A stretch of DNA of 64,000 nucleotides from Rhododendron vialii (Eukaryota > Streptophyta > Magnoliopsida > Ericales > Ericaceae), in assembly GCF_030253575.1 (NCBI RefSeq), contig NC_080557.1, positions 40,872,501 to 40,936,500 of the forward strand, given 5' to 3'. The notes beneath the pieces are model-generated. The model searched no databases. It was not told the origin of the DNA and was given only the letters and a program-made list of their open reading frames with translations. The position numbers were made by a program, and so were the translations under genes. Below are positions 1 to 64,000 of this stretch, piece by piece (positions within the stretch are counted from its first letter, which is position 1; the number at the start of each line of letters is the position of its first letter).

Positions 1-703
1 TTGAGATCCATTGGTGTTTCCAATGCGTCCCGAAGAGTTTTGTGCGTTGTGTCTCTATGGATGATATACGTATAATTGGATTTCTAGTTTTGTGCAATCC
101 TTTAATTCCCTTGCATTTGTGAGAATGTTGCTCTGTTATGATATCAAGTTATGATGCTACAAGTAATTTTCTCTGGTCTGTTGCCAGAATTCGTCTACTC
201 CTTGAACTGCTGGGGGTGGAACCTGTAGTATCAGACTGCATCCAAGTGATGCCCGTTGGGTTCATTATCAACCATGATTTGCCTTCTCTGCTGCCTGCCT
301 GCGTTTGGATCTTGGATGTTTGATCTGTTGTAGCCTTCTGTTGATTTTTCTTGATTGGATCTTTAACATGGCTAAGTGGAAAGGGGAGTTGGGGGCCGTA
401 GAGGAACTTGGTGTTTGGAGGTATTTTGTAGCATTGAAGCCGAGCTTGGTGTATCTATAGGCTGGGGGTGAAGGCCGAATCACCGACCATCTCATGCTCC
501 ATCCATGGTACGAAACTTATATAGAAACTATAGCGAAATAAAAGGCTGATGTGAACAACGGATGAGGTCATTTGGATTGGGTTGGAATTCTTAAAAGGGT
601 AATTGCTTACTGGAGACTATTGATTCATGACTATTGATACGTGCACCCAAAGCCTTGAGCTCATAATGTAGAGATGTGTGGTACAGCCGGCCACCCCCAC
701 TCA

Positions 704-754
<51 letters not shown>

Positions 755-1859
755 GCGCTTTACGTGACCTCTCGTAAAGATCTCCGAGATGGGAACTTGG
801 GACGGCAGTATAATGAGTTCTTTGTAGTAAAATTTGGAGTGCAAGACCATTAATTTATCAACTGACAAAATATCAATCGTTTCATTTTAGAAAATTTGGA
901 AATTTAAATTCTCCACTGACGAAGTGGATAACTTCACAACGGTTCTCCCAAGGGAAATAAATGACATAGTGAATTTACTACATATTTAATTATCAATTAA
1001 TGCATAAATTGATTATCTAAGTATCCATTTTAACAAGCTTCTTCTGTTAAGGTGCCGTTTATCTATTCAAATATCCAGTCACAAAACACAATCAAATACA
1101 AGGAGGATATCCACCCAAAACTTTGTGATTAACAACCACCTAAGGACGAAGCTTTTAATGGTTTCCTGGTTGGCGGGTGCGGTCACAACTCTTTCTCATT
1201 CTCAAGCTGTGAGTTTGTCGCTGCCTTTTCTGCTTCTTCCAGCACAAATGTTCTAAGAGACTCCACATCCCTAGTCCCTGATTATATCCAGTTTACCGAA
1301 ATCATCATTAGAACGAGGAAATCGTGGAAGTGAGTCATGTATAAGAACTCATAATGGATACTGCCGTCGTTCTTTTTCTTTTTTTTTTGCTTCAAGAAAT
1401 ATAACTACGGAGCAAAAGTACCATTCATTACTCTTAGTTATGCCGTACAAGTAAACCTAGCAATTTTGGTGGCTGAAATTTTGCAACGGAAAATAACTAT
1501 GTCAAAACCCCATTTTCCCAAAAATATACATGGCTAGCATCTAGTTAGTTGAAGAGTAATGCATCTTGTCATCATGCAATCAGTAGTAAAACACCCCTAC
1601 TTCAAAGTATAAAAGAAGCTGAAAACAAACAAAACAATCATAGGATCTCATCAGTTTCAGATGGGTTGTATTGGAACCACGAACTGTTAAGATAAATAAG
1701 TTGCTTGCTTCCTCTCATGTTTTACAGTCTCGTACAAGAAAGACTAGGAAATTAAACAAACAATTAACCATTGAGAGAGAACCAGCATATTCATGAACTC
1801 ATTTTTACGCATTTCGCAGCTTAATGTTTATCTGGATAGGGAAACAGACCTAGTGGTCA
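1..1859. other. No gene recognised (left edge)
   Basis: I see no conserved coding exon here on either strand. The stretch holds a GA microsatellite near 709-749 and otherwise AT-rich sequence with short random open frames. The first few hundred bases could belong to the UTR or last exon of a gene outside the window, but nothing in the translation is recognisable. Confidence 0.5.
709..749. repeat. (GA)20 microsatellite
   Basis: Uninterrupted GA dinucleotide run of about 20 units, followed by GCGCGTGCGC. Such runs are common in plant promoters and UTRs. No gene is seen next to this one. Confidence 0.97.
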
Positions 1860-1867
1860 GTGGCCTA

Positions 1868-2053
1868 CAGTGTTCTAAGAGTCGGCCGCCTAGGCTGACT
1901 AGTTCCCGACTCCTTGCCTAGGTGCCAGGTGGTGGTCCTTAGGCAGTAGACTAGTTAGCACCTAGTCCCTGCGTAGGCTCTAGGCAGCAGACCAGTTGGC
2001 GTCTAGGCACTAGGCACCCCTTCTCTGCCCGACTAGCGCCTTTTAGAACAGTG
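1868..2053. mobile_element. hAT-type MITE with 8-bp target duplication
   Basis: A 186-bp element with imperfect terminal inverted repeats: CAGTGTTCTAAG at the left, and CACTGTTCTAAA when the right end is read in reverse complement. It is flanked by an exact 8-bp direct repeat, GTGGCCTA (1860-1867 and 2054-2061). The 8-bp duplication and CA..TG ends fit the hAT superfamily. The interior is rich in CCTAGGCG-like motifs and has no coding capacity. Confidence 0.88.
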
Positions 2054-2061
2054 GTGGCCTA

Positions 2062-4122
2062 TAGTACATGTTACTTCAAATGCAACAGAATTTGTCATGT
2101 CCTACCAAAATAAAAAGACAGAAAAAATCCAAAAAATAACTAAAATGAGAATGGTAAGGAAGCCTCTCCCGAGTATGCACATTGTGCAGTTACATGTAAA
2201 AGGTTGTGCTGGAGACCAGTTGCTGTTATATCGAAGGATGGCCCTTATGCAAGATCTATTTCTCAAAATCTTGTCACTAGTCAAGACTCACCAAGGGACA
2301 TCCACGGAAGTCCAAGTGCCTTTCCAATGTACAATTTCCTTTGTGTTTTTTACCATGGTACATGTACTGTTCTAAATGCTTGAATAAATGTGACAGACAC
2401 TCCGGATGGGTAAGGATACGAGATGGTGTGTTCAGCATATATCTTGTGATGCCAACTCACCAAAAGTACAAAGGGCACTTCACACTTGGCTTAGCAGGTA
2501 CAAGGGGTATGCAGTTGCCTCTGCCCAGCTTGAGATCCTGTCAATGGAACTCCCCCAACTGGTATATAGGGTTGGATGTCTCACAGGTGGAGCCAATAGG
2601 ATGTCTAGAGCAAATGAAACTTAGGTGTAGAAGGGCAGTAAGGGAGATATTCTTACATACGAAGGTCTGCGTTTGAATTTGATCAAGATGCAAGTCAACC
2701 AAGGAAGAATAGACCCAATAAATTTGATGAATTCTATGTACTAACCACTGAACATATGGCCTTAGATGTCCCACGCATGAGTTAAAGATATTTCTCGTGA
2801 TCCCCATACCGGTAAAGTGCCATTTAGGGGGACCTCTAGACCTGGTCCTATGCAATAACGTCAGGGTTCCATTACAAAGTTCCAACTTCCAAGAGTGCCT
2901 CTGGAAACTGCCCGTGGTATAACACAGATCTGCAAAGAAGGCACCGCTCATAGCTTGACCCCATAAAGTAAACAAGACAAGAGGGAGTTTGGATGGTTCA
3001 CATGTCACCGCACGAAGAACAACACTGTCAGTATTGGGACTGCTATGGCGATGAGGTGGTAGGGCCACGTGGTAAGGTAGACTTGCATACCCAAACCTAC
3101 ATGCTGTTGAAAGGATACTACATAGAATATAAATTATACTACCTGCTTAGGTCCCTTTTGGGTGGTCCCTTGAAATTTGGTGACTCAATGAGCACACATT
3201 AGACTACATAAGCTGCACTTGCCATCATGTTGAGAAGCAACCATGTGTTTTTTAAAACTTCAAACCTTGAACTGTGCAATAGGCTCAAGGACGAAGGGAG
3301 TGGGATGCCAAGGGTGGCCATGGCACCCCTCAACCTTTCAATAACCACCAGAGTACCCTTGAAACTTTGAAAATGTTCACAACATAAATAAAATGGCCCA
3401 ACAACATTCTTTTATCCTTTGTGGTCTCTGAGTAGTCCTCCAAAAATAGCAAATCATTCCACTTGTTCTTATGCTACATAAAAATTTCATTTGCAATTAT
3501 AAAATAATTTTCACAATGTTTTAGGTATGAAAATACCATTGTCTAGATGGTAAGTTCTTATTTTGGCCTCCCTGAAGTCCAATTCCAAGCTTCGTCCCTG
3601 AATAGGCTATAGAATTAACCTTCTCCAACTGTCGATTGAGTCCAATTATAAACTCTCTTTTTTCATCCCCAATTCATAAGGTTTCATAATGTCTAATTAG
3701 TATGGAATGTGTACCAAGCTAGACCTTCCAGGAATATAGATACATGAAAGGATATGGAACCCCAAGATACCTGTTTGGAATGAAGAGGGATTTTGGGGGT
3801 GGGTCCACCGGTAAGTGTCACGTGGTGAGTTTATTCCAGACCCACACACATCATTTACAAGTTTTTCTAAGTTCTGTATTTTGATTTCACTCATGAATCA
3901 CAAAGCCTAACTGTCCCAACTGACGTTGCAAATGAAACACTCATTTATTCTCGTAACATTACAAGTATATTAGGAGAATATGGCAAAATAACATGTTAAA
4001 ACAAGAGCATTTGAAATCTTACACTTAGCGCTTCAGAACTAGATGATTTTTCACAGAACTTGAAGTGATCTAAAGGTGTTTAAATAACTGTAAGCAGAGT
4101 TTCTTTTGAAATTTAAATGTAC
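2062..4122. other. No gene recognised; 3' flank of the PDIL5-1-like gene
   Basis: Open frames of 60-175 codons occur, including a minus frame at 2541-3068, but they show no recognisable domain and no splice-coherent partners. The missing last exon of the minus-strand PDIL5-1-like gene would be expected here. I searched by eye for its Lys/Glu-rich C-terminus and did not find a convincing match. Confidence 0.45.
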
Positions 4123-5730
4123 CTTGGTATTTTGCAACTTCCTCTCCATTATAAAAGAGCTTGAATGTAGGATATGAATGGATATCAACTTTGGAGCACA
4201 GAGGTTTACTCGTTCCACAATCAACTTGTCCAACCTCTATCTCATCCTCGCGTTCCATTTCTTTCCCCAGGTCTTCCCACAATGACCCCAAATTCTTACT
4301 GGAAACTCAATTTTAATCAACAATAAGACCAAAAAATTCTTTAAAACAACTACAGAGAATGGGATGGACAAAGGTGGAATATTACCAGTGCTTACACCAA
4401 GGAACACAAAATCGCACAAACCACGCAGTATCTTTCTCCTTCACCTAAATGAAACAAAAACAAAAGCAAACAATGTTTAACATGGTTTTCTCTCTTACGA
4501 TAGCAATTTAATGAAAATGAACTTTTTAAGGAAAATAACTAAGAAAGAAAGAAGGCTGAGTAACAAGAAGTTGTGCTAAACCTTTACTTTAATTGACGCT
4601 ATCACATAAAATTGACTTTAAGTATCACATGCGATCAAGAAGTTTACATAGTATCAGAAATTTGTATCCAAACCATGAAGAACTTTATCATCAAACTACA
4701 TGGCTCCAGGAGAGGGTCATGGGCATGTGAGTTTGAAATACAACACACCTGTGCAAGAATCCAAATAGACTTTTGACATTGTAACACATTATGAAGCCAG
4801 AAGTCTGGCCCTATGGGATACAATCATGGAGTACAATTTATGTTTGCATAGCAGTGCTTATGTATGTAACAAGAATTGCGGTTACATATCACAACCACCT
4901 GCACACTACCAGCAGTTCTGCAACCACAATTTGTCAAGACCCTAGCAAATTAAGTATTGGAACGCACTCCGAAATATTAGACACTAACGTTCCACAATAG
5001 AGATCTAAAGCGATCTCGATATTTTTACAACTCATTTCCTTAACATTTGCCCCATAGGAGTAAAAAATCAAATATAACCAACCAACATATAGAGCATTCA
5101 TAAGATTCATAAGATAAATGTCAAAGAGAACTTGTCATATGTTTCTAGAAATATTTTGTACAGAAAAAATTCCAAACATACCATTCTACTTTTGGAATAC
5201 TTCAATATAGTAAATATTTTCTTAAACTTTCTTATATCGTAATCTATAAAAATCCACCCGGCTGTCACACCGTACCGCAACTTAGAAGATTAGCTTATCA
5301 AGTTCCCGTTCTTCGAACCGAAATAGGTGAAACGATACGCGTTACAGGTAACATACTTCGGAAAATAAATAAAAAAGCTTAACACAACATACCCAGATAC
5401 ATATTGATACCCAAGAACCAGAAAGAATGTTTTTAAAGATTGTCTGTGATCTATGACATACTTGCATAATTCATCTTCATTAACTAACACGAAAAGAGCC
5501 AACAAAAGTTAAACACAACAACGGGGTAGTCCACAGACACAAGTGCTAATGAGAACAGAAGAAACCCTAATTAAGATCAAGAAAGAGAAGTTTGGAAGGA
5601 AGTGATTCACCTTGTCATTGAAAGTTTCTTCTGTTAGGGTTATCACCTCAGCTTCGGCGACTAATAGATTGAAAACAACAAGAAGGAAGAATGATAGTAG
5701 AATCAGAGAACGGTGGAAGTAGAGCTTCAT
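4123..5730 (-). CDS. PDIL5-1: PDIL5-1-like protein disulfide isomerase (3' exon not found)
   Basis: Small single-thioredoxin-domain disulfide isomerase of the ER. Exons on the minus strand: 5730-5611, 4444-4386 and 4298-4123, phases 0, 2 and 1, all with GT-AG borders. Exon 1 starts at MKLYFHR, gives a hydrophobic signal peptide (about residues 8-26) and continues AEVITLTEETFNDK. Exon 2 gives VKEKDTAWFVRFCVPWCKH. The split codon with exon 3 restores the redox motif CKHC (CxxC). Exon 3 carries NLGSLWEDLGKEM, VDCGTSKPLCSKVDIHSYPTF (cis-Pro region) and LFYNGEEVAKYQ. The Arabidopsis homologue is about 146 residues, so some 28 are missing. Reading on past 4123 meets a stop near 4070. The last exon either lies further left in a form I cannot see, or is lost. 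A CT-rich 5' leader (5747-5774) precedes the start. Confidence 0.85.
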
Positions 5731-5743
5731 CGCAGCTCCAATG

Positions 5744-5746
<3 letters not shown>

Positions 5747-5774
<28 letters not shown>
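5747..5774. repeat. (TC)n microsatellite in the PDIL5-1 5' leader
   Basis: About 14 TC units, ending 16 bp from the PDIL5-1-like start codon on the upstream side. On the transcribed strand it reads as GA repeats, a common feature of plant 5' UTRs. Confidence 0.95.
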
Positions 5775-5942
5775 CAATTTGGGAAACTCGTCGGTTTTTG
5801 CTAGTAGCACACTAGCAGGCTCCCGGCGGCGGCTAGATCCGTCACTAACGGGCCATCACAAATTTAAACTGGACCAACAAGCCCACTCAAAGTCACGTAA
5901 ACATGGGCCTATATGGAACTCATTCGGACCATATGGGAAAAA

Positions 5943-6090
5943 AAAATTATGGGATAATGACGGCTAGGACATATTTTGATAATTAATACCCGTCAATGAC
6001 AAGCTAAGAACAATTATTAATATTGAAAATGTCATTGGCGGGTATTAATTATCAAAACCGGTCCTTGGCCATCATTTTCCCAAAAATTAT
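5943..6090. repeat. Short foldback element upstream of PDIL5-1
   Basis: Two arms of about 58 bp (5943-6000 and 6031-6090) are imperfect reverse complements around a 30-bp loop. The inner part is TTTTGATAATTAATACCCG in both orientations, and the outer part pairs GACGGCTAGGAC with GTCCTTGGCCATC. It lies 210-360 bp upstream of the start codon. This is most simply a small MITE or foldback element. I did not find a clear target-site duplication. Confidence 0.75.
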
Positions 6091-7845
6091 TTCATAGACG
6101 AGCATACCTATTGTGATTACCATCCTTAGTCACGTAATCCTTCAAAATAGCCTTCGCTTTGCTCTCAATCCTCGCAATACGCTCGTGCTCTTAATTCTCG
6201 AAACTCAGGAGTTTTGTTAGATGTTTGATAAGTTTTTGAAAGACACCTTCACGCTCGCGCATTATGTGATTTAGTTACTATCCTGCCTCATACTTTTTGT
6301 CCTTTTTAATTTTATTAGTAATACTTTCCAAACTGAAAAATCAAATGTATCCATTCATAATTTATACTCTTTTTGTGTACCAATTTAAGATCTCGATTAG
6401 TTCTTTAAACTGGTGGGAAAATATTTTGAATTGAAAATTATTTTTTAATTCAAAAAGTAACATTATTTTTTGAAAATAACAAATAATACATCGTCTAAGA
6501 TTAGTCTGGCCTCTTCTTGATTACCAAAACATTCATAGACGTATATATTTAATTAGTTATGTGCGACGCAATATTAATTGCAACTTCCACCAAGGAAAGT
6601 AAAATTACTTGAATTGAGGAGTAGACAAGCTATTTTCATAGTTCATTTACAAATTAGACCATAAACATTGATATAAAAAAGCACAGTTAAATAAATGCTC
6701 ATGTCCCACTTGGCTTTGCCTGTGGCTGGGCAAACCATGAGGTCTATCTTTTGTAGGGTGAAATTCATTTTTCTTTTCATAACTCAGATGTTCCGATCGG
6801 CTTATGCACACGTAATACTCAATTCACGTAATTTCATCATATAGCCTTTACAAGTTGGGAAAACTAAAAAAGAACTGATACTCTTGCAAAATGCAATAAA
6901 AAATGGATGATGATATGGTGTTTCCAGTCATTTTGGAGACACTGTAATTTTTGGTATAACCTCACCATTACAAGCATAACCAAGACCAGTGATATGTATA
7001 ACCAAGGTCTTACAAAGGCATAACCCCCAAAATCCCCAATTACGGTGTCCCCAAATGGTGGTGGACACCGTAGCATTTCCCATAAATAAAAAATATATGA
7101 GTAGTACATTCAAGAGAAATAATTTAATTGACTCCAGATTCAATTATTTTGTAATAACTCAGGTATCCAGACCAATTCACTCACACTTCGTAGTAAATTA
7201 TGGAGGACAAATTCCACCACCTACTTGCAAGGGTCCCAATTAAAACTGGAGAAAGCTCTATATAAACTGACTTCAATCATCAAACTATTTCTTTGTAGTG
7301 TTTGAGTTTTTGACACAAACACCTATGAGCCCCATGCTTGGTTGGTTGCCATATATGTTGTGGAAGAGTTTCCAACAATCATATTTATAGGAAATCTTTC
7401 TCATTCCAAGAATGCCAACACCAATTAGTTCATTGTACACGCTGCCAAAATTATCCCAAGAAGCAAGCAATGGAGTTGAGAAGAAATACAAAAAGGCAAA
7501 TTACCAACTTGGATTTTGTTGGAGATGTGCTAATGTGCTACAACAAACGAGTGCTAAAATTACCGTATATTTAGTGTAAACTTCATTACGCATATGCGAC
7601 AGTTAGTTGAATGAGACGTACTAAGTAGTCCCATATATATCACGAGGTTGGATGCAAACAAAATAGCTTACTAATTGCTGTACCTTGTCAAAAAGATGAT
7701 GTGGTGTGAAAATTATATTTTTTGATATTAAAACTATTTTGAAGACATGGTTAATGACTTAATGTCGCTAAAATCAATGCATACTATAAGCAAATGTGTT
7801 TTTTCTTCAAAAACTTCCAAACCTTCAATCCCGATTTTCTTCAAT

Positions 7846-7897
<52 letters not shown>

Positions 7898-8360
7898 GGG
7901 TGTTGAATACGGAGGCAAAATTATTCCATGACCCTGCAGGAGTTCCATCACGTGCTATTTCAAATTCATTGTTCACCACACATGTCTTTCAGTGCATAGA
8001 GTGAGACAATGTTAGCGCGTGTGCATCGATCATGGGACAACAAAAAAAGTAATAATTAAACTATTTTTTTTATCATTCTAGCGTTGTACCCGTTTGATCC
8101 ATATACTGGGAAAAAAAACCAATGTGATTTTTTTATCTCATGCATTGAACGGAACGATAGTTTGTAAAACAAGAAAGTTCCAAGACAGGGAAGAAATGCA
8201 GAACGACATCTTATTCCGTTATTAATAACTCTCCTCAAGGGCATTGAACAAAACAAAGCCGAATCCAAGTCCAAAAATTTGAAAGCACAAAAAATGCTTT
8301 CCAAAAAAACCTCCTACCTTATTGCTCAAAAAACCAAGTCCTACCACCTAGTGAATTCCA
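6091..8360. other. Intergenic, no gene recognised
   Basis: AT-rich sequence between the PDIL5-1-like gene and storage-protein copy A. It holds a GA microsatellite (7849-7895) and, near 7150-7270, one member of a dispersed repeat that recurs near 22960-23080. The last 230 bp before 8360 match the 3' flanks of copies B and C and belong to the tandem duplication unit. Confidence 0.6.
7849..7895. repeat. (GA)23 microsatellite
   Basis: Pure GA run of 47 bases. Open frames across it translate as Arg-Glu or Ser-Leu repeats and are not genes. Confidence 0.97.
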
Positions 8361-10457
8361 TCAAAAGCCCTTAACCATCTCATCACCAAAGCTCCTAATC
8401 ACCTCAGGAATCCTCTCGTTCTTCACTTTCTCCGCTGAGGCAGATCCCGAGGGCAGAATGGTAGATTCACTCTGAGCGTTAACGATTCTCTCGAGCCTCT
8501 CCTCGCTCACCCCGAAGGCAGCTGCGAAAGCGGGACCCCTCATGCTTTGTAGGACAGAGTTAGAACCCACCAGGAACTGAGGCCGGTTCCTGCGGGCTGA
8601 GGTGGTGAACCCGAAGAACTCGAATGGGCCGGAGTGAGACGCGATTTGGCAGAATGGGAAGTACCGGGGGATCCAAAACACGTCGCCTTCGTTCACTTTA
8701 GCATTCATGGCTAAGGTTCCGTTGGGAAACACTATTTGGATTCTGCCACTTCCTCTCAAAACGATGCCGTACTCTGTGGCGGTTGGATTGAGATGTGGTG
8801 CCATCATTGATCCCTATATATTGTAAAAACAAGAAATAGTTAGCTAATTTTGATGATAAAAATGCAGTAATTAATTATCTTCCAATTAAAATAAAATACT
8901 CGCCTAAATATTAATATCAAAACACATAACAACCATTGTAACTTTTTCCTTAGTTTTACATAAGAGCGTGGAAGTGAGTAACATTACCGCAGTGAGATTG
9001 ACAAGATAAATGCCAACACCGGATCGCCGGAGGGGCGAATAAGCGGACTGATCAACGGCAACGCTCGACCCATAGTCGTTTTCAAAGTCGGGCTTCCTGT
9101 CGAAGAGGTTGTATGAGTCTGGCCTACTGCTTCTCTCTTCATCTTTTCCACTCACTTGGTTTCCAAAAACAGAGTTCAAAAGCTTCCACATAATGGGTTC
9201 TTCATCTTGCTCGGTTGCTTCTTCGTGGACTTGCGCCATTCTCTTCAAGCATTGCACTCTTTCATAATGCTTCATTTCCAAGAATTGGGTCCAAACTCTT
9301 GATTGGTGCGAGTTCGACAATGATATGATGGGGCCAGATTTTTGCCGGGTCAAGATCTGTCTCACTTGTGATTCTGAGACCTGCAAAAGCAATCGATTAG
9401 AGTTCTTTTTTCTTTCTTTCTTTCTTTTTTTTTTCTGGTCCCCGTATTGGAATTATAAGTTTTCATCTATAGATTGCATACGTTAAGTGCGGTCGAAAGA
9501 GTTGAGCTTTCGAAACCAGCAAGTACAGATGTTGGATTCGAGCCTCCACCAATGAAGAAAGACTGTAGAAACATAAAAAAAAGAGCAAACAATTTAGCAA
9601 ATTTTGTAGAAAACACACAACATGCTGTACTAGGTAATGTTATAAGCAACTGTTACTTTTCTTTTTTTCCAAACCAATTCAAGGGTTAATGTACCTGGAA
9701 GGTGCCCCATCCAATGCTGTCAGATTTTTCAATGCTACAAATAACATGAAGTTGTTGGCCATCGGCAGTGTTAACCAAATAGAATGTAGAACCGGCTGAA
9801 ATTCTATACAGATCTCCGCAATTCAATCTCTTCTCAATCAGCTCATCCCTGTAGATTGATCCAACCCTTGCTTCGCCTGCCAACAACCTCATATAATATA
9901 TCAATATCAAAAGCAACAAAAACATTCCAAAAACATTGTTCAATGATATTTTAGCCATATGGCTTCTTTATGCTGTAACATTCTTGTTAGTTCATTATCC
10001 TCATTTTAGCGTAGATCATACGATTTCGAAAAACAAAACTCTCTCCACTTTAGTCCCCATCACAGAGGTATGCGTACCCAAAATGATTTGCTCTCAACAG
10101 TCAAACATAACAGGTCGAGTATTAACTAGATAGGGATGAAAAGTTACCTCTGCGGATAAAGAGGATGAGGTCGGAGTCGAGGTACTGAGGGATGAAGAGG
10201 GAATTGGGCTCCATTGTTACGAACCCAACATGAATATTTGGCCAGTCCGAAATCCACCCGTGAGTGCTCCTCACCACTTTCATTTCCCCTGCTTCAGTCC
10301 TCACAACCCGCTTCATGTCCCGCAACAGGAACATCCTCTCCCTCCCTCTCCTCTCTCCTCCTTCACCGCCCTCGTGATGATTGTAACCCTTCACCATTGC
10401 CACTGCACAGCACAGGGCTAACACCAGCAGCAACAAAGCACTTGCGATTCTCCCCAT
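8361..10457 (-). CDS. Vicilin-like seed storage protein, copy A (two-cupin 7S globulin)
   Basis: Predicted 472-residue secreted bicupin of the vicilin-like At2g28490 type, a seed storage protein of the vacuole and secretory route. Minus-strand exons: 10457-10148, 9876-9695, 9562-9482, 9380-8988 and 8813-8361. All have GT-AG borders, and the total is 1419 nt in frame. The start codon opens a signal peptide (MGRIASALLLLVLALCCAVA). The N-terminal cupin spans exons 1-3 (IHVGFVTMEPNSLFIPQYLD, CGDLYRISAGSTFYLVNT, SFFIGGG). Exon 4 is the charged linker (DSYNLFDRKPDFENDYGSS). The C-terminal cupin follows (MMAPHLNPTATEYGIVLRGSG, GDVFWIPRYFPFCQIAS, FGFTTSARRNRPQFLVGSNS). A TATA box lies near 10565-10575. 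One extra T just before the stop appears to truncate the last four residues relative to copy B. Confidence 0.93.
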
Positions 10458-10564
10458 CTCTGTCTCTGTCTCTCTCTCTAGCTTTCTCTCACTACTATTC
10501 TTCTTTTTGTTGAGTGATTGCTGCTAGAATTCAGTTTGTGTGATGATGGTAGGAGAAGTGGGAG

Positions 10565-10575
10565 GTTTATATAGG
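10565..10575 (-). promoter_or_regulatory. TATA box of storage-protein copy A
   Basis: CCTATATAAAC on the minus strand, about 110 bp before the start codon. The same box occurs at the same distance upstream of copies B (about 15667-15675) and C (about 21468-21479). Confidence 0.8.
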
Positions 10576-10606
10576 GATAAAAGGGGAGAGATTTGAGGGT
10601 AGTTAG

Positions 10607-10625
10607 CGATACGTGTTATTCATCC
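10607..10625 (-). promoter_or_regulatory. Conserved ACGT-core element of copy A promoter
   Basis: The motif GATACGTGTTATTCATCC (plus strand) lies about 35-40 bp upstream of the TATA box. It recurs as GATACGTGTTATTCATCC near 15708 and GATACGTGTTGGTCATCC near 21513. The ACGTGT core resembles ABA-response and bZIP sites of seed promoters. That role is inferred from the core and its conservation in three copies. Confidence 0.6.
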
Positions 10626-11242
10626 AGTTTTTGTCTGGAGATTTGGGTGGCATATTGGAAAGCATATACGCCGTTGAGATTGGGTGAGAAATAACCGGTC
10701 ATCTCTAATTGCTAATTTCAACATGACAACATTTAATCCATTTAGGACATGGTTCCTTCCATCCCCAATAAATAAGTATAAAAAGCCGACGTAAATTCTT
10801 TTTTTGTTTTAAAAAAAAGCACAAATAGCATGGTATGTTAGACACAAAATAAAATGAAATAAAAAAAAAAAAATCTTGATTGAGAAAGAGGAAGAAAAAA
10901 GGAAGGCAAGAAGCAACACAAAGCAATCATCCCCGACTTGGCTATGGTCCAGATCCTTTTACTCCGCCTTCAGAACCTTCGAGCAACAACGCAAAAGAAG
11001 CTGGGATCCACAGAAAGTCAAGTCATGAGCAAGGCCAAGGGAATTGTCTTGTCTAGGGATATAAGAAAGAGTGACCCAATTGTGCCAGGATGGAATTTAA
11101 TTTCGAGGAAAATTAGGAGAAATAATTTATTTTCGACCAAAATTACCCCATTGTGACATTGTATACATTGTTTTATTTTCTGTACAGAGCAAAGTATAAG
11201 ATGACTTAATTTATTTATGTGTTGATAACTAAAACAATCTTA
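10626..11242. other. Upstream flank of copy A
   Basis: To about 10760 this matches the flanks upstream of copies B and C (CATATTGGAAAGCATAT in all three), so it is part of the duplicated unit. Beyond that I see no feature. The 72-codon plus frame at 10938-11156 has no recognisable homology. Confidence 0.6.
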
Positions 11243-11388
11243 GGCTCCATTTGTTTCGATGTAATGTCTTACAATATAAAATGTTTTTTGTGTAAAATAT
11301 TTTTTTTAAAAAACAAACTTTAAACTTTTATTTTTCAATGTTTGGTTGACACATTAATTTTTTTTCTTCTAGAAATCAATAAAATAGT

Positions 11389-11442
<54 letters not shown>

Positions 11443-11647
11443 GAACATGGGTCGGGACTGATGATCGAGCAAACTGAACAGTGAGAATTGCAGTAAATGG
11501 CAGAGAGTTCATTTCGAAAAATAATTTACAGAAGACTTAAGGGTAAGTCATTTTTATCAAATTAATGAAAAATATTTTTCTTATTTTTTATACAACCAAA
11601 TACAGGAAAATAGGTAAAAAAAAAATTACGTCCAAATAAACATAGCC
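11243..11647. mobile_element. Harbinger/Tourist-like MITE with TTA duplication
   Basis: The left end GGCTCCATTTGTTTCG and the right end (reverse complement GGCTATGTTTATTTGGACG) form imperfect inverted repeats. Both are flanked by TTA (11240-11242 and 11648-11650), the usual 3-bp target of PIF/Harbinger elements. The interior is AT-rich and contains a 25-unit AG microsatellite (11391-11440). There is no coding capacity. Confidence 0.8.
11391..11440. repeat. (AG)25 microsatellite inside the MITE
   Basis: Fifty bases of perfect AG repeat within the 11243-11647 element. Confidence 0.97.
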
Positions 11648-11784
11648 TTAGGGAAATATTAATTGACAGCAAATTTCACAGAGCAAAGTAAATTTATTTG
11701 TGTTCAAGACCACACAATGACAAAGCATTTGCAAAGTTCAAGTTACTGAAAATATATAACACGGTAATAAATACTAGTAATATA

Positions 11785-12031
11785 CTCCCTCCGTCCCAAT
11801 TTGCTTGTTCAATTGTCGAAATACGTGTCTTTCAAAAATATATTTATATGTTACATTTTATAATATTTTTTTTGTTGAAGATTTTGTATAATAAAACTAA
11901 TTGAGATCTATCAAACAAGATCCATATTGCATATTAAAAACATTACGAATTGAAAATTATAGCCAATTTTTTGAGAGGTCAAACGCTCTCAAAAAGTCAA
12001 AAATGGGTCAAACAAACCGGGACGAAGGGAG
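11785..12031. mobile_element. Stowaway-like MITE
   Basis: The left terminus CTCCCTCCGTCCC and the right terminus in reverse complement, CTCCCTTCGTCCC, match the well-known Stowaway terminal repeat. A TA dinucleotide flanks both sides (11783-11784, 12032-12033). The 247-bp interior is AT-rich and non-coding. Confidence 0.88.
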
Positions 12032-12051
12032 TACTAAACAGTAAAGATTGA

Positions 12052-12304
12052 GGTACAACAAAGGTTGTACAGTAGCCGTGTACAGATGATTTTTGCGCCC
12101 GTCTCGGGTCCCGCAAGCTTAAATTCTGAAGCAAAGTTGGATGATTCGTAAATTCCTTTACCGATATCGGATTGAGATGATTTTTTTACAAAGACCGTAA
12201 ACAATATGTTTTGAACAAAATGAGCAGCTCCGATCATCTTTGCAGGACCCGAGACGGGCGCAAAAACCATCTGTACTCTACTGTTGTACAGCTTTTGCTG
12301 TACC
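12052..12304. mobile_element. Inverted-repeat MITE of 253 bp
   Basis: Termini of about 60 bp are reverse complements. The left arm contains GTACAGATGATTTTTGCGCC and CGTCTCGGGTCC; the right arm carries the same in inverse order (GGACCCGAGACGGGCGC). The outer ends read GGTACAACAAAGGTTGTACA and, reversed, GGTACAGCAAAAGCTGTACA. The target duplication is unclear, so I do not assign a superfamily. It lies 20 bp from the preceding Stowaway element. Confidence 0.8.
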
Positions 12305-12649
12305 ATTAGCAGCTCTCTATACTAAAGCATGATAATGCCCCTTTCCCACCGTTCGCTCTGCCGGTACTGGCCGCACCGTGATGTCTATCGTTACGTTTTG
12401 TTTCATAGAGGAATTGAAGTACAGGGTGATGAGGAAAGATGCGATTTAGGTAGAATCGTTTTATTTTTTCAAAAAGTCTACAATCAACTTTAGAAAGACA
12501 ACTCCATCCAGAACCGATCGATGTATGCAGACCTATATATATGTGTATCGAACGGTTCCAAACACAGTTGTGTTCAGAGTTGTATTTTAAAGTTGTATTG
12601 GTAGTACTGCTCGTGTTTCTTTCTTCTAATAAGAATGAATCACTCAGGT

Positions 12650-13367
12650 ACTGCAATAGTTTGACCTTCTCTCATGAGTTTTTTATTCTCAAAAAACCTG
12701 TTTTAAATCGTTTTTCTTCATTTTTTAAAACTGAAACGATGATGATGTTATTCTTCTACCATGTTTTAGATATATAAGAAATGCGGTGACAATGATTGGC
12801 CAATACGCATTGATTCTTTGATAAATCGAGAATTGGTCTAATGGAAGAAGGTGCCCTGAGTTTTGAGCAAACAATGTGTGGGGAGATGAATTATTTTGTC
12901 TTCCTAAGACATGGTCACATGTTGTATTTCATCGATGGTTAATCTAGATCAGAAAAAAGAGAGACAAGGTGAATACATGATTATTCACCATCAATTAGAC
13001 GCCAAGTTCTTTATAGCCAGAAAACTGAATATTTCAACGCAAGTGAGGCTTATCATTTACTTGGTATATGTCCGAGTAGAGACAATGACATTTGGAGGGA
13101 ATCTTTATCCTTTAAAAATGCCGTACTTATTAATCGCCGTTAAAATTATCCAAACGAGAAAGCAATGCGATTGGGAAGAAATGCGAAACGCCGTCTTATT
13201 AACAACTCTCAAGCCTCCTCAAGGGCATGAACAAAACAAAAACCAAACCAGCTGGAAAGAAAAAAGAAACAAGAAAACGAAATTGAAAGCGAAGAAACGC
13301 TTCCGAAAAAACAACTCTACCTAAACTTTTAACCCAAAAAACCAATTCCTACATCTGCACCACCAAG
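12650..13367. repeat. Duplicated 3' flank of storage-protein copy B
   Basis: Matches 17640-18560 downstream of copy C. Shared blocks include TTGACCTTCTCTCATGAGTT, CTGAAACGATGATG, and the segment ending with CTCAAGGGCATGAACAAA. The last block also lies downstream of copy A (about 8130-8260). The 137-codon plus frame here (12911-13324) overlaps the conserved 3' flank and shows no domain. Confidence 0.75.
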
Positions 13368-15566
13368 CTAGTAAAGTCCCTCAAAGCCCATAACCATCTC
13401 ATCACCAAAGCTCTCCATCACCTCCGAAGCCATCTCGTTCTTCAATCTCAGTACCCCTGAAGCAGATGTCGGGGGCAAAATAATAGATTCACTCTGAGCA
13501 TTCACAATTTTCTTGAGTCTCTCTTCGCTCACCCCAAAGGCAGCTGCGAAAGCGGGCCCCCTCATGCTTTGTAGAACAGAGTTGGACCCCACCAAGAACT
13601 GGGGCCGGTTCCTGCGGGCTGAGGTGGTGAACCCGAAGAACTCGAATGGGCCGGAGTGAGACGCGATCTGGCAGAATGGAAAGTACCGGGGAATCCAGAA
13701 CACGTCGCCTTCGTTCACTTTAGCATTCATGGCTAAGGTTCCGTTGGGAAACACTATTTGGATTCTGCCGCTTCCTCTCAAAACGATGCCGTACTCTGTT
13801 GCTGTTGGGTTGAGATGTGGCGCCATCATTGATCCCTATCGTAAAAACAAGAAATAGTTAGCTAATTTTGATGATAAAAATGCTGTAATTATCATAAAAT
13901 TAAACTACAATACTGGCCTATATATTAATATATCAAAATTCATAACATCAATTGTAACTTTTTGCTTAGTTTTACATTAGAGCGTGGAAATGAGTAACAT
14001 TACCGCTGTGAGATTGACAAGATAAAGGCCAACACCGGATTGCCGGAGAGGCGAATAAGCGGACTGATCAACAACAACGCTCGACCCATAGTCGTTTTCA
14101 AAGTCGGGCGTCCTGTCGAAGAGGTTGTATGAGTCTGGCTTGCTGCTTCTCCCTTCATCTTTTCCACTCACTTGGTTTCCAAAAACAGAATTCAAAAGCT
14201 TCCACATAATGGGTTCTTCATCTTGCTCGGTTACTTCTTCGTGGACTTGCTCCATTCTCTTCAAACATTGCACTCTTTCATAATGCTTCATTTCCAAGAA
14301 TTGGGTCCAAACTCTTGATTGGTGTGAGTCCGAGTGGGAGTTTGACAATGATATGATGGGGCCAGATTTTTGCCTGGTCAAGATCTGCCTCACTTGTGAT
14401 TCTGAAACCTGCAAATGCAATTGATTAGAGTTCTTTTTTCTTTCTTTCTTTCTTTTTCTTTTTTTTTTCTGGTCCCCGTGTTGGAATTATAAGTTTTCAT
14501 CTATAGATTGCATACGTTAAGTGCGGTCGAAAGAGTTGAGCTTTCGAAACCAGCAAGTACAGATGTTGGATTCGAGCCTCCGCCAATAAAGAAAGACTGT
14601 AGAAACACAGAAAAAGAACAAACAATTCAGTAAATTTGTTGAAATAAATCAACGTCAGAAAACACACAAAATGCAGTACCTAGGACTCTGTTGGTTTTTG
14701 TTTTTTTTTTTTTGTCCAAAACAATTCGAGGGTTAATGTACCTGGAAGGTGCCCCATCCAATGTTGTCAGATTTTTCAATACTACAAATGACATGAAGTT
14801 GTTGGCCATCGGCAGTGTTCACCAAATAGAATGTAGAACCAGCTGAAATTCTATACACATCTCCGCAATTCAATCTCTTCTCAATGAGCTCATCCCTGTA
14901 GATTGATCCAACCTTTGCTTCGCCTGCAAAGAACCTCATATAATAGATCAAAAGTTACGAATCAAATCTCTCCCTCAAATCTCCAGACAAAACTGGAAAA
15001 AAAAAAAAAAAGCATTCCAAAAACATTGCTCATACAAAAATTATAGACAACGGAGTAATCCGTAAATGATATTTTAGCCAAATTCTTGTCAGTACATTAT
15101 CCTCATTTTATCGTAGATCATGCTATTTTGAAAAAACAAAGCTCTCTCCACTTGAGTCCCCATCAAAGAGGTATGTGTACCCAAAATGATTTGCTCTCAA
15201 CATTCAAACGTAACAGGTCGAGTTTTAACTAGATAGGGATGAAATATTGTTACCTCTGCGGATAAAGAGGATGAGGTCGGAGTCGAGGTACTGAGGGACG
15301 AAGAGGGAATCGGGCTCCATGGTGACAAACCCAACATGAATATTGGGCATGTCCGAAATCCACCCGTGAGAGCCCCTCACCACCTTCATTTCCCCTGCAT
15401 CAGTCCTCACAACCCGCTTCATGTCCCGCAACAGGAACATCCTCTCCCTCTCTCTCCTCTCTCCTCCTTCACCGCCCTCGTGATGATCGTAACCCTTCAC
15501 CATTGACACTGCACAGCACATGAGGGCTACTACTAGTAGCAACAAAGCACTTGCGATTCTCCCCAT
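13368..15566 (-). CDS. Vicilin-like seed storage protein, copy B (two-cupin 7S globulin)
   Basis: Predicted 482-residue bicupin, the intact tandem neighbour of copy A. Minus-strand exons: 15566-15254, 14923-14742, 14596-14516, 14408-14004 and 13835-13368. The total is 1449 nt in frame, with GT-AG borders at the same positions and phases as copy A. It has a signal peptide (MGRIASALLLLVVALMCCAV), a His/Glu/Arg-rich segment (HHEGGEGGERRERER), an N-terminal cupin in exons 1-3, an acidic linker, and a C-terminal cupin in exon 5 ending GDEMVMGFEGLY. The first part of exon 5 (MMAPHLN to SEERL) is identical in protein to copy A. The tail (KKIVNAQSESIILPP) is closer to copy C, which suggests gene conversion. 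The linker is four residues longer than in A. TATA and ACGT-core elements are at matching distances upstream. Confidence 0.93.
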
Positions 15567-15666
15567 CTCTCTCTCTCTCTCTCTAGATCTCCCTACTATT
15601 CTTCTCGTTCTTCAGTGATTGCTGCTAGAATTCAGTTTGTGTGATGATGGGTGGAGAAGTGAGAGG

Positions 15667-15725
15667 TTTATATAGGGAAAAAAGGGAGAGATTTGAGGGT
15701 GGTTAGTGATACGTGTTATTCATCC
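15667..15725 (-). promoter_or_regulatory. TATA box and ACGT-core element of copy B
   Basis: Minus-strand TATATAAACC sits near 15667-15675 and the ACGTGTTATTCATCC block at 15711-15725. Spacing to each other and to the start codon is as in copy A. Confidence 0.7.
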
Positions 15726-15895
15726 AGTTTTCTCTGGAGATTTGGGTGGCATATTGGAAAGCATATACGCTGTTGAGAAATAATCGGTCATCTTTAATTG
15801 CTTTCAACATTACAACATTTAATCCATTCAGGACAAATAGGACGGTATGTTAGACACAAAATTAAAATTGAGAAGTTGACAAGGGGTTTTCAGGT

Positions 15896-17205
15896 AGGGG
15901 CGGCTCCAGGATTTGTTGGAGTTTTTCAAAATAAAATTGGATTTTAGTTTGGAATTTTCGAAAAAGTACCGAGTGAGATTTTTGTGAAAGGTTGCTACAC
16001 CTTTTCATATGAGTTGTGACTTTTTGTAAATTGTTATAACATCCATTAAATTGAGGTGTGTATGTTTGGGAAAGATGTGATTGTTAGGAAGGGTCCCGAA
16101 GGGATATGAGTCATGGGGTGCCTCCAAAAGTCATGACCCTTCCTAAATATTTGTTTAAAGGGTGCCTACTAATAGGCATGTTCTTTCCATTAATTGTTTT
16201 CAATAGACATAACCATTTCTTATGGTTGTTTACTGGAGACACAACCTTTTACACAAGGGTGCTTATAAGTCTATAAATAGGCCATTTGTAAAGTCATTTG
16301 ATGGGCCGGAAAATTCCATACTGAATTGTTTTCTTTCTCTCTACACATTCTCTTTCTAGAATGGCAAATCGATATCCTATTATTCCACATAAATAGAATA
16401 TCAGTCCTTAGTTCTTTTACATTTGCTTAGCGGATATTTTGTCTGTCTTTGTTTGTGCAAACGCAAACAGAAAGAACCTAGAGTTTGGATTCGATTTATC
16501 TTGAAGGCGGATTTGCTGTAACCCAGTGCACACCTTCTGGTGGAGGCAAATACTGTCTATAAGAAAACGTTCTCCTAACGCGACTCGAATGGTTTCTATC
16601 GTTTCTAGATTTTGAAGAGACAGCCCCATCACTTTCATCATTTTGAAGATCGGATTTCCAACAAGATTTTTATGACAAAAGTATGTAATATGTAAATGGC
16701 GAAAAGCTCTAGACAAAGAATAAATAAACTCTAACTTTAGTGAGATACTTATATTACACGGAAATGAAAATTGTATACATAGATCCCCTCCTTTTTTTTA
16801 TTTACCAATCTAGTTTTGAGGTTCCAAAATTTATTGGGGAACTTGGTTTAGTTTGTTAGGCTATATTATTCAGTTATTCAAATTTAATTGGACTTTCATG
16901 TAGTTTACAACTTTACTATGATCACCACACATCCACAAGCACTTGTAGTTACCCACCTACACACACGCAAGCACTTAAACCCATGTTTACATTGTGAAAG
17001 CAAAACACGTAAACACATTCACATTGTGGGTGAGTGCGCACTATAAGTGTTTGTGTATTTGTGTGTGTGATTTTATAATTTTTATGTATTTTAACTCCGC
17101 ACGAGTGATCTAGTGCTGACAATATATAGACCATTAAAATTAAACTTTTTTTTTAGGATCGAGGGGGTTCGTTGAACCCCTTGATATAATGGTGGAGCCG
17201 CCCGG
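15896..17205. mobile_element. Candidate non-autonomous element with GGGGCGGCTCCA ends
   Basis: The left end reads GGGGCGGCTCCAGG, and the right end near 17193-17204 reads TGGAGCCGCCC, its reverse complement. Similar short flanks (GGTTTTCA and GGTTTCAA) suggest an imperfect 8-bp target duplication of hAT type. The interior (about 1.3 kb) has no transposase. It includes a stretch near 16040-16740 with a TATA-like CTATAAATAGG, which could be a nested LTR remnant. Boundaries are approximate. Confidence 0.5.
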
Positions 17206-18562
17206 TTTCAAGAATGTGATTTACCTTGTTATACTTTTGATAGTGAAGGATGTTCGGACCATTTTTCACGTACCTCGATTGACTCCACCTTAAGATGACA
17301 AATGGGATCATAAACCACTGCGTGAACATTTCCTCTTGAAGAGATTTTCCTCCGAACCAATGGCATTGTGGGGCATACATTGTTCAATTTTCGCACAGAT
17401 CGTTGTATAAGATAACTTCATTTTTTTTATGAATCCTGCAGCACACACAGACTATACACGCACAAATTGTGCACAGATTTTCTGTGGGCCCACCATGGGT
17501 TCCACAAAACGATCTGAATCGTTCATTGAATGTAAAACATTTTTTTTGAGAGTCTTCGCGAAAAATCTGCTCAATCCGATACCTATAGATGCTTGATCTA
17601 ATCATTTAACTTTTTACTTTTTAATCACTCAAGGGCAATTGTTTGCGTTTGACCTTCTCTCATGAGTTATAAATTTATTCTAAAAACAAAATTAAACTTT
17701 TTTTCTAATTTGTTTAAACTGAAACGATGATGTTATGAATTCTTGTAGTTAGTTATGTCAATCCGCCATGTTCTGATTAGCTAAGAAATTAATGCAGTGA
17801 CGATGATTCCAATATGCATTTAGATATATACTTACAAGTAAGAAGGCATATGATGCCGTCAAATTCTTGTTCCCTTTAATTTTTGTAAACAATTTCAAAG
17901 ATTAATAAAATTTTCTTTTACCGTTCAAAAAATAATCATCTCAAACCTCGTCGCTTGTCACCATAAAACACAAAGATGGAAGTAGTAGTATATATATTTA
18001 TGCAGATCAAGAATTAGTAATTTGATGGAATGAAAGTGCTCTGAGTTTCGAAGCAAACAGTGCATGCGGAAAGAAATTAGCTAGGGGTGTTTTCGGTAGT
18101 GAAAAATTCGTAGATTTTTATTTGTGGTTGAAAAGTTGTTAGGTGTTTCCGATAGTGAATAAGTTGTTGAGAAAAAATGTCAAGTTATTTTCGGTAGTAA
18201 AAAATTTTTTTGCTGAGTATGTGAGTGAAAAAGTTGTTGAGTTGGTAAAAAAAAAAATTTAGCGAAAACCAATTAGTAACGTGTTAAGTTAAAATTTTGT
18301 CCTTCAAAAGTTAAAATTATCGAAACAAGAAAGCAATGCGATTGGAAAGAAATGCAAACCGCCATCTTATTCACAACTCTCGACCCTCAAGGGCATGAAC
18401 AAACAAACCCAAAAACCAAAACAAAACTTGAAAAGAAGAAGAAGAAGAAAATTGAAAAAAAAAAAACAAAACTCTTCCTACCTTATTTTACCCAAATTTT
18501 AAAAAAACTAAAAAAAAACTAAAAAAAAAAAACAACAACAACAACTCCTACGATTCCGCCAC
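17206..18562. other. Intergenic; right part is the duplicated 3' flank of copy C
   Basis: No gene recognised. From about 17640 the sequence resembles 12650-13367, the equivalent flank of copy B. Poly-A/T tracts near 18430-18540 mark the region just downstream of the pseudogene. Confidence 0.6.
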
Positions 18563-21368
18563 CTAGTAAATTCCCTCGAAGCCCATAACCATGTCATCAT
18601 CGAAGCTCCCGGTCATGTCTGAAACCCTCTTGTTCTTCGCTTTCTCCACCGAAGCAGATCCCGGGGGCAGAATGATGGATTCACTCTGAGCATTCACGAT
18701 TTTCTTGAGCCTCTCTTCGCTCACCCCGAAGGCGGCTGTGAAAGCGGCCCCCTCATGCTTTGTAGACAGAGTTGGAGCCCACCAAGAACTGAGGCTGGTT
18801 CCTCCGGGCCGAGATGGTGAATTCGAAGAACTCAAACGGGCCGGACCCAGAGGCGATCTGGCAAAATGGGAAGTAGCGCGGGATCCAGAACACATCGCCT
18901 TCGCTCACTTGCGCGTTCGTGGCTAAGGTTCCGTTGGGACACTATCTGGATTGTGCCACTTCCTTTCAAAACAATGCCGTACTCTGTTGCTATTGGGTTG
19001 AGATGTGGTGCCATCATCGATCCCTACATCCAAGAGGCAGTCAGCTGATGTCATGATCCAAATGCAGTAACAATTAACAACAACAAAGGTACAACCTTGC
19101 TATATAATTGAGTAATTGGTGTTCTATAATAATTCCATGAAGCTCAAACTGTTTCGATCGTATGATTTGAGCTTCGTGAAATTGTTATAGAACATTAAGA
19201 TTGAATAAGTTATATAATTTAAAAAGTGAGTGAATATTACCGCATTAAAATTGACTAAATAGAGGCCAACACCGGAGTGCCTGAGAGGCGAATAATCGGA
19301 CTGTTCAAGAGCAACGCTAGAGCCATAGTCGTTTTCGAAATCGGGCTTCTTGTTGAAGAGGTTGTAGGAGTGAGGCTTCTTGCTGCTGCTTCTTCCTACA
19401 TCATTTCCACTCAATTCCTTTCCGAAAACTGAGTTCAAAAGCTTCCTGAACGACCTCATAATCGGCTCCTCCTCTTTTTCGGTTTCTTCTTCTTCTTCGA
19501 AATGCATTGCCATTCTCTTCAAACATTGCACTCTTTCGTGATGCCTCATTTCCAAGAACTGGGTCCAAACTCTTGATTGGTGTGAGTCCAAGTTGGAGTT
19601 TGTGTTTGACAAGGAGGTGATCGGCCCGGAACTTTGTCCGGTCAGGATCCGGCTCACTTGCGATTCCGAGACCTGCAATTAATTAGAACTATTTGAGTAA
19701 GGTTTCTTTGTTTTCCACTTATAAATGTAAAGATTGTTGGGAAAATACCCGATCTCACCCGCACAACGGAAGCGTAACGAAAAACAAAACACACAAAAGA
19801 GACACAAGATTACGTGATTCCCCAAACTCGGGTACGTCCCCGGAGAGAGAACTTCCACTAATATTGAATGAGTACAATGAGATACAAAATACCCTACTCT
19901 AGCTCTCAAGCTCTCGATATTTTTATCTCCCTCAAACTCACAATTTTCTCACTCACAATTTTCTCTCTGCGGTAACTCACACATGCACAAAGAAAGTATT
20001 GACTTTTCTCTGTTGTTCTCTGCCTTTTCAACACACACCTCACAAACGGCACAGTAGCCTCTATAAATAGGCATGACTTAAGGCTAGTATAAAAGCCTCT
20101 TGAACTGCCCAGAAGAAGAATCTGGAGCCCAACACAACAAATGCTCCATGGGACTTGTTGGAATGCACCACCTAGAGCCAATTAACTCCACCGAACCATC
20201 TGCACATTCTATGCAAACTAATGCCATTAAATACACAACTACCAGCATTTTCTTTCTTTTCTTTTTCCAACAGCTTTTCCCACATAGCAAAAAACGCAAC
20301 AAAGATGGGATGATGTACATTGTTAGTTTTAAGTATTTTCATTTTGCTTACGTTTAATCCGGTAGAAAGGGTTGAGCGTTCGAAACCAGCAAGTACAGAT
20401 GTTGGATATGAGCCTCCGCCGATGAAGAAAGACTGCAAAATCATTAAGACGAAGCAAACATCTCAGTAAATTTTGCAAAAAACAATCAAAAGCCAAAACA
20501 CAAACAACTGTAGCAGCCTAGAGCAAGCCCATAATACGAGTCATTTGGTTTTCAAATTCATAATTTGACAGTTCTATTTTTGGTAAAATCCAAGTTTATT
20601 TTGTACTTTCTTTTGCTGCCAATAAATGGTTGGGTTTGTTTTGAGTCATACGCAATTGGTACGTTTCATAGAATTTTTGTGATCGAGCTTTCAATGTTTA
20701 ATTTACCTAGAATGTGCCCCATCCGATGCTATCAAATTTCTCAATGCTGCAAATGACATCAAGCTGTTGGCCATCGGCAGTGTTGACCAAATAAAATGTA
20801 GAACCAGCTGAAATTCTATACACATCTCCGCTCGTCAATCTCCTCTCTATCAGCTCATCCTTTTAGATTGACCCAATCCTTACTTCCCCTACAACCCAAC
20901 CTCATAATATATAAGTCAATGGTCCAATGAAAATTTCTATCTTTTCTAGTATTCAAAATTTCAAGTTTTATAAACATGTGGCTGAGAGAGAAATTAAGAG
21001 GCAAGTGGAGTGGTAGACACTACGTACTTCCACGCATTCGGCTGGTATTCAACAATACTGATTTTCGCCGAAAGAGAGAGAGCATTACCTCGACGAATGA
21101 AGAGGATCAAGTCGGAGTCGAGGTACTGAGGGATGAATAGGGAATTGGGCTCCATGGTAACGAACCCGACATGAATATTCGGCCACTCCGAAATACACCC
21201 TTTAGAGCCCCTCACCACCTTCATTTCCCCTGCATCAGTCTTCACCACCCGCTTCACGTCCCGCAACACGAACCTCTCTTCCCTCCTCTCTCCTTCGCCG
21301 CTCACCACTGCCACCGCATAGCACACGGTCACCGCGAGCAGCAACAAAGCACTAGTAATTCTCCCCAT
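18563..21368 (-). pseudogene. Vicilin-like seed storage pseudogene, copy C
   Basis: Third tandem bicupin copy with the same five-exon structure. Exons: 21368-21089, 20888-20707, 20432-20352, 19672-19241 and 19023-18563, with all splice borders preserved. Exon 2 has an in-frame TAA at 20865-20863, replacing the Tyr of SIYRDEL, and a TAG at 20709-20707, replacing the last Gln before the splice site. Exon 5 has a 2-nt deletion near 18940 and two 1-nt deletions near 18765 and 18747 relative to A and B, so the C-terminal cupin is read in several frames. The last intact segment ends MGFEGIY. Intron 3 is 679 bp against 101 and 107 bp in A and B, because of an insertion of about 0.5 kb. The full-length product is not encoded; at most a truncated N-terminal piece of about 100 residues is possible. 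Confidence 0.92.
19735..20272. mobile_element. LTR-like insertion in intron 3 of copy C
   Basis: Extra sequence of about 540 bp absent from intron 3 of copies A and B. It begins TGTTGGGAAAAT and ends TTTTTCCAACA, so the ends form a short TGTTGG/CCAACA inverted pair as in LTRs. It contains a TATA-like CTCTATAAATAGG on the plus strand. A clear 5-bp target duplication was not seen. A solo LTR is the simplest reading; exact ends are uncertain. Confidence 0.5.
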
Positions 21369-21467
21369 CTCTCTCTCTCTCTCCAACTTTCTCTCACCTC
21401 CTTTTCTTTGTAATGTGATTGCCACTGGAAATTCAGTTTTTGTGTGATGATCGGAAGAGAAGTGGGA

Positions 21468-21530
21468 GGTTTATATAGGGGAAAAGGGAGAGATATTTGA
21501 GGGTTGGTTGATGATACGTGTTGGTCATCC
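21468..21530 (-). promoter_or_regulatory. TATA box and ACGT-core element of pseudogene C
   Basis: Promoter equivalents are retained upstream of the pseudogene: TATA near 21468-21479 and GATACGTGTTGGTCATCC near 21513-21530. The bases after the ACGTGTT core differ from those of A and B. Confidence 0.6.
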
Positions 21531-21599
21531 AGTTTTGTTCGGTTTTTTTGTAGCCTATTGGAAAGCATATTACGCCGGTTGTCGGACGGCGAGGAATTT

Positions 21600-24500
21600 C
21601 CGATCGACTCCAAAGACAAAGTCAGTAGTGCCTTCCTATTCATTAATTTGTGTAGTTTTGTATGACTTCTTCTTTTGCCTCCCCACAAAAACGGAGGCAC
21701 CTCATCATTCGAACGTGGTCGTTTGTGAAACAATAAGTTTAGGAACACTTCTGCCAACCACAAATATTGTTGTGAAACGATAAATATACATAGAATTGTT
21801 ATGAAATGGTACAGCATCGCCCCACGAAACAAAGCAAAAGCAAAAAAAAAAGTGGGAATTTTTGGGAGGCCCTATTTTCGCAATCAAAGTCTACCCATGT
21901 ATGTTTACCTTTAAAACACAACCCCAGACATATATACCATTTGATGCACATGAATCATCCGCAATTGTGTTTCAAAAGTTGTGTGTGTGCAGCATTGTTT
22001 TTTGGCAACTACTAGCATTGAGTTTTGCTAAGCAGATGCCAAAAATTTGAAAATTTAACGTGTTTTTTTAATTGATATTAATGCATTTGCACGAATATCT
22101 ATACACTCTCCCCCCGAGATCATGAACTTTTGCACATAATCAACTAACCGTTGGGTTGGGGTTAGCATTTTCCTTTAGGCTTTTTATTTTAAATCGGGAG
22201 CTTATTTCCAAATTGAAAATACTCTCTCTGCCCCAATTGTATATTTGTCCAATTTAGGAAACCCAGCTTATTAAGGGATATATAATCAAGACTTTCATAC
22301 AGCGTTTTTCTTAAACTTTTGAAAATGGACAAATAATTTGGGCATTGAAAAGTCAAAAAGTAGACAAACAAAATAGGACGGAATGAGTACAATAGTACTA
22401 AGCAGTTGGTTAGGTTATCTGGATTGATTCTACATATATATAGTATTGGTTATGTTTTGATTCTCGATTTTCTAAAACCATTGCAAATGGTCCAGTTACT
22501 GGATTTTTAAGAAATCGCACCAATACAGACCGTGTGCACCCCTAATTTCGTCTCCTCTCTTTTTTTTGCTTGTTAAGCGGAGAAAATCCAAATAAAGGAG
22601 AAAAAAACCATTGGAGCAACTTCAGCCGATGGACAATCTTAAATGAAATTTCTGATAATAAACAAAGGGATAGATTGATTTTTACATTCCCTTTTTCGAT
22701 ATCCATACTCTCTTTTTTGTCTTTTAACAAAAGAATACATACACTTTCAATACTAAAATCCAAAAAAAGAGAGTGTAAAAATCAATTCTCCGAACAAAAT
22801 GGTTGACAAAAGTCTCTAATCATCACTGTCAATCCAAAACAACCCTTTCAGGTGTATCTACTAGCAACATTATGATCACAAATGATGGTTTTTTTCTTTT
22901 ATCCGCATCACAAGTGATGTTTAGAGAGACTTAAAAGAGACACAAGTTTTTTTTATTTTTTAACTCAGGTGTTCGAGTCAACTTTTGCGCACGTCGACTA
23001 ATTCTGGGAGCTCAATCCCACCACTCACTTGCGGAAAGCACAATTAAAATTGAAGCAAAACTCCATATGGGCTGACCCCAAAGGAGATGATAACATATGA
23101 AAGATTTCGAATCCAAAACCTTAAAAGGAATTAAATTCTTAAGTTCCAAGTCTCGATCACTTGGCAAACCTCTTGGATTAAAAGGGACAGAAGTTGACAA
23201 GGCTGATTTTATCACTTTGTCAGAATAGCATTGCTTCAATACAACTACTTAACTTCGCTAAAATAGCCTGAGATGAGGAAGGGGGTGCCTTGCCTCATGC
23301 CCGAAACAGACTACATGAGCAGAATAGCACTCAAATTCTTACCTTGGGCCACTACACACACTATTATTCAATTGCTTGCTTAAAAGAGTTAAAATTCTTT
23401 CTACATGTGTGGTTTTCAAGGTTTCCACCACCGTCCGTTCTGAGCCTCAACGTGCGTTCTCCTGCCTTTGAGAAAAGGCATATCTGTTCTCATTTCATTT
23501 TTGGAGGATTCGTTTCCTGTTCCTGAGGCTGAGAAGCCTCAAGCTCCGCCCCCCCCTTACCTCTCTGTCTATTAAAAAGCCGAACCAATTGCTATCTTAT
23601 AGGGACCGCAAAGTAGTATATACACACAAAAATGAGTTTTATCATACATCAATAGATACATTAAAAATCAATTTTTGTGTATGAAATGGTCATAGACACT
23701 TTTAACTTTCAAAATCAATGACCGTCCATTTTGTAAACCAAAATTCAAGTTTTGATATAACTATCAATATCCAACCAAGCTAGTTTTTTACATAAATATA
23801 CTACTTTCCAGATCCTAAAAGATGAATGGTTCAGTTTATAACAAAAAAGTCTTGCGGAGCTCATAGGCGGTGGTGAAAACTCCACATCATAACAAAAAAA
23901 AGGTCTTATTGAGCCCATAGGCGACGGTGGTCTCCACCTCTAACGGATAGAATTTATTCTGCTTTAAAATGCTCTTTAAAGTGGCATTCTTTTCATCTTC
24001 CTTTTCTTCGGCAATCCTACGTTTGGTTTTTTTTTTTTTTCTTTTCTCTTTTCTTTGTTTCTTCTTTCCTTCCAAGTTCCAACTCTGCTTCTAACAAAAG
24101 AGGCAGGTCACTAGGCCCACACCCACATGTTCTTTTGCTTATCAAGGAAGAAACCTTAAAGTGTAGTATCTTTATAAAAGAAATCTAGAAGAAAAGAAAG
24201 GGGAAAACTTGCATCTAATCGCTCATCTGACTCAGCACTGCGTTTTCACTAAAAATCACTAAATTTTGCCATGTTCATAACTTGACATTTGTGAACAACA
24301 AAAAATTATTCATGACTTATTGATTAACGGAAACGCCCTTAAGACACGCTGAAAGAAAGTAAAAGCATTCAGAGCATACTTTGGTATTGATACGACCATT
24401 TTAATTGCTTGTCTTTAGTTGAACCTTGATCCCATGAGGTCAACTTCTTAGATGAACTAACCACTTATTTAATTTGTAGCACTTGTCGAGCAAATCGACT

Positions 24501-25240
24501 AGAGACAATTTACTTGTGCAAAAATGGAAGTCTTTTCTTCAAATCATACTACAATTCAGTCCATTTTTTTCGAAAATAAAAGATGACACTCCTTGGCTAC
24601 AAGTATTAATGGTCAAATTACATTTGTGATGCATCATGATTTTGGCAGTATGTTAATTGTCCTCTACCATTCGATTGTGTGTGGTTCTAGCAAAATTAGT
24701 ACTTGTTGAATAGTGAGCTTGACGAGGTGAAGATTCCGATCAGTTTGCCGACTTAGTATTTGAACATTACTCTCACTCTAAATTGATGAAGAGTGCGGGG
24801 TAGATGTCACCTTTCTTTTTGTGGCAATGAGTTCATTTTTTGGTTGGACTCATACTCCATCTATAAGATCGAATGCATAATCCCTAGGGATTGATATAAA
24901 GGTTTGTTAGCTCCCTACAATCTCATGTTCGAAAGCTCTCATCGTTTGCCATTTTTTGGAGCTAATTCATATGGAGTTTTACCCGACTTTACTTAGGTCC
25001 CATGTTATTGGATGCTAACATTCGACGGTACACTGTAATGTGAAACTTGACTCGATTTTAATAGAAAATAAGGGAAAATAACAACAACAAAATACCGTAA
25101 GAAAAAATCACATGATAGTTAGCGGATCAGTGGTCTCAAACATTGCAGCTATAAATTTTTGGCAATTTTTTTTTAAATGTTTTTCTTTGTATGTTTGTGT
25201 TTTGTAGTTCAGACTTTTTGGGTCCTAGATTTGGTTCTGA
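21600..25240. other. Long intergenic region without a recognised gene
   Basis: About 3.6 kb between the storage-protein cluster and EXO5. I see a Stowaway-like MITE (22222-22387), a dispersed-repeat relic near 22960-23080, and AT-rich sequence. Frames of 60-90 codons show no conserved motif. Confidence 0.6.
22222..22387. mobile_element. Stowaway-like MITE
   Basis: Ends CTCTCTCTGCCCC and (reverse complement of the right end) CTCATTCCGTCCT, flanked by TA on both sides. It is shorter and more diverged than the copy at 11785-12031. Confidence 0.7.
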
Positions 25241-25479
25241 GGGCCCGTTCCAGAACTAAAAAAGGGTCCTTATTTTTTAAAAAGATAATTTCAAGCTCAG
25301 AAATTATGAATTTATTGAAATCTAAAATTATGCAATATGGATCTTGTTTGAAAGACCTTAATAAGATCTTTTATACGATGCAAAAAAAAATTGAAAAATT
25401 ATTTTTCATTTACATTATTTTTGAGTTTAAAAATGTGAAAAACTGCTTATTTTTTAAGAAGGTTTTTGGAACGGGGCCT
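25241..25479. mobile_element. Inverted-repeat MITE upstream of EXO5
   Basis: The left end GGGCCCGTTCCAGAA and the right end TTTTGGAACGGGGCC (reverse complement GGCCCCGTTCCAAAA) form terminal inverted repeats around an AT-rich 240-bp body. It lies about 390 bp upstream of the EXO5 start codon. The superfamily is unresolved; the termini resemble hAT or Harbinger MITEs. Confidence 0.6.
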
Positions 25480-25864
25480 GAATATATGTTTGTCTTTGCT
25501 TAAAGGAAAATTCTAAAATCAGCCCAATGAGCTGACAATAGTAAGTGTGTGAATGTATATTAAATGGTATATAAAATATACGGAAAAACGTGTTTTCCTT
25601 GTCTTTTAATATATTTATCGTCAGCCTAGTGAGCTGACAATAGCAAAACTGTTTCTTAAAAACAAAACAAAAGGAACAATAATCTAGTTACCAAGATTGC
25701 CACGTGTCCGCATCCGACGCGTTAGGATAATCTGTTGTCTACATGGGCAACACCCAAATGAAGCACTAGGGTCGTTTTAACGGGCTTAAAATTTCAGTTC
25801 ATAAACACGCCCAGTACTCTCCGCTCCGATCGCAACGGTCACCCCTCCGGGAAGCAATCCAAAA

Positions 25865-28800
25865 ATGACGGAGCCACCGCCACCGCCACCCACTCCCTCT
25901 CTCTCTCCTCAAACCCACAAAAACAAATCCCCAGAAATCCCAATTGAAATCGTGAGCGACGAAGAAATGGCCCTCATCGAAGCTGCCCTGGCCGCCGCCG
26001 GCTCTTCTCAGCCCCGTAAAAATGCGAGGTCTATTAATTCCATCACTCTGCTGGCGAAGCGGAGGTTGTCGACGGGGGAACAACCCTGTTCGGCCGGCGG
26101 CGACATCGAGGACGCCGGCGGCGGTTGTGGTTCCCGCAAGAGGAGCAGGGTTTTTGAGTCGTTATTGCACCGGTTTAGGAGGAAGAGAGGCTTGTCCGTT
26201 ACTGATATTACTTCCACGGTAATTGGGTCTCTTTCTATGTGATGCGAATTTGGATGTTTTCTTCTTCTTTTTTTTATAACAGATCAAGGCGAGCTTAGGC
26301 ATACCTAGACTACTCCGGGACCAATACCACGGTCCACTAGTGGCGCAATTAAAGCCTGGGCGAAGCCCATATTGACTAGTTCTAAAGTAATTGATAGCAC
26401 CTGAGAGATTTTGAAACTTAGACCTCCTAAGGAGCAACCCATTGGGATTTGGATTTGGTTGTTTTCTAATTTCTTAATGAGGTTGATGGTTGCGGTTGAT
26501 ACATTGTTCTCTTTTTTCGATTCGTATGAATGCTTTGCTGTTGATTAGCCGCTCGTGCAGCACTTACAGCTGAGATGAGTGTGAGGGGAAATTCGCAATC
26601 CTTTGTTAAAAATCCTTCACTTCATAATATGTGCTTTCTTGTTTGGTTTGTTTCTTCCTCGCAACTTTCTTCCCCGTTGTGAGGCTCTTATTTGATTGAA
26701 TTTGTGGCTGTTGAGCTTGTGGGTATGTATTGAACATTTGAGAAAAATGGAGGTAACTTATGGGATTGTGCATAGGTAGAAACTTAATATTGTTCTTGGC
26801 ATTGACTATCCTGTGTAATGGGCAACTTTTTGTGAAGGTTTCAAGCAATAATTACCCTTGATTAAGCTAGTGTAGAGAGACAACTTGGGTAAAAAGACTG
26901 CATCGTTTGTATTAGTTAGTTTCCTTAATCAGATTTTTTTTATAAGCACATGGTCAGTAATCTAGCTAGTTTGCTCCAACGGATTGACCAATTGGTTCTT
27001 GAATCTTGATACATGTGGTGCATTTACGAGTATAGAAATTTTCTTTTGAAAAGCTTCGCAATCAGTTTGAATCGTTATTGTAATTTCCTTGATGTAAACC
27101 TTTACATGTCATCCCTTGATCTCAATAATCAATTTGATCACATGAGATCAGCCCTTCAACTATGAGGAATGTGTTCCACAATCCTATAATCCGATTCTGA
27201 GACCTCCTCCACCACCCCTATCATCTGCACCAAATACTCTTATGGTATTGGCACCTACGTTACATGGACTTTCAAAATGAATCAAGTACCCAGTGGCACA
27301 CACTTGACAGGTTTGGGGGTGTCCTGATGCATTATGTTGACATATTTTTCTTTGTTTTACTGCTGTCAATGAGTAAATGCCTGATTTGATACTCTAAGTT
27401 AGAGAAAAACCAATTTATCCGTCAAAGTGGAGTAAACCTGTAAGAAAGAATCATATTGTTGTTCAGCACATCTACACCGAACATGCATACCCGAGTCCAT
27501 ATAACATAGGTTGGTACTCCCTTTCCGAGCACCACTAACGTGGGTAGTGGCTATTCTGAGACTCGAGCACGCTTTTTTATGCACAGATGAATGCCGGCCA
27601 ACCAAACTTGGAAACCAAAATCTTTATTGGTCTCCTCTTGCATTGAGTTTTTAGGACTTGAAATGGGAATCAATATGCTCTGGCAGCTGTGTCCACCCAA
27701 CTCCAACCAAATCATGTACTAGGTGATATGCTTTGGCAGTTGAGTCCACCCAAATGATGTACTGGTGTCACACCACATGCTTTGGTTTTTTGGCAGTCTT
27801 GCATTAGTCTGTACTCTTGTAAGGCACTAGTGACTCAAAACTTGGTAATCATTTCCTTATCGAAAATTTGTGTCTTGATGCAGTTTTGTTGTTTGAAATT
27901 GTTCTTAACTGTGAAATGGTGTTCTATTTTCTGAAGTTTTGGTGCTGAGATCATGTCATGTTAATCCTCATTTCTTCTTAACATTAGGAATGGTGTGAAA
28001 AGCAAATGGAATATTATCTACTGTTTGGCAGACCAAAAGTTTCTAAAGCTATGACAGCAGGTATTGCTCGCCATACAGTACTTGAGGAAGAGGTATGCTT
28101 TTCAGTCCTGTGCTATTTAACATTTACATTATTTGTCACGCTGAGCTCATTCAGAAAATTAGTATTCTTTCATGTGGGCGCACTTTGTAATGACTATGAC
28201 TGTCAAGTATCTTACCCAAGCTTTTAAAATGTTTCTTTTGCCATATTTGATTTCTGGGAACATTCCATCATCTTGACGATATTTTTTTTGAACTAAAGTT
28301 AATTACGATATCTCCTCGTGAAGTGCATATTTCAGTAATCCTTGGTATTTGGCGAAGTAATTTTTTTCTGCAGGAGCCAGTTTTGAAGATGGAAAAGAGT
28401 CTGCATAGTTAGATGATTCTTGGTTTGACCCTAACTTCCCATCTGTGCAGGTTGTAAAACGCATAGAAGTTCGTCTCAAAACAGTCGAAGATGTATGGGC
28501 TGTAAAACTCATGAATTTCATGGCCGGTGTAAATCAATTATTGTTTGAGGGCTTAACACGCGAGTTACCTCTGTAAGTGAGCTTGTTATCATTGTAATTA
28601 GCTTATCTTGAAGTTTGCCGCATTCAATTATGGTAGGCTGATGATATAATGGACTAACCAGTGATTGAAAATGTAATTGAGCTGTTCATGTAATGGGCCT
28701 GATGGCATTATCTTGGGGGAGCATGAAACATGTGGATAGTTTTAGTAATTAAGAAGTGATTGGAACATCAGGAACATATGGGTTGAAAAAAATGGCCTGG

Positions 28801-31288
28801 ATTTTACAGATTTGCTAATTTTTGTTAGGGGAGTCTAAAATGTTCCTGTATCAGTAGATGCAAATTATATCTGATCTATTCGGAACTGTCATGTTAATGT
28901 GTTTTTGTCGGTGAGTTCTTGTTCTTGTTCTTATTGCAAATTATTTTGGTGGAAGGAAAAAATTAACACAAAAGCAATGCCTATAAACTGATTCTGTTGC
29001 TTTTTCAAGTAAGAGGAATTTTGCTTGGAAGCATGCCAAAATATACTTGGGTTTCATCTCTCTCTCTCACCATAATCTTCTTGTATTTCATATCCCTCCT
29101 TCCAAAACGGTCACTTATTATTTGAATGTTGGTTTCCCGGTTTTCCGTTTTATCTTGTCTATACTCTTTTTTTCTTTTTTGACCTGTATGTGTGCGCGCT
29201 TGCCTGCATGCATTGTGCTCAATAATTTACTATCCCTCTGTCCCAATTTTCTTTGTCCTATTCATTGAGTAAAGCGCTTTGATCGGGAGGAAAAAAATAT
29301 GTATTTTGTGAAAAAAGTTCAAGATTTTTTCCACCAATCAAATGATTTGAAGAAAAATTTCAAAATCACCTAAGAAACAATAAATCGTAAAAAAAAAAAA
29401 AAAGAAGTAAAAACAATAAACCGTAAAACATAGACAATTTTTTGAGATGTTAAAAACCGTGAAAATGGGCAAACAAATTGGAATGGGAGTAGTGTGCTTC
29501 AATCCTATAACATAGTTTGACTTTTTTCTGGGTGATTGTTGAGTAACTTGTGATACCTGCAGAATAGGCTTTGTGGAAGGTGTATGGATGGTGGGAGTTA
29601 TTGATGAAATTCGGATGCCTGCAATTGAGACTGAAAAGAGTCCGACATTAGTGGAAACAAAAACTCGTGTGCAAGCAACCCTGCCTGCTGAACCACAGCA
29701 GAGAAATGCGAGGTATGCATATTGACACTGCTTCCCTTTTGCTGCTTCTGTAACAACTGCTCTAGAACTTTAGTTTTTCCTCGTGATAGCAGTGTGATAC
29801 GGTGATACTATAGTCAAGTAGAAAATAGAATGGGAATTCCTACAACATTTATGAGTACTATTTTGGCAGGCTGCAGTTAATGTGCTACAAGTTTTTGTGG
29901 GACAATTTGGTTGCTATTGAATTCCCCTCCAGAAAATTTCTTGATTTCTTTTCTTTGAACGCACACTCCAATTTATCCGAGGAAGTCATAGCACACAGTT
30001 GCAAGTCTGGATTTGCTGCAGAGGTAATAAATCTCTCTTCCTTTTGAAGTGTTTCCCAGAGATTAAATGATACAGAAGATTAACAATGAGGTCAAAGACA
30101 AGAATAGAAAATTGGAAGTCCTAGTACATAATGGCTCATATTACCATTTGGCTTCTACATGAACCTGAGATATTAGTGTATCAGAATTGCTATCTACCAA
30201 TGCCACCTAAGCAACTTGTGCATCATAACACGGGTGTCCCCACAAAGCAGGAAATGGAGTCGAAAACAGGAAACAACGGTTAAGATTAAAGAAATGAAAC
30301 TAAAAAATAACATTCGAGCAATGAGCTGGAGCTTAGTCCATGTTTTTCAATCGTATGATCTAAAGAATCTTGGCTATGTGCAGACTCTTGACGATTTGAT
30401 GAGGTACTTCCAAAATACTTGCAGCATGCTCCCTCCAGCTCATGATCAGCTATTGTTGAGGTGAGCCAAAATCGAGGGATTTTCACCCCATTTCTCTTTC
30501 CGGTCATGGTTGACATTTCAATTTTCAATGCATAAGTTTCTGAATTCATGCTTCATGTGCAAAGACTATTATCACCCTTAGGATATTTTTTTAAGCGATT
30601 TATCTTGGAAGCTTTGTCTTGTTTTTGTATAGATAACATGTTTTTAATTAAATGCCCACTAATTTGTGCAGTTATCACTCCTTTTTTGTACTTTTTGGGG
30701 CCTGTTTGATTTGCTTACTAGCCGTGGGATTGGATTTTATATCCCATGGGATCGCATTTCCAGCATTTGAACACAACAATCAGTGCAGACAACCTAACAA
30801 AAACATCTGGGATATAGTAGTGTAACTTGTGGGATACAGTGTCTATAATCCCTCACTACTAGCTTAGCGTGTTTACTCTTCCTATTAATATTCCACTCCA
30901 ACAGGACGTTAGGATCCTATGATTGCATGGATTGACAAAATTTGAGAGGCCTTCAGGTTCTTATAACGCTTGTACTTCGCAAAAACACCCAATAGGCGGT
31001 TAACAAATATTTTGGGCCTTATTTTTTGGCGGTTGCAGATATGAATTGCAAGAAGACCATTCGTTGCTCCATGAATTTGACTTCACGTATGACCCTGATT
31101 GGGTCAAGGGCCAGACTCAGTGTACTCTTGAGTTCTGGCAGGGAGAAAGGGAAGCTAGATACACAGCTGAGGAGGAGAGATGGAAATGCAAGTACTGTCA
31201 GTTTGCGTCTGTGTGTCCAACAAACGCAGACTCCAATCACTCCATTATCAAACCACCGCTGAGCAGTCCACTTAGTTCCCCTAAATAA
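25865..31288 (+). CDS. EXO5: Exonuclease V (EXO5/DEM1 family)
   Basis: Predicted 403-residue single-strand DNA exonuclease with an Fe-S cluster, acting in DNA repair; plant members are annotated as plastid-targeted. Exons: 25865-26218, 27988-28092, 28451-28572, 29563-29712, 29870-30023, 30384-30460 and 31039-31288. All are GT-AG and the total is 1212 nt in frame. The PD-(D/E)xK nuclease core is visible as [13 protein letters not shown] (Asp about 208) followed by LVETKTR (Glu about 225, Lys about 227). The cluster cysteines are the one in EWCEKQ (about 121) and the C-terminal [10 protein letters not shown] set (about 371, 374, 380), matching the Cys plus CxxC-x5-C pattern of the family. The N-terminus is Pro-rich ([12 protein letters not shown]), followed by [17 protein letters not shown] see no convincing transit peptide. 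Intron 3 carries a MITE. Confidence 0.93.
29230..29489. mobile_element. Stowaway-like MITE in EXO5 intron 3
   Basis: The ends CTATCCCTCTGTCCC and (reverse complement) CTCCCATTCC are flanked by TA. The body is AT-rich. The right end is about 73 bp before the exon 4 acceptor of EXO5. Confidence 0.75.
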
Positions 31289-32545
31289 AGTTTTGGCCGG
31301 AATATATCGCATTTCGGGACAGAAATAATATGGATATTTATCCATGCTTCTTTCTCGCATTGTTCAACAGCTGAAGGCCATATTCGTGCCAATTCCTATT
31401 TGTTGTACAGTATCCCGGTCCATTTCAATGAGCTTAGTGTAATGTATAATTTATATAGAAGCCCCACAGTAGGCTCTGGTGTTTATTTCATCATTGTAAT
31501 TTAACATTATTTCTGATATTGGAATGATATCTAACCATGCATAAGTTTCTCTCTCTCTCTCTCGTGCCATTAAACTAGAGAAGTTTGCTCCCCTCTAGAA
31601 AAGCTCAAATGGAGCCGATAAACAAACTGAACTAGTACGATTGGTGGTTACAAAGTACTCTTTCTGTCCCTATATTTTAGGGATTTCAACTAATTATGAC
31701 AATACAATTATGTGAACACAATCATTGCACTTTTGAAAACTTATTTTCCTAATTTTACTCTTCGATCATTACATTTTTTTACTTTTTTAGTCCTATTAAT
31801 TTTTTTAAAAAAAAAGAGGATAAAAGAGGAATTCCTGTTCTATTGTATCCATTAAGTTTTGATATGGGACGATCTTTTTGAGACGAAAAATAGTACTAAT
31901 TGGGACCCAAAAAAAAAAAATGAAAATGGAGAATAATCATTATTCAATTACCAATCATGCGGTGCTACATCAACATATAATGTAAATAGTTGTGCAAAAT
32001 ATTGTGTTAGCTGACTTTCTCGAAGTTGGGGCTAAAAACGAGCTTAGCTTTGTCGAGTTCAAGTTCAGCTCGCTTACTAAATGAGCTAAAAATTCGAGTT
32101 CGAGCTCAGCTCGAAGCTAAATCATTTACTAAACGAGCTTCTTTAATCGAGCCGAGCCATCCTTAACGAGCCGAGCCGAGCCGAGCTCGCAAGCTGCTCG
32201 ATTCATTTACAGCCCTACTCGAAAGAGTTGAGTTCTGTTCGCCCTCCACTTTAAAAGGGTGAACGTTACCCTCATTTTTATTTGTTGAAATTGTATGAAT
32301 TTCACCACAAAGTGATGTCATACTTATCAAAAAATATATTGCACGAATGTGACCTATACCATTTCAACCAATAATAAAAAAGAGAGTAATGTTCACACAA
32401 CCCCCGAAGGTTGTTACAAAAGGACCGCATGATAACAAAGTTTGGTCAATCGGACTCCAATTCAAAAGCTAAACCACAGAGAATTTAGCTTCCTCCTCCG
32501 TACTCCCCATCCCCCGACAAGCCCTAGTTTTACAACTAACTAACT
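31289..32545. other. Intergenic EXO5-AK6; degenerate hAT end near 32030-32216
   Basis: There is no gene. Around 32040-32210, repeated GAGCTCGGCTCG-type motifs end in TTCATTTACAGCCCTA. This terminus is typical of a widespread plant hAT family (TAGGGCTGTAAATGA). Its left partner is too degraded to define. The AK6 promoter lies in the last few hundred bases. Confidence 0.55.
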
Positions 32546-34421
<1,876 letters not shown>

Positions 34422-34652
34422 TATCGACATCCATGTTTTTCCTTAGTCCTATGTATCTTTGGAATGTGATGTGAACTCTTGAAGACAAGTATCATTCGGC
34501 ATGCTTTATTTTGTATTACTTTTTCCCCTGTATCTCTCTTGGATTAGGAGAGTTCATAGAAATGCCAGACTTTTTTTACGCCAACCATTTTTTTGAATTT
34601 AGCATATTGAAGCTGGATCTCAGAGTCACCAAATCATTAAGAATCGTCTTAA

Positions 34653-34835
34653 TTGGGGGCTATGCAAGTCATGACCACTGACACTGCGACGGTAGAGGAA
34701 CAACTGGCTACAATGGCACGCCCCATTGAAATGCTCACCAAGACTGTGGAAGATAAAGATCAGATTGCATCGCTTATTAACAAGCTAGACCCTCAAAACG
34801 TGGGAGAAATTAGCCAAGATGCGTCACATTATTAG
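34653..34835 (+). pseudogene. LTR-retrotransposon gag remnant
   Basis: A 60-codon plus frame contains MTTDTATVEEQLATMARPIE, then MLTKTVEDKDQIASLINKLD. It resembles the coiled-coil N-terminal region of plant Ty3/gypsy gag proteins, where a 'TxEEQLA..xxAIExLTKxVE.KDxQIAxLxNKLE' pattern recurs. No protease, RT or LTR is seen nearby, so it is a fragment. Confidence 0.55.
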
Positions 34836-35289
34836 TCCTTCGGATTAGTCATTCTATTGAGTCGAGTTTAAAATAAAACAACTGTTTGTTACTGCTTTGC
34901 ATTGTTCTCGTGGCCACACTGTGCTCTCTACTTTCTTTCTTTCTTTTTGGTTACAATGCTCTCTACTTTCTATTGCAGTGAGTTCCTCAGGCTCAGGGCC
35001 CATGGGAGAATACTTGAGGAAAATTAACATTGATAAATGATTCCTAGAGGCTGTCTTGTATTTTTTGCAAGGAAAGGAGTAGAATAAAGAACACAATTAT
35101 AGTAGATTTTGGTTTTGAAGCAACAGAAATATGTATTCAAACCATAAACAAACTAGTACAAAAGACACACCGGTGCCGAAAATATAAGAAACAAAAATAC
35201 GATAAAAAACATCAAAAAAAAAACAATTTCGGTGTTTGAACCCACCGATCCGCTCGTAGGAATGGGTGGATAGAGGTGTCAAACGGATC

Positions 35290-35815
35290 GGGTCGGCACA
35301 GGCACGGCACGGGCACGACACGTTTGAAGGGGGCACAGCACGGCACAGGCATGGATTAATCCTGGTATGGCACGGAACGGCACGGTCGTAGTGGGCACGC
35401 GGCATGACACAGGGCACGGAAGTGAGCGGGAACGACACAGGCACGGCACGGAAGTTGGCCTGGCACGGCACGTCACGACACGATCTTAGACGGGCACAGC
35501 ACGGGCACGACACGAAAGTGGGATGGGGCACGAGTCGCAACACGGCACGACACAGTTCTACCCAGGCACGGGGACGCGGCACAACACGGGCACGAAGTGA
35601 GGGGGAACGACACGGGCACGGCACGGAAGTTAGTCTGGCACGACACGGTCTTAGACGAGCACGGCACGGGCACGACACTAAAGTGGGATGGGGCACAAGT
35701 CGCAACACGGCACGATACGGTTCTAGTCAAGCACGGCACGGTAAGGCACGGGCACGAGCACGGAAGTAGGACAGGCATGGCACGACACAACACAATTTTA
35801 GTCGGGCATAGCACG
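35290..35815. repeat. Left subterminal GCACGGCACG array
   Basis: Degenerate tandem arrangement of 5-6-bp units (GGCAC, GACAC, GGGCAC) with longer higher-order copies, for example AAAGTGGGATGGGGCAC twice. Frames of 100-200 codons here are translation artefacts of the repeat (Cys/Arg/Pro- or Thr/Arg/His-rich). Confidence 0.9.
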
Positions 35816-35817
35816 GC

Positions 35818-36159
35818 CAGTGGCGGTCCTGGCGGATCCAGAAATTTCAGACAGATGGGTCACTTTTCAAGCATAAACTTAATAAAAATACCCACAATCT
35901 AATATAAAAAGATTATGCGTTCAAAAAAATATGACGAGAATAAAAAATGAATGTACTAGTTTTTTACATTTTCACTTTTCAGTAGATCGTTTATTAAATA
36001 TTTATTCTTTATTTTGGTCCATTTGATCCAACAGCCCATTATACTTTATTTTGGGTAGTTTTATACAAAATACTTCCTATTTTGATTCACAAAAAAAAAA
36101 CCTCGATAATTTCAGGTGGGTCACGTGACCCATCTGTGCCTACATTGGATTTGCCCCTG
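35818..36159. mobile_element. hAT MITE nested in the left subterminal array
   Basis: Begins CAGTGGCGGTCC and ends TTTGCCCCTG (reverse complement CAGGGGCAAA). Flanks match at 7 of 8 positions: AGCACGGC (35810-35817) and GGCACGGC (36160-36167). The GCACGG array resumes on the other side, so the insertion postdates the array. Confidence 0.72.
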
Positions 36160-36475
36160 GGCACGGCACAGGCACGACATGTCGACACAACACGGTGTCG
36201 GTTCTCATCAGGCACGGCACGACACGAGACATGGAAAAACAAAGATTTTAAAAAAAGACAGAGAAAATAAATAAGAAAAAAAACTAATTTAAAAAAAATG
36301 GTTTTAAAAAAATAATCTCTATGGACTATGGAGTTCGAACCCAAGTCCTTTGAGACTTGACACACATCTCAAATCACCAAGGCCAACAATCTTTTTGTGT
36401 TTATAATTAGAAGAAGTAATATATATTATATAATTCTATTCTATAAAAATGGGCCTCTTGTATGATAGCCACACG

Positions 36476-37268
36476 ATTGTGACACAATTATGATGATCCA
36501 TATCGTTCATTTGGTTATTCTTGGTGTTTTAATCACTCTTGCAAATTTTCAGGTCTACCGGATTTTGGAAGCCCTTTCATCGGGACGTAGATTTATTAAT
36601 AGAAATTTTTTTGTTATGTGCGATCAAGTATATAATGATAACCAATTTACTTCATTTTTTGTGCTAATGACATAATTACTCCCACATAAAAGGTAGACGA
36701 TTCTGATTTTCAAATAACACATCGGGCGGCCCTCAAGTGGTGCATTATAGGACTTTAACGCTTTTGAAAGCACCAACCGTGTTCTGATCATGTGGTTTTC
36801 GACATCCGATTATCACCTATTTAGGGGAGAATAATAATTTGATAAGATCTTAAATCGTAACGGTTTAGATCGAACATTCGAAAAAATGAGTCTGCAGCTA
36901 CCTTTCAAATGTATACATCGAACTTATCTGGTTATAGACCAATGTATTCTACTATAGTCTAATGTTCGCTAATCACATGATTGCAACACAAGTATGACGA
37001 TCCATACCGTGCATTTTGTTTTTCTCGGTGTTTTAATCACTCTCGCAAATTTTTGGGTTTATCGGGTTTCGAAAGCCCTTTCATCGCAACTTAGATTCAT
37101 TAATAGAAAATTTGACGTTATGTACGATCAAGTATATAACGATAACCAATTTACTTCATTTTTGGCGCGAATAATATAATCACTCCCACATAAAAAAATA
37201 GACAGTTTCGATTTTCAAATAACACCTCGGGCGACCCTCGAGTGATGCATTACAGGATTCTACGAGAA
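36476..37268. repeat. Direct repeat of about 290 bp, copies 504 bp apart
   Basis: Copy 1 is about 36476-36764 and copy 2 about 36980-37268. Shared blocks include GGTGTTTTAATCACTCT, GAAAGCCCTTTCATCG and GATCAAGTATATAA. Both copies keep similar 61-codon frames, but with no recognisable domain, so I do not call genes. Confidence 0.8.
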
Positions 37269-37465
37269 CTTTCGATAAGCTGGTGCATATGGATTATGGT
37301 GTCCCGTATGCACATGATCACAAAGATCATATAAAAAGGAATGAGATGCTGCCCTAGCAGACATCTCATTCACGTCATTCTCTTGTGGCAGTGTGGTGTG
37401 TGTGTGTGTGTGGCAGTGTGGTGTTTTGTGGCTTATTCATTTCAGTAAATGGGCTAAAGTGGATA

Positions 37466-37885
37466 TTGTGGCAACTTATGAAGGCCTTAAATGGCAACAT
37501 GATGTTGCCCTCGCTTCAGTTTTTGGCTATGATATATTTTCTTAACTAATATGCTGAGCTTAAGTTTTACTGCATGCCTTGTGGTCTGTTTAGCTTCACT
37601 TAACTGAAGTGTGTGTCTCCTTTTAGTCTGAAATGAATAAGCCACAGACACAATCCCAGTTTTTGGCTAAGTGAAGTGTGATTGTGTTGCAACTTATGAA
37701 GGCCTTAACGGCAACTTAACGTTGCCGCATCCATTTCAATTTCCGGCTATGATGATAAAAAAAACCCTAATGTCTGAGCCGTAGTGGTATTGGTAATGTT
37801 ATGAACTATGAAGTGGTGGTGCGACTTATGAAGGCCTTAATGGCAACTTAATGTTGCATCCATTTCAATTTTCTGCTATGATGAT
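37466..37885. repeat. Triplicated 65-bp motif inside the hAT-like element
   Basis: Three related copies begin near 37470, 37686 and 37822 with ACTTATGAAGGCCTTAA, followed by TGGCAAC..TGTTGC and TTTCAGTTTTTGGCTATGAT-like sequence. The function is unknown; the copies probably arose by local duplication within the element. Confidence 0.75.
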
Positions 37886-38070
37886 ATTATCTTAGCAGAA
37901 TTCAATTTTCTTGTTCATTTGGCTTTCATATACCTGTTTTCTGCTGCTGTTGGTGCATGCCTGGCTTGCTGGTTATTGTTTTCTTGTATTGTAGGACATT
38001 GTAGAGGGCCTAGAGACCAAGGACCAAACCACGTGAAGGCTGAAGCAATTGGCATTCGTGAAATTCGAAC

Positions 38071-38395
38071 TTGATCAAGAAGGATGAATTTCCTGATGTG
38101 CACCTCAACATTATCAGCAAACTTGATCAAGTGAATCAGGTTTGTGGTGAATTTGTTTTTCTTTAGAGGTTTGTCATTAATTAGCTTTACGTGTTGGGTT
38201 TTGAGTTTTGGTATATAGATAGATCATTATTGTTGCTGTATAACTATAATGGGAGCCTTATTATCGTTTGGCGGTTCAGGTTGTGGAGATGACAATCTGT
38301 CCTAGTTTAGTTGAGCTCGTTGAGGATCCAGATGTTGACATTCATTTCTTCGCCAACCAAGCACTCCAGTCAATCATGTCATGATGTCAAGCTAA
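38071..38395 (+). pseudogene. Captured fragments of PP2A 65-kDa regulatory subunit A
   Basis: Two exon-like pieces separated by an intron with GT (38140) and AG borders. The first (38071-38139) translates as KKDEFPDVHLNIISKLDQVN and ends with Gln at a GT donor. The second (38280-38395) gives PSLVELVEDPDVDIHFFANQ, then ALQSI. After a small frameshift, the family C-terminus VMMSS and its stop follow at 38378-38395. Both match HEAT-repeat segments of the plant PP2A scaffold subunit (RCN1/PP2AA family). In the parent protein these segments are not adjacent; the intervening HEAT repeats are missing. This is a partial, intron-containing, transduplicated copy inside the hAT-like element. Confidence 0.82.
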
Positions 38396-40654
38396 GCAGG
38401 CGAATTTGAGTTGTTATCCATCCGGTGGCTTTTGTTTGAATTAAGAGGACCTCATGCCAGAAGTGTTTGTGTATCCTTTCCTTTGTTACAATATACACAG
38501 TTTGAACTAGTAGTTTATGTGTTAGTCGCTCGTATTTAGCTTGGTGGATTCCTCTAACCTGGTTTTATGCCAAACTTGAGGTATAACGAAGCCATGCTAA
38601 ATATTAAGTTTGTTTTTAGTTAGTATAGTTAATTTTATTTGATTGCATTGCTTAGCTGAGGTGGTGGCATAACCCATCGCATATTCTGTTTGCTGAGTTG
38701 AGGTGGCGGCCTAGCCCCTCCAATCTGTTAGTTTATTTCACATGTGCTGATTGCAAATGTGCATAATCTAGAATTTTAAAAATCTCCATACACTGAATTT
38801 GTAGTACAGAACTACAGATTGTGTAATAGTTCTTTTGATTGCTTTAGACTCTTTATGTGTTTATAGTTCCACACTCTACCATGTTTACTCACGTGTTTAG
38901 TTGAGGTGGAGCGAATGAAGCTGTATATTTCTGTCTGATGTGTTTAGTTTCAACACAAGGAACCAATTATTACTGGAAAAGTGACACTGTTTTGTGTTCA
39001 AAGTGATTAGAATATATTGGTATTGCTTTCCAAGATAGACCAATCAATGTGTATAGTGCAAAGTTTCTCTAATGGTATTTACGATGGAAGTGATGGTCAC
39101 AGACAAACATGGTTCCATTATTCTCTACAAGTGATGGTCAAATCCAATTTGATCCTATTGGATTAGCAGCTGTGAACCGGAATAACATGGAGAGCTAGCC
39201 TTACTCCACGATTATACTGTTTCATAAAGTAATGTCACCAATGACCAAGCTCACTTTATGCATTTTCAGCTTTTGCCACATATTAACATGTGAACTTACT
39301 TAATTGCTTTGGTTGGATTGTATTGTTGAAGAAAGACAATGTTTAGGAACTGAAAAGAAAATGAACAGATGAAGAGCTGTTACGCTAGTTTAGTGCATAC
39401 GAAGTAGATGCCTCTAATTTTACTCTCTCAAAAGATGGCTTGTGCTTTGCTGATTAAAAGATAAGGATGGGTTCTATTTAATTTGCTTCCCTTCTCACCC
39501 TTGATCTCCTGGAATAACAAATTGAATTAAAGTGACAATGTACTATAACCGTTAAGCACTAGGATGTTCTGGGAAGTTATGCTTGTCGATAATGTGTAAG
39601 GTGAACATTGGGTGGAAATATCCAATGAAGAATGGTGAATGTTCATAGGTGTAGGCCTTGTATTGGTATATTTGATGCACTTATTTGGTAATTATGGAGA
39701 TGTAATATTATAAATCTTTGCATGACAGGTTTTGGCAAGTAATGTGTGACTAACAAAGGCAATGATGAGTCAATTCATTTGTTAATTGAGGTAGGTACCT
39801 TGGCGGGCCAACATTAGTTGCAGCCAATGAGTGCCCTTATGATTAACTTCCAATGTCTGAGCCCAAATGCTTATTTTTTGCAACTTTAAGCCATGAGTAC
39901 CACGTGTGTGTGTGTGGCTGTGTTCCAACTTTGGACAGCCAATGAGTGGCCATTGGACAGTATTTGTGTGTGTGTGCAGCTGGCAATTTTTTGCACTTAT
40001 TACCTTGATGTTTTTGCTTCTTGTTTCTGGGTTGTGTAGATGTTGTTTTATGCACTTAGCCCAAAGTGGCTTCAAGTGTGCAATGCAGTTTAGGTGGCTG
40101 GTTTATTGCAGTTATTTGGGCTGGTTTTGTATGGGCTATGATGATAGTTTTCTGAGCCAAATGGCATAAGTGGTTTTTGTAGATTATTATGCAATATTGA
40201 CTGCTCCTCTGTCCAGTTGTTGCCTGCTTTGTGTCCAAGCTGTTTCTGTTCTGTTCTCTCTGTGTGTGCAAGCTGCAGAAAACATGCTAATTAAGGCTGT
40301 TTCTGAGGCTGTTTGGGGCTGTTCTGGGGTTGTTGATGTGTGTGTGTGTGTGTCCAAACTGCAGTTTTAATGAAGATTGGAGGCTATTTTAGTGCAGTTT
40401 TTTTGTGTTACTATTGTGTCCAACCTCTATCCATCCTCTGCTATGTCCAAGATGTGTTGAAACTGTATTTCTGCTGTGTCCATTGGATAATCATTACTCA
40501 TTAGGATTGAAATATTGAATACTACAATATACAAACTTAAGAACATTAGAGGCACCGACGCACCGCACACCGGAATGTGTGTTTTTTGGGAAGATTTATT
40601 TTTAGACGAAAATCGGTTGCCAGTTGGTGATGTGTATACGAAAATTGATGGCAC

Positions 40655-41070
40655 ATCATGGCATGGCACGACACACGATTAAGGGCCGGCACGGCACGAC
40701 ACTCGATTAAGGGCCGGCACAGCACGACAAGAACCGACAAAAAAAGGTATGGCACGACACGACCCGACAAAAAAAAGCACGGCATGACACAACCCGACAA
40801 AAAAAGGCACGGCACGACCCGACCTGACAAAAAAAGGCACGGCCCGACGCGGCACGATTAATTCATCGGGCATGGCACGACACGACACGATTTTATAAAG
40901 GCACGGCCCGACAAAGCAAAATGGCCCACCACGGCACAGGCACGGCACGGTACGGTACGGCACGGCACGGCATGCCATGGCACGATGAAGTAAATGGGCA
41001 CAGTACGGCACGACACGAAGCACAGTTGGCACGGAAGAAAATGGCACGGCACGGCACGGCATGACAGGCA
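40655..41070. repeat. Right subterminal GGCACGGCACGAC array
   Basis: Tandem units such as GGCACGACACGACCCGACAA with poly-A spacers, then denser GGCACG units toward the terminus. Relative to the termini it is the inverted counterpart of the left array. Confidence 0.9.
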
Positions 41071-41093
41071 CGTTTGACACCTCTATGGGTGGA

Positions 41094-41443
41094 TAAATCA
41101 TGATCTACATCTAGCAGCTTCCCGCTGCAAAGTGGTGCCGATCTGAGCCACAATAGTCAAAAAATGATGGGAGAAGTGGGAGACCTCTCCCTAAGAAAAG
41201 AGTCCCAATCACCTCATAGCCGTGGAGAGAAGAGAGGAGGAGGGGGAAGAGAAGATGAAAGTGCCTAGGGGAAGGGAAGACGGAAAGGGGGTGGCAGTTT
41301 TGGTGTATAGCGGAGCTCTCTTTCTAGACCTCTCTAGGGTTTAGAGAGAAGCTCTCAACTCTCTCACTTCTCTCTAAGCAAGTGTATGTCTCACCCACCG
41401 TTTTATCTCCTTTGATAAAACCACCTACAACTCATGATCCTTC

Positions 41444-41513
<70 letters not shown>

Positions 41514-41853
41514 TATCGGCGGCTTTCATCAACTTTTAGCACAAGAATATAATTTTTTTCCTCTTTAATTTACAAAATGATCAACAAAACTATCCTCATT
41601 TTGTCAGGGAAAAAAACATATAGAACTTACGAAAAGAAACACTAGAGCGTCAACAGGCACATGATTTCTACTATTTTCTCTTTTTCTATTTCCATTGCCT
41701 CAACCTAAAAACTCTCTCAAGCAAAAAACTCAGATCCTACAAAAAAAAAAATTCCCTTTGGTCAGGATTTTCTTTCAAATATTTACCTGGAAAAGTCGTA
41801 TCACAAGAAAATTGTTTCTTTTCCATCAAACAAATTTGATCTCATCGTGAAGC
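41094..41853. other. RNL 3' flank with long GA microsatellite
   Basis: There is no gene. It contains purine-rich sequence (41160-41290), a 65-base GA repeat (41447-41511), and the downstream flank of RNL, whose stop codon is at 41854-41856. Confidence 0.6.
41447..41511. repeat. (GA)32 microsatellite
   Basis: Pure GA run of 65 bases, the longest in the window, about 340 bp downstream of the RNL stop codon. Confidence 0.97.
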
Positions 41854-44800
41854 CTAATAGAATTGCACTATGCCAGTAATGGTGTGGGGTGGGTCGATAT
41901 CAATGCGAATAGCCTTCCCCTCTGAATGAAGTTGCGGAAACAAGTTGGCATCCTTTGCTGCAGCACCTTTACCAGTCCACAAGGTCGAATGAGGCCACTC
42001 GTTTTTCGAAATTATCTTCTCACCATCAACAGATCCAAGACAAGTCTCTAGTGCTGCCATTTTATCTGAGAAGAGTAAAGCAGTCATTTCCACAGGGACC
42101 TCTCGATCAATGAACACACCATAGTTTGCTACAGCTGAAACACTATGAACTGCCTTGTGAGCAAGCGTTACATGAGCCTTCTTAAGGTTGGTCTCCATGT
42201 TCTTGTCTCCAAGAAAATCCTTGATCTGGGGATGCTTCTCAGCCAACTGATCATACAAATAGGGTAGAAAAAGGACACAGTTTAGGAATCGTAATTTTCT
42301 AGAAGTTCATCCATTCCAAGATAAAGATGCTTCGCATAAACTCCAAAAAGTTGTGGAGTGTTATAATGCACTGAGGGATTTCATTTTATGTGTGTTCAAA
42401 ACAATGCATGAGCAAGACAAAAAGGACGTGGATAAGAACAATTAAGCGCAAAAAAGGGTGGCACCACAAAGATGGGACATGTAAAGGTAGACAAGAATGG
42501 AAACAGCATTTAGGGGGAGCTCCAAATGGCAGCAGGGGCACGGGAGGTTAGAGGATGTCTAAGACACTGAGACGAGGTAATTGGAAAGGCTTGAGCTATG
42601 AAGCGTACTTAAAGAAAAATGTCATAACTGCGCCGGGTACATGACTATGGCCCTCTGATAGTCGGCTTAAAAGAGTCATAAGCCACAGTATTGATGGGAA
42701 GAAATTTATCCAGTTTCGGTTTTTTACTTGTTGCTAGTAGAGTTTAGCAGTTAGGACACTATGTTTGTCCCAGATTGGTGAGTTACAAGAAGCATCACCA
42801 ATGTATTATGGTCACCAATTACTAACAAATAACTTGGGCTTAAGCTCCAACCAGTTATTGAGCCAGTAAAGAGTGGATTGTTACATGGCGACACTCATAC
42901 AATAGATTTTTGTCTTGACAACACTTATTACAATAGATCAGAAAGCAAATTCTACTTACATTGTCAAGGAGACTTCTGATTTCATTGACGGGCAGACTGA
43001 CAGCAGCAAAAATAATGTTTCCGGATTTCCTCTTCTGAGTACTTGGCATTTTATAATCACCTTTGACAACAGATCTCAGTTGTTCTACTACTTGTTCAAC
43101 AGCGACTTCAAATGGAACCTGGAAGCATAAATCACGCTGATTACAGTAAAGCAAAGATGTGCGGCTTGGGAGCAAGGAGAAGGGAAAAACTTGATCTCTT
43201 TATTGTGTGTGTACTGTACGTGTGTGTACGGGCAGGACAAGAGTAATTTTTTTTTTTATGGATTTAGCAACCCATACAGAGATGTAAATTGACCTGACCT
43301 AACCGAGGAAAAAAAACATTACTACTCCGTATTAAAATGGTTACCGGGCGTTATGAACAACCAAAGTGTAAGAATTCACCACAGTGAAGCACTAAAAATG
43401 TACACCAACCTGAATGGAGTTAAGATAATCAGCACTGGCACATAGAGTTTCTCTCAATTGCTTCTCCCATTTAGCCCAGTCGTTTGCATATGATCCTTTT
43501 GTGGACTCCAGCCTAAATTAAAGGCAGAACGTGAATTCTTAAGAGGTTGCAACCAGATAAGAAAGAAAAGATCAAAGAACAAATTAATAACACTCCAAAG
43601 ACAAATGGTGAAGATACTAAAAAATTAATAACACTCCGAATACTACTTCAGTTAGTCAATTACTACATCGCAACCTTGTAGCACTGATGGTGGAAGAAAT
43701 ACAAACTTAAATAACACGATTTCAAGCAAAATTAGAAATACATTGATTCGTCTTTCACCAAAACTAATCTGCATTCTATTGGACTTAACTTAAATCTGAA
43801 AATTTTGTCCTTATTTGAATTTTTTTTGCATTTGTTAGTTTTGCGCCAAACTTTTATGGGTTATTGATTCGTCTCAACGAGAGGAATTGGAAAAGTAAAT
43901 TTTTTTTACTTTTACCCAAGTATTTTGAGAAATAACCACTTTTTAGCGCTGTCATTTTTTGAGAAATAACCACTTTTTAGCGCTGCATTTTTGCGCTAAA
44001 AAGTGGTTATTTCTCAAAATACTTGGGTAAAAGTGCCAAAATTTTACTTTTCCGATTCCTCTCGTCAAGACGAATCAATAACCCACAAAAATTTAGTGCA
44101 AAACTTACAAATGTGGAAAAAATTCAAATAAAGACAACTTTCAGATTTAAGTTTAAGTCAAGTCCAATGTGTTCTTTTAAACTAATCTTAAAATAAGTTG
44201 GTTTGTCATTATTTGAATTTTTTTCGCATCTGTTAGTTTGCGCCAAACTTTTGTGGATTATTAATTCATCTCGACGAGAGGAATTGGAATAGTAAAAAAA
44301 AATTTACTTTTACCCAGGTATTTTGAGAAATAACCACTTTTAGCAGAAAAAGTGAAATAGGTTGACTTATTTTGAGAAATAAGTGGTTATTTCCCAAAAT
44401 ATTTCAGTAAAAGTAATTTTTTTTTACTTTTCCGATTCCTCTCGTCAAGACGAATAAATAATCCACAAAAATTTGGCGCAAAACTAACAAATGCGAAAAA
44501 AATTCAAATAATGACAAACCAACTTATTTTAAGATAAGTTATGCTAACTAATGTTAAGATGTTTCTTGTGCCTGGTTTTTTTTTTTTTTTTGATCGGCAT
44601 TTCTTGTGGCTGGTTCGGAAGGATAAATTGCTGGCCAGCTGGAACAAGCTATATAGGCATCTCTTCGAAAGTGCTCATAATCATCTTGAGCACTCATTTG
44701 AAACAATTCTACACAGTTATGGAACACACACGGTTAACAGAAAGTTACGGAGTCATCACCACATTCATCGTTTCAGTCCAAAAACTAATCAATGCAGTAT

Positions 44801-47800
44801 TGCGTTGTGGCTTTGCAGTTTCAAATAGAACAAATGACAATGAACAAACATTCTTCTAAGGACAAACAATTACTGACCTGCCGTGTCTTGTTTGGTGAAG
44901 CTTGAACAGATTTATTCCCTCCTCTAGAATAGACTTCAATGAATCAGGCAGAGGACTCCTACATGTCCCAAAACAACGAAAAATAAGTCACAGACTTCCC
45001 CAGAATGTATAGACTAGCCCCTTGCATCTCGTCTGAAGTAGTCTCAACTTGTAGAAACATGTCAAACATAAGTAACGCCAACTGATATATGTTCCAACTA
45101 ATAGCAAACATACTAACAATAGACGTGCAATCAGGTTACGCTAATTTCAATTAACTACAAAGAACAGCAATATAATACTATAGGAATGGAGAATAAAACA
45201 AAGAGATCGAAGTGGGAGTAAACAATACTGACCTATCAGGCTTCAGTAAAGGCATCTTGACAAGTGAACCAAAACGTTCAATTAGCTCACCCTCAAATTC
45301 CTTGCGGCTCTGAGAAGTGTAAGCAGAAAAGGATCACAGAATGCGTTCATGAGTATAAATCTGCATTCTCTGTGTTAATGCATCCAACTCAACCCAATTG
45401 GCAATGAGTGGAGAAGTTGCGCAGGCTCATATACTAGTTTTGGAGGTTATAATTAACCAATGTGGGACAAGCTCTAATACTCCCATGCAGGTGCAACCCC
45501 TAACCCACAGGCGGAGAGGTAAATAATGGATCCATAACATGGGGATTAAACAAACAACGAAACAAGGTGCACTTAAGGCACAAACAATGGGGCAAACAAT
45601 CAAGAGAGTCTCGTCGAAAGCTTGGCTCTGCCAACTCAAAATCAATTGGTAATGTTAGAGATGCCGTCCAGGCTCATATACTAGTTTTGGAGGTTATAAT
45701 AATTAACTAATGTGGGACAAGCTCTAACACCCTGAAAGAATGTAAAAAAACTTACCTTCCCATCATAAAGGTTATAGAACATTAGGAGAACATATCCGGC
45801 ATTGGGAGAGTTCTTATCAAGATTCCCCTTCACGATTGACAAAGGAAAAGTCATGGAGATGCAAATCATACCAAGAGGGGTTCAAATGTAAAATCAGCTA
45901 TCAAAATAGCATAGATAAACAAGTACCGGATGATTCACTCGTTGAAGCACACGAAACATGAAAACCGATAACGCATCAAGTGAAAAAGGGTTTGTTTCAG
46001 TTCCTGAAAATTAAAACAGCAACTTAGATACATAAGTAAAGACACAAGGATGTTCCAGCTCTAACAATACATCAATAAGTTTTTCTTACATCTATAACCA
46101 AAGGAGTTCAACCAGTTACATAAAAAAAAATTAACCAAAAACGGGGAGAGATATGAAAAGAAATAGAACTTATAAGCCTCCACAGTGCAACTCTTCTGAC
46201 AAATATGTCAACAGGGTCCTCTTGGACATCCTAACCTAGTCAATCTGAGAGAATTAGCTGGAACCAAAACCAAACAGAGCCTCAAGGCCCAACCATTGGC
46301 CTAATAGTGCATATCCATGCATTTTCTGTGGTTTGATTTTTCCCTTATTCTCCTGACGAGTACCATCTTTTTTGCAGTTGTAGGGTATGCCTTTTTAGGA
46401 TGAATGAATGTGATTTCATTTGTAAGGAGAAGGGAGGCACACCTTTCAGTTGATGGCTGAGCATATCCGGAATTTCTGACTGAGATTTTTTAAGTTTTGA
46501 TGCATTGGTTGCTAGTTGCCTCGTATAGGATGGAAACCTACGTTTCTCCTTAAGTTCTTGCCCTTGCGGAACCGAGAGGAAATTATGCATTGCAAACTTA
46601 TTAAACTGATGATCAAAAAAAAAAAAAAAACTTATTAAACTGTAGTTGCAGCTAAATCTCTATTCATTGGCTCTTGAGGCTCTGTTTGGTTTGGTTTTAG
46701 TTCCAGGCTGCCTTCCAGCTAATTCTCTCAGACTGACTAGGTTAGGATGTCCAAGAGAAACTATTGACATATTTGTCAGAACATTCAGGAAGTTAAAAAC
46801 AACAAATCCAGCATATGCATCAAAGCAATTAAACTAGCAAGGTGAAGCTAAAACATGGTAAAACTAGTTTAAAGCTTGAAACCAATAAATTTCGAGAATA
46901 AACACCTGAAGGAAGAGCTAGGCATTACCTTCAGAATCAGGTACAACAGGAACTGCAGATGCTCTTGTGTTTCTGCACATTTCTTCAATCTGTGCAATAA
47001 ACAAATAGAAGATATGAGGAAAATCTGGTGAAAGAACACAAAATGCATCCAGAATAATCATCTGCTTAGCTCCTTCAAGATTGCATTTTACCTAAACCAG
47101 TACCTCCTCTCTTATGAATCCCAAATATACACCACAACCATTTGGAATAAAAATTAGCATACGCACTTTTTTTCACCTGAAGTAGTGGTCGTAAAATGTA
47201 TCAAGGAGATGCCACCCATTTACACAAGACGATAACAAAACCTATAAGACTAGAAGCCAAGAGCACAAAAGAGTCCATTGTACTTGCATAATAAGGTAAT
47301 GGATGAAAACTACAAAAGATCTAGGCTAGCCGCAACTAGCCCCGATATACAACCAAAAATAATATCAAGAAACGGCTCCCCAGCCGAAATGGGCTTCTCC
47401 ATGCCTGGAAAGAATCTTTTATTCCATTCCATCCAGCTAAGTAACAATAGGGCAACAAAAGAATCTAGGAAATTATATTCCTGCTTTGCCTTCCTCACTC
47501 GGCAACCCTCCAGCTCCCCAGAACCCTGGCCACATCTCCATCAAGCATCCATCAATCCCAAACACATCGACAAGACAACAAAATTCCAAGACCTAGACAA
47601 TGAATGGGAGGTGTGAATGTGACTCCCCAGTTTTTTTGCACATGCAGCACCAGTTGACCAAGACATTCTGTCTCCTGAGTGAGGTTGTCAATCAAAAATG
47701 ATTTTCCATGAGCCACCATCCAAACCAAAAAATGGCCACCGTGGTAGGACCCACCACCTTCCAAACGTCCTGCGAACATAGCCATCCACCTCACCTGAGC

Positions 47801-50800
47801 TCCCCCTTAGTGCCTGAATAAAGGAGGATAATTTCTGCTCGTCCAACAAACGCTATACTCCCTCACCAAACTCAAAGCAAGCAAACCAAGAAATTTGTTA
47901 AAACTCCCAATCCAGCAAAGGCCTCCAAAGCCAAATATCCCTTAACATCCAATTTGCATGAATATCCAAATAATTTTCCATAGATTTCTCCAGATCCACC
48001 ACGAGAAAAAAATAGTGGGAAAAACACATTAGTCTACACCTGTACCCAGACACACATGCGCATTACGCATTCAAATCTCTGGTACATGTGTCCATATTGG
48101 CATAACTCATCAAGTCTATTCGCCTCCTGTCAAATCTTTTGCACACCTAAGGCTGGACATTCCCATAGTTCACATTAAAAACAAGATTTCCGACAGTTAC
48201 TATACAAAATCAAGGCAGCGAGTCATTCTGTATTATATTGACGATAACAAAGACCAACGAAACACAACTAGGAAATAGGTGGTCTACTGTTTATCACTTG
48301 ATTAAGATAGACAATAGTCCACACATAATGGCAAAATCCTCCACCCTATAACGTTGTGAGAACCGAATTATCACAAGCTTTGAACTGGTGTTTCCACACC
48401 AATCCTCCACAACAAGGATTTGCAAAAGCCACCAACCCGTACATTCAGAATTTCTGGCACCAAACTTGTGGGAAGTATTTTTTTCCATGAAATAACCTCA
48501 GAGATTGACAAGCTTATCACAATGTATACATGGTAGACAATATAATAAAATCGGGCAAGATGAAAAAAACCAAGAAATACAGACAAGATAAGCTCAGGCT
48601 TTAATCAGCTTATAATATCAATTTGTGACAGCTCAAGGCAGAAGGTGGTAGATTACCAAGGAAAATTGGTTAGAACGGGGATGCCCTTTTGTCTTCTAGA
48701 CAATAACGCAACTGGATATAATAATCCATCCCCAAAATCAGATCAACATATTCCTATCTTTGTTTCGCATCTCTCCAGAAAACCAGAGACAGTGTGGCCA
48801 CACATTAAGAACTACGGTTCAACACATATCCAATGTGAATCTCTCGCCAAGAACGCCTAATAATGAAATAGTCTTTGTGATGCAACCACATTAAAAAATG
48901 TATCTTCTATCACCTGTGTCTAAATTTACAAAGAAAAAAACTGAAAGAAATGTCACTATTTCCTTTTCTTTTACTACCAAAGGTCCAAAGCTTTCATTTT
49001 ATTGAAAAAGTAGCGTAATGATTCATACAGTTAACAAGGATAAAGAAAATAAAAAGATGAGTTACCCTTGACCAAACTTCTTCATTTGGGGCATTCTTGT
49101 CAGCAAGGATAACAGAATAATCCTTTCTCCTGCATTGTTCATTAACTTTATCCCAATATTTTCCTGGTGATATAAGAACCAATATGAGTAACAAATACTA
49201 TTAGCTACACCTATAGCCTAGAAAATAAGAAATAAAGGCTTATTGTCAAATATGCATACGATAAGCCTTCTTCCCTCCAATACAAGCGCTAAGTCTTAGC
49301 ATGAGCATCAGACTTGAAACATTCGTATTATGACTGAGTTAGCACTCCATAAAATAACATCCATCACATACTGGATCCGAGAAAATGCAATAGCGCAGTC
49401 AGCATTCTTGAATTCTTCCTTCTCAATTCTTTTCCCCAGCAAGGCCATTGACTGAAGTTATTTCATGTGATTTCAAATAGAGGGTTTTGTTCTCATCACC
49501 TATTATTTCTTCAGAGACAAGACCTCCATTTCTACCAGTTTAATCTAAATTAAGCATAAAAGAAGGCATCATAATTGTTGAATTGAGCACTTCAGTGGTG
49601 AAAGTATTTTATAATAGCACACATTACAATTGGCCAATTTCTCCTAAACACCTGCTGAAGGCATAACAGTTAAGAAATCTAATTTTGCTAAAAATATTTA
49701 GGAGTTTTGGAATACATGTTCAATAACTTTCTTTGTTGCATTAAACCTTAGATAACCTCCACTTATAAGTCAAATATTTAACTATTTTTCCCACCAAGGT
49801 AATTAGTGCATTGATACCTCTAACCGATTATGTTTCTAGTTACAATTTAGAGGAAGGATAGTTGCAACACTACCTCTTCCTCATATGGACACCAATTGCA
49901 GACTAAAGGGCTTTTGGCTTAGTATAACAGTATAGACATGTAGACTAAAGATAGGTAGACAAATGGTAACAAGATTGCCATAATTTGCGGATCCAACAAA
50001 AGAAAATGACTCCAATATCAGTTCATCAAAGCAGCATGAAGCATATAATATTTACTGGGATCAAATAAGATATTACCAAAGCACTATACATAATTAAGAA
50101 ATATCATAACTAAGTAAATGTAACAGATTACATCAGGAAACAGTAAGAATGGCCAATTTTGACCACTATTATACACGTGTATTCCAAAGCATCATCAATA
50201 TAACAGTTTCGCAAAAATATCTCATACCTTTAATAAGATCACCCATCAGACTATTAACTCGACGATCATCTCCAAGACCTTCTGGGGCATTTACAATTTC
50301 TTTACAGAGTGCAGATTTTGCACAACCAGGTATTCCTGAAAATGGAAATTCGTAGTTGGATGTGAAGATAAATCCAAAACTTAAGATTGAATTCTCGAAG
50401 TTATTAACAAGAAAGAAAATATGTTGACTGGCTATATATATTCAGAAGAAAAACATGAATATAACTCAACCCAACAAAGAGTTAATTAAGATGACAAATT
50501 TCAAGTTAGAATATTAGAAAACTCAATAGAGAGATGGCAACGAAACTGATAATTTAAAGGAGAATTTAGAGACATGTTAACAAGGACTAAGGACTTTCAA
50601 CATGAAATTTTGGCTGAGCACTTAACGGGAAAGCTTTACTAACAAAGGGAGCTTGGTGATTTGGTTGTCTTTCACACTCACCTATGCCTTCAACGGAAGG
50701 AAATCCGTATGCACCAAGAAGGGGGGAAAACATAGTCTCCAAGGTGTATTTACACAAACTCATCCAGATGGAAAGCAAGAAGACTTGTAGAATAGAGAGA

Positions 50801-53800
50801 TAGAGATAGAGATGAAAAGGAGGAGAAAATAAAATGGGTGAGAGAGAGAGAGAGTAACCTATCCCCTTAACGGAAGGAAATCCATATGCACCACGAAGAA
50901 AGGGAAAATAATATCCCCAAGGTTTATTTACACAAACTTGTCCAGATGGAAAGCAAGAAGGCGTCTTGTAAGGTCGACTCAATTTCCATGAGCAACTCTA
51001 TATGGCAACCTCACAAGACAGGCCAAACCCGAGCTCAGCCACAACTTAAAGAGGTTCGATTTGAGTGAGCTGTTAACAGAACTCGTCTTGAGCTCAACTC
51101 CAGCTCCTTGATTGTCAACAAAACAATACACTGCCAATCAGCTTATCAAGCCAAGCTCAATTAACTAAAGAACTTCAAACCATGATCTAGCTTAACTCTT
51201 TTCCCTCACAAGCGAAACTCGAATGACTTTAGTTGATTAGCTGGCCACAGTTATAGCCCATAAATTCTGGCCAAATAATAAGTTGGAGAGTTTTTGGCTG
51301 CTCACACATAGCACCCACACTTCCTTACTATCCACACTGGATTTATGCAGATAAGATGATCTTTAAGTGTTTGGCTGCTTCCCTGTTGGTTTTTAAATTA
51401 TAAAGAAAAATGACTTCTATCCAATAGCTATTCTGATATGGTGTTCCTATTTTGTAGAACTCCGCGTGCACACAATTCTACAAAGTTGATGACCAGACAC
51501 TTTTTTTTTCTCTCCCAAGATAATATGCTGGGACAAATTGCATACATAACAAGCTAAGGGAAGTCTCATGTGGAAGATGGTAGGAATTTGATGGCTTAGG
51601 CTTAGGAACAATGGAGGTCAAGAGGATGAGACTTAAGCAAGTCCAAAAAAGAAAAGGAGAGATGACAAGATATTATGTGCCTAGCCAATTTGTAGGGGAT
51701 AGAACCAAAGGAGATTTCATTAGGAAAATCTCTTTGTAGTGCCAATTGAAAATATTTGTTTTTGTGCAACAACTGTTAAAGCATCCAATTAAAAATCAAT
51801 TGGCAATGAGTGGAAAGGCTGCCCAGGCACATATACTACTATAGTTTTGGAGTTTATAATTAACTAATCAGAGACAGACTCTAACACTCCCCTTGCATGT
51901 GCAACTTCTGACCCACACGCAGAGAGGTAAATAAAGGACCCATGACGTAGGGATCACAATGAAACAAGGTGCGCTTAAGGCACAAACAACAAGGCAATCA
52001 ATCAAGAGAGTTTTGCCCAAACACCTCCACAAGCCTAACTCTGATACCATGTTAAAGCATCCAACTCAAAACATATTGGCAATGAGTGGAGAAGCCGCCC
52101 AGGCTCATATATTAGTTTTGGAGGTTATAATTAACCAATGTAAGACAAGCTCTAACACAACCAAATAAGTAACCAAAAGTTTCAATAATTAGGATCAACT
52201 TGACACAAAAAGTGTGCCAATTTTGTATAGAATATAAAGTTCATAATTTCCATTACTACATTACGAGATCCATTCAATGGAGGACAGGTGGCACACCCCT
52301 CGGTCTGACAAAACATAAGTAGTGCAGATCCTAGGCTTGTCTCTATTGGACGGAAGCAATACCACAAACAGGTAAATGACATTGTGGAGGTTGTGACCAC
52401 GTCTCTTGCATGCTTTTGCAAGCTGCCCTGTCCTGCCTGCACTACGGAGGCCCTGTCACATCTGCATTAAGCATGCTGTCAAGCCTGCACTACGCGGGCG
52501 CAGAGCAGGTTAGCCACCCATAGCAGATGGCAGTGATAGTCAGTGCCACCCATATCAGATGGCAGTGATAGTCAGTCCTTGTCTCCTTGGGTCTCTGTCT
52601 CTCCAATGGTCCCACACAGGATTGCTTGGACTAGCAGGTGAAGGTGGCCTTGCGGTCCCCTAGGGGAATCAAGCAGTAGGTTTGTTATAAGTAAGTCTAC
52701 AAGTTACAACAAAGAGGCCTAGGCGAAGGGAGTGTGCTCCAATCCATGCTTTATATATGCATCATCAATGGTATTCCCTTTTTCTGTGGTAGGACGCAAA
52801 CCTGGCAGGCTAAGTGGCGACAGTGCATAGCTGTAGCCAAATTAATCATCTCATGCCAGATTAAACTTTTTATTATACAACATCATGAATTCTCGTAGAG
52901 TATTTTAGCGACTTAAATTTCTCTCCTATAAATTTATACCTGGAAAGAATACTATCAGAGCCTCATCCTTGGCCACAGTATCCTTGGTAGAAGTACTTGG
53001 GCTTGGAGGTGCTTCCTCTTTCTCTGTATGAAGATCTCCCTCTTCATCTCTACCTCCCTCAACAATTGCCATGAAATCTTCAGCACTCACTAAGTTCCCA
53101 GCAGATCCTATCAGAGCCTGATTCTGTTGGCTACGTTTTGCATACTGTTCAAGAAATGGTTCCGCTTCACTGAGGTAAGTGGATGATGACAACGCTTTCT
53201 TCCCATACTTCCTTCGTATGTAAACCGCCCTATACACAGAATAACACGTATTCAGCATGCTGCACGTTGCATTCCCGGAAGTGTAAAACCAAATAGAAAA
53301 TGCAGCAAGTGCAAAAATAAACAGCATTACCATTCATCCAGCATCTTGCTGAGTTGATTCTGCTTTTCTTGGGAAGTGTTCCATATTTTCATTTGCCTAA
53401 AATGTAAAAAAATAGTCACTGACAAATGACAATATTCTCAAAAAACATGTGCAATACAAATATGAGCATAATTGGTCCCCATATCAACGATGTCATAGTT
53501 GCACTCATCCACTTGGCTTTGCGCACTTTGAAACTAAAAATGCTCTCAGTTGAAATAATTTGAAAAGTGATATGCAGACCGCAAGAACCTATAATGGCAT
53601 CATTTGGACGTTCTGACACAATGCTTCAAACACAGGATCAAATAACTACAAGAGAAAAGCCATACTACGTAGGTCAGAGATGCAAAGCACCTCAAACTTA
53701 GGTACAACAGACGTAAGTCACGTAACAGCTTCTATCAACTATAATGACCTTAAAAATTGGCATTGTCCTGTTCAGCTGTTCCTAATATTACTTTCTGAAC

Positions 53801-56800
53801 AGATTGGTCTCTTTTCCAAAGGCTCCTCTTATGTTGTGAATACAAAATCAAATAGTATTTTTTGAATGATTCCTATGTTGTCAGGGAAAATAATTCAATG
53901 AACTGGTGAAACTGTCTTTGTAAAAAGCCACCATTGGAACCTAATCTTGCAAAAGTGCACTTTAGTACTCAAAGGTGCAAATTTAAAGGATCCAAGGATC
54001 TGAGCCATACATGTTTAGTTATATGACTAAGCTGAAACAAAATATTAAGCAGACGTACCCAAAACTATACTAAGAAAAATGATAGCCCAAAAGCTCCCAA
54101 TAGCCTCCAATGATATGAATACAGGATAAAGCACATTGTAAATACAAAAATCATACCACTAGAGAAACACAATCTAAAAAACAAAACTCACACCCCTAGA
54201 AATTTTGTCAGCTGTGGAACCATTGGAACCATAATTGGGGAGGAGAAAAAACAGGGGTATATCAGACTGGTTGCATTCTGAATATGTAAAGCACACAAAG
54301 CACAAGAAACCTAGGCATGCTTCAACCGCAACTCAAGTGTCCCTATTACTATCTATGCATAATTGCATACAGACACTCGTATCAAGAGGATTCATAAGAG
54401 TCAAATGAATCTCATCTTATCTTATCCACAGAATTTTACAAAAATTCTCCACTTGCCAGACTATTACACATATCAAGTGACAGTGTATTTAAGAAACACA
54501 TTTATATACAATTTGTAATAATAGATCACAATCAAACACATATAGAGACTCCAACTTATTATAATCACATCAGCCAAAGAAATCTTTTCTAATCTTACAC
54601 AAATTTCTCCAATGCAACAAAACTAAATAACTCATCATGCTCCTCCAGATCCAACCATAACTTGGTGAAAATACGGACAATTTTACCTCAGATAATAGGT
54701 CTTGTAAGCAGCCGGACCTTGTTTGAAAAGAATTGACAAGCCATTGCGGATTAAAAAGGTTCGCAACTGTGCAGCACAAGAAGAACAATGATGAATTTGT
54801 GATCTTCCAGAATATCTGAAGAGAACATAGCGGAAAGGAGCAAATAGTACATATTCAAAAGAACACAAGGCCCTACGTTTGAAATGAAAAGAAGAAAACT
54901 GATTTTCTACTAAGTTGTTTTAGTTGGATAAAAAAGATAATTGGCAGGCAATCAATATCAAAAGACAAAACAACTAGACCAAAGATCTAAAATGGTGATC
55001 TTCAATCTGCAATCAAGGTAGTGAGATTATCATCATCCACATTTGCTTATCTACTAAATGGTTTTGCGCCTTGGCCTGCATACCTTATATGTCAGAAATT
55101 TCAACTTGATCATCAAATTTGCATCTTCATCAGCTAAGCCATCTTTTCTTGATGTTCCGTCACTGTTATTGACGTTTTCCACTAAATCATTGCTGTTTTT
55201 GTCCATTTCAGCAACTTTCTCCTTGTTTGCCTTGAACAAATTTATGTCAACAAAAAACCCTGGAAAAGTAAGAACCACCACGTCATTTAACAGAAAATGC
55301 GCACTTAATAAAGTGATCAAAACGTTACAAAAACATTCGTGCACAACTTTCAGTAGTGTTACTAGATTTCTAGAATCAACACCATCAGTGTAGGTTTCAC
55401 TATCATTTCTGAATAACATATACACTTCATCATCCTACTTGTATTCTTGCAACAAGTACTATGACTGCTATTGACCAGTGTCACTTCCGAGTCTTGTTTA
55501 CTGCAATGATCAAGGGATCTGGATCATCTGATCCAACTTACAGTTGACATCATACCTCTCTTCAAGGTGGTTGGGGGTAAGATAAAGTATATGGCTTATC
55601 TGCAGCCCCAGTGATCAAAACCGTCCCAAAGTGTTTTAAATGGTCCAGATTTGTCATTAATATCCTACCGGTAGGATACTTTAACACATGTGAATCATTG
55701 AGTGTATAGATAAACGGCCGAGAATCAACTGTAGAGGCTCCTTGCAATCCAACTGTAGAGAAGTCGGGTCCTAGACTCCTAGGATAAATGTCCGAAAGGG
55801 CTTCAAGAAGGGACACTTCTCCAGGTTGCAAAATCTAAAGTTCTTACTAGAACTCATAATAAAATAATAAGACAGACAGTTACCTCGATATAGAGGCCAT
55901 AATCCTGGTTTGTTTCTGAAACACAAAAAAGGATGTTCAGTCAAGAAATGGAAGGACCATGCATAGCGAAAAAATGAATTCCATCATCCATGATATATGT
56001 CAAGCAAAAGACCAGATGAATCACTCATTTACAAGTTTGAGTTTAAAAGGTACCTCATCTCTTTCTGATATCGTCGAAACACTGAATCGTTGTGGACATG
56101 AATGACCATTTTAAAATACAGGTCGTCAGTAGATGCAGAACCAACTTTGTGGAAATTATGGTAACACTTGAAGGCTGCAGAAAAGTGCCTCTCTCTCATC
56201 AGCTGAACCATTTCCTGACTTGAACAAAGAATCGAAGTTAAAATCATGGAGAAGTAAGAATAAGAGATCAGGAAAAAAATTCTGCAACATTGATGTATCC
56301 AACATGAAGCCACGAAATATAAAAAACGGCGATTAACAAAATCATAATATCAGATGGGCTCAATAGGATTGTTATGCTCAGACAGAATCATTTAAAGCAT
56401 CAACAGGCCAAATAAGGATATAATAGCAAACCATAAAGCCCGAGCAGTAAAGCCATGGATATGCAGTAGAGATGCTCAAAATATACTCCTATCTTCTTTC
56501 CATCAGACCATATATCAATATTAAATTGATTCCAGAATGTACAAAACAGAAAACAGATAAACCGTTATCTAAGTAGTTTATAACCAGGAAAATTCTGCAA
56601 CACGTAAAGCCTCACTTGCCAGTTATTTACTTATTCATTAACTTTTTATAAGCAAGTAGCAACAAATTCTGACCTGCAATTTAGTGGTTGAAAAATCAGC
56701 AGGGTGCGCTTGCAAAAACTTTGAAAGAACAGAACGATCAGCGGTTCGAGAATGTGAATCAGTTGCTCCGTTTCCCAACCAATCTACATAGTTGGGGCAG

Positions 56801-59800
56801 AAAGAAGTGCCAACGCTCTCAAGAAGTGCTTTTATTTGCTGCAGTAGAGAGCCAGAAGTGCCAACACTCTCAAAAAAATGGTTTAAGAATGAAACTAGTC
56901 TTAATTTTGGAACATCATACTGAAAGGACCTGGTTACCTGATTTTCATTTGACCTATTTGCAGCACATATCTCCCGCAAGCTCGGTCCAAGATCCAGGTT
57001 GGCTAATATACGATGCAATAATAGGCAAATTACAAACAACATAAAAATTATTAAAAATCCATTGCCAACACAATTATCAAACTTAAAAGAAGAATGACAA
57101 CTCAACCAAACATTGCAAATGTTTAGTAAGGACAACTACATGGAAGTAATTGTGATGAGAACACTGAATGGGAAAGGTGAGTGCCACAGGTGGTGGCAAT
57201 GAAAATCAGATCAGAGAATATTTAATGAGATAGTCCCACCATGTGTGTAAACCAACTAATAGACATACCAGGTGGAAGGTACCAAAAGGACAAGAGGAAG
57301 GCCAAATAAAGAGTCAAAGACATGGTGTATAATACTCGGACTCAAGCTCAGGGTGTCTTAGAACAGAACCAATTGGTGAACAATGGAACAAATCCAGACA
57401 GCCAGTCCCAAGTGATTGAAATGAAGACTACTCAAGTCAAGCAGACAATTAATGCAGGATGTGAATACAGGACAAGAGGAAGGACAAATAAAGAGTCAAA
57501 GACATGGTGTATAATACTCGGACTCAAGCTCGGGGTGTCTTAGAACAGAACCAATTCGTGAACAATGGAACAAATAGTCCCAAGTGATTGGAATGAAGAC
57601 TACTCAAGTCAAGCAGACAATTAATGCAGGATGTGAATACAGGACAAAAACAATGTTGTCTTTGTACAGATCTGCTTTGGTGACATTCACACCAAAAAGT
57701 TCTTTGTTTTGAATGTATGTTCATTTGAAACCTTTCCACAAGTCATGTTCCCTTTTACAGTAATCATAGTAACTCATAGCTAGAATGCAGATTCCAGGGA
57801 CTCCCATGTGAGTCAATTCTTCGGTAACCCAACAACAAACAAAGCCATATATCAGGCCCTCAGCTAATGTTAGAAAGGTTCTTTTTTCCATATAATCGAC
57901 CAGGAATGCTAAAAATTGTTTAATAATCAAGAAAAATGTTCCACCCCCTTTTAGTTTTCCTTTTTTCCCCTTCTGTTATCCTTTATTTTTTTACACTTGC
58001 AACCAAAACACATATGTATTTGCTCAATATAGTATTTTACATCTACACCTCACCTTTATTCAACCAATTCCAAAGCTCAAACTCTGGGAAAGCAGAAATA
58101 GCTGACATTCAAAATCTTTAAAACCTCGTCTTCAGGTTCAGTAAATTAGCCACTTCACTAAACCTTTGATTGGCGAATCTAGATGTCTCAACTTAAGTTA
58201 CATTCTAACCCTTCAATGAGACAATTAAGTTTAAATTTAAAGAGATAAGCTGAGTCAGCTGACAAATGAAAGGAAAGAGTGACAAGACTGAAGCTGACAA
58301 ATGAAATGACTAGAACAGAGAATACTCGTAACGAAACATTCAAAGAGCAAAGAGCATAAGATGCATAACAGTACCTCCCTCAAAAGGTTGCAGTGGAAAA
58401 TCTCTTAAAACCTGCTCCATATGTTTTGAGCTCTCATGGCTCACTATACGGGCCACAAGACCCTCCAAGATTTCACCCTGCACCTTTATATGGTCTTTTG
58501 ATCCTGCATATCAAGCTAGCCAATTTATTATTCAGCAGAGCTTGAAAACATTAGCTAAAGGGACAACAATATTGGCTTAGCATATTACAAGAACCCTGGA
58601 CAACGGGAACATTATAGCCTTACAAGGTAACTCATCAAAAAATCTGTCAAAAAACTCATGTTGCAGGGTGTGCTCAATTATAAATTCACATTTTCTATAA
58701 TTTTGCAAACAAACCTTTCAAAGCTAACTACAAAAATAAGGCCCACGAGTCCACGACTATAGTTTGTTTTTGCCAAACCTGTTTCCTATTTTTGACATTT
58801 CCAGTTGTTAGATCACCCAATTGTCCCAAAAGCTTAAGCTATCCAGAACTTGTGCCCAACAATGTCTATCAAGCTACTCAACACAACCTCAAACAGACTC
58901 GGAGGGGTAACCAAAATGAACTTAATTTGAAGCACAAACAAATACAGAACAGATTGTGCACTAACAAACAATACGGGGAACAAACACGGACAGCGAGACT
59001 TGAACCCAGGGTCCAGAGAGCTCTTATTCCATGTTAGATAGTAGTAAATTTGCTCAACAATGTACATCAAGCTATTCAACACCAATTACACTTCAACATT
59101 TAATTTAAGAAATAAAAAGCATCTATTAGAAGCAATACATAGAGCTAGAATGTTTAGTAAATAAAATCAGCTAGAGATGCTAATGCCTACGAGTCCAAAG
59201 GCCAAACAACGAATTACCCTAAACACAAGGAGGTGTTGATGTCAAAGTATGTTAGAAAAGGAAGCTGGAAATTGTGGTCTACAAAGCAAGATGTAAGAGA
59301 GAGAAGAGTGATCAGGAGCAGAACAGCAAAACCACTTATTCGTTGGAGGTGAGAAACAGTAAGAGTTCGCATGAAGAAAAAGAGACACAGACAGGGGCAC
59401 ATGCTCACCACCATTTAACATAGATAAATACATCTTACACTTTTGTATAGCTAAATATTAATCTACCATATGTGCACATCGAAGAACATAAATATCCCTA
59501 ACTTTTATGGAAAAAAATCACAATTAATGTCATTGTAGAGTCTTTTCTCCCAAAGAATAACTAGACCGAAAAACACTTTGTTGCAAGAAACACAACCTTG
59601 GAGAAAAAGGCTGTAGTGCACTGCACTGTTGACATGGTACAGGCTGTAGATAGTATACCCCTTTCATAACACAACCCCGAGATGAGAAAAGCCCTTGACT
59701 AAAGTCCATAGGAATACATAAGCATCACCAGAACTAAATATGTAATTATTCATCAACTGTACCTGGTACGGATATATCAGCAACTTCATCAAGAGCCTTA

Positions 59801-62800
59801 CATACAGGCACTGCTGTTCCTTCCTCGCAGAGTGCATCATAGGCAGCAAAAAACGATGTCACTGATTTCCTAGAGTAAGAACACAGATAAATCAGACATA
59901 AAAGCTTTGATCCTGAGTCAAGTTTTCCATGGAAAAACTAAATAATCAACCATCAGAGTGCATACTGGACCAAACTTAAAGCCCCAACAAGAAAGCAATT
60001 GTCATACAAAAAAACTAGCGATGCATTCCTTAGGCAACAGAAGGCGTTCTCTACTAATGCCTGATGTTCCTGATGTAGTTCTCATGTTCTTAAATCATGT
60101 TCATGCGACTCAATTGCAAGGATATCTACAATCCTGTAGTCGCTAGTTCTCTTAAAACAAATGTAGAATGACAAATGAATACTTTTAGGTGTTGCAAACA
60201 GAATCTTCTACAGTTCAGAATCGCAGGGTAGCCAAACCATAAAATAAAATTCTTCATAATTCCTCGAAACAAAAATCTGGGAAAATTCATACTCTTCCAC
60301 TGAAGCCAAGGGTAAATACTAAATAGCCATCTACGCCTAATAATTAAAGAGATACAATCTATATCACAAGAAGAGTACTAGGTCTGGGGCAAGCCAAGGG
60401 ATAAAAGTCAAAATAGCAGCACAAAAAATGCAATTAGACCAACACACATTACAACAGCTCTAGAAAATTCCTACTCTCATTGTTTATCATTTAGAAAATT
60501 CTACTGCCATCACCTTGTTGAGAATAACCAGATATGATTTGTCAGAAGGCGCCATTCCCTACAAAAGACGATTATATCAGGAGTTGAGTAGAACATTGGT
60601 TTTCCATTGCCTAATTCCGTGACTGCGGTCACAACCACTGCTCAAGAAAATAAAGGACACAACCATCAGGATAAATAAGACCATGGCATAAGGCAGATGA
60701 GAAACATCCTTGATGATAAGAAACTCAGACATTTTTCCTAACAGTATAAGCTAAGGAAGAAGCCAATATATAAGAAATGAAAATGAGCGCCATGAATTGG
60801 TGCAGATTCATCACCCGATTTTTTTTAAAGAAAATATAACCTCTTAGGGGAGGTTTTTTGGGGGTCTGCTTGGAAAAGAAATGTTGAGTAGCACATATCT
60901 AGCAGTATGTGAAACACAAGCACCAAAAAAACTATTTCCTTCAACAACAGGCTGCTCAAAGGAATAGGTCTTCAAAATCAATAGTGATGTAAGTTTAGAA
61001 GAAACTTGTGCACGATATAATAACCTACATGGACAGGATATTAAGTGCTAAAAGCGGGAAAGGTTTTGTAACAAGAGGAAACAAAGGAAACTTATCATAG
61101 AAAAGAGAAAGATATATGCTGCAATAAGTATTCACACAAAATATCTTGACACAACCCATAAATACTTGTGTCAAAAAGACAAAGAATAATGTATAGGTAC
61201 CAGACTGTCAATAACTCTTCCGTGAAGAAAGAGAAAAGATGTCCTACCGTAGTCATCTCGAGGACGTTGTCCATGGTCTCCCAAAACAGCAGTTACCAGT
61301 TCCATTGATACACACATATGATTCCTCTGGAAAATTATTGATGTTAATATTCCCAAACAAAGAAAAATTCTAAAAGAAACAATTGGAATCATGGTTTTTC
61401 TCATCAGCTAGAAAGAAAAAAGAAGAAGAAGAAGAAGAAGAAGAAGCAAATGTAAATAAAAATATAAGCATGCTCATCATCATAGTGCACGGGTGTGATA
61501 CCTAGGACGCAAGGGGTGAGAAAACATGCATAGCTGAGATATGCTAAGAACTGAACTTAAAGACCACCATTCCCACTTTTCTGCAAGTGAAAAGGCCTAC
61601 ATTCCAGTCTGGGAAAAAGACAGAATAGAGTATATCTATGGTAGCAGGAAGAAAAGAAGGTGAAAGGATTCATCGAATCTGAAATCAATAAGATTGGTAA
61701 AAATGCAGAATAATGCTTCACAGAAGGAAATAAAACAATGAGAGGAACAAGGACTCGTCTCAAATCAATAATCAATCCATTGCAGTAGATCCATCATATA
61801 AAGAGATCTAGCCACTATGTAAACAAAGAAAGTGCCGACATCCCAAGATGAAGTAACTTCACTAACTTTTAAAAAAAAATACACCGTATGTGAAAAAGTT
61901 GCTTAACTTACTCAAGAAATTTTATAATCAGATCGTGCCAATGAATATCAGGTTCCCAAAAAAAAAAAAAAACTCATGTGAAAACATGCCTCAAGGAAAT
62001 CATTGAACTGTGCTTGCTTTTTGCGGGCTTCAGTTCCCCATGCTTCGCGAAACATCCTTCCAAGAACAAAAACACCGACAGCAGTGTATCTGCACCAAAA
62101 TCATCGCATCCAGCAAGCTTATTTTTAAATTCAAGTAAAATTATGACATCAGTTACAGGCACAAATAATTAAACACTGGAAAACCAAAATGACCATTCCA
62201 TATATGATTAGAATACTCCTTAAAAGAGCACCCAAAGTTTCTCCCAGCAATCACCCTAATCATGTGATATTCCCTATTGAGTATTTCATATAACTACATC
62301 CCATGCAAGCCTGTTTGTCTGATAGCCATGATCTTTCGCAAAATCACCCTTAAACCTACAATTACTATCTTACTGTTCCACTTGCCTCACAAGCTCACAA
62401 ATGAGAGATGTATGCATGAAGAAGTGGACAAAAATAAGAGCAGTCAATCAAAATAACAATGGACAAGAGTGCAGAGTCATCCACAATAATGTTCCCTCAA
62501 CACACCTAGTTCTTTTTTTATCAAAGAAACTATCCAAAAAGAAAAAAAGATACGTTGACGCACATAGTTGTCATTTACCTTGGACAAAACTCAATTGAAG
62601 CAAAAAGTTATAGAGCATTCATTTAATCATGTTCACAAGATTTGTAAGTAGTAATACAAATGGACAGTTTGAGAAGTTCCGTAATTTGTTTTGCAAGACT
62701 GTGCTTTGGAATTTGTACTACTGTAGTCTGGTGTAATGAAACTACACTTTGGTTTGAAGGTCAAAAACAGGATGAAGAAGGCTAGGAGTAACAAACAAGG

Positions 62801-63949
62801 GAGTCGCTCCAGTAACTCACCCCTTATACTAGCAACTCGAAGGCAGTATGTGCACACTCTTGCACAACTTATCCCTGAACTAGACAGATAATGTTAATGT
62901 GCATGGGTAAAAATGGAGGAAAATCCGATACAGAGCAGATGAAAACACATTTTCCCTTGGACCCGCTTAAGTGATGTTAAGAGCAAAGAAGAAAATGAAC
63001 TCCGCCCTTTTTGGAGGCATTTCATTTCCCTTTTTGGAGATATTTCACTAGATTTTGCCTATGAATATGAGAATCTGGGAAGGCCTAAAGCATGAAAAAG
63101 AGAGCTTTGCAATTTCTGCTTCAATTATTCAGTAGCTCTTATTTGTATATCGCCGAGTCCCTTCACTTCTTTGTCTCTAGGCGTTGAATCAATTCTGCTT
63201 TAACCTCGTTAGAGAACCTCAAAGAGTTTCTCTGCTCAATCATATTAAATATCGACTCATTCCAGAATAGCGGAGGCTTAACTTGTAACAACCATAGGAG
63301 TGAGTCTTTTTCATTGTAGTACTCCGTCGAAGTGTATCTCGAAACCTCTAATTGTAGAGTAGAATTTACCCTGTAAAAAGAGATTGCAGGGTACCAAAGA
63401 GGACAGTCTATTAGAAGAAGTGGCCAATCGTTGTGATAGGAGAGCGGAGAGCCACATGAGGAGCTGATAACAAGTTAATGCTTGTGGTTTGGTGGTAAGA
63501 AGTTGCGATTGCATCCCAGCTACGAGGTTGTAAGATGCCTAAGTTGTATTTACTTCTTGAATAGTGGATTGTTTCTCAGCTTATACCTTTGGTTTTTCCC
63601 CCCTTTGCGGCTTTCCACATAAATAGTTCTCTTGTGGTGCTTGATTTCTTTATTTAGTTCCATTTGATATGTAATGGTATTTGTTTTGCTTAAATGGAAA
63701 ATTCAGCTCTTACTTGTTAATTAGTAGCAGTTAGTATTTAAGGCCTACTCCCTCTAGCACATCCCTAGCACACTTTAAGTAATTCTTGAATACTTGGAAA
63801 TTAAACCAGAACATCAACAAAAAAGTTGGAAAGGAGCCGGTCAAGGATCACAAATTTTAATCTTACATATTTCCATAGCTATTTTTGGCATAAGCTCCAC
63901 CCTCATGACCCGCATACATGAAAAGAGACCCTGAATGTTTTAGCGAGAC
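41854..63949 (-). CDS. RNL: Plant tRNA ligase RNL, last 24 exons (5' part outside window)
   Basis: Trifunctional RNA ligase of tRNA splicing, also needed for bZIP60 mRNA splicing in the ER stress response. Minus-strand exons: 63949-63867, 62089-61990, 61326-61248, 60637-60514, 59869-59763, 58503-58375, 57002-56938, 56838-56674, 56214-56054, 55915-55884, 55259-55084, 54766-54687, 53396-53331, 53229-52940, 50335-50228, 49163-49066, 46989-46929, 46003-45927, 45827-45756, 45309-45233, 44958-44878, 43512-43410, 43118-42960 and 42246-41854. They total 2886 nt in one open frame (961 residues). Ligase domain: GGAYAKNSYGN, probably with the adenylated Lys (K152 in Arabidopsis numbering). Kinase domain: P-loop GIPGCAKSALCKE. 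C-terminal cyclic phosphodiesterase domain: HxT motifs AHVTLAHK and WPHSTLW. About 140 N-terminal residues lie beyond the right edge. Confidence 0.94.
43779..44168. mobile_element. Foldback MITE 1 in an RNL intron
   Basis: Nearly perfect inverted repeat with arms of about 190 bp. The left arm starts ATTGGACTTAACTTAAATCTG and the right arm ends in its reverse complement (CAGATTTAAGTTTAAGTC..CCAAT). The centre is GCGCTAAAAAGTGGTTATTTC against its mirror. It lies in the intron between exons 43512-43410 and 44958-44878. The transcript could form a long hairpin. Confidence 0.9.
44187..44533. mobile_element. Foldback MITE 2 in the same RNL intron
   Basis: Second member of the same family, 18 bp after MITE 1. 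The outer ends are CTTAAAATAAGTTGGTTTG and its reverse complement, and the inner blocks (GAGAGGAATTGGAATAGTAA, TTGCGCCAAACTTTTGTGG) are shared with MITE 1. The arms are about 170 bp. Confidence 0.9.
45373..45729 (-). mobile_element. TRIM retrotransposon, degraded copy, in RNL intron
   Basis: The left LTR-like repeat (45373-45479, TGTTAATGCATCCAAC..CTCTAATA) and the truncated right repeat (about 45635-45729, ending CTCTAACA) surround about 155 bp. The primer-binding-site region is deleted to GGCTCTG. Flanks CTCTG and CCCTG are a 4/5 match. It fills most of the 446-bp intron and starts 26 bp downstream of the donor of exon 45827-45756. Confidence 0.78.
46194..46781. repeat. Large inverted repeat in RNL intron
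   Basis: Arms at about 46194-46295 and 46665-46781 are reverse complements, sharing CTTGGACATCCTAACCTAGTC, AGAGAATTAGCTGGAA and CCAAACAGAGCCTCAAG. They are separated by about 370 bp. No transposase is present. It may be a foldback element or an inverted duplication. Confidence 0.85.
47310..47840 (-). pseudogene. L1-type LINE remnant (zf-RVT region) in RNL intron
   Basis: On the minus strand, translation in two frames gives VWKVVGPTTVAIFW and, after a frameshift, VWMVAHGKSFLIDNL. This resembles the 'W....P.kv..F.W.aa.gkiLT.DNL' signature at the C-terminus of plant LINE reverse transcriptases (zf-RVT). Further on, LLLLSWMEWNKRFFPGME resembles the terminal 'W..WrErN.R.F.g.e' segment. Frames are broken, so this is a relic. 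Confidence 0.55.
50681..50969. repeat. Direct duplication, period 177 bp, in RNL intron
   Basis: Copies at 50681-50795 and 50858-50969 share AACGGAAGGAAATCC, TATGCACCA, TTTACACAAACT and GATGGAAAGCAAGAAG. A short GA-rich run (around 50840) lies between them. Confidence 0.85.
51774..52157 (-). mobile_element. TRIM retrotransposon in the 2.6-kb RNL intron
   Basis: Terminal direct repeats of 113 and 106 bp (51774-51886, 52052-52157) begin TGTTAAAGCATCCAA and end CTCTAACA. On the minus strand the right LTR is followed directly by TGGTATCAGAG (52051-52041), a primer-binding site complementary to initiator tRNA-Met. The left LTR is preceded by purine-rich AAGGGGAG. CAAC flanks both sides. The internal part is about 165 bp with no coding, as expected for a terminal-repeat retrotransposon in miniature. 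Confidence 0.88.
52512..52576. repeat. Two tandem 32-bp units
   Basis: CCACCCATA-CAGATGGCAGTG followed by ATAGTCAGTG, twice in succession with one difference (AGC against TAT region). It lies in the large RNL intron. Confidence 0.85.
56790..56890 (-). repeat. Duplication across the exon 56838-56674 acceptor
   Basis: The coding start GAGAGCGTTGGCACTTCT is copied as GAGTGTTGGCACTTCT about 50 bp upstream in the intron. The true acceptor is CTACTGCAG at 56839-56840, which lies between the two copies. Confidence 0.75.
57288..57650. repeat. Tandem duplication, about 182 and 172 bp, in RNL intron
   Basis: Two units starting at 57288 and 57470, with the first bases of a third at 57642. They share GGACAAGAGGAAGG, GACATGGTGTATAATACTCG and CAGACAATTAATGCAGGATG. 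The second unit lacks about 10 bp. No coding similarity is recognised. Confidence 0.9.
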
Positions 63950-64000
63950 CTGCAAGCAGCAATATCCCCAAATTAAACACTATACGTAAAAAACTACAAT

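Follow-up and report, generated by a model that had tools for sequence, protein, structure and literature searches.

A non-autonomous hAT element of Rhododendron vialii with scrambled pieces of a PP2A scaffold gene, and its transposase-bearing relatives

The 5.8-kb stretch at 35271..41085 of the window (the whole 64,000-nucleotide piece of Rhododendron vialii DNA analyzed here) is a real transposable element, with ends exactly as they were first described, and it is one member of a large family of hAT elements in this genome. We consider it highly probable (about 0.9) that it is a hAT deletion derivative, and that pieces of a gene for the PP2A scaffold (A) subunit were copied in by the family through template-switch repair and then spread. 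The PP2A-A pieces are not private to the window copy: they also occur inside a transposase-bearing element that has both of its ends.

Ends, target site and family

The element is bounded by a terminal inverted repeat (TIR), TAGAGGTGTCAAACG, at 35271..35285 on the plus strand and 41071..41085 on the minus strand, whose two copies match perfectly for 15 bp and then diverge inside the element. An exact 8-bp target-site duplication (TSD), TGGGTGGA, lies on either side, at 35263..35270 and 41086..41093 (unstranded). A paralogous empty site was found on contig 6, where the left flank (C6:9481721-9482116, 97%) and the right flank (from C6:9482117, 94%) adjoin with a single TGGGTGGA between them. Hexamers of the GGCACG/GCACGG type number 46 in element positions 1-560 and 34 in 5371-5815; in the interior there are none in 561-890, six in 891-2100 and none in 2101-5200, and the remaining 58,185 bp of the window contain eight. 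The preliminary description of this DNA had reported exact 15-bp inverted termini, an exact 8-bp target duplication, subterminal GCACGG arrays and preserved boundaries; it is borne out in each of these respects.

Seven copies, including that in the window, were read with both ends. An exact 8-bp TSD is present in six of them, and the seventh, the contig-4 sibling, has a 7-bp flanking repeat rather than an 8-bp one, which excludes a chance origin of the ends. For the last 566 bp of the element there were 342 candidate places in the genome, and 40 of them were scored as matches. At least 12 of these 40 right ends have a same-strand match to Dimer_Tnp_hAT no more than 20 kb upstream, and in at least 10 of those the match lies in an open frame of 698-707 aa; these counts are lower bounds, as 65 of 150 scored Dimer_Tnp_hAT matches were used, from 741 candidates in all.

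The transposase has the same placement in the contig-4, contig-9 and contig-10 copies, between sequences corresponding to element positions 1-2106 and 2114 onwards. A sibling frame of 690 aa matches the Pfam domains Dimer_Tnp_hAT (6.9e-30) and hAT-like_RNase-H (7.7e-12) as well as the Hermes transposase (2.6e-18); the RNase-H-like core and C-terminal dimerization domain typical of the superfamily are thus present in the sibling proteins. The transposase-bearing carrier at C10:37424806-37436949 (12,144 bp) has both ends, the TSD CGTAATGC, an open 690-aa frame and a PP2A block at 94.8%. A PP2A-bearing copy on contig 12 has a 687-aa frame and was read without its ends; of the six copies confirmed as PP2A carriers, only one was read to its two ends and also has an open transposase frame. 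Among four stretches around transposase regions (on contigs 9, 6 and 13, and on contig 10 at 16.68 Mb), three contain the strict left-end motif and none the right-end motif.

A tblastn search with the 690-aa sibling transposase gave no match at E<=1 anywhere in the window. The window copy is therefore non-autonomous, and the earlier statement that it has no transposase is correct. In a search for which the contig-12 copy gave the positive control, PP2A and transposase sequences were absent from all four other complete copies (contig 2 at 43.91 Mb, contig 10 at 19.63 Mb, contig 11 at 15.85 Mb and contig 7 at 31.96 Mb), and the capture is therefore a feature of some family members and not of others.

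Capture of gene fragments is best known from Pack-MULEs and Helitrons, which might favor another superfamily (MULE, Helitron or CACTA) with accidentally hAT-like ends. We regard this as extremely improbable, and such an identity is refuted by the 8-bp TSD, seen in six of seven copies, and the hAT transposase inside the siblings, to which the 15-bp TIR can be added. In Pack-MULEs the target duplication is longer, at about 9 bp, and the family transposase is Mutator-like, whereas here the TSD is of 8 bp and the transposase is of the hAT type; Helitrons have neither TIR nor target duplication, and both are present. The short TIR expected of the hAT superfamily is perfect over its 15 bp in the window copy. 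The suggestion of a hAT-like carrier is upheld, and a comparison of the termini with the genome, as had been proposed, yields both siblings and transposase-bearing relatives with the same ends.

Interior of the window copy and its donors

The interior is not a single continuous host fragment: family modules alternate with pieces from at least two donors, perhaps three. All features given here are on the plus strand except where noted. The left subterminal GGCACG-rich region (35271..35817) is common to family copies at about 69-92%. It is followed by a nested insert of 342 bp (35818..36159, unstranded; CAGTGGCGG...GCCCCTG), which we take to be MITE-like; it is flanked by an 8-bp repeat with one mismatch (AGCACGGC / GGCACGGC), and the alignment to the contig-4 sibling spans it. 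The family left module (36238..37376) lies upstream of the transposase position and contains a 284-bp direct repeat (36470-36752 vs 36974-37257, 84% alike). The point at which siblings have the hAT transposase region (37376..37384) lacks it in the window copy, whereas in the 12.1-kb contig-10 copy this region occupies about 4 kb here. The module downstream of it (37384..38048) is about 73-95% identical to siblings.

Three blocks of the PP2A-A gene come next. Block 1 (38079..38196, 95.8% to parent) is the 3' part of the exon DATIEQLL..LDQVNQ, of which the exon remnant is 38068-38139, together with 57 bp from the start of the intron that follows. Block 2 (38226..38258, 97%) is 33 bp of intron from 2.1 kb further along the parent, and block 3 (38268..38490, 91.6%) consists of the end of the last intron, the last exon (38280-38384, VVEMTICPSLVELVEDPDVDIHFFANQALQSIMS*) and post-stop sequence. 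When joined, the exon pieces match PP2A-A chain 9j5i_D (phmmer, 3.7e-23). Alignment to the genome, as had been proposed for 38071-38395, identifies a parent gene on contig 4 (43.93 Mb), with DNA identities of 91.6-97.0% over the three blocks. The captured exon occurs at nine places in the genome, including the gene itself, and the context was read at all of these except C6:6357342 and C9:12592801; the neighboring exon VIGIDLL... occurs only once, and so marks the donor gene. A local PP2A gene, which had been named as the finding that would overturn a capture, is ruled out, because the gene with its neighboring exons is on contig 4. The preliminary description was right to see a gene-fragment capture with two exon pieces, but not in assigning them their intron: the apparent intron is assembled from three non-adjacent stretches of the parent, and four parent exons are missing between the two exon pieces.

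To the right, a family module (38507..38737, 83-94%) is common to copies with and without PP2A. The adjoining stretch (38733..39090) consists of two pieces, of 97% and 79%, that resemble sequence on contig 1 at 23.71 Mb, and is a possible further capture of putative direction. The following stretch (39095..40482) is 92.6% identical to contig 2 at 38,818,983-38,820,407, and at element position 5212 (40482) there is a base-level switch from the contig-2 locus to the family right module, with its GGCACG arrays (40482..41085). This 1.4 kb was probably taken from the contig-2 locus, a direction suggested by the 1.5 kb around that locus, in which nothing else matches the element.

PP2A-A patchworks in related copies and their origin

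Pieces of the PP2A-A gene are found in five further copies, confirmed by context, in several arrangements. In the contig-4 copy, the order of parent blocks is 795-875, 2862-2938, 3075-3149, 1362-1741, 3614-3683, 3734-3766 and 4455-4681. One block has parent boundaries of 1362-1741 in this copy, 1362-1666 in the contig-6 copy and 1391/1394-1717 in the contig-10, contig-12 and contig-13 copies. These two boundary sets, and the different parent blocks in each copy, might suggest that several family copies captured the gene independently. We consider this unlikely, since the five copies compared have in common a derived state, different from the parent, at 4 of 276 columns; moreover the 875|2862 join is common to the contig-4 and contig-6 copies, and the right-hand join to the contig-10, contig-12 and contig-13 copies.

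In the contig-4 copy there are six within-gene joins. Microhomology of 5, 4 and 3 bp is present at three of these, and filler takes its place at the other three. At a random single join in the PP2A-A gene, the probabilities of at least 5, 4 and 3 bp are 0.009, 0.025 and 0.070 respectively, so that the 3-bp case is not notable. Joins with 3-5 bp of microhomology or with copied filler fit template switching during gap repair.

The same derived columns would also be expected if the gene had first been duplicated and scrambled elsewhere, as a pseudogene, and then taken up in one simple step. The places at C6:6357342 and C9:12592801 lie outside those whose context was read, and a place on contig 3 has PP2A blocks with no other element match in the stretch read; this last point is qualified by a piece of family module about 1.6 kb upstream (C3:18458940). 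Because joins and orders differ between copies, and the contig-10, contig-12 and contig-13 boundaries are unlike those of contigs 4 and 6, we judge a pseudogene intermediate to be quite improbable.

We also considered a function for the captured exon, which might become part of transposase or host transcripts by splicing, or might be a source of small RNAs against PP2A-A. Its open frame and AG/GT splice sites are kept in all five copies compared, in the copies on contigs 10 and 12 it is oriented like the transposase frame, and a maize Pack-hAT is described in the available part of PMC8903248 as extending a host exon. However, differences from the parent by codon position are 11/5/7, summed over the five copies with shared changes counted repeatedly, and show no third-position excess, and the window copy has lost the acceptor side of the exon. 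A function is therefore very unlikely, and none is indicated for the PP2A-A pieces.

We therefore return to template-switch capture by the family. Following a break inside an element, DNA synthesis during repair would have switched templates into the PP2A-A gene and back several times. This would account for blocks out of their parental order, for short microhomologies and for filler copied from nearby, all of them 3' of the transposase. Such a patchwork would then have spread with the element, being altered or trimmed differently in each copy. The window and contig-4 copies may form one lineage, which additionally acquired the 1.4 kb from the contig-2 locus; afterwards deletion would have removed the transposase and the greater part of the patchwork from the window copy, leaving a non-autonomous derivative that reached its present site by cut-and-paste. 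The transposase was presumably supplied in trans, the transposase-bearing members with the same ends being putative autonomous partners of this Pack-hAT. A bolder reading, which we consider doubtful, is that a transposase-encoding hAT lineage has carried a scrambled host segment as a passenger over many rounds of transposition, re-scrambled by repeated template switching, so that the copies are a record of one repair after another within a single family and the exon is possibly still spliced into chimeric RNAs.

Three family copies differ pairwise at 4 of 1,951 sites, and the family has thus moved recently. The proposal of recent movement does not clearly extend to the window copy itself: its closest sibling found has a K2P distance of 0.048, and a very recent insertion is therefore unsupported.

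Relation to known systems

Literature searches found no title on transposons for Rhododendron hAT or Pack elements, and none combining any three of hAT transposon, gene fragments, PP2A and Rhododendron. In the Ac/Ds system of maize, Ds-type elements are internal-deletion, non-autonomous derivatives of a transposase-bearing hAT. The window copy is likewise a non-autonomous internal-deletion derivative (compare the available part of PMC3260210), although it additionally holds host gene pieces.

A hAT-like carrier with preserved boundaries had been called less common in the preliminary description; capture by hAT elements is already published, in the available parts of the sources, as Hatvine-6 (PMC2528002) and Pack-hAT (PMC8903248). 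Hatvine-6, a grapevine hAT family, has a common transposase and TIRs and a variable interior matching genic (exon, intron) and non-genic host sequence, and the Rhododendron family similarly combines common ends with a variable host-derived interior. It differs, judging by the available text of PMC2528002 rather than its figures, in that the copies contain the pieces of a single donor gene in several different scrambled orders, and in that a derivative lacking the transposase can be compared with carriers that have it; an empty site is shown as well.

According to the part of PMC8903248 available, the Pack-hATs (Pack-TYPE elements) of maize and rice are non-autonomous, with TIRs, an 8-nt TSD and host coding fragments. 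The window copy agrees with these, being TIR-bounded and transposase-less, with an 8-bp TSD and host coding pieces whose parent is located elsewhere. Unlike them, the same captured gene is here also inside a transposase-bearing copy, so that the PP2A capture extends beyond the non-autonomous elements.

How DNA transposons acquire host DNA is still argued, and a 2026 review (PMC13317346, in part) raises the possibility of an undiscovered route for unlinked genes; the donor gene here is on a different contig from most of its carriers. With several relatives having different permutations, and microhomology or filler at some of the joins, the family offers a natural set of copies in which template-switch capture could readily be tested, and the set includes a copy with an open transposase frame. 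For animal Pack-TIRs, capture via gap filling or template switching with short microhomology is described in the available part of PMC8277862, and the short microhomologies at joins reported here fit the same routes, although in a plant genome, in a multi-copy hAT, and with several switches within one donor gene. The window element is thus a well-resolved example of the known capture of gene fragments by hAT elements.

Ends and insertion site of the element

The hAT-like element occupies window positions 35271–41085 (element position n is window position 35270 + n). A perfect terminal inverted repeat of 15 bp, TAGAGGTGTCAAACG, is present at its ends, and TGGGTGGA flanks it at both sides as a target-site duplication; the exact 15-bp termini and 8-bp duplication of the preliminary description were thus both read. 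The subterminal GCACGG arrays it reported are borne out by the crowding of GGCACG-type hexamers, with 46 in element positions 1–560 and 34 in 5371–5815, as against 6 in 891–2100 and none in 2101–5200; the rest of the window, 58,185 bp outside the element, has 8.

The two flanks were used as separate genome queries. The left flank, which ends with the target-site duplication, matches contig 6 at 9481721–9482116 (97%), and the right flank, which begins beyond the second duplication, matches contig 6 at 9482117–9482426 (94%). There the counterparts adjoin base to base, and TGGGTGGA is present once. This contig-6 site is a paralogous empty site, which directly demonstrates the insertion and makes it younger than the flank duplication. 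A second, more distant flank paralogue (79–84%) lies at 36.087 Mb on contig 8 (36086742–36087491), and the insertion-site stretch of the window is therefore part of a duplicated segment.

Inside the left subterminal array is a 342-bp MITE-like insert at window 35818–36159; an 8-bp repeat with one mismatch flanks it, and the contig-4 sibling alignment spans it. Elsewhere in the window, a minus-strand cupin-domain frame at 13371–13829 (Pfam Cupin_1, 1.4e-23) is presumably seed-storage-like. The frames at 8907–9392 and 19127–19678 (minus strand) are alike by eye; in Pfam one had no match and the other a single match below threshold.

Family copies and their transposase

With the whole element as query the genome gave 105 matches (best 40 of 1,388 candidates scored), and with the right 566 bp, 43 (best 40 of 342). 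The expected siblings are present in this genome. Both ends and a flank repeat were read in the window copy (TGGGTGGA) and in copies on contig 2 at 43.91 Mb (CCCGTGAC), contig 10 at 19.63 Mb (GTCAACAA), contig 11 at 15.85 Mb (GGAATTAC), contig 7 at 31.96 Mb (CTTGTGAG), contig 10 at 37.42 Mb (CGTAATGC) and contig 4 at 24.28–24.31 Mb (CTTAATC, 7 bp). Three copies (L013, L015 and L018) show pairwise differences at 4 of 1,951 sites across the left 1.95 kb and have different flanks, indicating that the family has moved recently. The contig-4 sibling was read in two stretches 8 kb apart, 24280701–24288700 and 24296701–24306600. Retroelement-like sequence interrupts it; by eye this has frames of gag/pol type, and a portion of it forms two copies in opposite orientation (96.7% over 3 kb).

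As first described, the window copy has no transposase, and none is present in the copies at contig 2 43.91, contig 10 19.63, contig 11 15.85 and contig 7 31.96 Mb. In the contig-4 copy, transposase pieces lie between the counterparts of element positions 2106 and 2128, with Pfam matches to hAT-like_RNase-H (8.3e-13), Dimer_Tnp_hAT (4.1e-24) and, below the cut-off, BED (0.0036). The contig-9 copy is arranged likewise, with the left module followed by a broken transposase and then by element 2114–2638 and element 3244–3467. The copy at contig 10, 37424806–37436949, is 12,144 bp long, with two ends, a target-site duplication and a 690-aa open frame, which matches Dimer_Tnp_hAT (6.9e-30), hAT-like_RNase-H (7.7e-12) and, below the cut-off, BED (0.0046), and whose best solved relative is the Hermes transposase (2.6e-18). 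Among the best 40 of 342 right ends, at least 12 have a same-strand Dimer_Tnp_hAT match no more than 20 kb upstream, at least 10 of these in frames of 698–707 aa; the counts are lower bounds because only 65 distinct positions from the best 150 of 741 Dimer_Tnp_hAT candidates were compared with the right ends. Transposase-bearing relatives thus exist, as had been supposed, and the window copy derives by internal deletion from a family that includes them.

The PP2A donor gene and its scrambled pieces

Joined, the two exon pieces show similarity to the PP2A scaffold subunit (3.7e-23), as proposed. Their donor is a minus-strand gene at 43.93 Mb on contig 4 (parent positions refer to the reverse complement of 43926601–43931600), where the 5 kb read holds the last seven exons, every one open; the neighbouring exon VIGIDLL...QDK occurs once in the genome. 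With all 38 candidates scored, the captured exon occurs at nine places including the donor. Apart from the donor, the six places inspected have element context, namely the window, contig-4, contig-6, contig-10, contig-12 and contig-13 copies; the other two are at contig 6 6357342 and contig 9 12592801. No PP2A sequence is present in four other complete copies (contig 2 43.91, contig 10 19.63, contig 11 15.85 and contig 7 31.96 Mb). The donor introns share repeats with window 11781–12038, 22348–22392, 25329–25376 and 58817–58872, the best at 92.7% over 261 bp.

The window copy carries parent 1539–1656, 3734–3766 and 4455–4681. It had been described as two exon pieces with their intron; in fact four parent exons between the pieces are absent, and what looks like an intron combines parts of three parent stretches. 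A fuller patchwork, in scrambled order, is present in the contig-4 copy: parent 795–875, 2862–2938, 3075–3149, 1362–1741, 3614–3683, 3734–3766 and 4455–4681. The contig-6 copy has 795–863, a repeat of the element's own module, 795–875, 2862–3149 and 1362–1666. The contig-10, contig-12 and contig-13 copies have 1391/1394–1717, to which the last adds 4603–4773. A place on contig 3 has 3750–3777, 3825–4017 and 4436–4797, with no other element matches within the stretch read; a left element half about 20 kb away (L005) may belong to the same element.

Across 276 columns of the parent and five copies, four columns have all five copies alike and unlike the parent, as a common origin of the copies would leave them. 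K2P distances are 0.057–0.074 from copies to parent and 0.028–0.090 among copies, leaving out the window row, whose alignment overruns its block (0.22–0.35). Frame and splice sites of the captured exon are kept in all five copies compared; differences from the parent, summed by codon position, are 11, 5 and 7, giving no sign of selection for the protein.

Joins, further captures and known systems

Three of the six within-gene joins in the contig-4 copy share bases, TTGGT at 875|2862 (5 bp), TGTG at 1741|3614 (4 bp) and TTG at 2938|3075 (3 bp), for which random within-gene joins give P = 0.009, 0.025 and 0.070 (at least 5, 4 and 3 bp); the remaining three contain filler. The filler at 3766|4455, CCTTATTATCGTT, looks similar to CCTTATTATTGTT, which stands at parent 3730, some 36 bp upstream of that break. 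At window 38068, a point where the contig-4 copy differs, AACTTGATCAAG repeats the same 12 bases that this exon has at 38120. This pattern fits repeated template switching during DNA synthesis, which probably built the joins.

Element 3825–5212 is 92.6% identical to contig 2, 38818983–38820407, a locus with no other element matches within 1.5 kb, and at element 5212 the sequence switches into the family right module (...CTGTGTCCA|TTGGATAATC). K2P distances are near-star (window–contig 4, 0.046; window–contig-2 donor, 0.044; contig 4–contig-2 donor, 0.065), so this capture probably shortly preceded the split of the window and contig-4 copies. The contig-2 donor locus is followed by a repeat, presumably CACTA-like (L004 2981–3558, CACTACGCCAAAAATTGCC ... 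GGCGTAGTG). A possible further capture, element 3463–3611, is 97% identical to contig 1, 23710110–23710258, with a weaker second piece close by; contigs 12 and 4 also have weaker matches.

Hatvine-6 of grapevine (PMC2528002) and Pack-hAT of maize (PMC8903248) represent capture of the same kind, and the R. vialii element is alike in kind; gap filling with microhomology is described for animal Pack-TIRs (PMC8277862). Added here are a resolved chain from donor gene through transposase-bearing carrier to deletion derivative, and a donor scrambled differently from copy to copy.
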